A DNA stretch of 64,000 nt, taken from the NCBI GenBank assembly GCA_905221615.1, contig CAJNDT010000147.1:809391-873390 (forward strand). The letters are read 5' to 3'. Each line of letters opens with the position of its first letter. Position 1 is the stretch's first letter. Source of the stretch: Symbiodinium sp. CCMP2592. Taxonomy: Eukaryota; Sar; Dinophyceae; Suessiales; Symbiodiniaceae. The position numbers and the translations under genes are program-made. Shown piece by piece: positions 1 to 64,000 of this stretch. The notes below the pieces were generated by a model that saw nothing but the letters and a program-made list of their open reading frames with translations, did not search any database and was not told the DNA's origin.

Positions 1-18
1 TCAGGACCTGTTCCAGAA

Positions 19-201
19 TCAACGAAACCGGGCCATAGTTACTTGCTGCTGCTTTTGCTGCTCATTCTTTGCTTGAATCATCGAAATAGAACCTGGGAGG
101 CGATTTGAAATACGTGTGTGTTTTCGCACCTGGGCCTTGGAAACAAGTGTGCCCCAAACATGCGTACAATCATTGAATACCTTGAAGTCGTTTCTGAGCA
201 T
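19..201 (-). CDS. Exon-like segment, unidentified protein
   Basis: A polar, protein-like minus-strand frame of about 60 residues, ending in a Q/K-rich stretch (NEQQKQQQ). It has the amino-acid balance of a real exon, while the overlapping frames are low quality. Family not recognised. It may belong to the same minus-strand gene as the segments to its right and could continue beyond the left edge. The stop at its end may be intronic. Confidence 0.4.
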   Translation of the reverse strand: MLRNDFKVFNDCTHVWGTLVSKAQVRKHTRISNRLPGSISMIQAKNEQQKQQQVTMARFR

Positions 202-359
202 GCATCATCCGATTCGGTCGCTCGCTGTTCGCTTTGTGGGGTCAATTGTCTAGCGATCGAAACAGCGGTCAACTGGGCTGGCTTCTCCTACCGACGTGTT
301 GCAGACACGACTGGTGACTATTTAAGAACCCCTCCCAGATTCGGGTCACCATCACTCTT

Positions 360-508
<149 letters not shown>

Positions 509-918
509 CCCTCCTCCTCGTCTGCTGCTTTCGTAGTTTTCTCCTATCTATGTTTGTTCTGCTTCATTCTCTCTCCTTGTCTCTCGGTCTCTCTCTCCCT
601 CCCTGTTTCCGTCTGTGTTTCTCTGCGTGTGACACTGCTGTTAGGGCGTGGGTTTTCGGGATCGAAGCAGCTGTGTATTGGACTGGAGTAAAGCCCTCAA
701 TCCCCCAAGCCAGCACATCCAAGATTGTGCTGCCTGCCGGCTTTTGTTCTGCAGCTACTCAGCCCTTCTTCGAGTTGGTTTCATGATCGTCGTGCTACGT
801 AACCCGGCAATGCTTGTACCTCGATTCCACACTGCAGTTTGCGTGCCAGGTTCGGTTTTGGTGTAGGAACGGTATTAGTTAGTTAGTTCGTATTGGGTTC
901 AGGGATTCGGGTTGTGCC

Positions 919-1101
919 CTAGGCTAGGATAATAAACCCGACTAGTGGCTGCTCTCCTCGATGCCCTGCCTCGTCTGCAATCCCGATGATGTCTGGCGGC
1001 TGGTGGAGCCGAGAGGAGCACAGCACTTCGGCAGCCAGGTTGCTAAGAGATCGTTCCAGGAAGTCGGAGTTCATCTTTAGCACATGATCATGCAAAGCCA
1101 T
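919..1101 (-). CDS. Exon-like segment, unidentified protein
   Basis: Minus-strand frame of about 60 residues starting at an ATG near 1,101 and containing FLERSLSNLAAEVLCSS, which looks like amphipathic helix, then a polar region. Composition is protein-like and no family is recognised. It lies just downstream of the segment that stops at 1,193, so it is either a separate small gene or a further exon. Confidence 0.4.
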   Translation of the reverse strand: MALHDHVLKMNSDFLERSLSNLAAEVLCSSRLHQPPDIIGIADEAGHRGEQPLVGFIILA

Positions 1102-1192
1102 GAGCTTCTTGCTCTTCTGCTGCTTAGTTCAGATCAGCAATTGGCAAATACTTGTAAGCCACACTCACAAGCTCACACGAACTCATTATTAA

Positions 1193-1286
1193 TCAAGGCA
1201 CGAGGTCGATGCACATGTCGCGGAAGGGCTTCATGAGCTCGCGGCCGAACTTCCAGAGGGTGTGGACTTGCTCATCACACAAAGCC
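1193..1286 (-). CDS. Exon-like segment, possibly a terminal exon
   Basis: A CAG|G acceptor near 1,287 opens a frame of about 30 residues containing DEQVHTLWKFGRELMKPFRD and ending at an in-frame TGA at 1,193. It could be the last exon of the minus-strand gene that runs from about 5,380 to here. It lies left of the duplicated segment, so it has no second copy in the window. Confidence 0.45.
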
Positions 1287-1754
1287 TGTTGCAGGATTGA
1301 GAGTAACAGGCTTGGTTTGGAGGGTGCTTGAAGGATCGGTTCGGGCCTTGATGCACAAATCAAGTACTTTGTCCCAAGACTTCTCCGGAGTCTCTTGGCT
1401 CGCTTTGTCCAGCACTGCAAAGGGGTTGTGGCCAGTCTGGCAACAAGATCGCAAGACTAGGGCTTTGTGTGTTCATGCAAGCGTCCATGCAGCAAACATT
1501 GCACCCGCATTGCCTCCATTCCAGACCAGAACATCAGCAACAGTGTTCCGGAGAATTGGCATCTCCGGGAGGCAAAAGCCCAGCTACACCATCGTTTGTG
1601 CTCGTAGCTCTCTTGATGGATCCTTCAGAAGTAGTCGTCACTAGATGGTCTGTGTATCTCTATCTCTCTCTGTCTCTTCCTCTCGCTCTCTGTATCTACA
1701 CATATACATATATATATATACATACAAACATACAAATTCATTTGTTGTGTTCGT

Positions 1755-2068
1755 CTACATATGTACAGACTTAACCCTAGAGGTCACGGTATTGGATTGC
1801 GAGAAGACTTGATCTGGCAAAACCGCGTCCTGCAGAGCTTCCCAAGAATCTCGGATACCCGATCGAAATTCACCTGCTCGTCGCACTCGGGGGCGATGTT
1901 GTTCCTGGTTTGTGGACAGGACAGCGAGAAAGGTAGAAAGGATAGTACATTCCCAGCCAAGCTTCTCAATCAGGATATGGTGGCCGAAGAGCTGCTGAAG
2001 AACATCATCAGGTGCAGCCTCGGCAGCACGAAGCAGCTTGTGATTCACAGCCATCAGCAGTGTTGAGC
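1755..2068 (-). CDS. Exon-like segment, helical protein
   Basis: Open minus-strand frame of about 100 residues with helix-rich sequence (AVNHKLLRAAEAAPDDVLQQ, then GIRDSWEALQDAVLPDQVF). A CTAG acceptor precedes it near 2,068. Another frame over 1,784-1,969 (PECDEQVNFDRVSEILGKL) is also protein-like, so an internal splice and frame change is possible. It is repeated at 11,877-12,190 with one coding difference. Function unknown. Confidence 0.45.
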
Positions 2069-2439
2069 AACTAGGCTAACTAGGGTCTAAGTGCTTCCCA
2101 GTGACCACATCAAGATATCGCTTGCCAGCGGCACAGAGATTGCAGCCAATGCCGTGCGTTTTCCACGGGCTCTTGCGACATCTGAAAAGCCACGAAGTGA
2201 GCGTACTCATTCCTCAAACCCACAATGTCCCTAGCAGCTGCCACACACAAAAATCCAGGACAGAACCCGAACTAGTCTCATCCGAGGATCGCTTCATCAT
2301 AGGCGACGATGCCAGGACTCGCTGGCAATGCTGGCTCAGCTTGTGCCTTGGCTGTTGCAGGGCAACGATTATGACTATGGAGTAATTCTGGCATTCGGCG
2401 CTGCATTCCCTTGAATGAAACAAGTAGCAGCCTAGTAGC

Positions 2440-2775
2440 AATTCATCGCGGCACAAATTGATGGCGGCATTCCGGGTGGCCAAAAACACATAGCTGCTGA
2501 ACATCGGGCTGCCCTCGTCAGGGCACACGATCAATCGAACATGTGCGGACTCAGTGTCCGGGACGTCCCATCTTGAAGTCGCGTCTTGAAGAGATGCAAC
2601 GAAAGGCATAGTCTTGCCGTCCATTTCATAAGTCGCCAAGATCTCAGAAGTTGGGGCCAGAGGCTTTAGGGGGCTCTTTGGAAAAATGTCATCCAATGCC
2701 ACTCCCAAGTGATTCAGGACATTGCCAACCGCTCGGATGTGCTCTCTGGCGGTGAGCTTGTCTTGGTGCAGGCCG
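2440..2775 (-). CDS. Exon-like segment, unidentified dinoflagellate protein
   Basis: After a CAG acceptor at about 2,776 the minus strand stays open for about 110 residues, including TAREHIRAVGNVLNHLG, then a polar stretch, then RLIVCPDEGSPMFSSY and a hydrophobic run. The quality is that of a true exon. I do not recognise a named domain. Second copy at 12,562-12,897. The 3' boundary is a guess, because the open frame continues to 2,214 with less convincing sequence. Confidence 0.5.
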
Positions 2776-2896
2776 CTGATGATTCTGGGCCTTTTTGGAT
2801 TGATGGGAATCTGTCGTATGCTGCAATCACTGAATCAAGCAATGGGCTGTGCCTGTACATGTAATAAGCAGCGTACAGTAAACCACAAAGCAATTG

Positions 2897-3142
2897 CTAG
2901 CCCAGCTTCATTTTGGGTCGATGCTCCTTCTTGTCCCGGCTTGCAACCAACAGTTTTGTAGTGGAGTCGGCCACTTGTTGAGCGGCTTTCATCTTTTCCG
3001 AAGCATCAGCAGTGCTCGGCAGCAAAGCCGACAGCTTCTGTAAAGTTGCCACGGATGCAAACTGATTCGCTGCGACGACAGGGAGCCAAACCTCGGGTTC
3101 AGCAGCACATGCATTCAGAATCACCAAGAGACTGTTGCACAT
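2897..3142 (-). CDS. Exon-like segment, alpha-helical (ARM/HEAT-like?)
   Basis: About 80 residues beginning CNSLLVILNACAAEPEVWL and continuing through ATLQKLSALLPSTADASEKM to a lysine-rich end. The spacing of hydrophobic residues suggests paired helices, as in armadillo or HEAT repeats, but I see no diagnostic motif, so this is inference from composition. A separate frame just upstream (3,145-3,257, with QQSLKSLAFLCDASPK) may be the preceding exon. Second copy at 13,019-13,264. Confidence 0.5.
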   Translation of the reverse strand: MCNSLLVILNACAAEPEVWLPVVAANQFASVATLQKLSALLPSTADASEKMKAAQQVADSTTKLLVASRDKKEHRPKMKLG

Positions 3143-3144
3143 TC

Positions 3145-3257
3145 TTAGATTAGCCGAAATACATCAACACATCCCTTCGGTGATGCGTCGCACAAGAAGG
3201 CCAAGCTCTTCAGCGACTGCTGTGCCATCTCCTGCGGACAACTGCGTCTGCCTCTAC
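3145..3257 (-). CDS. Short exon-like segment
   Basis: A frame of about 35 residues containing EMAQQSLKSLAFLCDASPK, adjacent to the helical segment at 2,897-3,142. Another frame of the same DNA (GTAVAEELGLLVRRITEG) is equally protein-like, so the true frame is undecided. Second copy at 13,267-13,379. Confidence 0.35.
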
Positions 3258-3423
3258 ATGGTTTACATTTACTGAATGCCAGCGGGAGCCTGGGATAGCA
3301 TCTCGCCAGTTTTTCGAATATGTCTGTAGACAAAATCCGCCGTTGTCCTTGCAGGTGCAAAATTTGTTTGGTTTAGAACCCAACAGCAACAGGCCCCAGT
3401 AGCTCAGCAAAACAAAACTCAGA

Positions 3424-3600
3424 CGAAGGTCCGATTGTAGTTGGGAGGGAGGATTCCACCCAAATCCAAGGACTCCAGGCTGCTGTCTGCGGTGGAGCTG
3501 ACGAATCCTCCGCCTCTTGTCATGAACCTGTCGATTGCCAGCATGTTCTGCACTTTCGGCTCGCCACGGGCTCGCCGCCCATCCCTGAGTCAGGTCGCTA
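3424..3600 (-). CDS. Exon-like segment bounded by plausible splice sites
   Basis: The minus strand shows CTCAG|GG, typical of dinoflagellate acceptors, then about 55 residues containing EPKVQNMLAIDRFMTRGGGF and SLESLDLGGILPPNYNRTF, then a GT donor. This frame is better than the longer open frame that overlaps it (3,210-3,638), which I regard as a shadow. No family recognised. Second copy at 13,546-13,722. Confidence 0.5.
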
Positions 3601-4135
3601 TCAACAGAGAATCGCATTGCCACGTGTACTTCGAACAAACTGCTAGGTCTACCCTACTTGTGGTTGCCGAGTGGCCTTTTAGCCGGGTGCAGAACATCTC
3701 CACTTTGCGGTGTGGGCAACGTAGCCTGAAGCACTTTGCTCAGGTGGGTCTCCACCAGCTGCGACAGGCGATGAATCAGTCGCTTGTGCAGCCGGCTAAA
3801 CCGAATCTCGTCCTGGCACAGTCAGCGGCTTATGCTTCAAGGCGGAGTCCCCTACTATTCGCCCTATTCAGCGGCTGTCCTGAAAGGTCTCCTGAAAAGG
3901 TGCCCGAAAGATGAACCATGCCACCGTAGACATTCGGACTCCTGCAAAGTCTCAGCAAACACTGTGTCCAACAATTGAGCATGAACTTCGGATTCCACAT
4001 AGGCCTGTGTGGAGGCTTCGCTGTGCAGGTGTCAGCAGCTGGTTGCGTTCCCACCTTCGGGTTCAGGGCTTCGGAATTGAATGAAGTAACTATTAATCAA
4101 TTTAGTAATCCTGACAGCTAATTAACCTAGGCCCC

Positions 4136-4246
4136 TCAGTAGCCCCTTATTTATGAACCAAGGGTGCCCCTTTCTTATTAGTCGGTTTTAATCAGGGAAC
4201 CCTAAAATCCAAAAGGGTAAAAGGGTGCTATTCAGGAACCTAGTAA
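4136..4246. mobile_element. MITE-like hairpin, TCAGTAG/CTACTGA family
   Basis: The left end reads TCAGTAGCCCCTT and the right end reads AAAGGGTGCTATTCAGGAA, an imperfect inverted pair with A/T-rich interior. Relatives lie at 9,208-9,330 and 37,641-37,755, and weaker ones at 30,120-30,192, 55,318-55,385 and 56,120-56,222. No target duplication is certain. A second copy within the 10-kb repeat is at 14,258-14,368. Confidence 0.45.
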
Positions 4247-4457
4247 TTAGTCGTTAGTTAGTTAGCTATATGATTATGATTGGTTGCGGCAAGTACAGTC
4301 GCGAGCCTCTGGGTGAGCCCGGTGTAGTCGAGGAAACTCTTCAATCCCGAAAGATCCACTTGGCGGTCTTTGATTGTCAGGGAGCCTAAGCTACGAAGTC
4401 ATTGCAGAAATCTTGAATCATTGAAGGTGCAAGCATGAAGCTTATCTAGTCCTAGGA

Positions 4458-4655
4458 TCATTCAGCGTTGCCGGGGAGAAGATCCAACACGTAATCGGCC
4501 GGCAAGGCAGCTCCTGTGATCACTTCCATTGCTGCAATCGCAGACTTCTGCAACTCAGGCTTGCAGCCCCGCACTTGCAGCCCACAGGCCACCTTGGCAT
4601 TGCAAGTGGACAAGCACATAAAATAAGAAGCATCGCGACTGCAGTGCGTGCACAT
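4458..4655 (-). CDS. Exon-like segment, cysteine-containing
   Basis: Minus-strand frame with CTHC followed by further cysteines, then KSAIAAMEVITGAALPADYV and DLLPGNAE before a stop. The 3' half is convincingly protein-like. The 5' half is read differently in the overlapping frame, so the splice structure is uncertain. Second copy at 14,580-14,777 with one base change. Function unknown. Confidence 0.4.
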   Translation of the reverse strand: MCTHCSRDASYFMCLSTCNAKVACGLQVRGCKPELQKSAIAAMEVITGAALPADYVLDLLPGNAE

Positions 4656-4664
4656 CTGCTCCTG

Positions 4665-4983
4665 TTATTGGTGCCAAAGCACAGAAAACAACAGACCGGG
4701 TGTGGTCATGCCGTCGAAGCTGATTCGTGGCAGGTCATCCAGCACAGCTGCTTTGTGGCCACGATAGTGTTGTCTAGTAATGAAATGAACAGAGAATGCC
4801 ACTCGCCATGCATCGGCCAATTGGGCACCCTGGAGGTCTTGCCTTAGGCACATTTGCTACATGAGTAGCAGTGACGAAATACTTGCATTGTAGGAAACCC
4901 TGCCACCACAGTCCAAGGTACACTTTCGTGAACCAATTATGAAAGGCTGTTTGCCGTTTCATAACTTGCCATGCCTCCTCCAC
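4665..4983 (-). CDS. Exon-like segments, unidentified protein
   Basis: Two adjoining minus-strand frames: 4,774-4,983 with EEAWQVMKRQTAFHNWFTKV, and 4,665-4,853 with LADAWRVAFSVHFITRQHYR and DDLPRISFDGM. Both look like genuine exons and overlap in the DNA, so the join lies between about 4,770 and 4,860. No domain identified. Repeated at 14,787-15,105. Confidence 0.45.
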
Positions 4984-5104
4984 TCTCCAGAGAAAAGTGT
5001 ATCCCTGGAGGTTCTGGTCCTGGTCCAGAACCTGCAGAGGGGCTTGGCAGAATGAGACCCTCCGGTAGATTTAAATTAAATTACTACACACCATACATAC
5101 CATT

Positions 5105-5383
5105 TCATCGTAGCAGAGCCTTGTGTAGCTGCAGTACACCCTTGACGGCGGCCCGACAATCAAGATAAAGTGTTCGCAGATTGCAGTAGCTGGTTCCAGG
5201 GCTAGTTTCACTAACAGAGGTGGCCGGCTCGGCTGCTTCTGAAGCAGCAGGTGGCTCTTCGGCAGGAAATATTCTCGGTCGCAAAGGCACTTTCATGTCC
5301 AAGCATCTCGCCCGGAAGGAATCAATGAGATCCTTGGTGACCAGGTTCGTGTTCGAACAGAAACAGAAAAGGACACCAGCAAG
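5105..5383 (-). CDS. Exon-like segment, unidentified protein
   Basis: Open from about 5,383 to a TGA at 5,105, about 90 residues. It contains NTNLVTKDLIDSFRARCLDM, an Ala/Glu/Pro-rich linker, then TLYLDCRAAVKGVLQLHKAL. The open frame extends upstream of the first ATG without a stop, so I prefer an exon read through from a preceding one. Second copy at 15,227-15,505. Confidence 0.5.
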   Translation of the reverse strand, partial: LAGVLFCFCSNTNLVTKDLIDSFRARCLDMKVPLRPRIFPAEEPPAASEAAEPATSVSETSPGTSYCNLRTLYLDCRAAVKGVLQLHKALLR

Positions 5384-5578
5384 GCCTTAAGCTTTAGTGC
5401 AAATGGAGAACCTCCCAGGATGCGGGTGTCAGGGCCATTTCCCCCAATGGCCGGCCATCCCGAAAACATTGATCGATGAATTGCATCTTGCGATGGATAT
5501 TAGCCCTGGCTTCTGCTGCAGTGTCGTCGGATGTGCTCCTTGGGTAGTGGGATGCAGACTATGGCTAGATTGCAATCG

Positions 5579-6075
5579 AGGTAGCACGTTGGGTTTGCGA
5601 GGCGGCACGTTCGGGCTGAGGCGGCACGCTGGGTACCATGTGCTCGCATCCAAGGCATTCGCTGAGCTCCTGCAGCCTGGCCGTGAACCATCTCACCGCT
5701 GGCATTCCTGGGCGCTGTGCGGGGCGGACATGGGTGGACCCTGAGTTCCGCCTGAATGGGGGGTCACGTAGGATTGGTTTCCCTTTCGGTGGTGTCGGGG
5801 CTGATTTTCGAGGCGGCACGCTACCTAATGTAATCGAGGGAGCACGCACGTATTTGAGGGATGCTTCGAGGGATTCTGTTCTGAGCAGATTTGCGGGCTT
5901 CTAAGATAAATGCCTTCCGCCTCGACGTTTTGTTTTCGGCACGTAGTACGACGTTGCGGGCGGAAATCTGCTGATGCGGCACGTTGCAGTTGGGGCGGCA
6001 CGTTAGAACACGAGGTGGCACGCAGGCGGGCCTGGTGTGATGAGGTGGCACGTTACAGCATCCAGGCGGCACGTT
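5579..6075. repeat. Cluster of degenerate GGCGGCACGTT repeats
   Basis: About ten copies of an 11-bp motif, GGCGGCACGTT with variants such as GGTGGCACGTT and GGCGGCACGCT, all on the plus strand at irregular 15-100 bp spacing (for example at 5,601, 5,621, 5,811, 5,976, 5,994, 6,014, 6,044 and 6,064). On the minus strand they read AACGTGCCGCC and give a false NVPP repeat in one frame. No gene is convincing in 5,393-6,664. Second cluster at 15,701-16,197. Confidence 0.7.
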
Positions 6076-6664
6076 CACCATCCCAAAAAAACCCAAGAAC
6101 CCTCAATTGCTACTAAATATGAAGAACTGCAACTTGGGCCCAGCAGCTCGCCGTAGGAAACGTAAACCCAGGCACCCGGTCCAGTAGTCCTGTAAGCCTG
6201 TAAGCAAGAGGAGCAGCCCTGGCCCCGAAAACCAAACCCTAATCTTGAATTTCAGCAACAGGAACAGCCTCGACCCCGAAAACCCAACCACTCACAAAGG
6301 CTTTCCCACACAGCCAAAGACTCTAAGTCTAAACCTGGCCTGCAAAAATAGAAGGCAGTGAACCACTGCAACCAAGTCTCCGGTTGGATGCGGTTGGTAG
6401 CTCGCTGCCACCCAACTACTCCAAACGTAGGATCAGGGGTCCATTGATGTATAAGAAGTAGAGTTTCAACAAGCGAAGACGTTTTGGAGTGTTTTGCCTT
6501 ACTATTATCCAAGTCAGAAGCCCAGGCCTAGTTATTAACTGTTATTGACCTAAGGAACTATTGCCTACATATCGTTCAACCAATGAAGAGGTGCTGTCCT
6601 GTTGTTCATCCAACCAAATGAGTTTCTCGTCTAGCATACTCAGCCCAACACCGCAGAGACACTA

Positions 6665-6897
6665 TCCTATTGTTTTATAATGGATCATCGAAACATCAAG
6701 CCCCTGAAAAAGCTTCGAGAATTCAGCGGTTCGCGATGTTGAGATCTGGCTGCAAGCAACGACCGATTCCAACATTCTCTCGACTGCAGCAAGAGAAGCA
6801 GGGCCGTGGCAAAGCATTCGTTTTCAAAGTGCTCGTCTGAACCCCCGAGCTTCGGCTTTGTCAGGTGCCCCGAAACAAAACTCCGGGCTTCAATCTA
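6665..6897 (-). CDS. Exon-like segment, unidentified protein
   Basis: A CTTTAG acceptor near 6,898 opens a minus-strand frame containing IEARSFVSGHLTKPKLGGSD, then EHFENECFATALLLLLQSRE. A second frame over the 3' part (LAAVERMLESVVACSQ) is also plausible. It may be the first part of the downstream gene or continue the coding block to its right. Second copy at 16,787-17,019. Confidence 0.45.
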
Positions 6898-6951
6898 AAG
6901 TCAAAACACCTCCCGGTCCACAGAGAGGAAGCTTCACGATGAACACCCAGC

Positions 6952-7426
6952 TCAGGTGTCGATGCCGCCGGGGCTGCTTTTCGTGCCGCGAGCTGGGGTC
7001 TCCTGGCAAAACAAACATAAAGAGAGCGGGTTTACAACAACCGACCGAAGCGAAACCGAGTTCCTGAAGCCCCTTCCCAACCCTGAGAGGGGCCCTGGCC
7101 TGGGTTTGAAGAAGCTTGCTTTGCCACATCTTGGCAGCCTTCTTGGCCAAGGCACTCAGCCGAGAGTACAAGGATTTCGACTCCCCCAGGTTCCCGAGGA
7201 AGCCTCCTGTCAGAACAAGGAAACTGTTTATGTGGAGTAGGAGTATAGCAATGGGGCCTTTTAGGTACTGGCCTCCATCCAGGTCCAGGCAATCAAGTAG
7301 GGATTGCATAGTGAATACCTCCTCTTTCAGCAAGATCTGCACCAGCAGGCTGTAGTCTGCCCTAAGTTGCACAAACAAGCCAGGTAGTATTGCAAGTCTA
7401 AGCAGGAACCGGGTTGAAACATCCAT
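6952..7426 (-). CDS. Several exons of an unidentified protein
   Basis: Inside one long open frame I see likely exon pieces bounded by AG|G acceptors and GT donors: ADYSLLVQILLKEE, then GGFLGNLGESKSLYSRLSAL and KKAAKMWQSKLL, ending near GKGLQEL. A GT...GCCAG intron near 7,009-7,066 would join this to ETPARGTKSSPGGIDT and a stop at 6,952, giving a candidate C-terminus. The hydrophobic stretches in the raw open frame are probably translated intron, not membrane segments. Second copy at 17,074-17,548. Confidence 0.45.
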
Positions 7427-7434
7427 ATATTATA

Positions 7435-7840
7435 TCAGTTGAGCAGCTGGGGGATGTCTTCTGGCAAAGAACTCAGGACAGACCCCTCGATCTCCCGGGC
7501 TTGCTTTTGAATCTGTTGGCTCAGCTCCCCGAACCGCCCGGAAAATGGACCTCCAGAAGCCTTGCTTTTAGCCTTTGCCTTGCGGGCAAAGTCGCCACGA
7601 AACAGATCACTGTCCGAGGAGCCGCCGTCCTTCTCCTCCTTATCATCCTGTGGCTCCTCGTCATCATCATCCCCGGGTGGGCTCATAGACCTCGGACCTC
7701 CTTCACTTTCCTCATCATCATCATCATCACAGCCATCATGATCACTGCTTTTCTCCTCCTCTTCCTCCTTCACTTTGGTGCCTTTGCTCGGCTTTGGGCC
7801 GGTCGGCTCCTGCAAGTTTGGAAAACGAAGACTGTATGAT
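7435..7840 (-). CDS. Acidic/basic low-complexity exon
   Basis: After TTGCAG the minus strand encodes a strongly acidic region (runs of E and D between residues about 10 and 60), a KAKAKSK basic patch, and RFGELSQQIQKQAREIEG with helical character. Such charge-segregated sequence is common in nuclear proteins, but no function is implied. It ends at a stop at 7,435 or a nearby donor. Second copy at 17,557-17,962. Confidence 0.5.
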
Positions 7841-7899
7841 ACCCTAGACTCAGCAGCTAAGGAACAAGCTCTGTATCTGAACTGGCACGATGTCCTTAC

Positions 7900-8085
7900 T
7901 GGGCTTGGCTTGCTTCTTGGCCGCACTGAGGCTGTTCTGCAAATCTTTGGTCGCATCCTGGGGCAGTGTGTGGAGGGTTCTGGGCAATAGTTGTAATAGC
8001 AGGAGCAGACACAACAGCCGCCTTCCGAAGCTTTTCCATCTCAGCTTCCAAGGCGGCTTCCAGGTCCTTCTTCATCCATAGTTTC
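7900..8085 (-). CDS. Coiled-coil exon pair
   Basis: Two pieces: MKKDLEAALEAEMEKLRKAA (about 8,015-8,078), a clear heptad-like helix, and DATKDLQNSLSAAKKQAKP (about 7,905-7,970). A GT...CAG intron of about 40 bp would separate them, and a GTAAGG donor follows. This probably precedes the acidic exon at 7,435-7,840 in the same gene. Second copy at 18,022-18,207. Confidence 0.5.
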
Positions 8086-9207
8086 TTCCTGCACATAGAG
8101 CAGAGCTGGGATTGTGTTTGGGGGATACAGGGCATGTAGTAGTATGGGGTTAATGCTGCTTGCCTTTCCTTTTCAGTTTATGGTGAACTATGAGCGATCG
8201 GGCCTGTCGGGTTGATTTATTGGAAGAGTTCAGGGTTTGTGGTAATCACACTTACACCTACCTGCATTGCCGGCGAATCAGCGCCCGAAGCATCTTGGCA
8301 GTGTCCAGCAGGTTCGCACACTGCACGATGGTCACCGTGCCGAGCGTGCGGCCGGTGCCTCCGGAGTTCACTACAATAAATTAGAGGACCTATAATTAAG
8401 AATATCTTTTGCTAGTACCCAGTAGAAAAGCGTTCTGTTCAGGGCCTACAATCGGATCGAATAATAACGAAGCCCGAAACCCCGAAGCCGTAAGCCCCTA
8501 TTCTTTTCGAGTCACAGGACCCCCAAAAACCCTGGGCCAGGAACTGGCTAAGGGGCTACTGTTGAGTAAGGAGTATTTGTTTGGTTGGTTTCTCTAGACT
8601 AGACTACAATTGCTTAATTTTCTGGTTGCCGAATCTAGGAGTCCGACACTCCAGCCTAGACCTAAAACATCCTACAATCCGTTGTCATTATCTAGCACCC
8701 CCAACACTCAGCCCTTGCACCGCCTATTATGTTTTATCACATACCGTATACCCAGCAGAACATGCCAACACACAGCTGCCTCGTGGAAACGGTACCAGTT
8801 CTACGACACAAACCCCCTAGCTAAAACCCAAGCCAAACTAAGGTACGGTGGCCTGGAACTTCGCAGATCTCGACTCTGGGTCCAAAGTTTGAGGGGTTCG
8901 AAGAGTCTAGAGATTAAGGTTTAAGGTTTTGGAGGTGCGGGGGACCAGGGCTTCATAAGTTAAGTAGCTTGGTTGAAGATCACATCAATTTTGCGGCTTG
9001 CTTCCACTCTTGCATGGCCACTAAAGCTGAGCAGGGACTTACGAAATGATTATTCTGGCTACAACAATTAAAGCCTAGGTCGGAACTTTGGTACTTGTGT
9101 TTGTGCAGAATGGACACCTGACAAAAGTTGATGCCAAATGAGCTTGCGAAGGTAGACGACACCCTCTGCTCCCAGAAGGTCCCTCCCATTCTCAAACACT
9201 AGACTAG

Positions 9208-9330
9208 ACTCCTCAGTAGATCCTTATTATATTACTATGATAGGGGTATCATTTTTTTATCTATTGGGTTTAAATTTATTAAGGGAACCCTATAACCGAA
9301 AGGGCAAAAGGGTACTACTCAGGAACCTAG
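9208..9330. mobile_element. MITE-like hairpin, TCAGTAG/CTACTGA family
   Basis: Left end CCTCAGTAGATCCTTATTA, right end AAAAGGGTACTACTCAGGAA, the same terminal pattern as 4,136-4,246. Second copy at about 19,331-19,455, with one extra T in a homopolymer. Confidence 0.45.
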
Positions 9331-9405
9331 AACATCAAGCAACCCCCTGAAAATGCTGAGAATCGCCTAGCTTAGTATTTAGGGCTTAGGGATGGGCCTC
9401 GGGTT

Positions 9406-9720
9406 TTAGGTAAATGGCTTCTTGCCTGGGAGCAGGTCTGGGGCCTTTGTCTGTGTCTTGTGTTGTAATTCTAGATCCATAAGTATTGACCCCACAATGA
9501 TTATCGGAAACCGCTGCCAACATTTGCTTTGTAGCCATAAGACGAGGAGCCCGAAGCACAACACATCAATGAAAATCGCGAACCAGAAACCACCCAATCC
9601 CAAGCCCTGGACTGGAAACGAGAACCCCGCCCTTGAAACTCCGACAACATAGAGAGCCGAAGCACACAGCTGCAGCAAAGCCGAAAGCCGCTTTCTCCAC
9701 AAAGTGCTGGCCAAGGCAGC
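9406..9720 (-). CDS. Exon-like segment, hydrophobic
   Basis: A GCAG acceptor near 9,718 opens about 100 residues with ASTLWRKRLSALLQLCASAL and two long hydrophobic stretches (FWFAIFIDVLCFGLLVLWL), possible membrane segments. Part could be translated intron, since another frame over the same bases is also open. Second copy at 19,530-19,844. Confidence 0.4.
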   Translation of the reverse strand, partial: AALASTLWRKRLSALLQLCASALYVVGVSRAGFSFPVQGLGLGGFWFAIFIDVLCFGLLVLWLQSKCWQRFPIIIVGSILMDLELQHKTQTKAPDLLPGKKPFT

Positions 9721-9778
9721 CTGCGAGATGTGCCCAGGGCGAACGATGTGGCAACTCCGAAGCAGAAGCTTGGCGTTA

Positions 9779-9953
9779 ATCTTTGATGTTGTCTAAGTTC
9801 ACAAATGACATTCGCTTTGAGATCTCTCCGCTCAATCCTGCCTGGGCCGTGGCCTGGTTTTCTTCCATCTTTTGCTTTGTCTTCTTCGCGTGCTGAGCCC
9901 TGTCGCTGTGCAGTGCTTCCTTGGATCTCTCTCCCATAGGCAACCGAATGACG
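9779..9953 (-). CDS. Exon-like segment, charged helix
   Basis: In the frame that differs from the longest open frame, the minus strand reads MGERSKEALHSDRAQHAKK, then TKQKMEENQATAQAGLSGEI and KRMSFVNLDN. This is far more protein-like than the overlapping long frame. It may start at its own ATG near 9,948. It probably precedes the hydrophobic segment to its left. Second copy at 19,903-20,077. Confidence 0.5.
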
Positions 9954-10130
9954 GCAGCGAGCTATGTAAGTGATGTGACTCTGAAGATCAAGTTGCTGGG
10001 GGTCTTGGTACACGGCGCACAATCGTAGAAACATCCCACAAAGGAACGACCAAGCCCAACAATCAGAGATTCCAATGGCTCCAATGTGGCAATCCCAAGC
10101 TCGAACACAGATCGTGATTTGTAGCCGGGG

Positions 10131-10410
10131 CTAGCGAGAGAGGGACTTTTGCAGTCTAGGCTCTAACTCGCCACCGAGCTCCTGCAGATCTGCGGCCGAG
10201 AGCATCGACCCTGCCCCGGAGCCGGCGAGAACAAAGGCGATCTGGCGTGTCGACAGATCATCAAGCTTGTCCTGCCCATTCTGCCTCAGCAGATCCTTCT
10301 GGCGAAGGCAAAACATCGCCTGGGTCTCCGCGAAAAACCCTTGGGAGGATTGCGACTCGCACGAGTCGCTCTCCTCGTCCTTGTCCTCTGACCCAGACGA
10401 GGACGAACCT
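10131..10410 (-). CDS. Exon-like segment, serine/acidic start then helical
   Basis: After a CACAG acceptor the frame reads a Ser/Glu/Asp-rich stretch, then MFCLRQKDLLRQNGQDKLDD, AGSMLSAADLQELGG, and a stop after KSLSR. It is well composed and not recognised. It follows the lysine-rich exon at 10,455-10,610 and likely belongs to the same protein. Second copy at 20,255-20,534. Confidence 0.55.
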
Positions 10411-10454
10411 GTGGCACAACACACTAGCAAGCGGGCTTTGGAGAACGTTGGGTG

Positions 10455-10610
10455 TTCCGAACCAGGCCTTTCTTTTTCTTCTTTTTCTCGGCTTTCTTAT
10501 CCTTCTTATCCTTCTTATCCTTCTTCGGCTTTTTCTCTTCTTTCTTCGATGACTTCGCCTTTTCCTTGCCCTCGTCTGTACCTGTTGCAGTAAATCGAGC
10601 AGTAGCTGAA
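10455..10610 (-). CDS. Lysine-rich exon
   Basis: The frame encodes a long K/E/D low-complexity tract (repeats of KKDKKDKK and a terminal run of lysines), preceded by GTDEGKEKAKSSKKEEKK. Charge-rich tails of this type suggest a nuclear or nucleic-acid-associated protein, which is only inference. The upstream part to 10,675 is less certain. Second copy at 20,579-20,734. Confidence 0.5.
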
Positions 10611-10943
10611 TGATTGTCAGTCCATGCAGCACGAGCAGAAACAGAAGGATAAACCAATCCCCGAAATCTGAACACCTAATGGATTCTGGCCTTCGAAAGC
10701 CTGCTGCAAGCTTCTCTTTGCTGTAGACATCAGGAACGTCATCGCGGGGTCCTTATCATCGTCTTCCGGCGGCGGCGGTAGCAGCGACTTTGATGAGATG
10801 CTCCTGCAATCATTCTCGCAGGAATCAGTATCTAATACACGGGGTTTAGGGTTTACTCTGGGGTTTCTTATTAGGGTTCATTATAAATAGTTATATATTA
10901 TTAAGTGAACGGAATTTGGAGTCTGTTGTTGAAAAATGGATTA

Positions 10944-10944
10944 G

Positions 10945-10976
<32 letters not shown>

Positions 10977-10995
10977 GTGCTGCTGCTGCTGCTGC
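10944..10995. repeat. (GCT)n trinucleotide repeat
   Basis: About 52 bp of GCT with two GGT interruptions. It produces an alanine run in one minus frame, but no convincing exon surrounds it. Otherwise 10,676-11,400 holds no feature I can support. Second copy at 21,068-21,119. Confidence 0.9.
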
Positions 10996-11400
10996 GGACC
11001 CAGAGCATGTGGACTGGGGCCTAACATACCTCAAGTTCGTCTGATGTTTGGGAACATGAGTTGGATTAAAGCCGAGGGTCCTTGTTTGTGAGTGGTCCAC
11101 TGCCTCTCGTAGTCTTGACCATCTTTGCCACTATTGCCCGCAAGGGAACGAAGCCGAGGCCACAATTATGATAACAGGAGCAAATACACCAAGTCACAGC
11201 AACCCAGTGGACATAGTTCAGCCCTGAGTAATTCGGACTGACCGAAGTTTCCTAGACTTACACTACAGTCTATACAGAGGCCGGTCCCAGGAATCAAGCA
11301 TGTCGGACCCTACAGATCCTAGACGGTCACCGAAGCCAAAAGTCCTACTTTGAGCAAACACACGGAGAGATCAACTCTGCAATCGGTGCAGGTCGCATGG

Positions 11401-11500
11401 NNNNNNNNNNNNNNNNNNNNNNNNNNNNNNNNNNNNNNNNNNNNNNNNNNNNNNNNNNNNNNNNNNNNNNNNNNNNNNNNNNNNNNNNNNNNNNNNNNNN
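11401..11500. other. Assembly gap of 100 N
   Basis: Exactly 100 N, the usual placeholder for a scaffold gap of unknown size. The open frames drawn across it are meaningless. The sequence on its left resembles 21,524 and that on its right resembles 1,385. Confidence 0.99.
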
Positions 11501-11876
11501 CCGGAGTCTCTTGGCTCGCTTTGTCCAGCACTGCAAAGGGGTTGTGGCCAGTCTGGCAACAAGATCGCAAGACTAGGGCTTTGTGTGTTCATGCAAGCGT
11601 CCCTGCAGCAAACATTGCACCCGCATTGCCTCCATTCCAGACCAGAACATCAGCAACAGTGTTCCGGAGAATTGGCATCTCCGGGAGGCAAAAGCCCAGC
11701 TACACCATCGTTTGTGCTCGTAGCTCTCTTGATGGATCCTTCAGAAGTAGTCGTCACTAGATGGTCTGTGTATCTCTATCTCTCTCTGCCTCTTCCTCTC
11801 GCTCTCTGTATCTACACATATACATATATATATATATATATACATACAAACATACAAATTCATTTGTTGTGTTCGT

Positions 11877-14800
11877 CTACATATGTACAGACTTAACCCT
11901 AGAGGTCACGGTATTGGATTGCGAGAAGACTTGATCTGGCAAAACCGCGTCCTGCAGAGCTTCCCAAGAATCTCGGATACCCGATCGAAATTCACCTGCT
12001 CGTCGCACTCGGGGGCGATGTTGTTCCTGGTTTGTGGACAGGACAGCGAGAAAGGTAGAAAGGATAGTACATTCCCAGCCAAGCTTCTCAATCAGGGTAT
12101 GGTGGCCGAAGAGCTGCTGAAGAACATCATCAGGTGCAGCCTCGGCAGCACGAAGCAGCTTGTGATTCACAGCCATCAGCAGTGTTGAGCAACTAGGCTA
12201 ACTAGGGTCTAAGTGCTTCCCAGTGACCACATCAAGATATCGCTTGCCAGCGGCACAGAGATTGCAGCCAAGGCCGTGCGTTTTCCACGGGCTCTTGCGA
12301 CATCTGAAAAGCCACGAAGTGAGCGTACTCATTCCTCAAACCCACAATGTCCCTAGCAGCTGCCACACACAAAAATCCAGGACAGAACCCGAACTAGTCT
12401 CATCCGAGGATCGCTTCATCATAGGCGACGATGCCAGGACTCGCTGGCAATGCTGGCTCAGCTTGTGCCTTGGCTGTTGCAGGGCAACGATTATGACTAT
12501 GGAGTAATTCTGGCATTCGGCGCTGCATTCCCTTGAATGAAACAAGTAGCAGCCTAGTAGCAATTCATCGCGGCACAAATTGATGGCGGCATTCCGGGTG
12601 GCCAAAAACACATAGCTGCTGAACATCGGGCTGCCCTCGTCAGGGCACACGATCAATCGAACATGTGCGGACTCAGTGTCCGGGACGTCCCATCTTGAAG
12701 TCGCGTCTTGAAGAGATGCAACGAAAGGCATAGTCTTGCCGTCCATTTCATAAGTCGCCAAGATCTCAGAAGTTGGGGCCAGAGGCTTTAGGGGGCTCTT
12801 TGGAAAAATGTCATCCAATGCCACTCCCAAGTGATTCAGGACATTGCCAACCGCTCGGATGTGCTCTCTGGCGGTGAGCTTGTCTTGGTGCAGGCCGCTG
12901 ATGATTCTGGGCCTTTTTGGATTGATGGGAATCTGTCGTATGCTGCAATCACTGAATCAAGCAATGGGCTGTGCCTGTACATGTAATAAGCAGCGTACAG
13001 TAAACCACAAAGCAATTGCTAGCCCAGCTTCATTTTGGGTCGATGCTCCTTCTTGTCCCGGCTTGCAACCAACAGTTTTGTAGTGGAGTCGGCCACTTGT
13101 TGAGCGGCTTTCATCTTTTCCGAAGCATCAGCAGTGCTCGGCAGCAAAGCCGACAGCTTCTGTAAAGTTGCCACGGATGCAAACTGATTCGCTGCGACGA
13201 CAGGGAGCCAAACCTCGGGTTCAGCAGCACATGCATTCAGAATCACCAAGAGACTGTTGCACATTCTTAGATTAGCCGAAATACATCAACACATCCCTTC
13301 GGTGATGCGTCGCACAAGAAGGCCAAGCTCTTCAGCGACTGCTGTGCCATCTCCTGCGGACAACTGCGTCTGCCTCTACATGGTTTACATTTACTGAATG
13401 CCAGCGGGAGCCTGGGATAGCATCTCGCCAGTTTTTCGAATATGTCTGTAGACAAAATCCGCCGTTGTCCTTGCAGGTGCAAAATTTGTTTGGTTTAGAA
13501 CCCAACAGCAACAGGCCCCAGTAGCTCAGCAAAACAAAACTCAGACGAAGGTCCGATTGTAGTTGGGAGGGAGGATTCCACCCAAATCCAAGGACTCCAG
13601 GCTGCTGTCTGCGGTGGAGCTGACGAATCCTCCGCCTCTTGTCATGAACCTGTCGATTGCCAGCATGTTCTGCACTTTCGGCTCGCCACGGGCTCGCCGC
13701 CCATCCCTGAGTCAGGTCGCTATCAACAGAGAATCGCATTGCCACGTGTACTTCGAACAAACTGCTAGGTCTACCCTACTTGTGGTTGCCGAGTGGCCTT
13801 TTAGCCGGGTGCAGAACATCTCCACTTTGCGGTGTGGGCAACGTAGCCTGAAGCACTTTGCTCAGGTGGGTCTCCACCAGCTGCGACAGGCGATGAATCA
13901 GTCGCTTGTGCAGCCGGCTAAACCGAATCTCGTCCTGGCACAGTCAGCGGCTTATGCTTCAAGGCGGAGTCCCCTACTATTCGCCCTATTCAGCGGCTGT
14001 CCTGAAAGGTCTCCTGAAAAGGTGCCCGAAAGATGAACCATGCCACCGTAGACATTCGGACTCCTGCAAAGTCTCAGCAAACACTGTGTCCAACAATTGA
14101 GCATGAACTTCGGATTCCACATAGGCCTGTGTGGAGGCTTCGCTGTGCAGGTGTCAGCAGCTGGTTGCGTTCCCACCTTCGGGTTCAGGGCTTCGGAATT
14201 GAATGAAGTAACTATTAATCAATTTAGTAATCCTGACAGCTAATTAACCTAGGCCCCTCAGTAGCCCCTTATTTATGAACCAAGGGTGCCCCTTTCTTAT
14301 TAGTCGGTTTTAATCAGGGAACCCTAAAATCCAAAAGGGTAAAAGGGTGCTATTCAGGAACCTAGTAATTAGTCGTTAGTTAGTTAGCTATATGATTATG
14401 ATTGGTTGCGGCAAGTACAGTCGCGAGCCTCTGGGTGAGCCCGGTGTAGTCGAGGAAACTCTTCAATCCCGAAAGATCCACTTGGCGGTCTTTGATTGTC
14501 AGGGAGCCTAAGCTACGAAGTCATTGCAGAAATCTTGAATCATTGAAGGTGCAAGCATGAAGCTTATCTAGTCCTAGGATCATTCAGCGTTGCCGGGGAG
14601 AAGATCCAACACGTAATCGGCCGGCAAGGCAGCTCCTGTGATCACTTCCATTGCTGCAATCGCAGACTTCTGCAACTGAGGCTTGCAGCCCCGCACTTGC
14701 AGCCCACAGGCCACCTTGGCATTGCAAGTGGACAAGCACATAAAATAAGAAGCATCGCGACTGCAGTGCGTGCACATCTGCTCCTGTTATTGGTGCCAAA

Positions 14801-15505
14801 GCACAGAAAACAACAGACCGGGTGTGGTCATGCCGTCGAAGCTGATTCGTGGCAGGTCATCCAGCACAGCTGCTTTGTGGCCACGATAGTGTTGTCTAGT
14901 AATGAAATGAACAGAGAATGCCACTCGCCATGCATCGGCCAATTGGGCACCCTGGAGGTCTTGCCTTAGGCACATTTGCTACATGAGTAGCAGTGACGAA
15001 ATACTTGCATTGTAGGAAACCCTGCCACCACAGTCCAAGGTACACTTTCGTGAACCAATTATGAAAGGCTGTTTGCCGTTTCATAACTTGCCATGCCTCC
15101 TCCACTCTCCAGAGAAAAGTGTATCCCTGGAGGTTCTGGTCCTGGTCCAGAACCTGCAGAGGGGCTTGGCAGAATGAGACCCTCCGGTAGATTTAAATTA
15201 AATTACTACACACCATACATACCATTTCATCGTAGCAGAGCCTTGTGTAGCTGCAGTACACCCTTGACGGCGGCCCGACAATCAAGATAAAGTGTTCGCA
15301 GATTGCAGTAGCTGGTTCCAGGGCTAGTTTCACTAACAGAGGTGGCCGGCTCGGCTGCTTCTGAAGCAGCAGGTGGCTCTTCGGCAGGAAATATTCTCGG
15401 TCGCAAAGGCACTTTCATGTCCAAGCATCTCGCCCGGAAGGAATCAATGAGATCCTTGGTGACCAGGTTCGTGTTCGAACAGAAACAGAAAAGGACACCA
15501 GCAAG
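11877..15505 (-). CDS. Copy 2 of the left exon block (unidentified gene)
   Basis: Carries the second copies of the exon-like segments of 1,755-5,383 at +10,122: 11,877-12,190, 12,562-12,897, 13,019-13,264, 13,267-13,379, 13,546-13,722, 14,580-14,777, 14,787-15,105 and 15,227-15,505. The terminal exon (1,193-1,286) is absent, because this copy begins at the gap. If the repeat is an assembly artefact these are not additional genes. Confidence 0.5.
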
Positions 15506-15700
15506 GCCTTAAGCTTTAGTGCAAATGGAGAACCTCCCAGGATGCGGGTGTCAGGGCCATTTCCCCCAATGGCCGGCCATCCCGAAAACATTGATCGATG
15601 AATTGCATCTTGCGATGGATATTAGCCCTGGCTTCTGCTGCAGTGTCGTCGGATGTGCTCCTTGGGTAGTGGGATGCAGACTATGGCTAGATTGCAATCG

Positions 15701-16197
15701 AGGTAGCACGTTGGGTTTGCGAGGCGGCACGTTCGGGCTGAGGCGGCACGCTGGGTACCATGTGCTCGCATCCAAGGCATTCGCTGAGCTCCTGCAGCCT
15801 GGCCGTGAACCATCTCACCGCTGGCATTCCTGGGCGCTGTGCGGGGCGGACATGGGTGGACCCTGAGTTCCGCCTGAATGGGGGGTCACGTAGGATTGGT
15901 TTCCCTTTCGGTGGTGTCGGGGCTGATTTTCGAGGCGGCACGCTACCTAATGTAATCGAGGGAGCACGCACGTATTTGAGGGATGCTTCGAGGGATTCTG
16001 TTCTGAGCAGATTTGCGGGCTTCTAAGATAAATGCCTTCCGCCTCGACGTTTTGTTTTCGGCACGTAGTACGACGTTGCGGGCGGAAATCTGCTGATGCG
16101 GCACGTTGCAGTTGGGGCGGCACGTTAGAACACGAGGTGGCACGCAGGCGGGCCTGGTGTGATGAGGTGGCACGTTACAGCATCCAGGCGGCACGTT
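15701..16197. repeat. Cluster of degenerate GGCGGCACGTT repeats, copy 2
   Basis: Second copy of the 5,579-6,075 cluster, identical as far as I can read. Confidence 0.7.
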
Positions 16198-16786
16198 CAC
16201 CATCCCAAAAAAACCCAAGAACCCTCAATTGCTACTAAATATGAAGAACTGCAACTTGGGCCCAGCAGCTCGCCGTAGGAAACGTAAACCCAGGCACCCG
16301 GTCCAGTAGTCCTGTAAGCCTGTAAGCAAGAGGAGCAGCCCTGGCCCCGAAAACCAAACCCTAATCTTGAATTTCAGCAACAGGAACAGCCTCGACCCCG
16401 AAAACCCAACCACTCACAAAGGCTTTCCCACACAGCCAAAGACTCTAAGTCTAAACCTGGCCTGCAAAAATAGAAGGCAGTGAACCACTGCAACCAAGTC
16501 TCCGGTTGGATGCGGTTGGTAGCTCGCTGCCACCCAACTACTCCAAACGTAGGATCAGGGGTCCATTGATGTATAAGAAGTAGAGTTTCAACAAGCGAAG
16601 ACGTTTTGGAGTGTTTTGCCTTACTATTATCCAAGTCAGAAGCCCAGGCCTAGTTATTAACTGTTATTGACCTAAGGAACTATTGCCTACATATCGTTCA
16701 ACCAATGAAGAGGTGCTGTCCTGTTGTTCATCCAACCAAATGAGTTTCTCGTCTAGCATACTCAGCCCAACACCGCAGAGACACTA

Positions 16787-19700
16787 TCCTATTGTTTTAT
16801 AATGGATCATCGAAACATCAAGCCCCTGAAAAAGCTTCGAGAATTCAGCGGTTCGCGATGTTGAGATCTGGCTGCAAGCAACGACCGATTCCAACATTCT
16901 CTCGACTGCAGCAAGAGAAGCAGGGCCGTGGCAAAGCATTCGTTTTCAAAGTGCTCGTCTGAACCCCCGAGCTTCGGCTTTGTCAGGTGCCCCGAAACAA
17001 AACTCCGGGCTTCAATCTAAAGTCAAAACACCTCCCGGTCCACAGAGAGGAAGCTTCACGATGAACACCCAGCTCAGGTGTCGATGCCGCCGGGGCTGCT
17101 TTTCGTGCCGCGAGCTGGGGTCTCCTGGCAAAACAAACATAAAGAGAGCGGGTTTACAACAACCGACCGAAGCGAAACCGAGTTCCTGAAGCCCCTTCCC
17201 AACCCTGAGAGGGGCCCTGGCCTCGGTTTGAAGAAGCTTGCTTTGCCACATCTTGGCAGCCTTCTTGGCCAAGGCACTCAGCCGAGAGTACAAGGATTTC
17301 GACTCCCCCAGGTTCCCGAGGAAGCCTCCTGTCAGAACAAGGAAACTGTTTATGTGGAGTAGGAGTATAGCAATGGGGCCTTTTAGGTACTGGCCTCCAT
17401 CCAGGTCCAGGCAATCAAGTAGGGATTGCATAGTGAATACCTCCTCTTTCAGCAAGATCTGCACCAGCAGGCTGTAGTCTGCCCTAAGTTGCACAAACAA
17501 GCCAGGTAGTATTGCAAGTCTAAGCAGGAACCGGGTTGAAACATCCATATATTATATCAGTTGAGCAGCTGGGGGATGTCTTCTGGCAAAGAACTCAGGA
17601 CAGACCCCTCGATCTCCCGGGCTTGCTTTTGAATCTGTTGGCTCAGCTCCCCGAACCGCCCGGAAAATGGACCTCCAGAAGCCTTGCTTTTAGCCTTTGC
17701 CTTGCGGGCAAAGTCGCCACGAAACAGATCACTGTCCGAGGAGCCGCCGTCCTTCTCCTCCTTATCATCCTGTGGCTCCTCGTCATCATCATCCCCGGGT
17801 GGGCTCATAGACCTCGGACCTCCTTCACTTTCCTCATCATCATCATCATCACAGCCATCATGATCACTGCTTTTCTCCTCCTCTTCCTCCTTCACTTTGG
17901 TGCCTTTGCTCGGCTTTGGGCCGGTCGGCTCCTGCAAGTTTGGAAAACGAAGACTGTATGATACCCTAGACTCAGCAGCTAAGGAACAAGCTCTGTATCT
18001 GAACTGGCACGATGTCCTTACTGGGCTTGGCTTGCTTCTTGGCCGCACTGAGGCTGTTCTGCAAATCTTTGGTCGCATCCTGGGGCAGTGTGTGGAGGGT
18101 TCTGGGCAATAGTTGTAATAGCAGGAGCAGACACAACAGCCGCCTTCCGAAGCTTTTCCATCTCAGCTTCCAAGGCGGCTTCCAGGTCCTTCTTCATCCA
18201 TAGTTTCTTCCTGCACATAGAGCAGAGCTGGGATTGTGTTTGGGGGATACAGGGCATGTAGTAGTATGGGGTTAATGCTGCTTGCCTTTCCTTTTCAGTT
18301 TATGGTGAACTATGAGCGATCGGGCCTGTCGGGTTGATTTATTGGAAGAGTTCAGGGTTTGTGGTAATCACACTTACACCTACCTGCATTGCCGGCGAAT
18401 CAGCGCCCGAAGCATCTTGGCAGTGTCCAGCAGGTTCGCACACTGCACGATGGTCACCGTGCCGAGCGTGCGGCCGGTGCCTCCGGAGTTCACTACAATA
18501 AATTAGAGGACCTATAATTAAGAATATCTTTTGCTAGTACCCAGTAGAAAAGCGTTCTGTTCAGGGCCTACAATCGGATCGAATAATAACGAAGCCCGAA
18601 ACCCCGAAGCCGTAAGCCCCTATTCTTTTCGAGTCACAGGACCCCCAAAAACCCTGGGCCAGGAACTGGCTAAGGGGCTACTGTTGAGTAAGGAGTATTT
18701 GTTTGGTTGGTTTCTCTAGACTAGACTACAATTGCTTAATTTTCTGGTTGCCGAATCTAGGAGTCCGACACTCCAGCCTAGACCTAAAACATCCTACAAT
18801 CCGTTGTCATTATCTAGCACCCCCAACACTCAGCCCTTGCACCGCCTATTATGTTTTATCACATACCGTATACCCAGCAGAACATGCCAACACACAGCTG
18901 CCTCGTGGAAACGGTACCAGTTCTACGACACAAACCCCCTAGCTAAAACCCAAGCCAAACTAAGGTACGGTGGCCTGGAACTTCGCAGATCTCGACTCTG
19001 GGTCCAAAGTTTGAGGGGTTCGAAGAGTCTAGAGATTAAGGTTTAAGGTTTTGGAGGTGCGGGGGACCAGGGCTTCATAAGTTAAGTAGCTTGGTTGAAG
19101 ATCACATCAATTTTGCGGCTTGCTTCCACTCTTGCATGGGCCACTAAAGCTGAGCAGGGACTTACGAAATGATTATTCTGGCTACAACAATTAAAGCCTA
19201 GGTCGGAACTTTGGTACTTGTGTTTGTGCAGAATGGACACCTGACAAAAGTTGATGCCAAATGAGCTTGCGAAGGTAGACGACACCCTCTGCTCCCAGAA
19301 GGTCCCTCCCATTCTCAAACACTAGACTAGACTCCTCAGTAGATCCTTATTATATTACTATGATAGGGGTATCATTTTTTTTATCTATTGGGTTTAAATT
19401 TATTAAGGGAACCCTATAACCGAAAGGGCAAAAGGGTACTACTCAGGAACCTAGAACATCAAGCAACCCCCTGAAAATGCTGAGAATCGCCTAGCTTAGT
19501 ATTTAGGGCTTAGGGATGGGCCTCGGGTTTTAGGTAAATGGCTTCTTGCCTGGGAGCAGGTCTGGGGCCTTTGTCTGTGTCTTGTGTTGTAATTCTAGAT
19601 CCATAAGTATTGACCCCACAATGATTATCGGAAACCGCTGCCAACATTTGCTTTGTAGCCATAAGACGAGGAGCCCGAAGCACAACACATCAATGAAAAT

Positions 19701-20799
19701 CGCGAACCAGAAACCACCCAATCCCAAGCCCTGGACTGGAAACGAGAACCCCGCCCTTGAAACTCCGACAACATAGAGAGCCGAAGCACACAGCTGCAGC
19801 AAAGCCGAAAGCCGCTTTCTCCACAAAGTGCTGGCCAAGGCAGCCTGCGAGATGTGCCCAGGGCGAACGATGTGGCAACTCCGAAGCAGAAGCTTGGCGT
19901 TAATCTTTGATGTTGTCTAAGTTCACAAATGACATTCGCTTTGAGATCTCTCCGCTCAATCCTGCCTGGGCCGTGGCCTGGTTTTCTTCCATCTTTTGCT
20001 TTGTCTTCTTCGCGTGCTGAGCCCTGTCGCTGTGCAGTGCTTCCTTGGATCTCTCTCCCATAGGCAACCGAATGACGGCAGCGAGCTATGTAAGTGATGT
20101 GACTCTGAAGATCAAGTTGCTGGGGGTCTTGGTACACGGCGCACAATCGTAGAAACATCCCACAAAGGAACGACCAAGCCCAACAATCAGAGATTCCAAT
20201 GGCTCCAATGTGGCAATCCCAAGCTCGAACACAGATCGTGATTTGTAGCCGGGGCTAGCGAGAGAGGGACTTTTGCAGTCTAGGCTCTAACTCGCCACCG
20301 AGCTCCTGCAGATCTGCGGCCGAGAGCATCGACCCTGCCCCGGAGCCGGCGAGAACAAAGGCGATCTGGCGTGTCGACAGATCATCAAGCTTGTCCTGCC
20401 CATTCTGCCTCAGCAGATCCTTCTGGCGAAGGCAAAACATCGCCTGGGTCTCCGCGAAAAACCCTTGGGAGGATTGCGACTCGCACGAGTCGCTCTCCTC
20501 GTCCTTGTCCTCTGACCCAGACGAGGACGAACCTGTGGCACAACACACTAGCAAGCGGGCTTTGGAGAACGTTGGGTGTTCCGAACCAGGCCTTTCTTTT
20601 TCTTCTTTTTCTCGGCTTTCTTATCCTTCTTATCCTTCTTATCCTTCTTCGGCTTTTTCTCTTCTTTCTTCGATGACTTCGCCTTTTCCTTGCCCTCGTC
20701 TGTACCTGTTGCAGTAAATCGAGCAGTAGCTGAATGATTGTCAGTCCATGCAGCACGAGCAGAAACAGAAGGATAAACCAATCCCCGAAATCTGAACAC
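16787..20799 (-). CDS. Copy 2 of the right exon block (unidentified gene)
   Basis: Carries second copies of the segments of 6,665-10,675: 16,787-17,019, 17,074-17,548, 17,557-17,962, 18,022-18,207, 19,530-19,844, 19,903-20,077, 20,255-20,534 and 20,579-20,734. One coding-strand change falls near 17,224 (C here, G in copy 1). The 1-bp change near 19,140 alters an open frame over 19,082-19,318, which argues that that frame is not firmly coding. Confidence 0.5.
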
Positions 20800-21068
20800 C
20801 TAATGGATTCTGGCCTTCGAAAGCCTGCTGCAAGCTTCTCTTTGCTGTAGACATCAGGAACGTCATCGCGGGGTCCTTATCATCGTCTTCCGGCGGCGGC
20901 GGTAGCAGCGACTTTGATGAGATGCTCCTGCAATCATTCTCGCAGGAATCAGTATCTAATACACGGGGTTTAGGGTTTACTCTGGGGTTTCTTATTAGGG
21001 TTCATTATAAATAGTTATATATTATTAAGTGAACGGAATTTGGAGTCTGTTGTTGAAAAATGGATTAG

Positions 21069-21100
<32 letters not shown>

Positions 21101-21952
21101 GTGCTGCTGCTGCTGCTGCGGACCCAGAGCATGTGGACTGGGGCCTAACATACCTCAAGTTCGTCTGATGTTTGGGAACATGAGTTGGATTAAAGCCGAG
21201 GGTCCTTGTTTGTGAGTGGTCCACTGCCTCTCGTAGTCTTGACCATCTTTGCCACTATTGCCCGCAAGGGAACGAAGCCGAGGCCACAATTATGATAACA
21301 GGAGCAAATACACCAAGTCACAGCAACCCAGTGGACATAGTTCAGCCCTGAGTAATTCGGACTGACCGAAGTTTCCTAGACTTACACTACAGTCTATACA
21401 GAGGCCGGTCCCAGGAATCAAGCATGTCGGACCCTACAGATCCTAGACGGTCACCGAAGCCAAAAGTCCTACTTTGAGCAAACACACGGAGAGATCAACT
21501 CTGCAATCGGTGCAGGTCGCATGGCAAAGCTGAGCAAGCGAGATGGCCCGATGGTGCGTGCAGCGGCCTGTTTCTGCAACCGAGCAGCCGAGACCGGATG
21601 TAATCACCCGAAAAGCCCCAATCTTACTCGGAGCACGAGGCCGCTTAGTCTTAGTAGCTAGGGACTATCTATCTTACATTCCATTCTCGATACTCACAAG
21701 CTACCCAACCATCGGTAAAACCAAGTTTCTGTTGACTACGAGCAAGCCGAAAATATTGTAACACCCCACCCCCAGGAACTACGGGCCGGAGAGCTACCAG
21801 CAGCCAGAGTACTGTCAGTAATGATGTATTCCCTCCGAAAGCCTGCAACTCCCAATGCTGTTGGCTGCATCTGCGAGACTACAAGTAGAGAGCTCACGTG
21901 TTGTCCCGGGCTGCTGGGTGCAAGCTCAGATTAGTCAAGGACAGGCCAAAAT

Positions 21953-24641
21953 CTAACCCAAGTGATTGCCCGCAGCGAAGACAAAAGTCGCCGAATTAGG
22001 CCGAACGATGCATAGCCTTCGTTTGCAGCCCCGAGACCCGAACTGAAATCGCAGCAGCACGTTATGAATGAAGGCAGGTTGCAGGCCACAATCGCTCCAA
22101 GCCAAGAGCCACATCATAAGCGGAGGTGGCCGCCACGATATATACCCCCACATAAATAATCAGCTCCTCGGGTGATTATTTATTTAGGACACAATTACTG
22201 AAAGTAATGGTGTCGGGTGTCTGTAGGGCTTGGCGCTTGGTGTTTGGCGGCCCTAAATGTATTACTTCCCTAGATAAAGACTAGTCTAGGATCATGGTTT
22301 CCAGACTTGATCGGGTGCTTCGCAGACAGAGGAGAGGTTGTACGATACCGAAAATACATGGAGAGCCAACCAATGCACAGGGTGTGTTTGTAGCTTCGAA
22401 ACACGACAATGCCAAAAGCTCGGTATGGCCTGCTGGTTCATGGTGTTTCTAGCTCCCAGTGTTGTTATAGAGCATCCAGCAGCAGTGAGCGACACTATTT
22501 CAATCCTAGGCACGAATGAAAAGCCAGGTGCATTGATAAAGCACATAGCCAAACATAGCCATCCTTGGTTGGCGAGCTGCTGTGCTGGAATCATACAGTA
22601 AACTCGTCAGGCTTATCTTGCTGCAAGAGTCACATCAGGCATCACGGCTGTGTTCCGAGAATCTCCCATTCCTGCAGAAAGCAGGACAGGAATCCCCCAC
22701 GGACTCTAATCGAAATCGAATTGAAAAGCAGGGTTTGCTGAGAGAGGCGGTCCTCGCCCATAGCATCCACCACCGAGGTCATCAGCGCTGTCTCAGCAAT
22801 CCCAGGACCCACCATGAAAAAGACCAAGTGGCATTCTTTCCCAACCCAGCATGAACACAAGCACACGACTGTCGCTGTTAGGGGGGCCGAGCGTGGAATG
22901 GCAACGAGAATAAATATATGCAGCCGCAGCACCACAATCGTCGACGGCCCCAGCGGCCGTGTGACAAAGCAGTCCTCGTCCTCAGTTCAATGATAGTGTC
23001 GAGCTTTCGGGTCCAATTGAGCGGCATCGAAAATAAAAGGCACTGGCACAACAAACGACAATGCAGAATAGTCGCCCGGAGTGAAAAAGTCTGTCGCCGG
23101 AGTGTGGGGAACGGGCTTCCATGGAGGCGAAGCAACATGAAGCACTCATCGAGGTCCTTGGTCGGGGCACTACGAAAGACTGCCTCTTTCTGTGCATGCA
23201 CCCACCACCCACCCCGGACCTGGTTCATGAGATCTCGAGCCAGCTCGTCGAGCATTCTTGTCAGGTTGATGGCCATCAAAGAATCTACCGTCCGGCGGTG
23301 GCGCAACATGATGATGTCGGTAACCTGACAATGACTGAATCACTGAAGCCTTCTGATACAGAATAGGCACGAACAACCATAGATTAGGCAAGTGGCACAA
23401 TAGGTGAAGGTGCCGGTGTGCTCGCCGTGGTAGTTTTGCATCGTTGGCAACCCGAGGACTCGCCGATTCGACAGAGCGGGGAACCTGTGGGCACAAGAGC
23501 AACGAAATGATTCAGGACTCTTGTCCTAATTAAAATGCAAACGAGCAGCATAGACATGAGTCTTGAAGACACATGTTTCACTCCGAAGATCACGAGCTTG
23601 TCGGTTCCCCACAGAGTTGTCATGGCCCTAGGTTTCCATCCATGTTCATTCAGCGAACACACAGACACCCACCCACACACACACACACATCTCTTCAACA
23701 CATCCAGTTAATCCCAGCTGCTGCTTGGTGCAACAGAATGTCGACATCGGGAAGCAGCATCTGAAAAAATGCTGGCGGCGAGCCACCGCCTGCCAAACAG
23801 CCAATGAAAGCACAATCATGTTCTGTTCTCCTTCGCCCGAGGTCAAACAACCAAGCCCCATTCTAGCCTGCAAGCCCGGGTGCGTCTCGAAGAGCCTGCC
23901 CTCTTCCATTGGAAAGTGCAGCACACACCGCACGGCGACGAAGTCGGCGAGGGTCAGCAGGTGGACGAGGAAGTCCTCAGTCAGTTGTTTTCCGGAAGGA
24001 TGATGGGTTAGTCACTTGGGGATCCACACGGCATGCATCGATGAGCCGAGTCACACATACCTTGTGCATGGCATCCACACCGTAGTAGCAGTGCCGAAAC
24101 GGCCTCAATTGTATTCTGAAAGCAGGAAGCGACAGGGAGCTACACCACATGATAACATTCATCCGGGGCACATAATGTAAAGCAGTCCTCCAGGCAATAT
24201 CCTGCTGCACATCATCAAACCTCAGCAAGAGAAGCATTGCTAAACCCCCACAGGTTCCAGATTTTGAAAATTGCGAACCAAGCAAGTGCAACCCAAGGGC
24301 AAAGATCTTGTCCTCGCACCGTTTCCATGGACTCCGAGTCCTCGACGCCCATCACCGATGCAGACTGCACGGCATCCTGAGAGGGTTGGGTCGATTGGGT
24401 GTTATGATTTGAACATCCTCTCACACTTCACTTGAACTCACACACCACCAACTCAGGTTGGCACCCTGTCGAGTGCCGAGGCCAACAACGAATGCCCGTA
24501 CTGAAAGAAGTACAGGAAGCGCTCGCGTCGCATGCAGCCGCTGGACTCATCGTGATCATAGCCCTCGTTAAAAACGTGAGGGCACACTGCTCGCAGCCGG
24601 CTGGTCAAGGCACTCGGCAAGGCATCCATGTTGCAACACAA
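21953..24641 (-). CDS. Multi-exon gene, unidentified protein
   Basis: At least six exon-like minus-strand pieces run in order: 24,453-24,641 (RERFLYFFQYGHSLLASALD), 24,300-24,390 (MGVEDSESMETVRGQDLC), 24,064-24,230 (DVQQDIAWRTALHYVPRMNV), 23,755-24,003 (QLTEDFLVHLLTLADFVAVR, HPGLQARMGLGCLTSGEG), 22,990-23,320 (DSLMAINLTRMLDELARDLM, APTKDLDECFMLLRLHGS), 22,642-22,860 (ETALMTSVVDAMGEDRLS) and 22,440-22,594 (QQLANQGWLCLAMCFINAPG). Several start at AG|G acceptors. No catalytic motif or named family is apparent. Exon limits are approximate, and 21,953-22,153 may add a last piece. Confidence 0.55.
23660..23694. repeat. (CA)n microsatellite
   Basis: Short CA-rich tract, ACACAC interspersed with CCC, in a likely intron of the 21,953-24,641 gene. 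Confidence 0.7.
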
Positions 24642-25131
24642 CGCACTTGCGAGACTCTAAGATGCATGCCTAGCTGCCTAGCTTGTGCCTATGACTCTTG
24701 CATCGTGAACCTTTGAAATTCCGAACGTGAAGTCTTCTCTATGCTTGGCCCCAAAACTATCGAAGCGGCACGCATATATCCTTGCAGCACGAACCTCGAG
24801 GGAGCATGGTAAGGGAGATCCTTGATTACAGGAGCTAGCAAGAAGGCCCTTAACTCCTTTCTTACAAGAGTTAGCAGACAGGAATTCCCCGGCTCCCACC
24901 AACACGCAACCCCCTTCCTGGGTTCTTGTTAAGAAATGTAGTTCTAAGGGTTTAGTTTCAGTTACCATAGAATACGGAATCCATATTGTTTTCCATAGAT
25001 CCCTTTTGTAGTGACTTAAACTAACTCCTGAACCAGAACCTCACCATTATGTAATTTTGTATGCAAACCTTTTTTTGCCATCCGCAACAAGAGCCTCAGC
25101 CCTGAAGCCTGAATAAGCCCTAAAGGAAAAG

Positions 25132-25216
25132 CCAGAAAGTTGGAATATGATTATCCTAAACCCTTTATGGTAAATTACAAGGTATCCTACCCTGAAACCA
25201 TATTCCAACTTTCTGG
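25132..25216. mobile_element. MITE-like hairpin, CCAGAAAGTTGG family, copy 1
   Basis: Perfect 18-bp inverted arms, CCAGAAAGTTGGAATATG at 25,132-25,149 and its complement at 25,199-25,216, extending imperfectly outward about 10 bp. The interior is closely similar to the copy at 38,351-38,432. No coding capacity. Confidence 0.75.
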
Positions 25217-25719
25217 AGTTCGCTTTAACCCGTAAAAACCCTCCAATGCTCAGCCTTCAGAGCCGGCTGAGTAGATCTTGCCTCCATAGAGGCTGGCTCT
25301 AGGGTTTAGGCTTCAGGGTTTAGATGTTGAGTGTGGGGGCTTTGGAGTTTAGGGGTTAAGCTTCAGGGTTGAAGCCCGAATGGTCCTAAGTAGCTGCTTG
25401 GGGTTTGTAGGGTTTGGGGTTTACGGTTCAGGGTTTGGGGGTTTAGCAGCTTTTGGGGTTTAGGGTTCAAGGGTTTATACAAGCATGGCCTCAGCAACCT
25501 CAACTACAGCAGGCGTCGCAGTTGGCAAGTAACTCTACAAACTTGCGTGACAGTAGAGGCGCTGTAGCTTGCACAAGAACTTGTGTTGTTTTCGGCCCAA
25601 ACCTGCATTGGGGTAGGCTGCACGACTGTAACAATGGCTTCAAGCTAATGCAACAGGCCTTGTCTACGACATAGCACTTGCTTTCTTACCATCTCAAACA
25701 GGAATCAACCTGCTATAGA

Positions 25720-25741
25720 ACCCTAAACCCTAAACCCTAAA
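25720..25741. repeat. Interstitial telomere-type repeat
   Basis: Three tandem CCCTAAA units. Degenerate GGGTTTAGGG-like words are scattered through 25,300-25,460 as well. Confidence 0.8.
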
Positions 25742-25848
25742 TACTTATGCTATGTTTATGTAGGCACAGAGGACTTAGGACTCTTGGGTTTCAGGAACTC
25801 GGTACATGCTTGCGGCTACAGACTAGCCCCAAACCCTCAACCCCTTTA

Positions 25849-25938
25849 CCCTAAGGCCCCAAAGTAGTTCCTTTCTGGGGTTCGGATATAGAATCCTATA
25901 AGGTAATCCTAAAAAGGAACTACTTTGGGCCCTATGGG
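25849..25938. mobile_element. MITE-like hairpin, AGTAGTTCCTTTTTGGG family
   Basis: Arms CCAAAGTAGTTCCTTTCTGG and the complement of AAAAAGGAACTACTTTGGG, flanked by TA on both sides (a possible TA target duplication). Relatives lie at 29,546-29,646 and 55,605-55,696, with a half copy at 36,727-36,770. Confidence 0.65.
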
Positions 25939-25979
25939 TAGGCCCTGGAGGCGCATCTACAATCCCTGACTCACGCCTG

Positions 25980-26120
25980 AACTTGGTACCGCCAAAGCAG
26001 GAGCCGGCCACGCAGACAAAACTTCTTAAAGCGCGTAGGATTAAGATCCCCATAACCGTGGCAGGGCAGGTTTTGTTGACAGGAGAAGTCAACAGTGTCA
26101 TACATCTTCGTAAAAACCAT
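25980..26120 (-). CDS. Possible exon
   Basis: Minus-strand frame with YMVFTKMYDTVDFSCQQNLP and LNPTRFKKFCLRG. It is isolated in repeat-rich DNA and could be an exon of a long-intron gene or chance. Confidence 0.25.
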
Positions 26121-26146
26121 GTACAACTCAAGAAACATTGAACACC

Positions 26147-26183
26147 CTAAACCCTAAACCCTATACCCTAAACCCTAAACCCC
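26147..26183. repeat. Interstitial telomere-type repeat
   Basis: Five CCCTAAA-like units, one with a TATACC variant. Confidence 0.8.
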
Positions 26184-26266
26184 TCAATCACAATTGAGAA
26201 GGAGCGCCTAAGTCAAGAAAGGGTTCGTCAGGTCGCAACAAAAGCCAGCAACAACACATGAGGAAT

Positions 26267-26374
26267 CCCTAAGGGTCCATGTACCTCAATAGTATATACA
26301 TTGGCCTTAAAGTACTCCCTATGTGGGTACATTGGGCCCAGAGTATATACTATTTGGCTACATGGACCCTTAGG
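26267..26374. mobile_element. MITE-like hairpin, CCCTAAGGGTCCATGTACC family
   Basis: Inverted arms CCCTAAGGGTCCATGTACC... with AGTATATAC and its complement, 108 bp in all, flanked by AAT on both sides (3-bp target duplication). Other copies: 28,087-28,195, 52,796-52,908, 53,475-53,586, 54,357-54,447 and 61,941-62,049. Confidence 0.75.
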
Positions 26375-26627
26375 GAATGTTCCTTCATGGAGGAACCTTG
26401 GGGCTGTCTCTAGCTCATGGAAAACTAAACTCAGCTTTAACCAATTCTTCTGAAGCCCTCCCTATACCCGCAACCCTAAAAACCTATCTCTCGGATAGTT
26501 TGTATGTAGGTCTGAGCCATATCGATAGTAGTATCCACTCAGAAGCCCTGCGCGACTACAGTAAACTATGCCCATTCTGGCGACGAAGCCTCCCGCCCCC
26601 CATGTTAACTGTTCAATACAGTATTCT

Positions 26628-26727
26628 TTAGAAGGGGCCCCCACCCTGTAATAGTGGTAAAATAGGAATTAATAGGGCCCTAATGTAATCCTTATAGTCA
26701 CCATTATAGGGTGGGAGCACCTTCTAA
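26628..26727. mobile_element. MITE-like hairpin with 8-bp target duplication
   Basis: A 100-bp element with arms of about 45 bp beginning TTAGAAGG and ending CCTTCTAA, each followed inward by a CCCACCCT-like block. It is flanked by perfect direct repeats AGTATTCT (26,620-26,627 and 26,728-26,735). An 8-bp duplication is typical of hAT-type transposition. Confidence 0.75.
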
Positions 26728-26849
26728 AGTATTCTTCTATGTGCCTTGCCGCCCTTCGTCTTCGGGCCTTTGCTCCTTCTAGCACTGGAAAGCAGCAGAA
26801 GACGCAGCTTTCTTTGCATACAGATTAAGATCTAGGTGATATAAATGCA

Positions 26850-26890
26850 TATCTATATATATATATATATATATATAGATACACATGTAT
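26850..26890. repeat. (TA)n microsatellite
   Basis: TA/TATATC-rich tract. The surrounding 26,831-27,500 holds AC-rich and GTAC-rich simple sequence and no convincing gene. Confidence 0.85.
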
Positions 26891-27627
26891 ATATTTCTAC
26901 ACACCTAATTAGTACAGACATAGAAACTGTTATATCATGCATATATACAAATATACAACACAATAAAATACAGTACAACACACACATCCCATCCATCTAT
27001 CCGTCCATCCCTCCGTACGTACGTACATACATACATGCACGGCTTCTTGAAGGGTGGATTGTTTTGGAAGCTTCGGGCCTGGGGTGCGGTTGTTTGGGGG
27101 CTTAGGGGCTTGAGACCTAAAGGCCTCAAGGCTTAGAGTATACCTTTAAAGGGCCTTAATAATTCGAATAGGAGTTCGGGGCCCATTTTACGACCATAAT
27201 TATACTAAGGAACCACCAAAATAGCATTGACAGCTACATATTTAGGCCAGGCCAACATATTAGAGTTCTGGTTCGACGGTCCTGGGGTTCCTTGAGGCTT
27301 TGGGAATTGAAGCTGCGTATGATAGGTTCGGGGCCGAGGACATGTAGGATTCAGGAATAAATTTTGGTCTGGGTTTAAAACCCGCAAGGACTCGCGACTT
27401 CCGAACAAATTTCGCTCACGACGTACTTGGCAAGGTAGGGTTCAGAGCTTTTCTAGGGTTTGAGGCTTTGGGCAAATAAAGGCTTCGGTAACTAAGGCAG
27501 GCACGTCGGCTATCACTCTTGCACCACAGCCAGGAGAACTTCAGAATTGACCAGGACAGCCCCGGCCGTCACAGTGCTGCTAGTGTGAAAAGTCAAACAA
27601 TTACCCAATCTTGGCGAGATTGTCGGT

Positions 27628-27676
27628 TTAGGGTTTAGGGTTTTAGGGTTTAGGGTTTTAGTGTTTAGGGTTTAGG
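27628..27676. repeat. Interstitial telomere-type repeat
   Basis: About seven TTTAGGG/TTTTAGGG units with one variant. Confidence 0.85.
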
Positions 27677-27803
27677 CCCCAAACCCCTCAACCGTAGCTT
27701 GCCCCGTCCTCGTCTCCGAGTAAGGCGTTGGTTCGGCGAAGAGCTGTGGCAGGGATTCAGAACGAACTACTCATTCACGCCTCAAGACTTTGCGGGTTCT
27801 GTA

Positions 27804-27865
27804 TACATATATATATATATATACACATATGTATATAGAGAGAGAGAGAGAGAGAGACAGAGAGC

Positions 27866-27899
<34 letters not shown>

Positions 27900-27900
27900 C
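27804..27900. repeat. (TA)n then (GA)n microsatellite
   Basis: A short TA tract runs into about 60 bp of GA dinucleotides with C interruptions, similar in design to the compound tract at 32,328-32,412. Confidence 0.9.
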
Positions 27901-28086
27901 TTTTCATCTAGCAGGCTCCGGCATGTGTTTCTTGACGTTTTTTTCCGGGGCAGCTCCCTACATCCCTAGTGAGGTGAAGACTCGGCGGAAGCACGGAACG
28001 GGATCTCACGGAACTTGCAGCGACATTGCCCCAGATACCCTTCGGGGCTGAAGAGTTCAGCCCCAAAGGTGTGAACCTTCAATCTA

Positions 28087-28195
28087 CCCTAAGGGTCCAT
28101 GTACCCAAATAGTGTATACTTGGGGCTCAATGTACCTATATAGGGACAACATTAAGGCCAATGTATATACTAGTTGGGCACATGGACCCTTAGGG
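28087..28195. mobile_element. MITE-like hairpin, CCCTAAGGGTCCATGTACC family
   Basis: Second full copy, 109 bp, ends CCCTAAGGGTCCATGTACCC and complement. No target duplication is evident for this copy. Confidence 0.7.
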
Positions 28196-28199
28196 GTTA

Positions 28200-31064
28200 T
28201 GGTAGGAACATCGGAACCCCAAAACGTTAAAGGATACCTACTCAGCTGCCACGTAATCAATCAGCCCCACTGCCGAGTCACGGAAGCTCAAGCCCCAAAG
28301 CCTAAACCTGAATGGGTTTAGGGCCAAAGTTTAGTGTTTAAGAATGACACACCCTACACATCGCCGAACATCATTTATAATCTACATCTCCAGTAGCCAA
28401 TGCTCAAACACCACTGTCCGAAACGACTCGAAGAGAATAGGGGCATTAGGCCGTAGGGTAAGGGCCGATAAGAGGCTTTATAGCTTCAAGCTTAGTCTTT
28501 ACGTTCAGGACGGTTCGCCCTACACCCTCACCCCATGTGAGATTAACAGTAGTGCTTCGGGACTACGAAGGAGCACTCTGCGGTTTCTTGCCTCGCCGAA
28601 GGCTGCAAGGGGATCCTTCAATTTACGTCTCCACTGCGGGCCCCTGATTCAGAAATCCGGTTTCCCTTAGGAGTGATGAGGGGTCTCTACCCGAATACTA
28701 ATCCCCCCTTCTGTTCTAGAGCCTTGCTTGCTCGTGCGAGCCCTATTGCATTCACGTTTACGGAAGAGGAGGCCTCACTTGCATATTCAGTAGACGCAGA
28801 AGGAAACAGGCATCCAATCTGCAGTCTTACAGCTTCATCTGACATCGGCCCCGGGTTCAAGAGTCATAGGGTTTGGGGTGTGATGTGTTGGCCGCTATAT
28901 TTGGGTTTAGCGATACAACCTGAACCCAGCTGTGTATGTGAATAAACGCTGGTTAGAAATAGGTATAAACATACGTACATATGTACATCTATATATATAT
29001 ATATAACTGAAGCGCAATATGTACATCGAACCGGTTATCCGATTGATATATTGACGAAACAAACCAGCAAACACGAACACGACATGTGCGCATATATACG
29101 TACATAGAGAGACAGGGAAACAACAACGAAAGAAAGACAGAAAAAAAATAACGAAATGAAGAAAGAGCGACAGAAAGACATAATCAGCTACACTCGTTTT
29201 AGTTCATATTGTTCTGCTTAATGGTGAGATCTTGTGACTTGTTTAAGAGGGCTTCAACCCTGAAGCCCTTATCAAGCCCTGATATATCCTTCTAGAACCC
29301 TTCTCAAACACCGTACTAAGCCCTGACACAAAACTTAGCACGTCGAATGCCGGATGGGTCCTCTGGTGAATTGCGGCCTTCGGCACAGCGAGGAAGCTGA
29401 TTTGGAGACTTTTTGGGTCTGTCTTGCGCGTTATGCGAGTGCCGTACCAGTTAGAATACCGGTTTGGCAGTTGTATATGGTCAGAGCTGATACCCGAACA
29501 AGTAGGATAGGGAGGATAGGGTTTGTGGTCCAGTGTAGTTTAGTTCCTATAGTCTCCATTGTAGTTCCTTTTTGGGGGTTACCTTATAGGATCCCAATTA
29601 TGAAACTGGTTAAACCCAAAAAAGGAACTACAATGGAGACTGTAGGTTATACTTGATAGAGAAATCTGGGAACCCTACGCTCAAACGCTCGTGTTCGTGT
29701 GGTCAATGCTTAGGGTTGCAAACGTGTGCCCAGGAAGGCCTGAACCCAATACCATAAACCGCAACCTGGGAATGAGTCAAGCCTTGCGAGAATGACGTAA
29801 ACAAGGCAGAACACCTGCACAAATTGAACAAGCTGCTGGTTCAAGTTAACCTTTAACTGGCTAGTGCGCGAAGGTGTCAGCTTCAATCCTAAATTCCAAG
29901 GACGGGAACCATGACATCCTGATGCCCAAGTCTCCAGCAGGCAAACCCCTCAACGTGGTCACGAGGCCAGGGGTCGAATTGCATAGGAATTGAATCTTTT
30001 TTAGGGTTTGATGTGGTTTGCTCAGGGTCTCCTATAGATTCGATCAAAAAAACGAAAAGCCTTCAAACAGTGTAGCCGGAACCCCGCAAAATAACCGGGT
30101 TCTGATGCCGTAAACCTGTTGTTTTTGATTTAAAGGCTTACAAGGGAACCTGAACCCTAAAAAAGGGAATAAGGGCCTACTCTAGGTCCTAGACATCTGG
30201 GCGCAGAACAACAATCCCTAGCCCTAACCATGCTCTAGCAGGAGCGTGGAGGGTTGAGTCTTACGTGTTGCAAGCTGCGTCGATGAATACCCCAGAGAGC
30301 AGGCCCGGGTAGTTCTAAGTTCATTAAAACTTAAAACCCCTCTGGCTAATAATAAAGAGGAAACGAATAATAGGAATGGGGTGTTCGGGTATGTGACAAT
30401 GTGGCTATACAAGTTCTATGAGCAAATGCCGCTACACAAACGCTCCCGGCCTTCGTGCGTGACGGACTCCCGGCGGTCGGCACTTGTCGATGGCTCACCG
30501 CCACTCCCCACACGCCTCGGGCAGGAAGATGGCTTGCCATGTTTAATTCTTCTATTGTTGGCAAAACTCTTTCTTTACACTGCATTGCAGAATCTTAAAG
30601 GTCGAGTAGGCAAGGCGTCAGAGCGTAGAGGGGCAAACTTTTATTGGAGTTTTGATGCCTTTGTTTTTCTCGACGCTTTTGCCGGATGCTCCATTCCATG
30701 CATGGATTACCACACCCTAAACCCGAAACCCTGAAGACGTACACGCACCGAGACTTGCTGTAGCGATGCACGCCGGAGGCCTTGGCTTTGATTTTGTTTG
30801 CCGAATTCCGGGCAAGCCCTACCCTTCTCCCAAATGGGGGGGTTCTTCACCGTCCAGCGAAGCCAGAAGCACCACACCCAGCAAGACCTTCGCAGATATC
30901 CGAAAACCTCAGAACAGCCGGGTTCCCCTTCTTTGAAGAGGTCTTTATTCTATTACCCTCATATTTCTTGGACTGCACTGGGGTCCGTCTATGCAGGTCC
31001 TTATGATTCTGGGATCCCTGTCTTGCTCCTTATTCAGGGAGAAGAGGGGGCTAGGGGCTATTAA
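28200..31064. other. Repeat-rich region without a convincing gene
   Basis: Apart from the hairpin at 29,546-29,646 and a weak one at 30,120-30,192, I see only scattered open frames (for example plus strand 30,600-30,735 with NFYWSFDAFVFLDAFAG) that may be isolated exons or chance. TA and GA simple sequence occurs at about 28,990-29,160. Confidence 0.5.
29546..29646. mobile_element. MITE-like hairpin, AGTAGTTCCTTTTTGGG family
   Basis: Arms of about 31 bp (CCTATAGTCTCCATTGTAGT... and complement) with the shared GTAGTTCCTTTTTGGG core. Confidence 0.7.
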
Positions 31065-31140
31065 TCAGGGGTTTGAATTAAGCCCCCAACCAATCCGAAC
31101 AAGAAAACACCAATTGCATTCAAGTTGCATAAGACCGTGT

Positions 31141-31316
31141 TTTTCACGGTAGCTTTTCGTGGGAGACCACCTTGGTCGGGACGGGGCATGAACATGTGTA
31201 GGCTTCCCGGGCGTTATTGGGAGCTGGGGGTCGAAGTTGAACTGCAAACGCACATAGATGTGCTCACGATAACAAACTGATACATGTAAGTAGCTGAAGG
31301 CACCGGCAAGCTGCAT
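31141..31316 (-). CDS. Possible exon
   Basis: Minus-strand frame beginning MQLAGAFSYLHVSVCYREHI and continuing QFNFDPQLPITPGKPTH. Protein-like, unidentified. It may belong to a large minus-strand gene with the exon-like pieces at 31,605 and 33,008-33,302. Confidence 0.35.
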
Positions 31317-31604
31317 GACTCCTGAGCCCTAAACCCAAAGTTCGAAACTACTCGAGTTTTACAGCATGTATCTTCACCTAGGTTCGCAGTTGGAGCTCGA
31401 TGTCGGAGTTGAAAATCTTCAGCTGTGGTTCACTCGGCTGCTAATCACGGCTGTTCGACATTGGACAGCGAAAACCGGTTGATGTCGAAATCGTGGTGGG
31501 CCAGCAAGAAGAACAAGCAAAAACAAAGAGAGCGAGGCATGCTTTGATGACCGACGCATGCGTGCATTCTTTGCTTTGAACCGCCAGATCGGCCTGTCGT
31601 GTGG

Positions 31605-31735
31605 CACCTATGGGACATGTGCTGCTGCTTCTTGTGCTGCAGACTGCACAACCTTGTAGCAGAAGTCGCGACGTCCACTGTAGACGTTGGTCCACATCCA
31701 TGTCTTCCTGGCAGCTCGAGCATCTGGGCTGCTCG
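31605..31735 (-). CDS. Possible exon
   Basis: The best of three open minus frames reads TWMWTNVYSGRRDFCYKVV, then QSAAQEAAAHVP. The other frames over this interval look like shadows. Confidence 0.35.
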
Positions 31736-32057
31736 TGCCTCTCATGGTTCTTCTTGACGAATTTGCCGAGCACCGTGATCGGAATCTAGCCTAAACCGCC
31801 AGCTTGCGGGTTATTGGCTTGAATGGCTTTAGTTGTTGCTTGTGGCTGTACGTGGTTTTCAACTGTTGGCCGCGGACAGTTGCTAAGATGTGAAGCCTGG
31901 ATCGGGAAAGCTGCTATGATACATAGAGTTGACTATATTAGGTTTTAGGCTTCTTGCTGATTATAGGCTTTAGGGTTCAGGTGTAGATTGCAGCGCCTAG
32001 GGTTTAAGGTGGGGCTCCTGCCGCAGGGCTAGTGAAATCTTGGGTCTGGTTGAGAAT

Positions 32058-32126
32058 TTAACTTAAGTTGCCACACAAGGGATCTATAGAAACAACATGG
32101 TTGCCGCATTTGGCAACTTAAGTTAA
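32058..32126. mobile_element. Hairpin element, TTAACTTAAGTTGCCA arms
   Basis: Perfect 16-bp inverted arms, TTAACTTAAGTTGCCA (32,058-32,073) and its complement (32,111-32,126), with a 37-bp loop. Single copy in the window. Confidence 0.6.
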
Positions 32127-32325
32127 TAGTTAAGCTACTGAACAGGAACCCAGCAAAAGGGTTATTGTCGTTAGTTTTCCTGAACCCTAAACCTTCAACC
32201 CTATACACTAAACCCTTCCTATCCTCCCTGCAAGGACAAACCTGACACCTCGCCAAGTCAATGATCGAAAAGCTGAACCCACCACACCGGCACATGCTTG
32301 TTTTCGTGTGTATACATATGTATGA

Positions 32326-32327
<2 letters not shown>

Positions 32328-32412
<85 letters not shown>
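32328..32412. repeat. (GA)n(GT)n compound microsatellite
   Basis: About 57 bp of GA followed by 27 bp of GT. It accounts for the artificial E/R and C/V frames here. Confidence 0.95.
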
Positions 32413-32413
<1 letters not shown>

Positions 32414-33007
32414 CATGTATACGTCCATGATTCATCCGTTTACGATTTCATTTGCTCGTTTATGCAGTCGCAAGGGTCAGGCTAGCTAAGCCTACATACC
32501 CTAAACTTAAACCGTGCACGATGAATCCTAAGCCCTACGCCCGCAACCACAAGTTAAAGGTCTGAAACCCTAAGCCCTAACCATGTAGTGTAAGAGAGTG
32601 TAGGAGATGTAGAAGTGTAGGACAGCGTGTGTTTCTGTGGCCGGCTTGAAGATGACAGATGTGCTAGCAGCGATTGCAGAGGCAGCGCCATGAGGAGGCC
32701 TTCAACCCTGGACGCTGAACTCCCTGAACTTGTACACGTACATGGACCCTGCAAGACCCGCTACTAAGCCCTACAACAGCCGAGAACAACCAAGAGTCTC
32801 CTTGCCCAAGCAAACACCGTGAAAGAACCCTTAATACAATAGAAACCCGAACCCGAAGCCCTAAGCCTAAACCCCAAACCCGAAACCCAACACCTCAAAA
32901 CCCTAGACCCTCAAAACCCTTAAAGCCTGATAGGACACCCACAGAGACCTTAAAGTCTTAAAGGAACCCTAAGACAGATCATTCCCAGGTCTCCTAAACC
33001 TCCAAAC

Positions 33008-33095
33008 CTAAGAACCGTCCGCTCCGCTGGGACCCTTGGCAGGAAGGTTTGAGGCTGCACATCGTGGAGCTCAGTGGCCGACATGAAATGCCTGG
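33008..33095 (-). CDS. Exon-like segment
   Basis: Minus-strand frame with HFMSATELHDVQPQTFLPRV and PAERTVL. It has the quality of a real exon and lies 90 bp from the segment at 33,179-33,302 in the same orientation. No family recognised. Confidence 0.45.
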
Positions 33096-33178
33096 TTGTT
33101 GGGGGTTTAGGGATTCGGGCTTGTAGGGCTTGTAGGGTTTATAGGGTGCAATCGGCTTTATAGGTTTGGGGCTCCGTT

Positions 33179-33302
33179 GAAGAGCGATTCTGTAGGCGCT
33201 AAGGCGCTGTCGGGATTTTGTAGATTTTGTAGAGCCTGCCGAAGCTCCTTGTTGAGGTATCCCCACCACAGGACGCTTGTCAAGTACTTGCGGATATGCG
33301 AG
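33179..33302 (-). CDS. Exon-like segment
   Basis: Minus-strand frame reading SHIRKYLTSVLWWGYLNKEL, RQALQNLQNPDSALAPTESL. Strongly protein-like and helical, presumably the exon before 33,008-33,095. Function unknown. Confidence 0.45.
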
Positions 33303-33449
33303 CTTCTAAGTCAAACAGATCCGACACCATGGAACTGGAAAACCTAAAACCCTACTACTAGAACAATTCAAAATGCCTTATAGAACCCTACAGAAACCCT
33401 ATTGGAAACCCGAAACCCTACATGGTAAACCGACAAGCCTAAACTCTAC

Positions 33450-33540
33450 TTGTAGCCGAAAAGACCTATACGTTTTTAAGGAAGTATATATCGAAACCAT
33501 AATAAGGAACCCTGAAAAGGTAGGTCTTTCCGGCTACAGG
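33450..33540. mobile_element. MITE-like hairpin, CTTGTAGCCG arms, TA flanks
   Basis: Arms CTTGTAGCCGAAAAGACCTA and the complement of TAGGTCTTTCCGGCTACAGG, flanked by TA on both sides (33,448-33,449 and 33,541-33,542), consistent with a Tc1/mariner-type duplication. Confidence 0.6.
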
Positions 33541-33633
33541 TAAGCCCTAAAGGGATGCGAAGCCATGGCTGAGGAGAGGGCCGAAACTCGTCCATGCCTC
33601 GGACGATTCTATTTCAAGGGTTTACAGTTCTTA

Positions 33634-33734
33634 CTGTTGATGATATAAATCCTGCATTACCTCAAGCACCCTAGACTATGGGATTTATGGTATATTCCTG
33701 AATATGGGTAGTGCAGGATTTATATCATCAACCG
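33634..33734. mobile_element. MITE-like hairpin, CTGTTGATGATATAAATCC family, copy A
   Basis: Arms of about 28 bp (CTGTTGATGATATAAATCCT..., complement ending ATCATCAACCG) flanked by TA. A second copy lies at 35,821-35,920, also flanked by TA. Confidence 0.75.
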
Positions 33735-34249
33735 TAGTGTAGGGCTTGGGGAGATTTGAGGGTTTTGTAATAGCACGAGACGCTGTGGAGTTGTTCTCGT
33801 GGTAGGATTTGTATTTGTTCTTCAAACTGAAGGAAGCACAATGCAATGTCTCTAGATACCCAAAGGGCGGGTTTGGTGCTTATGTTAGGGTAGGGTTTAC
33901 GGGGTCTTACAAGGGTCTTTAAGGGCTGTACAGTTGTTCCAGGTTTACAGGGTTTTATACGGGGTTTGTGGCATGACCCCCCCCTCTCAGCGGTTAACAA
34001 TTAACCGCTAATTTAACACACGAGCTTCGGGCTGTGGGGTTTGCGCTTTCCTTTGGCCGTCCATAAACAAGTAGAGGCCAGCATATCGGAAACATGCTTA
34101 CCACAAGAAGCTGCTCAATTGAAACCAATGTACAGAAGGAACAGTTTGGGGAAGTACAAAGGGGACAGTTTGGGGTCAGCGCCTTTTGGGTTCCTCAAAT
34201 CTGAAGACTAATTCCGACCAGCTTGCTAAGGACCCTGATCCTCCAGCCT

Positions 34250-34509
34250 GAACCCGTTGGTTCGTTGTCCGGACTCCTAGGGTAATTTCGGAAATCCGAT
34301 GGGGCTTGCGGTTTAGATTTTCGAAGGATATAGGGTCCCAAAGCATCTATGGTTGCATGCCTTGGCCTGCAGAGATGCCTGACGTCTGACTTGATGCTTT
34401 CGCAAAGATGTGTCGCGGAGGTGTCTACTGGTTGAGTACTTGGGCCCATAGGAAAAGGATCGGTATCTGGCTCAATCTCAACGAGATGCGTTTTTTGGGG
34501 GGGCTCCAT
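34250..34509 (-). CDS. Possible exon
   Basis: Minus-strand frame containing HLVEIEPDTDPFPMGPSTQP and LCRPRHATIDALGPYILRKS. Protein-like, unidentified, isolated. Confidence 0.35.
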
Positions 34510-34665
34510 AACAGCGTGTTTGTAAGGGTCCCTTAGGAGTCAATGGTGACTTCTTATCAGAGAGAGCGCCCTGGGATCCCGTAAGTAGGTGTAGACCTGC
34601 CTGCTGGCTCGGCCTTCGAATCCTGAGTGCTGCGCCGACTCTGCCATCGCCCGTGGCCTGGCATT

Positions 34666-34693
34666 AGGGTTTAGGGTTTAGGGTTTAGGGTGT
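34666..34693. repeat. Interstitial telomere-type repeat
   Basis: Three to four TTTAGGG units. Confidence 0.8.
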
Positions 34694-35436
34694 GAACACC
34701 CATCATCGAACAAAGCTGGGCTCAGGATCATAATAGCTAGCTGTAGGCTAGTATTGCTGGGGAGAGTGTTATCCGCGTCTATGTGTCTATGTAACGGTTC
34801 ACACTGACCCAAAGGGTGCTAAGTGCCTATACGGGAGATACTTACCCAAACCAAAATCGTAATTCCTACCATAGAAACCCGACCTTGCGCCATGTAGGTA
34901 CGAGGATCCTTCATGTGCAGCCCGTGGCAAGAAGGGCTTACAGCAGCTTTAGGTACTCCTCCCCCGAGTCGCGAAACTTAAACCACGACGCGAAAACTCC
35001 GGCACAGTCTCATTTCCCGTTTCGGCTTTGGCTGTGGCATGTAGAACATCCACACCAGCTTCAGGGATTGAAGGAGATCGGAGACCTCTGGTTATTGACA
35101 CACTTCCAGGCGGATCCTCTGACAGAAAGCAGGTCCGGTAATCAAGAAGAGTCTACACTGAACCCTCGACTTAGTCAGTTGCGGAGTTCGTCCGCACAAT
35201 AAAAGTTTAAACCTTCGGTCTTCACCAAGGTTTCATCATCCCAAGAATTACTAAGCAAACCTACTGCCATGCCACCTAAGCTAGCCCCTTTCCTGCAATA
35301 AAACAAAGGAGTCATAATTCATAATCCTATCGGAGTCGTATTTGAGGTGCAATGAAGGCATTTTGAAGGTGGCAAACCGGCAAACCCCTGAAATCCTTAA
35401 ATGCAGCTTCTAGGTTCAGCTCTCTCGTGTCTCAAT

Positions 35437-35542
35437 ATGGGAGTTTCCGAAATTAGGGGTACCGTATTTTGGGGTCCTTATAATAAGGATCCTACTATTT
35501 AGGGCACTATATTGGGGTCCCCTATTTTCGGAAACTCCCATA
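35437..35542. mobile_element. MITE-like hairpin, TGGGAGTTTCCG arms
   Basis: Arms TATGGGAGTTTCCGAAATTA and the complement of ATTTTCGGAAACTCCCATA with one or two mismatches, with TA at each end. A 5'-truncated relative lies at 58,859-58,918. Confidence 0.7.
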
Positions 35543-35820
35543 TAGCAACTCAGCGATCAGATCCGACTTTCAACAAAGCAGCAGAATTGCCACCTAGGAT
35601 ACGATCACCTATATCTTCCAATATCCCCTGATTCAGGAAGGCGTGTCAGATGGCATTCGGAACCCTCCCTCCCATAGCTTTATATACACTCCCAAACCCT
35701 AAACCCCAAACGCGCTCTTCAGGGCCTTGTACAGCCCTAAAACAAAACCCTGCAACCCACGAAGCCCCAAAAACCCAACCGAATGCCTGAAGCCAGGAAC
35801 CCGAGCCCGACTTGCACCTA

Positions 35821-35920
35821 CTGTTGATGATATAAATCCTGCATTACCCTAAAAACCTAAACTATGGGATTTATTGTACATTCCTTATTGTGGGTAATGC
35901 AGGATTTATATCATCAACCG
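35821..35920. mobile_element. MITE-like hairpin, CTGTTGATGATATAAATCC family, copy B
   Basis: Same arms and related interior as 33,634-33,734, flanked by TA. Confidence 0.75.
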
Positions 35921-36478
35921 TAGGTTTAGGGTTGGGTTCATCGGTGTAGGGGTTTGCAGTTTTGGGGTTTAAGGTTTAGGATGTTGGGGTAGGGTTTAGG
36001 GTTTAGGGCATCGGGTTTAGGGCTTAGGATTGTCGGACCCTAGACCCTAAAGTACAGGTTTTCGGACGGAAGAGGTGTCAAACATGCCCGGGCCACGTCA
36101 AGGTAACTCAGAAGATCGCGGGCCTTGCGGCTTTCAGGGTTTAGGGGTTTAGGGTTTCAAGGGCAAAAGGGATCAAACAAAGGTTCAATGATACCATAAA
36201 TGCTGGATAGGGGTCTAGGACTGAGGCTTCGTCTAATGGTTCCAGAAGGGCTTTACAATGAGCCTACGCATGCTTCTTCGAGGGTTGATTGTGTGAAAGT
36301 TAGAAACTTCAACAATCTCTAGCGGTTGGGGGAAACCTCAAGGACGCGCCACAAAAGTCGGCTGGGTTTCGGTACAAGATTTGAAAGAAGAACGGCAATG
36401 TGTTGGATACTATCTCCACCAACTAACAGTCTATGTTAGGGGTCACACTACGAGTGCGATCTATCCAAATATACATAT

Positions 36479-36542
36479 GTGTATATATATATATATATAT
36501 ATACACATCATAAATATATCTATATATATATATATATACTAT
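36479..36542. repeat. (TA)n microsatellite
   Basis: Two TA-rich blocks separated by about 15 bp. Neighbouring telomere-like words occur at 35,995-36,030 and 36,145-36,165. Otherwise 35,925-37,290 shows no convincing gene. Confidence 0.85.
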
Positions 36543-37256
36543 GTATAAGCTTACATATAAATATTATCTATCTGTTACAGAATGGGGGGCAGTACCCAAG
36601 CAATGTGTTTTTGGGAAGAAGGGCAGATGAGTTGGACTATCCGATCGGCAGCTCCCCTCTACAGCTGGCATACAATGTACCCAAGTCTCGTCCATTGCAG
36701 GTAACCTGCTGCATATTTAAGATCGTATAATAAGGTATCCCAAGAAAAGAACTACGATGGAGACTGCAGGTATGAACCCGCATCCTGGGACACCAAAGTG
36801 CCTACTATAGAAGCTTGAACAAATCAGAAACCCTAAACAAATTCCCGCGATAACTCTACTCTAAAGCCCGACACTGCAAACTGAAAACCCTGAACCTTCA
36901 TCTGGAAGCCCCCTTGACCCAAAATACAAAATGATGGTCAATGACCCCTCGGGCTCAATTAGCAGATTCAGCCAGCACCGATCCCAGAAGAGAGGTGGAT
37001 TAATATGACGACCAGAACAACCACGAAGACCACCACGAGACTAATTACCAGGAGAACACCAGGAAACCACCACGACACCACCATGAGACAACCACAAACC
37101 AGCTGGAGACAGCGACCAAATTGCTTTCCCTATACCCTAAATCCGAAACCCATTTCTTGGCGAAAGAGAAAGACACCCTCGCGACCACCAGACTCACCCC
37201 CATTTCAGGCTGATGATTGATTGTTTGAGACACCGTGCTTCCCCCTCATATACTCG

Positions 37257-37292
37257 GTTTTAGGGTTTAGGGTTTAAGGTTTAGGGTTTACG
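37257..37292. repeat. Interstitial telomere-type repeat
   Basis: About five TTTAGGG-like units, two degenerate. Confidence 0.8.
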
Positions 37293-37293
37293 G

Positions 37294-37500
37294 TTGCGGA
37301 CGCCAATGCTTTCTCCACATACTATAGCAGGATCCGGGGACACTGCTTCCTCCAAGTGGCCGCATGGCGACTCTTCGACGCCAACAGGCAGCCAATCTAC
37401 CGGGAATTTACGCTGGATCTTGCTTTCTGCTGAGACGGGGCCCGACGAATCCTGTGGTAATTCATGGGACTTGGATGCAAAATCTGTACCGCACCCCAGG
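37294..37500 (-). CDS. Possible exon
   Basis: Minus-strand frame with KIQRKFPVDWLPVGVEESPC and HLEEAVSPDPAIVCGESIGV. Plausible exon of a large minus-strand gene. The plus-strand frame over the same bases is also open, so strand is not certain. Confidence 0.35.
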
Positions 37501-37640
37501 GAGAGCCGAGGCAGAGTGCTCCTCGCAGGAAGACTGATTACCCAAAGTCTCTTCACCCTGAACGTTAAAACCCCATAGTCTGTACCATATTGTTTGGGGA
37601 CCAAACATGAACATGCTGAACCATGATTCCCAAGCTAGCT

Positions 37641-37755
37641 TTCTGAGTAGCCCCTTTCGAGTAAGGATACCCTTTTTCCTACTCCTCGGCTTTATATTAA
37701 CAAAGGGACCCCAAAACAAAAAAGGGGCAAAAGGGTACGACTCAGGAACCGAGTA
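37641..37755. mobile_element. MITE-like hairpin, TCAGTAG/CTACTGA family
   Basis: Ends CTGAGTAGCCCCTTT and AAAAGGGTACGACTCAG, as at 4,136 and 9,208. Confidence 0.5.
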
Positions 37756-37757
37756 AG

Positions 37758-37846
37758 TCACAGCCAGCTCCCATGCCTGGACGTTCGAAAGGTCTTCGCC
37801 GGCGACGTCGAGCATGAACTGCTGGAGACTTGCGACCTTATGTCAA
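37758..37846 (-). CDS. Exon-like segment
   Basis: Minus-strand frame KVASLQQFMLDVAGEDLSN, VQAWELAV, about 28 residues with good codon composition and a GT-like donor. It lies only 740 bp from the Copia insertion. Function unknown. Confidence 0.45.
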
Positions 37847-38350
37847 CGATTATCCGGGTTGTAGTTTTGGGGCTCTGCAAAGTATTTATGAATAGGCACC
37901 TCTATAGGAACCATAAGGGAAATCAAAAAGTTTCCCAAATTGCCACCTAGTTATGGGTTGCCACGAGTCTGCTTTTTGGTTTAGTACGTGTTTCTCAGTT
38001 TCGGGGTCGACACAAAATCCCAAAACCCAAAAAACACTTGTCTTAGTTTCGGGGTTTGAGGGCTGTTTGGTTTAGTATGTGCTTCTTGGTTTTGGGGTTT
38101 GGCGGTTGTTCGGTTTAGTACGTGCTTCTTAGCTTCGGGGTTGGTTTTTTTTGGTTTAGTGTGTGCTTCTTGGTTTCGGGGCTTGGGGGTTGTTTGGTTT
38201 AGTACGTGCTTCTTGGTTTCGGGGTTTGGCGAGTTTGGAGCTTTTGGCTATTCCTACTGGTCGGGTATCATGGGGAACTAAAGGTGAACCTTTTTGGTTA
38301 TATAGGGATAATAGAGGGACAATACTACCCAAATAAGGTTATAGTAAAAG

Positions 38351-38432
38351 CCAGAAAGTTGGAATATGATCCTAAACCCTTTATGGTAAATTATAGGGTC
38401 TCCTACCCTGAAGCCATATTCCAACTTTCTGG
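38351..38432. mobile_element. MITE-like hairpin, CCAGAAAGTTGG family, copy 2
   Basis: Same perfect 18-bp arms as 25,132-25,216 and nearly the same interior, only 150 bp from the Copia element. The upstream stretch 37,960-38,250 holds four tandem-like repeats of a TTTGGTTTAGTACGTGCTTC word. Confidence 0.75.
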
Positions 38433-38581
38433 AGTTCCCTTTAAAGGTTCCCTACTCGACTACTAGGCCTCAAAGTTTGAGGATTCTTCGGCTTCGTGGC
38501 TTGAAAAGTCTAGGGCTGCGTCCCAGCAGAGTCGCCTAGGTTTCGAGTGCCGGGTTCAGGGTGCAGCTATACTGAACTTAG

Positions 38582-38586
38582 AACCC
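38582..38586. repeat. Target-site duplication, left (AACCC)
   Basis: AACCC precedes the left LTR. The same five bases follow the right LTR at 51,957-51,961, as expected for Copia integration. Confidence 0.85.
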
Positions 38587-38738
38587 TATAGAATACACCA
38601 AAACCGTTAAGCCATGAGCGGTCGCGCTAACCTTTTACTCAGAGGGCTTGGGCACAATAGTCAGCGGTATATAGTACACAACATGATGACTGTACACGAC
38701 CATACAAACTCCTACGCAAGCTGCGATGCAAAACTACA
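38587..38738 (-). repeat. 3' LTR of the Copia element
   Basis: 152 bp, identical to 51,805-51,956. On the sense strand it begins TGTAG and ends CTATA. Confidence 0.95.
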
Positions 38739-38750
38739 CCCCCCTCACCT
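38739..38750 (-). other. Polypurine tract
   Basis: The sense strand reads AGGTGAGGGGGG immediately before the 3' LTR, the expected primer for plus-strand DNA synthesis. Confidence 0.8.
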
Positions 38751-39063
38751 AAAGGCACGGTCACTGCATTCAAAAACACAACATACCTTCGCCTGCAGGT
38801 GGAAGAGCGCTTCGGCTCGGAGTTTGACGATCGGCGTGGAGTTGCCTCCCGCGTCATCAGTTGTTTCAGCAAAAGTACATGTGACTACCGAGTGCCTCGA
38901 GGAAGGGTGCGAAAACTGCATGCGAGCTTTTCTTCAAATGCAAGACGCTGGTTTCAGCGTGGAGCAAGGACGATAGGAGTTCGCCGCACAGCCACTTGAA
39001 AAATATCACAGGCCGGGTGAACATCCCTCTTGCTCGAAAGAATCAGACTACTGGGTCGGCTTA
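38751..39063 (-). other. 3' untranslated region of the Copia element
   Basis: About 310 bp between the stop of the large frame and the polypurine tract. No convincing open frame. Confidence 0.7.
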
Positions 39064-39195
39064 TCAGTTCCAACGCCATCCGCGATTGCGCCACTCACGC
39101 CAGTCCTGGTTGTCCCAGTTCTGGCCGCGCCATGATCCCCAGGATGACGAAGACCAATTCTGCCACCAGGATTGATTATCCCAGTCCCAGTCGCG
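39064..39195 (-). other. Tryptophan-rich C-terminal tail
   Basis: The last 43 or so residues contain about 13 tryptophans, mixed with N, D, S, R (for example WWQNWSSSSWGSW). It follows a Gly/Lys-rich linker. Function unknown. Such tails could mediate self-association or RNA contact, which is speculation. Confidence 0.8.
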
Positions 39196-42100
39196 GTTGG
39201 TGCGATCGGCGGCCTCGGCGTTAGCCGGGCTTTTGCCTTTTCCCTTCTCTGCTGCTCGGGCATATGTAGAGCCCTTGCCACCACCTGGCGGATGCTGCTG
39301 GGCATACTTCGGCTGGGCAGCACGACTTTGATTGGCCTTTTTGATGGTTTCATCAACCGTCTCCACCATGAAGGGTAGGTCCTTTGCCAAAACGGTCTGC
39401 AGGTCCGTACCCACTGCAGCGGGATCGTAGTTGAGGAGATCCACCTTGCCGTGGCCAAAAGTCTGTAGACGGATGCCCCCCTTTTGCCTGGCGATGTTGT
39501 GAGCGAAATCTTGGAACGAAAGGATGGCTCCGTACCATGTAAATGCTACTGGCGTATCCTCCGGCGTGGACGTTAGTCCCGCTGCGCACAACTTGCCGCC
39601 AATGCCATCGTCTCCGGTAAAGAAAACGATACGACACTCTGGAACCTCGTCCGTGCGGAACTGGTGCGTGGAACTCGCCGCTCTGGAGGATCCAATAGCC
39701 AGCATGCGTTGCGATCGAGTGCGGCCAGGGTTCGGAAGGTAGGCGAAGCAGAGGCAGTCGAGGGCACGAATCGTTCTGCGTGTGTATCCCTCTTTGGCCA
39801 TTGAAATTGGGTATTCATTGTCATGATTGAACCTCGCCACGCAATCAGTGTAGCCCTTTTTCACGGCTCTCTGCTTTGCCACTTTGGCTTTCCGAATAAC
39901 CTCGCCTTCTAAGGAGTTCATGCCACGGCCGGCGACATCTTTCGATGCGCTTTGAAGGCTTGGCCTCACTCCCACTCGTTCAGCGGCATCACCCATCTCC
40001 TGAAGCAGAGCTTCACGCCCACGTGCCAACAGCGTCCGTCTGCCCTGTGCCTTCAATTGACCTGGTCGAACTGGCCCTCCGCATTGAGAGCAAATCCTTT
40101 GGCCTTGAAGACACTCAGCTTTGCAGTGGTAGCATTTGATTTTCTCCAAAAACGCGGCGGATGGCTTGGTCTCACTACCAGCATAAAGTACTGGTTCTGG
40201 CCTTCCCACCGGCTCCTGGATTGCTTCAACTGGTGTACCCTCAGCATCCAGCGTCACCGTTGTCGCCATTCCGTCACCGATGTACACAGTCCTGATTGGA
40301 GGACCCGGCTGTGCAATGATGGTGCCTGGTTCAACAAGCGGCCTCTCCTCTACGGAGGGCATTTGCTCATCATCAGGAGCTTCATCGTCGTCAGCCTTTG
40401 CAGGGGCATCGGTGATAGCCAACGATCCCTCAAGCACATCAGCGACATCTGGAATGGGCGGTAGGGATGTTTCCTCAGCTGGAAGGGTACCATGTTCTTC
40501 ATCAATAGGCGGTGCGAAATTGTCCTGAGTCGTCTCCTCAGCCTCGGGTTCATCAAGAACGATATCGATGCCGGCCTCAGCGTTAGCTGGGCTTTCACCT
40601 TGTTCCGTTTCATCAGGAGGGACAGCGCCTCCCGCACGGGACCAAAGTACGACATCGCGTTGCGTGTCATTGATGAACAAGATGGTCGAGCCGGGCACTG
40701 CCTCGGAGCACAGTATGCCATCAGATTCCGTAAGGAATAGGTCGCAACCAGCTTCGAGGACCTCCCGGGTGTCGAAGACGATCTCAATTGGTGCACTTGC
40801 ACGAAGTCCTGAACGTACCTTTTGCTCTTCGAGCGGCAGCGGCGCAAAATAACAATGCGCCTTCTCAGAACCTCCAAAACCAGGCAACAAACGATCTTCC
40901 AGAATCGCATACGCCGCATCATGTGTTGTGCGATGATAGAGTCTGGGCGGCGCCTTATCAATCGGGATCAACGGCCTGCCCTCTCGGGCGGCATTAGCCA
41001 GCTCTTCAGAACGCTGCAGTGTAAGATATGCCTTTGCAATAGAGGCATTGTCAAGCTGCAGATTGCTGGAGTGGCCTTGCGTACAACCGACGTAGACCGG
41101 AAAAGCCGGTTGGCCAATTGCATCGGCAGCACTGTCCATTGGTCCGCGAAACATAAGGCGCTGTTTGTTGTCGGTGGCGATCATGTCGAGGAGGCTTCCT
41201 AAACCAATGTCGCTTCCAGGTCTGCATCGATTAGCAACCTCAAGCACTTCCATGGCTAGTACCCATGGCCCGCTCCACGATCGCATTTTAAATTGATTAC
41301 CCTTGTTTTCGAAGTTGCCCCTGATCAGTCCAGTGACAAATGTGACCATCTTGTGGTCACATCTGGGGTAGTGTAGGCCTGGCGTCATGTCTTTTTGGAA
41401 CACTTCGATGTACTGGTCGGCCTCCTCTTGCGAGGGGCATTCGTTCCAGTAATCATACAGGGTAATGCCAGTCATCTCGGCGAAGTCGTAGGTGTCATTC
41501 ATGAACCTCATTCCGCGCGATCCCTGCACTGCGAGCTTGGTCAATCGCTGCTTGTCGGCCTCAGCCTTTGCGAGGCGAGCTCTTTTTGCAGCGTGCTCGG
41601 TGCCAGAGTCGCCAGCCAGAATGCCTCCACCATAAATGGATGCGTCGATCGGCATTGGTCGAATATCGCCAGAAGATGAAGCCGCAGTACTCGCCGGGGT
41701 AACGGCCTCCACCTTAGGTGGGGCTTGGTTCCATTCCGGCGAATTGATCTCCTCTTCTGTTGCGAAAACACCGGGCGCGACGCTGATGACATTCTGAATC
41801 TTCATCTCCTTGAGGAAGTCGGGGACCTCAGGCGCAGGCAGTTCGGCGTGACTTTCGTCACGCTTCTCCTCCCAGTATGCGTCGTCCCACGGATCCTCCT
41901 CCGTTGGCTCCGCTTTGACCTGCTTGCTTCTCGTCATCCTCGCAAGAGCCGCTTGCAGGACATGGTTATCAACTGCGTAGCGACCACGGGAATCAAAATA
42001 ATTTTCCGCAAGCAGTGATTGGAAGGCGGCTTCGCCCATTTTCGCTATTGCTCTGGAGGCGTAGCGCTCGGCGATCTCGATCTGCATGATGTGGGCTAAA

Positions 42101-45100
42101 CCCGAAACCATCTTGCGGCGGGATTCGCTGTCCTCGCGGAAATGGACGTTGTCATTGTAGAGTGCCAAATCTCCAAGGAAGGGGTGGATGTCACAGGCGG
42201 CGAGTCCTCTACGGACCGCTTCGTCCTTGAATCGCGCAATGCATTCATCGAACTGCTTTGGCAACCCGTAGACGAAGCTGCGAATTCCTGTGCAGATCAC
42301 AATGGACCCCACATATGGAGAACGGCGCTGCAGGTCTGCAAGCGCTTCAAGGTTTTGGCAAACTCTCCGACAGATCTTTTGCCAATCTCCGCGGGCCTCT
42401 ATGGGCGATTGATGGTCCCACCACGTCGGGACGCCGGGGCTGCAAAATATCCCGTATCTGCCGACGATCTCATTCGCCATCCAGACAATCTGCACGTCCA
42501 CCAGCAACTCTTGGTCGCCAGAGTAGCGCAGAGCCGTCTGGTCACAGAGGATCTGAGCCCTCTCCCGAAGTTCGGACAATGTTTTGCCCCACAGGGGTTC
42601 GTAAATTATCTCCCTGTATTGCAGATAGACCCCCGAGCTCGCTGCCTTCAAATCCGAGGAAAGGTCTGTCCTCGTTCTCTTGCCAGCAACGAAAACAGTC
42701 GTAGAGTCGGAGAGGAGGATGAGCACCCGCTTTCGGCCTCGATTTTCATCGGGCTTTAGCTGCGACATGCCAGACTGCGTCAGTGCTGCCACTCGGTTGA
42801 GCCCAGGATATCGATCCGTTTCAAAGCAGTTGTGAGCAGCCACTTGCACCGGCATGTACTGAAAAAGTGCTCGCAACTCTCCTTCGTCAATCGACTCTTG
42901 GAAGCCTATCGACTCGTGACTGATGACGGCCGCCCAAAGCTGGCGGCCCCAAAAATCGGCCAACTGCTCTTCGTAGGTCGCCATCGCTCTTCTACTCTCA
43001 GCTGCTACCACGGGACTAGGACCCGGCCTCAGCGTTAGCTGGGCTTTAGTTGTACAGTAAAGCGATGACAAAGCTGCGCATGCCAGTCCTTCATGTACCT
43101 TAGGTCCATCATTGTCCTTAGTAGTATGCACTTGCCAATCAGCATGCAATGCCGAAACCTTGGTTTTCGATGTCCTTAGTCGTCCACAGTCCTGGGTAGC
43201 TTCGAGCAGCAGCCGCTTCAATCGAAAAGACGATGCAAAGATCAGCGACCCGCTCTTGTGTTTCTCAAGACCGAAATCGTGTGCCAACTTAACAACAGCA
43301 GGCATACACCACATCTCGTTGTTAGCTGAAGCTTCCAACAGCAGGTGGGGCCTAAGACGTTTGGTTAATCGGCACAACGACATCAACGATTTCAGACATT
43401 TGTTCCATTCGTGGTCCGGCAGCGATGCAAAGTAGAGAATCGGTTTAGTGCTTCCCCCCTCGTCGCAGAGGGCACGAAGATTGTTAGCGATTTTTGACAT
43501 AGCTTTCGGATTCATGGTTTCAAGTTTGTTCGGGACAGGGATAACACGACAGGAATCATTTCCTGACAAGGTGGTTTCACTAGCGTTCCCAAAATCAAGC
43601 AAAACCCTGCAAAAGTCCATCGGCCTCGGCGCGAGCCGGGCGTCTGCAGGAGCGGCCGCCGCAGACCCGAGCCTAAAGCCGTGTTTGTTGAGGGTTTCAA
43701 GATCAGTTGTGGAAAGCTTGGGAAAACCACGAGAGGTATACGCGGTGATAGAAAAACGTTTTCCGGTATAAGGCAACACGCAGTGTTTCTTGGCTGGGTC
43801 AAAGACAAAAGGTTTGCAATGGGTGTCATGCACATCCCCTTTGATGGAACGTCCTTGAGCGTCTTTCTGGAACTGCGCCTTAGTATCCGAAACAGTCTGA
43901 TCTTCAACCCACAATCCACCTCCTTTGTGGTCACCAAAGCTAACCATCAGGTTCTTAGAACCCTTTAAGTTATGGGAATCAGCATGAACTTTTGCCATGT
44001 TGTCCTTGCTAATCACCACTGAGGTCCATGTGAAACCTGAGTCGGGAGAATGAGCTTTCACGAACTCATTCAAGTACCTGGCAACTGCGGGATACCTAGT
44101 GGTGCTTCTGGTAACACCTTGCATTCCACCGTGTGTCCAAGTTCCGTACACTTGATAATAGCCTTGTTTCTTTGATGCAATGCGAGGTCGCTTGGATTTC
44201 TTAGCTGTATGATTTGATGCAATCTCTTCACACAACCTTTCCAAAGCATCACAGCCGTACTCCTTCAGGCGGGAAAGTTCTGAAGCAACCATCTCAACCT
44301 CCTGAATGGCAGCAGCTGCTTTAGCACGTTTGCCTTGAACCTCGTGTGGTGTAGGAGAGCGGCCTGGCTTTTCAGCCGGCTTCGCATTCTGCGCATCAGG
44401 TACATGATTGATGAGCCTAAGCGCGTGTTCCCACTTACCACGTTCAGCAAACGGTTTTGTGAAGATGTCTGCGACCTGTTCTTTGGTATCAACATTGATC
44501 ATGTTGAAATGGCCCTTTTCGCACTGTTGCTTCATCCATGCAAACGAAAGTCGTTGCGTCCTATCGGTGTGACGAAGCTTTTCACTGTCACCCTTCGCAA
44601 TGATGGTGATTGTAGCTTGGTTATCTTCTAAGAACTGAACCTGAAACTTTTCAGAAAGATGAACGTCCAAGCCATTTATATCCGCGACAGAGCGTCCTTC
44701 ATGACTGAGTTCACCATACCTGATTTCATCAAGCTCCGGGTCAATCCTTGCAACGATTGTTTCCGTGACTTTAGGTGATTCCGCCGGCGGCCTGGTCTTT
44801 CGACCGGCTGCATTAGCGGTAACCTCTCCCCAAAGGTAACACCACAAGCTTAAGCTAGGCAGGCCTTGTGCTCTGATGCCGTGATTCGCTGAAACTACTT
44901 CACTTTCGGTGCTAGACGTCGTGATGCTGGTCTGTTTCTTTGAAAAAGCGTTCAACGGGTAGTAAGTGTTGGGCCCAACCAAGAACAGTGCGCATCCTGA
45001 TGTGGATTTGGAATCAAATTCTCCTGCCCAATCGGCGTCACAGAAGAGCCACAACTTACAGTCCGAAATCTTATCGCCAATAAAACCCTGCATCGTGATG

Positions 45101-48042
45101 TCCAAGCTCGAATTAATGTAGCAGATCAGCCGATGTAAACCGACATCGCAGTCCCTTGACCACTTCGTGACCCTAGAAGCAAGCGACTGGGTACACCGAA
45201 GTAAGTCCCACCTTGCCATTCTTGCTGCAAACAACACCTTCATGAGGACCCGACTGGCAATCGGTTGTAACCTCCCCTGGGGTTCGTTGCCTTCCACAGG
45301 TTTGGCTACTCTGTTCTCATGAAACGGCGTAGCTGCAAACTTCAGGGAATCACGTGAAACTTTAGCTAATTCACAGTACTTGTCGACACAGGAGACCAGG
45401 AAGTCCTTCATGTCATACGTCACAACGTTGACAGGCTTAGTCATAGCGGGGACGGGTTCCTTGATGATCGTATCAGTGCTCTTAAATCTAGACTGCTTAG
45501 CTTCGCGCTTAGCGTCTGATTTGCTTCTCATCGGCCTGCCCTTTCGGGCGGCAGCAGCGAGCTTAAAGTCGTCTGCCGTCGTTGGCATGATAGAGAAGAT
45601 TGTTTTGCCCGTCCACCACTCGTTTCGCCTAGCAGGGCCCCCCTGATTGGAATCATCCTGTATCTGATCTCCATTCTCAAACTCTGTTATGCGTTCAGTT
45701 CCCAGAGTGGGAAACTGTCTCATGTCGTCTTCACTTGGTACGTACAAACGCTTTCTGGGGTACCTGTGATGTCTGATTGCAAGCGCAGCATCCGGATCAA
45801 CCTCCCAATAATCTTCTGTTCTACTCGGCCTGGAGTTTCCTCCGGCTGCTGGTGCTGCAATTTTCTTGTCGAAGACATAAGCAAAAGGATGTGCGCTGCG
45901 GTCAAGCATAACACCGTTCTGCTCTCGATGATTGCAACCAAAGTATCTCCCAAATGGTTCCGAAGGATCCATATCCAAAACCTTCCCAATCCCCTCCCAT
46001 CCCTTAGCAAGATTGTCCTTTGGTCCTGCCATTTTGAAATCGTCGACGTAGACGACGAGGAGGAGATCTAATTCCGGATGGTAAAAGATACTTTGCCATA
46101 TATCTGGAAGAACCGGGATCCACCCTATGCTCTTCAACTGAGCAGTGCAGTGTCGTTCCCAGATGCCGCCGCTGTCAGGATGTCCATACAAAGCGAGTCT
46201 GAGAGGACAAACTGGGTCGCGAAAGTTGCGCCACTCGGGCGGTCGACGATTCTTGGGAAGTCGAACCCAAGTCGCAATCCCTTTGAACAAAGCTTGAGTA
46301 TACGCTTGTCGAGCATCAGCTTGCTGTTTTGCATAGCCTGGTTGGCTTCCGAACACATCGATGATTTTACCCGCTTCCATACTTGCAGGGCTAGAACCCA
46401 GTTCGGCGAAGATCGCGTGATCCGCATTTTCATCTCGAACCTGGTTCCCCTGGAACACAGAGCGTCCCTTGTAGTACTTAAGCGGATTACCATCCTGCAA
46501 CTCGGAACCCTTAAGGCTGCAAATCTCGAACACGTTCCCGAAGTGAGCCTTTTCGCCTTTTGCCTTGGTTTCAGACAAGACGTCGTCGTACTCACGAACT
46601 TGTTTCTCAAGCCAACACCCTTTATCAAGAAGTTTCTTCCATTCTTTGTCCATAGCAGCCTGAGCCTCAGGGTTTCTGGCAACATCATTCTGATTGATAA
46701 GCTTGGCAACCACAGCGAAAAGATCCTCGCAAGTTTCCTCTAGCTTATCCAGAAATAAACCGTGCAACCTCTTCCCATCCTCAGGCGTCCTCGGTCGATG
46801 AGGTTCTCGATGTCCAAGGAGAACAGGCATAGCGGGAGCTTCTTTCTCTCGTTCTTCTTTTAATCTAGCTTCCTCCCGCGCAACCTTCTTCTCCCATCGT
46901 TCGATTTCCTCTTTTCGTTGTTGTGCGGAATACATGTGCCAGAATTCAGACGGGACATCAGGAGGTCTTTTGGAGCCTTTCTTGTTCCTCACGAGTCTAA
47001 CCCCATCCCAATTGTAACCAGCAGGAACCGGTCTACCATCAGGATATTTCGTGGGATCAAACAGATCACCTTTGGAACTAGATGATGGCTCACTGGGCTT
47101 AGGCGCGGCCTCACCTTTCGGTGGGCTTTGATCGTCATCGGGTTCGGGTTCGGATAAGCCGATTTCATCAAGAAGTTCGCCTGCCTCACGAAGTCCCCGT
47201 TCCTTTTCTTCATCTGAAGCATGAATGTTCTGATCATCCAACAGTGGAACCTCGTGTGCCTCGCGATCCTTGATCCTTCCCGATTGAAGTGGGAACTCAA
47301 AACTTCCCTCAATCAACTCAACGCGCTTAGCCCTGATGACCTTGAGGTTTCCGTCCTCAATGGCAAACTGTGCGTCTTTCACGGGTGCAATCAAATACTC
47401 CTTCTTCCAAACAAACCCTGGTTGGATATGGTATCCCAGGAAGATCCCTTCAACCCCAGTTGACGAAAACTTGGAAGTCTCCGGAACATTCTGTTTAGGG
47501 TTATGCCAATACAAGACCTTAGCTCCGAAAGGAACAATCAATCCCGCAAAGGACTCCCCAAAGCGTGCCTCCCATGGGATTTCACCAGTATCCACTCGTT
47601 TTGTGAGATTGAGCGCAATGGAGTGGTGCTGAGCTGCTAAAGGCCAAAACCGTTCTGGAAGACCGGCTTGCTCCAAGTTCGAGCGCGTACCCTCTAGTAC
47701 GGTGCGGATTTCCCGTTCGATGACGGCCTTAGTTTCATCCACGTACTCTCTAGAGGTGTTGTGCCTACATCGGAGTTCCTTCACAGCTGCTCCCAACTCC
47801 GGCGCGTTGTCAGAGTAGATAACCCCAACTTCGTCTTGCGTACCGAAAAAGTGCAGAAGGTCCTCATGCACTTGTTCCGTTGATTTTGTTGCGCTAGGAT
47901 ACACATACCTAAATTGCGAAAACACATCTTTGATAACAAGCGCCACCCTCTCATCCTGAAATCCAAAGTCCCTCAGATCTCTTGTCACGAGATGATCAAT
48001 GGTAACATGATCCCCATACTTTTCACTGTGTATGGTCGAAGA
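39064..48042 (-). CDS. Copia Pol with giant C-terminal extension (INT-RT-RH-dioxygenase-SGNH-Tpt1-Zn)
   Basis: A single frame of about 3,000 residues. The first codon of the longest open stretch (48,090) is GTG, so no independent start is implied; the protein should be made by frameshifting from upstream. I number residues from 48,090. Order: integrase core 1-220, reverse transcriptase about 480-760 (YVDD at 681-684), RNase H about 1,010-1,230, dioxygenase-like about 1,310-1,470, an unassigned region about 1,480-1,680, SGNH-like about 1,785-2,010, Tpt1-like about 2,205-2,480, an acidic linker, a zinc ribbon near 2,650, and a Trp-rich tail. Usual Copia Pol ends after RNase H. No internal stop or frameshift is seen, which argues for an active or very young copy. 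Confidence 0.93.
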   Translation of the reverse strand, partial: SSTIHSEKYGDHVTIDHLVTRDLRDFGFQDERVALVIKDVFSQFRYVYPSATKSTEQVHEDLLHFFGTQDEVGVIYSDNAPELGAAVKELRCRHNTSREYVDETKAVIEREIRTVLEGTRSNLEQAGLPERFWPLAAQHHSIALNLTKRVDTGEIPWEARFGESFAGLIVPFGAKVLYWHNPKQNVPETSKFSSTGVEGIFLGYHIQPGFVWKKEYLIAPVKDAQFAIEDGNLKVIRAKRVELIEGSFEFPLQSGRIKDREAHEVPLLDDQNIHASDEEKERGLREAGELLDEIGLSEPEPDDDQSPPKGEAAPKPSEPSSSSKGDLFDPTKYPDGRPVPAGYNWDGVRLVRNKKGSKRPPDVPSEFWHMYSAQQRKEEIERWEKKVAREEARLKEEREKEAPAMPVLLGHREPHRPRTPEDGKRLHGLFLDKLEETCEDLFAVVAKLINQNDVARNPEAQAAMDKEWKKLLDKGCWLEKQVREYDDVLSETKAKGEKAHFGNVFEICSLKGSELQDGNPLKYYKGRSVFQGNQVRDENADHAIFAELGSSPASMEAGKIIDVFGSQPGYAKQQADARQAYTQALFKGIATWVRLPKNRRPPEWRNFRDPVCPLRLALYGHPDSGGIWERHCTAQLKSIGWIPVLPDIWQSIFYHPELDLLLVVYVDDFKMAGPKDNLAKGWEGIGKVLDMDPSEPFGRYFGCNHREQNGVMLDRSAHPFAYVFDKKIAAPAAGGNSRPSRTEDYWEVDPDAALAIRHHRYPRKRLYVPSEDDMRQFPTLGTERITEFENGDQIQDDSNQGGPARRNEWWTGKTIFSIMPTTADDFKLAAAARKGRPMRSKSDAKREAKQSRFKSTDTIIKEPVPAMTKPVNVVTYDMKDFLVSCVDKYCELAKVSRDSLKFAATPFHENRVAKPVEGNEPQGRLQPIASRVLMKVLFAARMARWDLLRCTQSLASRVTKWSRDCDVGLHRLICYINSSLDITMQGFIGDKISDCKLWLFCDADWAGEFDSKSTSGCALFLVGPNTYYPLNAFSKKQTSITTSSTESEVVSANHGIRAQGLPSLSLWCYLWGEVTANAAGRKTRPPAESPKVTETIVARIDPELDEIRYGELSHEGRSVADINGLDVHLSEKFQVQFLEDNQATITIIAKGDSEKLRHTDRTQRLSFAWMKQQCEKGHFNMINVDTKEQVADIFTKPFAERGKWEHALRLINHVPDAQNAKPAEKPGRSPTPHEVQGKRAKAAAAIQEVEMVASELSRLKEYGCDALERLCEEIASNHTAKKSKRPRIASKKQGYYQVYGTWTHGGMQGVTRSTTRYPAVARYLNEFVKAHSPDSGFTWTSVVISKDNMAKVHADSHNLKGSKNLMVSFGDHKGGGLWVEDQTVSDTKAQFQKDAQGRSIKGDVHDTHCKPFVFDPAKKHCVLPYTGKRFSITAYTSRGFPKLSTTDLETLNKHGFRLGSAAAAPADARLAPRPMDFCRVLLDFGNASETTLSGNDSCRVIPVPNKLETMNPKAMSKIANNLRALCDEGGSTKPILYFASLPDHEWNKCLKSLMSLCRLTKRLRPHLLLEASANNEMWCMPAVVKLAHDFGLEKHKSGSLIFASSFRLKRLLLEATQDCGRLRTSKTKVSALHADWQVHTTKDNDGPKVHEGLACAALSSLYCTTKAQLTLRPGPSPVVAAESRRAMATYEEQLADFWGRQLWAAVISHESIGFQESIDEGELRALFQYMPVQVAAHNCFETDRYPGLNRVAALTQSGMSQLKPDENRGRKRVLILLSDSTTVFVAGKRTRTDLSSDLKAASSGVYLQYREIIYEPLWGKTLSELRERAQILCDQTALRYSGDQELLVDVQIVWMANEIVGRYGIFCSPGVPTWWDHQSPIEARGDWQKICRRVCQNLEALADLQRRSPYVGSIVICTGIRSFVYGLPKQFDECIARFKDEAVRRGLAACDIHPFLGDLALYNDNVHFREDSESRRKMVSGLAHIMQIEIAERYASRAIAKMGEAAFQSLLAENYFDSRGRYAVDNHVLQAALARMTRSKQVKAEPTEEDPWDDAYWEEKRDESHAELPAPEVPDFLKEMKIQNVISVAPGVFATEEEINSPEWNQAPPKVEAVTPASTAASSSGDIRPMPIDASIYGGGILAGDSGTEHAAKRARLAKAEADKQRLTKLAVQGSRGMRFMNDTYDFAEMTGITLYDYWNECPSQEEADQYIEVFQKDMTPGLHYPRCDHKMVTFVTGLIRGNFENKGNQFKMRSWSGPWVLAMEVLEVANRCRPGSDIGLGSLLDMIATDNKQRLMFRGPMDSAADAIGQPAFPVYVGCTQGHSSNLQLDNASIAKAYLTLQRSEELANAAREGRPLIPIDKAPPRLYHRTTHDAAYAILEDRLLPGFGGSEKAHCYFAPLPLEEQKVRSGLRASAPIEIVFDTREVLEAGCDLFLTESDGILCSEAVPGSTILFINDTQRDVVLWSRAGGAVPPDETEQGESPANAEAGIDIVLDEPEAEETTQDNFAPPIDEEHGTLPAEETSLPPIPDVADVLEGSLAITDAPAKADDDEAPDDEQMPSVEERPLVEPGTIIAQPGPPIRTVYIGDGMATTVTLDAEGTPVEAIQEPVGRPEPVLYAGSETKPSAAFLEKIKCYHCKAECLQGQRICSQCGGPVRPGQLKAQGRRTLLARGREALLQEMGDAAERVGVRPSLQSASKDVAGRGMNSLEGEVIRKAKVAKQRAVKKGYTDCVARFNHDNEYPISMAKEGYTRRTIRALDCLCFAYLPNPGRTRSQRMLAIGSSRAASSTHQFRTDEVPECRIVFFTGDDGIGGKLCAAGLTSTPEDTPVAFTWYGAILSFQDFAHNIARQKGGIRLQTFGHGKVDLLNYDPAAVGTDLQTVLAKDLPFMVETVDETIKKANQSRAAQPKYAQQHPPGGGKGSTYARAAEKGKGKSPANAEAADRTNRDWDWDNQSWWQNWSSSSWGSWRGQNWDNQDWREWRNRGWRWN
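39212..39230 (-). repeat. Copia mini-hairpin 1
   Basis: RNA-strand GCC-CGGC-UAAC-GCCG-A-GGC. Encodes part of SPANAEA. Confidence 0.85.
40079..40138 (-). other. Zinc-ribbon motif
   Basis: CYHCKAECLQGQRICSQCGG, a CxxC...CxxC pair within about 20 residues, the pattern of a zinc ribbon. It separates the Tpt1-like part from the C-terminal region. Confidence 0.75.
40574..40592 (-). repeat. Copia mini-hairpin 2
   Basis: GCC-CAGC-UAAC-GCUG-A-GGC. Same loop as hairpin 1, with a compensatory G-to-A and C-to-U pair change in the stem. Confidence 0.85.
40650..41480 (-). other. Tpt1/KptA-like RNA 2'-phosphotransferase domain
   Basis: Recognisable family motifs occur in order: FVTGLIRGNF where the family has an LRH block, DNKQRLMFRG matching the ndKqRF block, CTQGHSSN matching RAxQGHS (His at residue about 2,340), RLYHRTTHDAAYAIL matching YHGT...IL, and VRSGLRA...SDGILCSEAVPGS at the end. 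Tpt1 enzymes transfer an RNA 2'-phosphate to NAD+. Here the His of LRH and the Arg of RAxQGHS appear replaced (IRG and GCTQGHS), so classical activity may be lost or altered. The fold assignment is inference from motif order. Confidence 0.7.
40974..40992 (-). repeat. Copia mini-hairpin 3
   Basis: GCC-GCCC-GAGA-GGGC-A-GGC, in the Tpt1-like region. Confidence 0.85.
42060..42735 (-). other. SGNH/GDSL-hydrolase-like domain
   Basis: VLILLSDSTT (Ser about 1,796) fits the block-I GDSxT motif with the first Gly changed to Ser. VDVQIVWMANEIV contains an Asn in the block-III position. LYNDNVHFRED (Asp about 1,980, His about 1,983) fits the C-terminal DxxH. SGNH esterases occur in some other retroelements, for example as an ORF1 domain in CR1 LINEs. 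I infer an esterase-like fold; substrate unknown. Confidence 0.6.
43026..43044 (-). repeat. Copia mini-hairpin 4
   Basis: GCC-CAGC-UAAC-GCUG-A-GGC. Same sequence as hairpin 2 but read in another frame (AQLTLRP). Confidence 0.85.
43050..43640 (-). other. Unassigned domain between dioxygenase-like and SGNH-like parts
   Basis: About 200 residues with KPILYFASLPDHEWNKCLKS, RPHLLLEASANNEMWCMPAV and FRLKRLLLEATQDCG. Alternation of strands and helices suggests an alpha/beta domain. I considered a degenerate methyltransferase fold but see no catalytic motif. Confidence 0.4.
43623..43641 (-). repeat. Copia mini-hairpin 5
   Basis: GCC-CGGC-UCGC-GCCG-A-GGC, at the 3' border of the dioxygenase-like domain. 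Confidence 0.85.
43690..44170 (-). other. 2OG-Fe(II) dioxygenase-like domain
   Basis: VHADSHNLKG gives an HxD pair (residues 1,369 and 1,371). KKHCVLPYTGKRFSITAY supplies a distal His (1,436) and an Arg nine residues on (1,445), the HxD...H...R arrangement of 2-oxoglutarate/Fe(II) oxygenases. GDHKGGGLWV between them fits the jelly-roll core. The HxDxHN context recalls the TET/JBP family. All metal- and cosubstrate-binding positions seem present. Substrate unknown; oxidation of thymine or methylcytosine in DNA is only a hypothesis. Confidence 0.6.
44362..44380 (-). repeat. Copia mini-hairpin 6
   Basis: GCC-GGCU-GAAA-AGCC-A-GGC, just after RNase H. Confidence 0.85.
44430..45070 (-). other. RNase H domain (Copia type)
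   Basis: CDADWAGEFDSKSTSGCALF (first Asp near residue 1,018), SSTESEVVSA, LEDNQAT, then DRTQRLSFAW and ADIFTKPF, the full Copia RNase H series. Confidence 0.95.
44790..44808 (-). repeat. Copia mini-hairpin 7
   Basis: GCC-GGUC-GAAA-GACC-A-GGC, inside an insertion in the RNase H region. Confidence 0.85.
45534..45552 (-). repeat. Copia mini-hairpin 8
   Basis: GCC-GCCC-GAAA-GGGC-A-GGC, between RT and RNase H. Confidence 0.85.
45828..45846 (-). repeat. Copia mini-hairpin 9
   Basis: GCC-GGAG-GAAA-CUCC-A-GGC, just after RT. Confidence 0.85.
45870..46660 (-). other. Reverse transcriptase domain (Copia type)
   Basis: Motifs in order: MDKEWKKLLDKGCW, KGRSVFQGNQVRDENADHAI, QADARQAYTQA, LRLALYGHPDSGGIWE and the catalytic VVYVDDFKMAG (YVDD at 681-684). 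Intact. Confidence 0.95.
47108..47126 (-). repeat. Copia mini-hairpin 10
   Basis: GCC-CACC-GAAA-GGUG-A-GGC, in the linker between integrase and RT. Confidence 0.85.
47400..48042 (-). other. Integrase core
   Basis: DDE-type triad candidates are Asp 32 (VTIDHL), Asp 94 (VIYSDNAPEL) and Glu 125 (AVIEREIRTV), followed by RSNLEQAGLPERFWPLAAQ, the usual integrase tail. The N-terminal zinc module is encoded just upstream in another frame. Confidence 0.9.
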
Positions 48043-48048
48043 CCCCCC
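48042..48048 (-). promoter_or_regulatory. Candidate -1 frameshift site 2 (GGGGGGT)
   Basis: In the zinc-module frame the heptamer is G GGG GGT. A 6-nt spacer then leads to CCATAC...GTATGG, a 6-bp stem with a 10-nt loop. A -1 slip gives exactly the Pol frame. The alternative is loss of one G from the homopolymer by mutation or sequencing error. Confidence 0.45.
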
Positions 48049-48592
48049 TTTCTTCGAGCTTGGGGAGATAGCATCTTCGCCTTTTGGCACACTTTGCAGA
48101 ATGGGTTCTTAGGACGATGGCAGAATTGATGATGGATGCTTTCGGCCTCGGCGCGAAGCCGGGCTTCTTGCGAGATTTCCTTTCCCTCATCTTCTTCCTT
48201 GTCACTATCGGGCTCGATTAAGGGGTCGTCCTCGGGTCTTTTGAAAGCAGTAATCGACAGAATTGGCGATCCATCAATCTTTTGATTTTTAACCCTTAGA
48301 CTTCTGATGTCAACAGAATCCTCAATCTTGCTCCAAGCAGAGTCCTTGTAGATCCAAGTGGTCCTTAGCACGAACCTTGGATGACGAGGTGCAGGTACTC
48401 GCAAAGCCTTTGGCCGATGACCAATAATGATCTTTGATGCGGCAATTTCACTGCTAGTGATCCAACCTGGCTTGGCTAAATCTTTAGGCTTGATTGCAAT
48501 TGGCGGTGCAGAATTGATTGCTTCTTCTATCTCGGAGTCGCTGTGGACGACTCTTTCATCCCCGGCCGGTCCTCTCGGACGGCTTTCTACTG
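48042..48592 (-). CDS. Copia linker frame with integrase HHCC zinc module
   Basis: The third reading frame is open from a TGA at about 48,630 past the end of Gag to beyond 48,042. It encodes about 180 residues ending in HHQFCHRPKNPFCKVCQKAK, the HHCC zinc module that precedes Copia integrase. It has no start needed if reached by -1 shifting near 48,593-48,599, and it joins the Pol frame by a further -1 shift near 48,042-48,048. Confidence 0.8.
48145..48164 (-). repeat. Copia mini-hairpin 11
   Basis: GCC-CGGC-UUCGC-GCCG-A-GGC, 5-nt loop, just before the integrase zinc module. Confidence 0.8.
48565..48583 (-). repeat. Copia mini-hairpin 12 (at frameshift site 1)
   Basis: GCC-GUCC-GAGA-GGAC-C-GGC. 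The only copy with C instead of the bulged A. It lies 9 nt after the GGGTTTC heptamer. Confidence 0.85.
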
Positions 48593-51500
48593 GAAACCCG
48601 AAGACTCGTCCTCCGCAGGTGCCGCCAGTTCAACCTTGACTGTACCGGCGTTAAACACCTGAGTTCCAGCAGATTTCTGGGAATCATCAGCGCTTGCTGG
48701 GCTCGCTACCGAGTCATCATTTGAGATCACTGGGACTCTACCCTTCATCTTACACTTGATGACTTTACCATCGGGAGCTATAAAGTATGGAACCTTGCCC
48801 GCAGGCCAATGGAAATCATATCCATCGTCCATGCATCTTCTCCCAACAGAACAAACCGGTGGCGTGCTTTCCAGTAGATAGCACTCAATGTTTTGCTTCA
48901 GTTCAGGCATCGGGATGTTGGTTGATTTGATTCCCTGAACTGGACCATTAGCTGTAATCAAGTTGACCGGCCTACTAGCGTTTTCAATGGGAGCCTCTGG
49001 GTAGTAGATAGAGTGATCGTGCCTACTGATCAGATCTTCTTCACTGCCAGTATCGGCGAGGAATTCTAATCCCGCATTAAAGCTAGAGCATGCTGTTCTT
49101 TCCACGCTAGAACACAGCTCGCACTTCAACACTGCAACTGGGATCTCACCCTCTTCACAGTCATCTGTGCACTCGTACTCACAGTGGCTTTCAATCCCAT
49201 TGAGCATACAGGACATGATCCTGGCAAGCTCGTTCGCTGTTCTTATGGCCGTGCTTAGGTCCTGAACTGGAGGCTTTGGGCAGCTTTCAGCATCCAAGTA
49301 ACAAACTTCGAAAGTTCGCGGTTTGGTCCTATGCTTCTTACCCTTACCATCCAATGGAATCTCCCGAATGCTTGGCTTCTCCTTGAACCTTAATTTCTTG
49401 AACGTTCCTGAAGCATCACCCTTAACGCCTTGCCCATTGGGCACAGCTGCCAGCGCATACGAAATGCAACAAGCTGCCGTGCGTCCGCCAGACTTTTCCT
49501 TGCTCTTGGACCTGCCCCTTTGTTTCTTTTCCTTCTTTGCTTTAGGATCCGGGGTCGGACTCCTAGGCTTTTCATCGTTCTTCGCAGGGGCGGCCTGCTC
49601 AGTAGGAGCGGCGTCAGTTGGATTGGGCTTATCTTGATGCAGGAACCTACAGTCTTTGCCTTTGTTGCACTTGCCTTTCTTCCAAAAGGTGCAAATCGCG
49701 TTGATCTTCTTCTGAGGCGTTCGATGAGGACTTGGGGATCTTGACTTTGGTTTGTGGAGAAACTTACACTTGTCGCCTCTTGTGCATTTTCCTTTCTGGA
49801 AGTCGTAACAAACCTGTTGTGTTTTGGGACTCTGAGATCTAGGCGGTGTTCGTTGGCTCGATCCTTTGCTGCTTGTTCTGGATTTTGAGCTACTTCGGGA
49901 CATGCTTCTTCCACGGCCTCCTCGTGAAGAGGGGCGACGTTCAGATCCGTACGCTGGGGCCCCGTATCTATCGCCATGCGATTTAGCGATGCGGTCACGG
50001 TTCTTGCGCATCCGTTCTCTAGTTAGATGCTCCCTAATGGCATTGACGAGGAACTCATACGTGCGTACGGGGTTTCCTTCCTTTGCCCTGTCGTACAGCT
50101 GAAGATCGTACTTGATGTGGTGGGATTTCCGAATTTCCCTCAGCAAAATGTCCCTCAAGGTAACTTCATCCGGAACATGACTCATTCCAGCAATCACCGA
50201 CTCGAAGTTGTAAAGGAAGGTAGCCAAGTCGTCCCCAACCAACTTCACCTTTAAAAGGTCTTCTACGCTATAGAGGCTTCCGACTTCTTCATTAGTCTTA
50301 AAGTGTTGATGAAACATCCACAATACCTGTCTTCCCCTGACGGCACGTCCTCCTGTGGCCTCTGTTTCTTTGAAGTTTAGGACTTGCCTTGAAATCTCTC
50401 CTCTAGCGACTCTGGTAAGTGCAGCCAACAACTTCGTGTCCAATGTTAAGAATTTCCCAGTGTCATGCAAGGACTTGAGGGTAGCCTCTTTATCATATAC
50501 TTCCTGCACCCAGCGAAATGCCTCATCCGGGCGATCGCTCGCAGCCCGCACAATCTCGCGGACCGAGATCCGCCACGATCGGTAGGTCTCTGGATTAGGG
50601 TAATCGGGAAGCTTGATACTTTCGGCTTCTTTCACCTTTGGTTTGCCCTCTTCATCTTCGGTCTTAGGGGTAAGCAAGCGTGCTGCCCTAATCAATGCCT
50701 CAGCTCCGAAATCAACATGTGGAACCCCGTCTGGGTCAACAGTCGCCGGCTTACCCGCTTGGGCAGCTTTAGGAGACTTTTCCTTTTGTGGCTCTCTGTT
50801 CTCAAACCCAGGTGGTACAGAAGTTCCTTGCGGAGGTTCCTGAGCTTGCGGCGTTCTTCCGAAGATGTCCTTCATATTCTCGGGAATCTCAAATGGATTT
50901 GAGAACGGGACAGCAGGATTAGGTCCTGGCTTCGGCGTGGCATATTGTTTGCCCGCTTCGTCCGCATTGGCTTCCATTCTTAGGGCTCGTTCTGCGGCAG
51001 CCAGTTCATCCTGCAGTCTGTCGTTTTGTGCACTCATTTCAGCGATTTCAGTAATGAAACGCCGTTCCATACTCGCTTCGGTTTCTTCAAGAACTTGTTT
51101 GAATCGCATTCCAAGAAAATCAAGATGTTGTGCTTTGTTGCGTTCGCTCTCAGCAATCAGAGTGGTTCTGAGCTTAGCGATTTCCGACTGATGTCGTTGT
51201 TGGAAAATTGATTCCAGAATGTTCATTTCATTCCTGCATGTTGCAACTTCGTTCAACAAAAACTTTTCCCTTTGGGATGCGTTGAACTCAAATTCCGCAA
51301 ACTGTGCTTCGCATTCTGCCATCTTCACCTCATGAAGGCGCTCGGCCTGTTCAGCCATGCCAGCCATTCTCACAAGATTATCATGCGATTGTTGGTTCAG
51401 AATGCTTGCGTGTCTTCTTTCAGCATCTGCCTCCGTTCGCTCTATTGCCATTCTTTGTTGTTCGGCTGTTTCACCCTGGTTCACAACATTGTACAAGGTA

Positions 51501-51739
51501 TACTGCACGTTTGAGATGTCGACCGTTGGATTTGAGACAAATGGAGATAGGGTAGGACCCACTGGACCGAAGATCCTATCAAGTGCTTGGGATCCTGAGC
51601 TCGGTGCCGTAGGGCCCGCGCCAGCTGCTGTAAGTTGTTCATCAAGCAGTCGATCTCTTGTTTCGTCGTCCATCTCGTCCGATGATACTTCGGTTGTTTC
51701 TCCCTTCTCAGTAGTGAGCAGAGAGGGCGAAGTACTCAT
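48587..51739 (-). CDS. Copia Gag-protease polyprotein
   Basis: I choose the ATG at 51,739, giving 1,050 residues; the open stretch extends to a GTG at 51,772. An N-terminal acidic region is followed by a long coiled coil (about residues 90-250), a Gag core (KLPDYPNPETYRSWRISVRE onward), a Ser/Arg-rich linker, and two CCCH zinc fingers (CYDFQKGKCTRGDKCKFLH and CTFWKKGKCNKGKDCRFLH). A retropepsin with FLADTGSEEDL (Asp about 896) follows. CCCH fingers instead of the usual CCHC knuckle are notable. The start lies only 65 nt after the 5' LTR. Confidence 0.92.
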   Translation of the reverse strand: MSTSPSLLTTEKGETTEVSSDEMDDETRDRLLDEQLTAAGAGPTAPSSGSQALDRIFGPVGPTLSPFVSNPTVDISNVQYTLYNVVNQGETAEQQRMAIERTEADAERRHASILNQQSHDNLVRMAGMAEQAERLHEVKMAECEAQFAEFEFNASQREKFLLNEVATCRNEMNILESIFQQRHQSEIAKLRTTLIAESERNKAQHLDFLGMRFKQVLEETEASMERRFITEIAEMSAQNDRLQDELAAAERALRMEANADEAGKQYATPKPGPNPAVPFSNPFEIPENMKDIFGRTPQAQEPPQGTSVPPGFENREPQKEKSPKAAQAGKPATVDPDGVPHVDFGAEALIRAARLLTPKTEDEEGKPKVKEAESIKLPDYPNPETYRSWRISVREIVRAASDRPDEAFRWVQEVYDKEATLKSLHDTGKFLTLDTKLLAALTRVARGEISRQVLNFKETEATGGRAVRGRQVLWMFHQHFKTNEEVGSLYSVEDLLKVKLVGDDLATFLYNFESVIAGMSHVPDEVTLRDILLREIRKSHHIKYDLQLYDRAKEGNPVRTYEFLVNAIREHLTRERMRKNRDRIAKSHGDRYGAPAYGSERRPSSRGGRGRSMSRSSSKSRTSSKGSSQRTPPRSQSPKTQQVCYDFQKGKCTRGDKCKFLHKPKSRSPSPHRTPQKKINAICTFWKKGKCNKGKDCRFLHQDKPNPTDAAPTEQAAPAKNDEKPRSPTPDPKAKKEKKQRGRSKSKEKSGGRTAACCISYALAAVPNGQGVKGDASGTFKKLRFKEKPSIREIPLDGKGKKHRTKPRTFEVCYLDAESCPKPPVQDLSTAIRTANELARIMSCMLNGIESHCEYECTDDCEEGEIPVAVLKCELCSSVERTACSSFNAGLEFLADTGSEEDLISRHDHSIYYPEAPIENASRPVNLITANGPVQGIKSTNIPMPELKQNIECYLLESTPPVCSVGRRCMDDGYDFHWPAGKVPYFIAPDGKVIKCKMKGRVPVISNDDSVASPASADDSQKSAGTQVFNAGTVKVELAAPAEDESSGFQ
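48593..48599 (-). promoter_or_regulatory. Candidate -1 frameshift site 1 (GGGTTTC)
   Basis: G GGT TTC in the Gag frame, a perfect X XXY YYZ heptamer, lies one sense codon before the Gag stop. After a 9-nt spacer comes a 7-bp hairpin with a GAGA loop (48,583-48,565). A -1 slip enters the zinc-module frame. The overlap of the two frames is only about 40 nt, so the shift must occur here if it occurs. Confidence 0.65.
49593..49612 (-). repeat. Copia mini-hairpin 13
   Basis: GCC-GCUC-CUACU-GAGC-A-GGC, 5-nt loop, in Gag after the second CCCH finger. Confidence 0.8.
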
Positions 51740-51784
51740 GTACCAGTGTGAATACCAGTGTAAGAATACCACGGAGACAAAGTC

Positions 51785-51804
51785 AGCGAATACGGCTGAT
51801 AACC
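51785..51804 (-). other. Primer-binding-site-like sequence
   Basis: Directly after the 5' LTR the sense strand reads GGTTATCAGCCG, which resembles the TGGTATCAGAGC site of many plant Copia elements (complementary to initiator Met tRNA) but is not identical. The primer tRNA is therefore uncertain. Confidence 0.5.
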
Positions 51805-51956
51805 TATAGAATACACCAAAACCGTTAAGCCATGAGCGGTCGCGCTAACCTTTTACTCAGAGGGCTTGGGCACAATAGTCAGCGGTATATAGTACACAAC
51901 ATGATGACTGTACACGACCATACAAACTCCTACGCAAGCTGCGATGCAAAACTACA
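51805..51956 (-). repeat. 5' LTR of the Copia element
   Basis: 152 bp, identical to 38,587-38,738. Transcription of the element should start here. No obvious TATA box or polyadenylation signal is recognisable. Confidence 0.95.
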
Positions 51957-51961
51957 AACCC
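51957..51961. repeat. Target-site duplication, right (AACCC)
   Basis: Matches 38,582-38,586. Confidence 0.85.
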
Positions 51962-52795
51962 AAGCAAAAATTAGAATTTTAGCTGGTTCTTATGGATTAT
52001 AATAATAACCAAAAACTAAAAATTGTTTCAAGTTACCCCTAAGGTAGGTGACGTCAACTTGCAGAGACCACCTGGCACCCTACAGTATTCGTTGAGGGGC
52101 TCCACTGCACTATGAACAAGTGCATACTGATAAGTCTACACCCAACCTAAGGCTTGGGAAAAAAACTGAACCCAAGCCTCAGTGGTAATTAGGTGTTTAA
52201 GTGTTGCAAATACAGCTTGCTGGGAGAGTCAAGGTAAAGCTCTCCCTGAAACCCTAAACCCCAAGCCCTAAGCTCCAAGCCCTAAACCTAAACCCGTGGT
52301 TGTCTCACGTGCTCAGCCACCGGGGACTTCCATGTCAAGCGTGAACCTAAACCTAAACCCCAGCCCTAAGCCCTAAACTTTCTAGATCTGCCCCGACCCC
52401 AAAACCCTAAACCCCAAGCCCTAAGCCCCAAACCCTATAACCGAAACCCCACCCCTAAGCTCTGAACTTTCTGGATCTGCCCCGATCCCACAACACCATA
52501 ATCCCGTGACAGGGCTTCGGGTTCAACTAGGCTTTAGTGGCTTAAGGCTTTGTGATTCGGGGTTTAGGGTGAAAAAATTAGGCTTTGGGGTTTTTAAAGT
52601 TTGGGATTTAGGGTTCGGGGTTGGGAATTTAGGGTTCGGGGTTGGGGATTTCAGGTCTAAGCGTTGGGGCGTAGGGTTTAGAGTGCAGCGAGCCAGTCGG
52701 CCGCAAAGAGCGCACCAAGAAAGCCCTTGCGTCTGAGCGCCGAGCCCCAGAAACGGAGCCGTAACGATCCGAACAGAGCTACCATGCTAGTATAT
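51962..52795. other. Non-coding stretch with degenerate telomere-like words
   Basis: Many CCCTAAACCCC-, CCCTAAGCCCC- and GGGTTTAGGG-like words and no convincing exon. A duplicated CTTTCTGGATCTGCCCCGA-like word recurs near 52,378 and 52,468. Confidence 0.6.
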
Positions 52796-52908
52796 CCTTA
52801 CGGGTCCAAGTACCCAATTATCATATACTCTACAAACTAGTAGCCGACACAACTACTATCCGAAAACCGAGTACCTAATTATTGTGTCTTCTGAACCCTT
52901 AGGGTATC
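52796..52908. mobile_element. MITE-like hairpin, CCCTAAGGGTCCATGTACC family (diverged)
   Basis: Ends CCTTACGGGTCCAAGTACCC and ...CCCTTAGGG, flanked by TAT on both sides (3-bp duplication). Confidence 0.6.
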
Positions 52909-52924
52909 TTCAAGAGCAGCATTA

Positions 52925-53180
52925 TCGGGCATGAAAAGTCAAAAACTAAGAGCAACGCCCTCACGACTATCGAAGAATCTCCAAGTCTCCTCTTCAATAA
53001 CCAGACCCAAATGAGTTCAAACTTTCCAAGGTTCACCAAGTATTGCATAAGGTCAAAACGTTTAAAGTTCTCCCATTGCCTAAGCTGATCAGGGACAAGC
53101 GACGGTGAGCTGACCTTGGTCAACGAGGCAGTGCCAAGAGAATCGCAACTCTTCCTGCGGATTGTCTGCGACAGATTCAT
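52925..53180 (-). CDS. Possible exon
   Basis: Starts at an ATG at 53,180: MNLSQTIRRKSCDSLGTASL, then VPDQLRQWENFKRFDLMQYL and LGKFELIWVWLLKRRLGDS. Protein-like throughout, unidentified. It ends close to the hairpin at 52,796-52,908. Confidence 0.4.
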
Positions 53181-53429
53181 GGCTCTTGGACGTTTAGTTT
53201 TCTTTGGTCCTTATAGGGGCCGAGTACACTAGCCATAGAAGGTAGGCCTGTTCAGTTGCTAAACCACAAATTCGAAGCCCCCAGGTGAGGGCCTTGTGTT
53301 TCAGGGTTTGTGATTGTTCAGCTGCTTGAGTTCACTCGTATCCCCTACTCCTTCAACTGAGACTGCGTCGGGCTCCATGTGCTCACGAAGTACATACTTA
53401 GGCCTTAAAGCTGCCTTTATAGGATAGTA

Positions 53430-53452
53430 CGGTTTAGGGTTTAGGGTTTAGG
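53430..53452. repeat. Interstitial telomere-type repeat
   Basis: Three TTTAGGG units. Confidence 0.8.
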
Positions 53453-53474
53453 GTTTGAATGATAGGGTTTAGGA

Positions 53475-53586
53475 CTCAGGGTTCATGTATCCAACTGGTA
53501 CTACCTACTTCGGCTAGAAAGTAATCCCCCCATGTCGGGACTTTAAGGCCAATCTCTACAGTATTTGGGCACATGGACCCTGAGGG
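53475..53586. mobile_element. MITE-like hairpin, CCCTAAGGGTCCATGTACC family (diverged)
   Basis: Ends CTCAGGGTTCATGTATCC and ...CATGGACCCTGAG, flanked by GGA on both sides (3-bp duplication). Confidence 0.6.
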
Positions 53587-54356
53587 ACAGGGTCCACAAG
53601 AAATGCCGAAAGATGCATCGTTCACAATAACGCAGCCATGAAGACGACTACTGAAAGAAGGCCTTTACTGCAGGGCCTCAATTACTAGACTAGGGATTTT
53701 GTCCTACAGTTCAATTTCCCGGCTCTGTGCCGGCACGGGACCCGAGTCTCTGCAAATCCGGAAACTGCAAATGCGATACCCAAAGTGTGAGTTGCATGCG
53801 CAGCGTTCCAATCTTCGATAGCAGCTGCTCCACACCACACGCGCGCCACGAGCGACATTTTATAGTCTAGTTAACTATCTATATATACTCGATCATGTCA
53901 TATTGCGTCATGTCGAATTAAAATATAGTACTATAACAATTGATGAAAAATGTTTAGGCTTTGTTTGGGTCTTGTTTGGCTCCTGGAAGACGTGCCTGAT
54001 AGTATAGCTGATATTCTGATCTATAGAGGGTGTAGGGTTGACGATACCAGTGTTCAGGGCTTTGACTTTAGGCGTGTGCCCAGTCATCCAGAACGAAAGG
54101 GTATAGTCACCTGGAAAGGGTCTGCAAGGGCTGCGTCAGGGAGTAGGCGGGTTTTTGCATGACAACCCGGTTGCATCTGCAACTAAACAAGTTATGTACA
54201 TCCTCCGGCTTCGAATGCCGTGAATCCTCGCAGAACACAGGTCCCCTCCTTTGTGTTCAGCCTTCGTACAAACATGGAATGAACAGGGCTTCGAGAAGTC
54301 CAATGCTCCCGTCGGAGTCGAAACTCTGATCCCAAGCCAGGAGTCCTAACTTCTAA

Positions 54357-54447
54357 CCCTAAGGGTCCAAGTAGTCCTAATTTATGGTTCTTGATACCTA
54401 AACAGGCCCTAAAGTACTAAAATAGGGAGTACTTGGACCGTCTGGGT
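54357..54447. mobile_element. MITE-like hairpin, CCCTAAGGGTCCAAGTA variant
   Basis: Ends CCCTAAGGGTCCAAGTA and TACTTGGACCGTCTGGG, flanked by TAA on both sides. The interior is shorter than in the other copies. Confidence 0.6.
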
Positions 54448-54860
54448 AACACTCAAAACCTAAACCCTCAACCCTGAGTCCAAAAACGTTAAACCCTCAA
54501 CCCCGAACCCAAGCTCAAAGGACTAATTTTCATTCATCTAAAGGAATCCTGACAAGAATCCTTCAAAGGACCGTTTAAGGGATTCCTAGAAGGAACCCAA
54601 GATTACAGGAACCCTATAACGGAGACCCTTAAAGGACCCCTGAATGCCAAACGGGGAAGGCCCACGGCAGGTCCTCCGTCAGAGGTTCCCACAGCTCCAT
54701 GGCGCGAAGAGGTCTCGAGGATCCGGGCGAGGTCGGATGCCCGGATATGCGCACTTGGGTGTCGGGTTTAAGGATTTTGCCCGCTGGGTCTTAGTACCGG
54801 ATGTGGGGTTCGAGGTTTCCGCTGGTGGGGAAAAAGGAGTTAACGGGGCTTGGCTTGGGT

Positions 54861-54985
54861 TTAAGGTCTACAAGAGTGTATAGCGCCCTCCCCTTTCGAA
54901 AAGGTTTGCCTGAACTGCGCCAGGCTTGTCTCGAAGCTTGCTTTCTTGGTCTGCCCCTCCGAGAGCGATTGCGGACCTAAACCCT
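54861..54985 (-). CDS. Exon-like segment
   Basis: Minus-strand frame SLSEGQTKKASFETSLAQFR, QTFSKGEGAIHSCRP, ending at a stop at 54,861. Good protein composition. It lies next to a long trinucleotide repeat. Confidence 0.45.
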
Positions 54986-55013
54986 GAAGGGCCGAAGATC
55001 TCGGGCTTCGGGT

Positions 55014-55152
55014 GTTATTATTATTATTATTATTATTGTTATTATTATTATTATTGTTATTATTATTGTTATTATTATTATTATTATTGTTATTATTGTT
55101 ATTATTATTATTGTTATTATTATTATTATTATTGTTATTATTATTATTATTG
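55014..55152. repeat. (ATT)n repeat with regular GTT interruptions
   Basis: About 46 trinucleotides, ATT interrupted by GTT at intervals of two to eight units. It gives an Asn run on the minus strand and a Tyr/Cys run on the plus strand, both artificial. Confidence 0.95.
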
Positions 55153-55604
55153 TCGTGGTAAGCTGGACGCGCAGAGCTTCCGGTGCATGGCAGCAAAATG
55201 CACAGGCGTGATTTCATTTCAAGGTTCGCCGAGACACCCAAAGAACCATACGAAGCACCTTGCCTCTAATAAAGACCTAGGATACCCAGTAACCTAAGAA
55301 TAAAAAGGCCTCTCTTTTGGGATTGGGTAACTTTATAAGGAACCTAGGACTACAAAAAGGGAATAAGGGTACTACTGTACTGGGCATCCTAGAAGCCGTG
55401 TGCAGACGGTACAAAAGCTCCGGCCATGCTTCGCTCGAGGTTTCGAATGTGGGAACCACTGTCTTGTTGGAAAAAAAGAGGGCACATGCAAACGTGTATC
55501 TGTATATGCTGCTTCCTTATAAAGGAATTCGGCACAACAAGGTACAAGAGTTATCATTCAGAGGCACATGCACACCTCGGCTGATGTATCTCGAAACATG
55601 GATA

Positions 55605-55696
55605 CCCATAGGCTCCTTAGTAGTTCCTTTTTGGGATTACCTTATAGGATTCTAAATCCGAGCCCCCCAAAAAGGAACTACTTTAGAGCCCTAGGG
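55605..55696. mobile_element. MITE-like hairpin, AGTAGTTCCTTTTTGGG family
   Basis: Arms CTTAGTAGTTCCTTTTTGGG and the complement of CAAAAAGGAACTACTTTAG, with TA on both flanks. Relatives at 25,849 and 29,546. Confidence 0.7.
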
Positions 55697-56254
55697 TAAA
55701 GTCAGCCGTTTAGCACGGAAAGGAATAAGCAGAAACCTCAGGGCCAAGACTCGAACAACCAAGCGTTAACCAGAAGCCTACTCTCCGACATCGATGACAT
55801 CAAATAATGTGTAAGACAGGGGCCTGAATAATTTAAATAGGGTTTTGGGGCGCGCTACACTATAATTTCACGGCCCGTATATTAATCCCTGGAATCTGGA
55901 TTTGTTGCACCTTTGTCCCGGCCAACTCAATGGGTCATGGTTCTACAGCAGGAAAGACCCTGAATCACCAGCTCTCAGGTGAAATCTTTATGGACCCTTC
56001 TAACATACGTAGTGTCTACTGTAGGGACGCTAATGTTTCGACGTGTGTGGTTCCGGTTTCATATCGTATTCTTGAGATAAGGGGCCCTAAGGGATAGTAT
56101 TCGCAATCATTTAGACCTAAGAGTAACCTAGGAACGCAAAGGGTGCCCTTTTTGGTTTAAAGGGGCTTATAAGGGAACTTGAACACTAAAAAAGGGAATA
56201 AGGGCTTACACTGGGTCTTAGGATCCGACCCCTAAGCCCTAAGCCCTAGGAATT

Positions 56255-56355
56255 AGTACGTCCTGGGGCTTGGCAGCTTTCGTGTCCACGGCAATGTAAA
56301 AGTCCTCCCATCGTCCGGGCTTTTGCTCAAGTTCTGGCTCTTCCCTGGGAGTTTC
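56255..56355 (-). CDS. Exon-like segment
   Basis: Minus-strand frame ETPREEPELEQKPGRWEDFY, IAVDTKAAKPQDVL. Highly protein-like. No family assigned. Confidence 0.45.
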
Positions 56356-56439
56356 CTACACTTCCTCCGAAGGTTTTTGGGGATGGTCCGATGATTTTCG
56401 TATAGGGACTCTAAGGGTGCTGAGGGCTTTGACAGTTTC

Positions 56440-56484
56440 GGTTTAGGGTTTAGGGTTTAGGGTTTAGGGTTTAGGGTTTAGGGC
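56440..56484. repeat. Interstitial telomere-type repeat
   Basis: Six perfect TTTAGGG units. Confidence 0.9.
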
Positions 56485-56499
56485 ACAAACTCGAAGAGC

Positions 56500-56840
56500 A
56501 CCCAAGATCTCTCTCTGTGGAGCAGCTGAAAGATGATGCGGCGCGACCAAGTGGGGCGCTGGAGTCAGCAGGCAGGCTCTGCACAGCCAGGACATCAGGT
56601 CGGCGACGTGGCAGTAGCTCCAAACCGAAGCGACGGAGCCGAACATCAATACGTTGTGTCTCCACGCTGTGATGCCTAGCGGTGTAGGCAAGATCACGTA
56701 TGTATCCTCCGGTTCCCACAGCAATTGTCCTGCATGCGTCAGCGCCTCAGCTTGTCCTTCACGTAGAGCTCGTTCCTGTGCATGAAGTCGCCGATGAAGG
56801 GCAGGTAGTCCAGGGCATCGGGCATACACTCTAAACACGA
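56500..56840 (-). pseudogene. Possible decayed reverse-transcriptase fragment
   Basis: The minus strand shows PDALDYLPFIGDFMHRNELY (about 56,765-56,830) in one frame and TAWRHNVLMFGSVASVWSYC, HVADLMSWLCRACLLT in another (about 56,555-56,680). The FGSVAS motif followed by a hydrophobic run is reminiscent of reverse transcriptases seen in dinoflagellate genomes, but the catalytic YxDD is absent. It may be a broken retroelement copy or two exons of an unrelated gene. Confidence 0.3.
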
Positions 56841-57274
56841 GTCTCAAAATCTCACGAAACCCTAAGCCCTAAACCCCAAGGGCCTCGAGCAGGGAGCTAG
56901 CAGCCTGTGCTTCACAGGGTCTGGAATTTAGGGGTTAGGGGTGAAATGCGTATCTTTCCTGCACATACCCGCAAAGATGACTAAAGACAATCAGGAAAGC
57001 GGCAAGTATGGTTATAGGCATGTGAACTGGGACTGCAAGTGTTTATAAGCTTGGTTACCTTCTTTACGACCCTAAACACTAAGCAGAGCTCCAACTGCAG
57101 CAACGACCCTTTGATCGCAGACTGTTACGGTCCAGGGCTTCAGGGTTCAGGATCTTACTTCGGGTGTCAGGGTTTGCGGGCCTTAGGGCTTCCTGGTCTC
57201 GGGGTTGAAGGTTCGTGGCGATTTCAGTTTAGGGTATCACGCAGTGAAAGACAGCACGCCACCCCGATGCATAC

Positions 57275-57385
57275 ATATATATATATATATACACATAATA
57301 TATATATATATATATATACACATTATCTACATAAATTCGATATACTTATATTATATATATATATATAGACACACACACACACACG
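57275..57385. repeat. (TA)n and (CA)n microsatellites
   Basis: Three TA blocks with ACAC interruptions, ending in a CA run. Confidence 0.9.
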
Positions 57386-57510
57386 CCGGCCCTGAACCCT
57401 TATTTCAGCCCTCAAAGCCAGCAAGGCCGCCAGGCCCTCTTTGCCCGGCACATGCTAAGTAAAGCTCAAAGCCCAAACGAAACAAAGGAGCTGAACTCAA
57501 CACGCAAGAC

Positions 57511-57621
57511 TTAGGTACGGCCCTCATACAGTAAGAGTCTATAATAGGGCTACTATTAAGGTCCTACTATATCTACATTATGAATATTACTCAACTATTA
57601 CTGAGTGGGGGCCGTACCTAA
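57511..57621. mobile_element. MITE-like hairpin with 8-bp target duplication
   Basis: A 111-bp element with ends TTAGGTACGGCCC and GGGCCGTACCTAA, flanked by perfect direct repeats CGCAAGAC (57,503-57,510 and 57,622-57,629). The 8-bp duplication fits hAT-type transposition. Confidence 0.8.
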
Positions 57622-57867
57622 CGCAAGACCAACAAATCTGAACCCAACACCCACGAGCACACACAAACACAATAGAAACGAAGTAGTTATGAACCTTGAA
57701 CTCCGACCCTAAATCCTGAGCAAACCCTAAACCTGAAAAACCGTATTAATTATGAACCCTGAACCCCAACAACCCTAAACCCTAAACCCTCAAAATTATG
57801 AACCCTGAACCCCAACCCTAAACCCTAAGAATTATGAACCCGGAACCCGAACCCAAAACCCCAAACC

Positions 57868-57953
57868 CCTCGGACTGCAGGGGGTGGCCTTCAGGCCCGT
57901 GTAGGTGAAGCCTCCCCGCACTTCTATGCAGCTCTTCTCGAGGAACTTCACAG
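57868..57953 (-). CDS. Exon-like segment
   Basis: Minus-strand frame AVKFLEKSCIEVRGGFTY, TGLKATPCSP. Short but convincingly protein-like. It may be an exon of a long-intron gene. Confidence 0.45.
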
Positions 57954-58560
57954 CTAGGGGTTTGGTGTTCAGAGGTTTAGGGTTTGGTGTATAGTGTCAT
58001 GATGGTTTTAGATAGCGTTTACATGAGGAACTTCACAGTTAGGGTGTCATAATGGTTTTTAGTGTTTATAGGGTTAGGGATTTATAGTGTCATGATGGTC
58101 TTAGAGAGCATTACTGTAAGGGGTGATCGCGTCATGATGGTTTTAGAGAGCGTTTACATGAGAAGCTTAGAATAATGGCTACGTAGGGGCACTATGAGGG
58201 TGCAGGAGTGCTATGCATGTGGGTGATCTATGAATTTTGCAGAGCGTATACATGGAATTCAAGGGCTCTGAGAAAAAGACTTAGTTGAGCTACAAAGTAT
58301 GTAGTCGGAGCTTACTTTGAGCTCTTGCACATGAACCCAGTTCAGTTTCTAGGATCTTTGGCTTGTAGATTTTTTCCGCATGGGGCTTAGAAGATTGAGT
58401 GTTCTGGGTGTGGGCTTTGGAGAAAGTTTGGAGTTTGAGGTTCAGGGTGTAGGGTTATAAGGTTGAGGGTTGAAATTTGGGGGTGTTGGGGCTGCAGGAC
58501 TTTAGGGTGACAAAGGTCATGATTGTCTGTTCTGCTGTTTGCCCGCCCTTTTTGGGATTT

Positions 58561-58690
58561 TTAGGCAATGACGAGGCTCGCACACTTGAGTCGTACATCA
58601 GGCCTCTTCCTGCTCGTCTGTGTGCAACCGTTAACTCTGACACCGAAAGCGATGAAGCCCGGAATGTCTTCCTCGGAATCTGAAGCATTC
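58561..58690. CDS. Exon-like segment, strand ambiguous
   Basis: The plus strand reads NDEARTLESYIRPLPARLCA, TVNSDTESDEARNVFLGI. The minus strand reads SDSEEDIPGFIAFGVRVNGC in one frame. Both look protein-like. The minus strand would match the other exon-like pieces nearby. Confidence 0.3.
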
Positions 58691-58858
58691 AATCGACAAC
58701 CCAAACAACACGCACCTGGCAAACCAAGCCCTTTTTCCGGGTCCTGACATGAAGCCTTGCACCCTGAAGAGACATGATATCCCGGACTGAAAATGCTATG
58801 GCCGACAACAGGAAACCAGAACACCACTAAGAAGAGGCACGTAACTCCAAAATGATAC

Positions 58859-58918
58859 GGGATCCTACTATTTAGGGTACTATATTAGGGGGTCCCCTAT
58901 TTCCGGAAAGTCCCATAC
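58859..58918. mobile_element. Truncated hairpin element, TGGGAGTTTCCG family
   Basis: Right part only, closely matching 35,485-35,540, ending CCCATA. Confidence 0.55.
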
Positions 58919-59037
58919 TGACATCCACCAATCAGCGTAAAGGCCGTCCTTCAACCAAAGATCCGAAACCGTACGCTTTCAACACGGCATGCTGACAGCA
59001 CCAGCCCTTGGAGACCAACGCTGCCCTAGTCACTAAG

Positions 59038-59068
59038 GGGTTTAGGGTTTAGGGTTTAGGGTTTAGGG
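59038..59068. repeat. Interstitial telomere-type repeat
   Basis: Four TTTAGGG units. Confidence 0.85.
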
Positions 59069-59169
59069 ACTAGTCTCAGGACATACGAAATCTCGAACAC
59101 TTTGTCACAGAACTACACGACCAGCACGAGAAAGTAAACCGTATATGCCCTTAACCTTAACCACGGACT

Positions 59170-59265
59170 TGTACCGACAACAGTGCCGAATCGGCCTCCC
59201 GACGCTTTCGTCAAGTCCAGCACATCAGACTTGCAATTCAGCTTCAGGCCCGGGTAGGCCTGCAA
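59170..59265 (-). CDS. Exon-like segment
   Basis: Minus-strand frame LQAYPGLKLNCKSDVLDLTK, ASGGRFGTVVGT. Good composition, unidentified. Confidence 0.4.
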
Positions 59266-59658
59266 TCGGAGCTAAAAAAAAACCATCCCCCCCATTATTT
59301 TAATGTGGGCCGGGATGATTTCGGCAGGATTGGCCCCGAAGTCTATTTCCAAGATTTGGAGGGGTGATGCTCAACAAACGGGAGATAGGATTATGAGCTA
59401 CACAAACTCTTAAACACATTTAATTCTTCAGCGAACACACGGCACGATGACGTCTGTCTCAGTTTACCGTTGGTTCACTTCAGGACGTATACGCACACGT
59501 TAACACTTTTACATATGCATACACATACTCATGCATGCTTAAACCCGCTACATAACTTAGGGTTTAGGGTTTAGGACCCTGCGGTCCGTAAGCCCTTTCT
59601 GAACCCGCCTACACGAGATGCGCCTCTTTTCTGAGTTCTTGTATAATTCTGATAAAGA

Positions 59659-59791
59659 ACCTAAACCCTAAACCCTAAAACCCTAAACCCTAAACCCTAA
59701 AACCCTAAAACCCTAAACCCTAAACCCTAAACCCTAAACCCTAAAACCCTAAAACCCTAAACCCTAAAACCTAAACCCTAAACCCTAAACC
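59659..59791. repeat. Longest interstitial telomere-type array
   Basis: About 18 CCCTAAA units mixed with CCCTAAAA octamers, 133 bp, the longest array in the window. Confidence 0.95.
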
Positions 59792-59939
59792 GAATGCGTG
59801 TATTCCCCGAACAGGCGCCCTTTAGACTTTGCAAGGCTTACGAAACCCTAAGGCCGAGCATAAACATCCCTAGCTCCAAAAGCTCGTCTACAAGCCAGAA
59901 AAAACCGAAACCCCGAGACCTGACATACTGTCTATCTGT

Positions 59940-60034
59940 CCATATATACATATATACATATATATATATATACATATATATATATACACACATGTAAATA
60001 ACTAAATAAATACATGTGTATATAAATAAATATA

Positions 60035-60070
<36 letters not shown>

Positions 60071-60085
60071 TGTATGTATGTATGT
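59940..60085. repeat. (TA)n and (TGTA)n microsatellites
   Basis: TA blocks followed by about ten TGTA units. Confidence 0.95.
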
Positions 60086-60101
60086 GTGTGTATCTTACAC
60101 C

Positions 60102-60212
60102 CATGAGCCCTGTGCCCGCCCAGAGACGCCCCTCTTGCTCCGAGCCTTGTCCGTGGAGGCCTCAAACTTGAGGCCGCCTCCCTTGTCCTGCTTTGCTCGC
60201 TTTTTGTGTTTG
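60102..60212 (-). CDS. Exon-like segment, basic
   Basis: Minus-strand frame KHKKRAKQDKGGGLKFEAST, DKARSKRGVSGRAQGS. Highly basic and protein-like. No family recognised. Confidence 0.4.
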
Positions 60213-60214
60213 TT

Positions 60215-60320
60215 TGGGTTTAGGGTTTAGGGTTTTGGGGTCGGTTTAGGGTTTACGGGTTTAGGGTTTTAGGGTTATGGGGTCGGTTTAGGGTTTAGGG
60301 GTTTAGGGTTTGGGGGGTGT
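60215..60320. repeat. Degenerate interstitial telomere-type array
   Basis: TTTAGGG and variants with GGGGTCGG interruptions, opposite in orientation to the array at 59,659. Confidence 0.85.
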
Positions 60321-61211
60321 GCTATGGGGTCTCATAAAAGGGTGGGAGTTTTTAGGGCGTTTAAGGTCCAGTTTAATCACAAGTAGAGGATTTAAGGATG
60401 TAAAATGGAGGCTGCAATAGTTAGAATGTAGTTTGCGTGAAGACGGGTACCGTTGCAGTCAGACCCCTATGCTAGGGCATAGGGTTTGGGGGTGTGTATA
60501 GGTCTTTGGAATTTTGCCACTGGGTTTTTGTTTACGACTTCAGATTAAGCTGGGGCCTGTTGAGATTTGTCAGGTTTGGGGCTTTGAAGGCCATGTTTTG
60601 ATGTTTTGGGGCCTGGCAGTGGGCGACAAGGTGTGTGACGGCAATGAGGACTTCATGCAACGGTCTCATCAAGGGCTGTCAGTGATGCGGCTTCACCGCG
60701 CTCACTAGGATCAGGGTGTGTTTGCGCCGTAGTTGTTTCTTGTTGGTTCGAGTTAAAAAAAGGGATTCCATAAGACAGGCTTGAGGGGGGTCGGTTGGGG
60801 ACAGAAGTCTATTCGTGGTACAATGACCTGCAGGTTGAGAGCTTAGGGTTTAGGGCCTTAGGGTTTAAGGGTTTCGGCACCATGATCACTCGAACAGGGT
60901 TCTTTTAGGAGGGCTCTAGAGGATTACACGAGGTTCAGGGTTTCGGACCATATACAGGGGCCTAAATGATCAGAAGACGCTGTTGCTGTAAATATAGTGA
61001 TCGAGTTTATACTTATACGGAACCCGAGAAAAAAGCTGGTAATCAGTTAGGTTTCTTTCGTATTCAGATCGCTTGGGGTTTAGGGTTTCATGGGTTCTAT
61101 CGAGTTCAGATGGCTAAAGAAGCCCAAGAGCAACTGTCGCGGTCCAGCTCCAGCTTGTCAATGCAAACCTAAGAGGACGCAGTGCCGAGATGTAGGCTTC
61201 AGGTTTATTGT

Positions 61212-61356
61212 AGTATCCTTAAGGGAGGGGGGTCCAAGGGGGGTATATAGCCTAGTGAACCCTAATTCTCCCTAGTACTCCCTAAGGTTCCCTTACAGTC
61301 CCCTAAGGATTCCTTATACCCTCCCCCCTTGAACCACCCTCCCTTAAGGATCCTAT
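61212..61356. mobile_element. Hairpin element, ATCCTTAAGGGAGGG arms
   Basis: Long imperfect arms of about 35-40 bp: TATCCTTAAGGGAGGGGGGT... on the left and ...CCCTCCCTTAAGGATCCTAT on the right. Interior rich in CCCTAAGG-like words. Single copy. Confidence 0.65.
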
Positions 61357-61940
61357 ATTATAAGTTTAGGGTCAGGGCCCGAATCCAGAGAGCGTCACTA
61401 AAGCCTGCGAATACAGACATACCTGATTCATTAAGAAACCCAGCTCACCAAACACTTCATTGACCCCGCGCCTTTTCAGCTAGAAGCTTCCCATGCACCC
61501 TTTAAACACTGACAGAAACGCCCTAAGGGCCCTAAACCCAGAACTTGGGCCTAAACGCCTGAACTCAACAGAAAAAAACCCTACGGGCCCTAAACCAACT
61601 TGTGCCATCTGCTCAGGCGATCGGAGTGCTTTTCCACTGGCCCGAAGTATCCCTAAGCTCCCGATGCCAAAGAACGATACCCCTAAAATTCTCAACTCTA
61701 AAACCCCCAGACCACCCATACAACTCTCAAAGCCTGTAAATCCGAATAACATCCCTGACATATGTAAACTATCAACATCCCTACAACGAAACAAAACAAC
61801 TAGCTCACCAAGCGAGTTTAGGCTTTATGGGCTTGAGGGAATACTGCCCTAAAGCCTCAAGCCCAGCCCCCCTAAACACCGGTGTCCTCTCTGGGAAACT
61901 CCTAACACTTTGCAGGGGAGGCTTTCGTGCTTGTCTGTTG

Positions 61941-62049
61941 CCCCAAGGGTCCAAAGGACCCAATAATCAGGTACTTGGGTTTAGGATAGTAGTTATGTAG
62001 GTTAATATTTGGGAGAGTATATGATTATTGGGTACGTGGACCCTTAGGG
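61941..62049. mobile_element. MITE-like hairpin, CCCTAAGGGTCCATGTACC family
   Basis: Ends CCCCAAGGGTCC and GGACCCTTAGGG, 109 bp, flanked by TTG on both sides (3-bp duplication). Confidence 0.65.
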
Positions 62050-62469
62050 TTGTTGTTTGTGCGATGATGTATTCTTGTTCTTCTTGTGACTGTGATTCTG
62101 CGACTTTGCTTTTTACGCGTATGGGTATCTTGGAAATGTATGCTTTAGCTTATTCGGACTCAAGCCGAAAGTTCTTGTGGGTGATGGTTGAGGGATAAGC
62201 TTTGGGGCTCAGGGTTTAGGGAGTTTAGAGTTTAAGAGGATTCAAGCTCCGGTCCCGGGTCTGGATTGGGAAAATGCAATGTCACAAAACAACTTCAGTG
62301 GCTATATCAGGATGATGACTGTCCGAAAAACAAACGACCCAGCTGGGAGGGACTTGGGCTTAGCGCTAAGACTCTAAGGCTCTTAGGGGTGGAACTTTGG
62401 CAAAGCCTTGGATCAACTCCTAACACAACAAAGTTGAAACCTAAACCCCTAAAGCCACACCAAAGGCTG

Positions 62470-62572
62470 CCGGGGACCCGACCGCCTTCACACCAAAAGG
62501 CTGCGGCAAGCGCCAGGTAAGCTTCGCGGGCGTCATGACGGAAGCCTCCTGTAGGCTTCTTCAGGTTTACAG
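62470..62572 (-). CDS. Possible exon, frame uncertain
   Basis: Two minus frames compete: KKPTGGFRHDAREAYLALAA, and MTPAKLTWRLPQPFGVKAV. Either could be an exon. Confidence 0.25.
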
Positions 62573-63276
62573 AATTTCCAGAAAGTGTGGAACCCTAATA
62601 TCAGTAGATTGTAGGACCCTGTATACCGAACAAGTGCTGACCCCTATGATAAAAAAGGACTCCTGATGATCTTAGAAGAGACCCTGGATGAAAATTTCAG
62701 GTTCGGGTGCCTTTCTACACCTACGACTGAGGCTGGAGCGTACATTTCTTCACAGTTTCTATGTGGCTCAGGCCATCAGAGATTTGAGACAGGGGACAAT
62801 ACTAATATAGGGGCCCTAGTAACTAGAATAGGGTTTGGGGGGGATAATTATGATAAGGAACCCTCAAACTCGTACAGGTAATGAATTAAGGCCCGTATAG
62901 TATTTAGCTATCGTTTTGGATTAGGGCACCTTCCCGAGGCTCACTTCCCTCTTGGCACGATTTAGGATTTACGGCTTAGGGTTCGCAGGGGGGTGGTTAC
63001 CTGTAGCCCCAGACCCTACTGCAAAAGGCGATCAATTATAGTATTGACCCGTAACATCTCTTATTCTAGGACCATTTAGGACCATTTAGGACTTATATAT
63101 CGATCTGTTGATCTACAAAACTATAATAGTTGTGACTCTTACACATGGGGCAGCCGTGCAATAGCAGAGCTTCGGGTAGAGTTGAGGTTTTGGGCTCTGG
63201 GTTTAGGGTCGGAGGACGCTAACAAGATCTTGCATGGGGGGTTTTTGTTTAGGGTTTCTGGTTTAAGTTCTTTTTT

Positions 63277-63302
63277 AGGGTTTAGGGTTTAGGGCTTAGG
63301 GT
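63277..63302. repeat. Interstitial telomere-type repeat
   Basis: Three TTTAGGG-like units. Confidence 0.75.
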
Positions 63303-63373
63303 TTTCAATCCTGAAAAATCCCAAACCTTTGGCCCTAAACGCTAATCAAACGCCCTAACCATATATCTTTCAG

Positions 63374-63461
63374 GTGGGTCCTTGGGAGGGAACAAGTCCA
63401 CGGCACTGGTCACGACGGCCCCCTGGAACTCGGTCTTCTGCTTGGCCTTCGAACTTGCCAT
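63374..63461 (-). CDS. Possible first exon
   Basis: Starts at an ATG at 63,461: MASSKAKQKTEFQGAVVTSA, VDLFPPKDPPER. It is too short to stand out as an open frame but reads like an N-terminus or an internal exon with a Met. Unidentified. Confidence 0.4.
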
Positions 63462-63944
63462 GTTTAGGCTTCGAGTTGAGAGTTTAGTGCTTAGACGTGT
63501 TTGGGAGCTTTAGGGCTTAAGGTTTCGGGATCGAAGTATTTTCGGGTTAGATGGGATGTCACCTTCTGAGTTTGTGACTTCTGGGCCTTTAGGTCCCTCG
63601 AAAGGCAAGGTCAAGCCCGGAACACTGACCCCCACCGCACCCAGGAGAACCCGAGATAAAAATCCCCACCAGCCACCACCACAACCACCACCAACATCAA
63701 CCGTCATCCCTGCGTCTGAAGCCCCAAAACCGAAAGCCCTGAACTGCAGAACTCGCCGTGGCGTGGTTTGTGGCTCCGAATTAAATAACAAAGAACCCGC
63801 AGCAAAACTCCTCAAGAATGACCGCTGACAAGCCTCCTATACTCTCTAAGCCTGAACCACACAAGCCTGAATAAAGCTGAAGACTCTCCCAATCTACCAA
63901 TCTACGAGCTGCCCCCCCAAAACCGTTCCAGCACCTTGAACTGA

Positions 63945-64000
63945 TATCCTTTGGTCTGGTAGTCGTCGTTCAGAACCTCCGGCATGCCCCAACATGTTGT
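63945..64000 (-). CDS. Possible exon at window edge
   Basis: Minus-strand frame CWGMPEVLNDDYQTKGYQFK followed by a GT donor. It continues beyond the window. Unidentified. Confidence 0.35.

Follow-up and report, generated by a model that had tools for sequence, protein, structure and literature searches.

The window, the whole 64,000-nt stretch of Symbiodinium sp. CCMP2592 DNA analysed here, contains a Copia LTR retrotransposon on its minus strand with the following parts.

38587..51956, minus strand: Copia LTR retrotransposon, 13,370 bp (100% identical end repeats by blast, with a 5-bp flanking duplication)
51805..51956, minus strand: 5' LTR of the Copia element (blast)
38587..38738, minus strand: 3' LTR of the Copia element (blast)
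48587..51772, minus strand: ORF1, Gag-like, with a capsid-like helical domain, an RS-rich stretch and two CCCH zinc fingers (translation, model and fold comparison)
39064..48090, minus strand: ORF2, with integrase, reverse transcriptase and RNase H, then extra domains including a KptA/Tpt1-like one (motifs)

The terminal direct repeats are 152 bp long and fully identical (blast of the element's own locus, L008, against the window), and are flanked by the 5-bp target duplication AACCC (38582-38586 and 51957-51961, read from the flanking sequence); the element has the direct LTRs and short target duplication of a Ty1/Copia LTR retrotransposon. A tRNA search of the window found none. The integrase, reverse transcriptase and RNase H of ORF2 are assigned by eye from motifs and weak Pfam matches. 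SH3_retrovirus (187-221) lies upstream of RVT_2 (539-722), and neither match reaches the Pfam cut-off, whether in the window copy or in the related family F; precomputed RVT_2 (PF07727) annotations exist for relatives, among them P0004 (64% identity), P0005, P0011, P0013 and P0017. The KptA/Tpt1-like domain is present in both families tested (E 7.9e-9 in the window's own family W and 1.4e-8 in F). The capsid match of ORF1, obtained by model and fold comparison, scores under the tool's safety level for helical folds, and a Foldseek search with the ORF1 model gave no match at E <= 0.001. One ORF2 stretch (41,911-42,753), which we took by eye, from its motif, to resemble an SGNH hydrolase, was rejected as such, a sequence search of the PDB having yielded no convincing match.

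The element RNA carries a series of small hairpins. A preliminary description listed 13 of them, and all are present as written, its coordinates being low ends on the plus strand while the RNA corresponds to the minus strand; the nine inner stems, the loops (GAAA five times, GAGA twice, UAAC three times), the bulged A in 12 of 13 and the use of all three reading frames are likewise as described. The list was incomplete, with 25 hairpins now found in the element, and its restriction to one Copia element was too narrow, since three Copia families in the genome (W, F and T) carry hairpin sets. A strict scan of the window for GCC...GGC hairpins followed by CG gives 18 on the minus strand, along with one hairpin lacking the CG at 56,145 on the plus strand, outside the element. 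When the outer stem is allowed to covary (GCG...CGC), the perfect bulged hairpins number 23, every one of them on the RNA strand within the element and trailed by CG, with the form GC[C/G]-N4-loop-N4'-N-[C/G]GC-CG; beside them stand one unbulged hairpin (41,863, from the covariance model) and one with a G-U pair (50,767). Of these 25, 22 lie in ORF1 or ORF2; hairpins 48,583 and 48,164 fall between the ORFs, and hairpin 38,852 is in the 3' non-coding part. Spacings along the RNA are 139 to 1,280 nt. For comparison, 21 other copies were chosen by the 21-mer of hairpin 39,230, which has 81 exact matches in the genome (0 for the reversed control); L009 and L014 are counted as one copy (C61). These copies span 20 of the 23 perfect hairpins, the ORF1 hairpins of W lying outside the spanned region. 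The hairpins, named by their high ends, are listed below.

50933..50956, minus strand: hairpin GCG-GGCA-AACAATA-TGCC-A-CGC-CG; covarying-foot scan; outside the region spanned by copies
50747..50767, minus strand: G-U-pair hairpin GCT-GCCC-AAGC-GGGT-A-AGC-CG; scan; outside the region spanned by copies
49914..49935, minus strand: hairpin GCC-CCTC-TTCAC-GAGG-A-GGC-CG; strict scan; outside the region spanned by copies
49591..49612, minus strand: hairpin GCC-GCTC-CTACT-GAGC-A-GGC-CG; strict scan; outside the region spanned by copies
48563..48583, minus strand: C-bulge hairpin GCC-GTCC-GAGA-GGAC-C-GGC-CG; identical in 17/17 covering copies
48143..48164, minus strand: hairpin GCC-CGGC-TTCGC-GCCG-A-GGC-CG; identical in 16/16 covering copies
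47106..47126, minus strand: hairpin GCC-CACC-GAAA-GGTG-A-GGC-CG; identical in 17/17 covering copies
45826..45846, minus strand: hairpin GCC-GGAG-GAAA-CTCC-A-GGC-CG; identical in 18/18 covering copies
45532..45552, minus strand: hairpin GCC-GCCC-GAAA-GGGC-A-GGC-CG; 19/19 copies; codon column common to W, F, T
44788..44808, minus strand: hairpin GCC-GGTC-GAAA-GACC-A-GGC-CG; 16/19 copies; codon column common to W, F, T
44360..44380, minus strand: hairpin GCC-GGCT-GAAA-AGCC-A-GGC-CG; 17/19 copies; only loop and trailing base changed
43621..43641, minus strand: hairpin GCC-CGGC-TCGC-GCCG-A-GGC-CG; 20/20 copies; codon column common to W, F
43024..43044, minus strand: hairpin GCC-CAGC-TAAC-GCTG-A-GGC-CG; identical in 20/20 copies
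42734..42754, minus strand: hairpin GCC-CGAT-GAAA-ATCG-A-GGC-CG; 21/21 copies; codon column common to W, F, T
42198..42219, minus strand: hairpin GCG-GTCC-GTAGA-GGAC-T-CGC-CG; covarying-foot scan; 21/21 copies
41844..41863, minus strand: unbulged hairpin GCG-TGAC-GAAA-GTCA-CGC-CG; covariance model; 21/21 copies
41703..41724, minus strand: hairpin GCC-CCAC-CTAAG-GTGG-A-GGC-CG; strict scan; 21/21 copies
41418..41438, minus strand: hairpin GCC-CCTC-GCAA-GAGG-A-GGC-CG; 18/21 copies; only loop changed
40972..40992, minus strand: hairpin GCC-GCCC-GAGA-GGGC-A-GGC-CG; 21/21 copies; codon column common to W, F
40572..40592, minus strand: hairpin GCC-CAGC-TAAC-GCTG-A-GGC-CG; 20/21 copies; only loop changed
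40339..40360, minus strand: hairpin GCC-CTCC-GTAGA-GGAG-A-GGC-CG; 20/21 copies; only loop changed
39930..39950, minus strand: hairpin GCG-CATC-GAAA-GATG-T-CGC-CG; covarying-foot scan; 21/21 copies
39562..39582, minus strand: hairpin GCG-GGAC-TAAC-GTCC-A-CGC-CG; covarying-foot scan; 21/21 copies
39210..39230, minus strand: hairpin GCC-CGGC-TAAC-GCCG-A-GGC-CG; strict scan; used to choose copies
38832..38852, minus strand: 3' non-coding hairpin GCG-GGAG-GCAA-CTCC-A-CGC-CG; covarying-foot scan; 21/21 copies

These are many dispersed stem-loops with a common recognition motif, as in dispersed packaging signals. GNRA- or UNAC-type loops account for 15 of the 16 tetraloops, and within each family the stretch of helix separating loop from bulge keeps one length, 4 or 5 bp. 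In local folding with about 300 nt of context, the mean pair probability exceeds 0.8 for 14 of the 23 hairpins and is below 0.1 for three (48,164, 43,641 and 39,230). Rfam 15 has no match at gathering score on 38,400-52,100, the sole match up to E = 1 being sR39 (E 0.23, 20.2 bits against 50 required), away from the hairpins. The strong covariation first claimed for the perfectly paired inner stems is partly built in, because sites within one element were selected for pairing; conservation, both among copies and between families, provides the independent evidence.

Chance or protein-level constraint, to which the GC-rich alanine, glycine, arginine and proline codons that favour such stems would lend some plausibility, is almost certainly not the explanation, being refuted by shuffles, by the three reading frames and by the lack of any fourfold-site change inside hairpins. 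ORF2 has 17 hairpins against a mean of 0.018 in codon-order and 0.074 in synonymous shuffles, and ORF1 has three against 0.004 and 0.010, respectively, while no shuffle exceeded two (1,000 shuffles per kind per ORF). The bulged form with trailing CG is absent from the antisense strand of the element and from the other 50,630 bases of the window, which give one hairpin per strand when the CG is not required.

Among the 21 other copies the hairpins stay at the same positions, and only 3 of 5,259 stem cells are changed, all at site 44,808. Fourfold-degenerate sites are variable at 0 of 75 positions inside hairpins versus 542 of 1,367 outside; with these sites invariant and the stems nearly so, selection acts beneath the protein level, and the structure is under selection independent of protein, bearing out the earlier view, drawn from the use of all three frames, that protein sequence is not what is conserved. 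A selected RNA structure is well supported by these sequence comparisons. The three bases preceding the hairpin look motif-like when sites are compared within the element; they may lie outside the motif, because among the copies they change as fast as the flanks (37 of 1,128 cells).

Family F shares 46% protein identity with W and carries 23 hairpins, and T shares 42% and carries 15; each of the three families is marked by a particular style of loop, flank or bulge. Most hairpin sites are not common to the families, the codon column in which a hairpin begins matching W at 5 of 17 sites in F and 3 of 14 in T, and at shared columns the stems mostly differ with pairing kept. In T the strict scan, which requires three pairs beneath the bulge, gives only one GC-footed hairpin. 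With 3, 4, 5 or 6 pairs between bulge and loop, the sense hairpins number 0, 3, 15 and 0, so the T form was found after looking, the 15 having emerged once four bulge positions were tried. One T copy pair differs at 3 of 210 stem cells and at 38 of 900 flank cells; the shared site 4962 is broken by two of these stem changes. Back-translation of P0001-P0087 (4-nt loop, A bulge) gives 91 feasible sites versus 18.7 in shuffled sequences; P0001, which is the window's own, accounts for 13 of the 91. At the 44,808 site, six 7-mers chosen by eye from the alignment allow seven pairs to be encoded in P4, P6, P8 and P9, not in P5 and P7 (random 7-mers 11/300), a result that is a pointer only, because no DNA was used, and that the DNA families F and T replaced. 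Viral contigs gave five pattern matches, none being a relative by tblastn.

Very small mobile hairpins inserting themselves into the RNA or DNA of retrotransposons, as also suggested at first, are an extremely improbable source of the series. The unit with a 4-nt loop is 21 nt and in frame, and gap fractions at the sites exceed those in random windows (0.17 versus 0.06 in F, 0.20 versus 0.11 in T); full gaps at hairpin-less sites, however, are only 2 of 18 in F and 1 of 18 in T, clean 21-nt gaps being rare, and copies keep the same positions, with homologous sites shared under different stems. Among the first 100 of 573 genome matches to GCC-N4-GAAA-N4-AGGCCG no new stem occurs, the 92 perfect stems all falling, by eye, within the six known stems of W. 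A freely mobile hairpin is not supported by these listed matches, the fixed positions, the shared homologous sites and the few full gaps, and was rejected. Sites acting as DNA, in cruciforms, integration, methylation or recombination, are very improbable; they are also interrupted inverted repeats in DNA, but each family's form occurs in the transcribed orientation only, with no antisense example in any of the three families, and the W and T loops belong to RNA tetraloop classes.

The best reading, whose chances we consider about even, is that the hairpins, of a kind particular to each family, are places scattered along the genomic RNA at which a protein binds, and most probably serve as packaging signals for Gag. 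The RNA recognition element of the preliminary description, whether its role would be in packaging, in translational control or in binding a protein, is borne out to the extent that sequence allows, by a structure, rather than a protein, conserved across copies and families and by loops of these types. The element RNA bears about 25 dispersed seven-base-pair hairpins of common recognition design (a GC-rich foot, one 3'-side bulged base four pairs below the loop, a loop that is mostly GNRA-like and an invariable dinucleotide trailing it all). They are RNA structures that act in cis and are held by strong purifying selection, as comparison shows for the 20 of the 23 perfect ones that the copies span. 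Because each family has its own dialect while the architecture and several positions persist, a trans-acting factor that has changed together with the hairpins may read them. The likeliest reader would be the element's own Gag, with its putative capsid-like domain, RS-rich stretch and two CCCH fingers. Tandem CCCH fingers usually bind single-stranded RNA, so for hairpins to be read the RS-rich part, or some other domain, would be required. The spaced hairpins could then serve as multiple packaging and assembly signals, bringing together several molecules of Gag on the element's own genomic RNA and distinguishing it from that of rival families in the same cell.

Alternatively, a host RNA-binding protein may read the hairpins for export, stability or translation of the 13-kb unspliced RNA, which is possible though doubtful. 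The hairpins span the whole RNA including its 3' non-coding part (38,852), as marks needed throughout a transcript would, and retroviral export elements are RNA structures (excerpt of PMC4829213), but three families in one genome differ in dialect, whereas one host protein set would be expected to keep a single one. An RNA-processing activity that handles the hairpins, or protection by them against host silencing, with involvement of the KptA/Tpt1-like ORF2 domain, is unlikely; that domain occurs in W and F and the loop-to-bulge helix is constant in length within a family, yet the domain may serve another purpose. To return to packaging, the near-unchanged hairpins, with their own versions in two related families, look like address labels for own-RNA recognition. 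A family-specific RNA address code, with 15 to 25 dialect hairpins per family and a co-evolving element protein that sorts its own RNA, is put forward tentatively, its likelihood being a little short of even. If so, rival retrotransposons with tens of copies or more each would sort their own genomic RNA within one cell, by a reiterated packaging code whose natural specificity switches have already evolved.

The way in which LTR retrotransposons pick out their own RNA is unsettled, and the candidate signals here are near-invariant, easily seen and repeated about 25-fold; dispersed packaging signals of RNA viruses are usually too degenerate to prove easily. Three dialects within one genome provide ready-made specificity controls. 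A coding frame of 3,000 residues is moreover constrained by RNA structure in every reading frame, a point to bear in mind when selection is inferred in such proteins. The literature titles and abstracts surveyed gave no description of dispersed hairpins in coding regions of dinoflagellate or other retrotransposons, and a dinoflagellate genomics review covers Copia elements and, in excerpt, mentions no hairpins (PMC11453091).

Mobile palindromic elements (REP, RPE and repetitive hairpin elements) likewise place short hairpins at many positions. Some RPE copies sit within coding sequence. Unlike REP and RPE, the Copia hairpins are at fixed places, confined to families among the matches listed, conserved, and different in stem at homologous sites. 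BoxB hairpins occur at few sites per genome and are not known to carry such a bulge. Lambda-type boxB resembles the Copia hairpins in loop and in reading by a peptide, with no homology claimed, as GNRA-like tetra- or pentaloop hairpins are read by the N peptide and UMAC-type and pentaloop variants exist (PMC12550061, in part). In Ty1 and Ty3, LTR retrotransposon RNA is recognised by Gag and multiple scattered sites may contribute, although their packaging sequences lack clear definition; unlike those of the Copia element, the Ty1 sites named in the excerpted text are at the 5' end (a pseudoknot), with no reiterated hairpin series described there (PMC4974528). The packaging signals modelled for MS2 (Twarock, Stockley) are, as here, many genome stem-loops with a common motif and varying stems, and that motif contains a loop motif together with a bulged A, the bulge being 5' in MS2 and 3' here (PMC6281560, in excerpt). 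Unlike MS2, the present case concerns a retrotransposon whose copies are near-invariant, with loops that are GNRA-like in two of the three families, different dialects in rival families of one genome and a predicted binding of capsid protein.

The hairpins lie in a Copia-type element which is the window's member of a family here named W and which contains two major coding frames, the Gag-like ORF1 and ORF2, a frame with putative integrase, RT and RNase H.

38,587-51,956, minus strand: Copia-type LTR retrotransposon, with LTRs and flanking AACCC
ORF2 residues 2276-2462 (ORF2 = 39,067-48,090), minus strand: KptA/Tpt1-like RNA 2'-phosphotransferase domain (E 7.9e-9)

The two LTRs are 152 bp in length and 100% identical, and AACCC was read from the flanking sequence on both sides of the element. 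ORF1 contains two CCCH fingers. In ORF2, retroviral SH3 and RVT_2 domains match weakly, with scores under the Pfam cut-offs, and are ordered as in Copia. In the window copy ORF1 and ORF2 stand apart (region 47,985-48,629), and a third open frame lying between them overlaps two hairpins; many other listed copies have an open frame of 3,187 residues, versus 3,014 in this one. Short tandem repeats (blast alignments of 64-102 bp, 85-91% identity) adjoin the element at 38,041-38,231. Elsewhere in the window, ~1,500-11,500 and ~11,600-21,600 form a head-to-tail repeat of ~10 kb (offset 10,122-10,124 bases; 99.9-100% identity in eight of the compared 1-kb blocks), which, with a 100-N gap at 11,401-11,500 within the repeat region, looks like an assembly duplication next to a gap.

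All 13 hairpins of the preliminary description are present in the window sequence, and a window scan with the outer stem free to vary identified 23 hairpins that pair perfectly and fit the pattern GC[C/G]-N4-loop-N4'-N-[C/G]GC-CG, where the foot encloses the inner stem, N is the 3' bulge and CG trails. Every one of them lies on the RNA strand, inside the element; the antisense strand contains none of this form, and the 50,630 bases of the window outside the element contain none with the trailing CG and one per strand without it. Chance matches within coding sequence, for which the preliminary description had proposed a shuffled-codon control, reached a maximum of 2 when each ORF was shuffled 1,000 times by codon order and 1,000 times synonymously, versus 17 hairpins observed in ORF2 and 3 in ORF1. 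Perfect pairing was the criterion for calling a site, so that imperfect hairpins escape the scan and the covariation seen between sites of one element arises partly by construction. A covariance model built from 16 of the 23 added an unbulged hairpin at 41,863, which is identical in 21/21 copies of the element, and a hairpin with one G-U pair is found at 50,767. The 23 share a common style: 20 have an A bulge, two a U and one a C; of the three preceding bases the first is a purine (22/23), the second mostly A (18/23) and the third never G (0/23); GNRA or UNAC accounts for 15 of the 16 tetraloops, and CG trails in all (23/23). Predicted in ~300-nt context, mean pair probability exceeds 0.8 in 14 of the 23 and falls below 0.1 in three.

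The exact 21-mer of site 39,230 (sites are named by window coordinate) has 81 genome matches including the window's own, and its reversed control has 0. Twenty of these 81 places, taken as 10-kb stretches, and two earlier stretches represent 21 distinct W copies, because L009 and L014 are two stretches of one copy. The copies share 88.9-99.6% identity with the window element across the aligned part and span 20 of the 23 perfect hairpins, leaving uncovered three in ORF1 and also the hairpin at 50,767. With site 39,230 excluded, because the copies were picked by it, changes relative to the window were found in 3/5,259 stem cells, 0/375 bulge cells, 2/750 trailing CG cells and 8/1,584 loop cells, compared with 715/22,492 cells in the 30-nt flanks; the three bases before the hairpin (37/1,128) change at the same rate as the flanks. 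All three stem changes are at site 44,808 in two copies, and the loop changes are GAAA>GAGA, GCAA>GAGA, GCAA>GGAA, UAAC>UGAC and GUAGA>GCAGA. Since the copies are related and the cells therefore not independent, a per-site count is fairer: where 15 or more copies align at a fourfold-degenerate third position, 0/75 sites are variable in hairpins versus 542/1,367 outside (Fisher 1.6e-16).

The preliminary description had confined the set to one Copia element; it is indeed present in the window element, but two other Copia families of the same genome, F and T, have their own sets of 23 and 15, respectively, the DNA-level reading covering this one genome. A protein search of the 1.098-Gb genome gave 79 W matches (window's own included) and 71 F matches, counted by eye, among 150 scored of 1,445 candidates. 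The F element, read across three neighbouring stretches (L032, L031 and L033), has LTRs of 164 bp with 100% identity and 23 sense hairpins (5 in the Gag part and 18 in L031), as scanned by a somewhat looser rule than that for W (foot GCN, trailing CN); matches with a GCA foot were excluded, namely one per LTR copy (L032:1078 and L033:241) and L032:273, an inverted repeat upstream of the element found on both strands, apart from which there are 0 antisense matches. Family T was reached via the protein record P0016, in a search that scored 41 out of 2,585 candidate places, and the one 10-kb stretch read (L034) contains 15 sense hairpins, 0 antisense and 0.3 in shuffled sequence. Its hairpins have five pairs from loop to bulge and two below, where the W type has four and three, and were scanned with one G-U pair allowed and four bulge positions tried; the stricter W-type scan of this stretch gives only one. 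Applied with four pairs, the T rule gives 24 sense and 0 antisense matches in W; in F the sense counts are 20 and 5, again with 0 antisense.

Each family has its own dialect. Loops of F are of the kind AUCA or UUA (GNRA/UNAC in 1/15 tetraloops), the foot is preceded by C then A (20/23 and 21/23), the trailing bases are CA in 15/23, and 12 hairpins bulge an A, nine a U and two a C; T has GCAA or GCGA loops in 13/15 and an A bulge in 12/15. UCGC is the sole non-GNRA/UNAC tetraloop both in W (43,641) and in T (L034:7041), at different sites. In one copy pair per family, stems changed in 0/252 cells versus 16/1,080 in flanks for F, and in 3/210 versus 38/900 for T, where the result is weaker and two of the three stem changes are at shared site 4962.

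In a three-way ORF2 protein alignment (identity W-F 46%, W-T 42%, F-T 40%), hairpins start in the identical codon column at 5/17 F sites versus W, 3/14 T sites versus W and 5/14 T sites versus F, compared with means of 0.02-0.03 and a maximum of 2 in 20,000 trials per pair for random placement, a control that leaves in any pull towards coincidence exerted on the alignment by similar hairpin-encoded peptides. With a 9-nt tolerance, W-F rises to 7 and F-T is 5, reached by no random trial, and W-T remains 3, reached in 85/20,000. Three sites are common to W, F and T. The stems at 44,808 are GGTC.GACC in W, AACC.GGTT in F and CGGCC.GGCCG in T, and those at 42,754 are CGAT.ATCG, CGGC.GCCG and CAACC.GGTTG; these differing paired stems amount to compensatory change at orthologous positions. 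W and F carry an identical stem at 43,641. Where W has its hairpin 47,126, the F element has GCC-CCCC-GGAA-GGGG-AC-GGC-CG, a hairpin with a two-base bulge, which was noticed post hoc and stands outside the counts. As most hairpins are not common to the families, the set turns over.

Such sets might also arise from a very small mobile hairpin spreading in retrotransposon RNA, as the preliminary description had suggested. The W pattern GCC-N4-GAAA-N4-AGGCCG has 573 genome matches versus 39 for the reversed pattern, and the first 100, judged by eye, comprise 92 perfect hairpins and 8 unpaired, the 92 showing only the six stems of W, which argues against that suggestion. The F pattern has 205 matches versus 1 reversed; among 100 listed (by eye), 98 are paired and carry one or other of the two L031 stems, and of the remaining two, one shows a single mismatch and one is unpaired. 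Since the paired matches carry known stems only, the hairpins of W and F are, among the matches listed, fixed family parts, not free elements. For T (125 matches versus 3 reversed), 78 of 100 listed are paired and 22 unpaired, the stems being AACC (40, known from L034), CAGG (32) and ACCC (6). CAGG lies ~3.4 kb downstream of AACC in most T copies among the matches listed, a place just beyond the stretch read in L034's copy, and ACCC is on three contigs outside those read; the T hairpins are thus likely to be fixed family parts as well, part of their stems lying outside the sequence read.

Among related proteins, P0022, a Copia-like relative, has a DNA methylase domain (PF00145) alongside RVT_2. 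In P0031, a Symbiodinium sp. CCMP2592 protein, Copia-like and KptA parts occur together with three heptapeptides fitting T hairpins (ATRKGES once, ATREGEP twice); its name, NLRC3, looks wrong. The KptA/Tpt1-like domain is also found in the F element (L031, E 1.4e-8), and thus in two Copia families, and is to our knowledge an unusual cargo for a retrotransposon.
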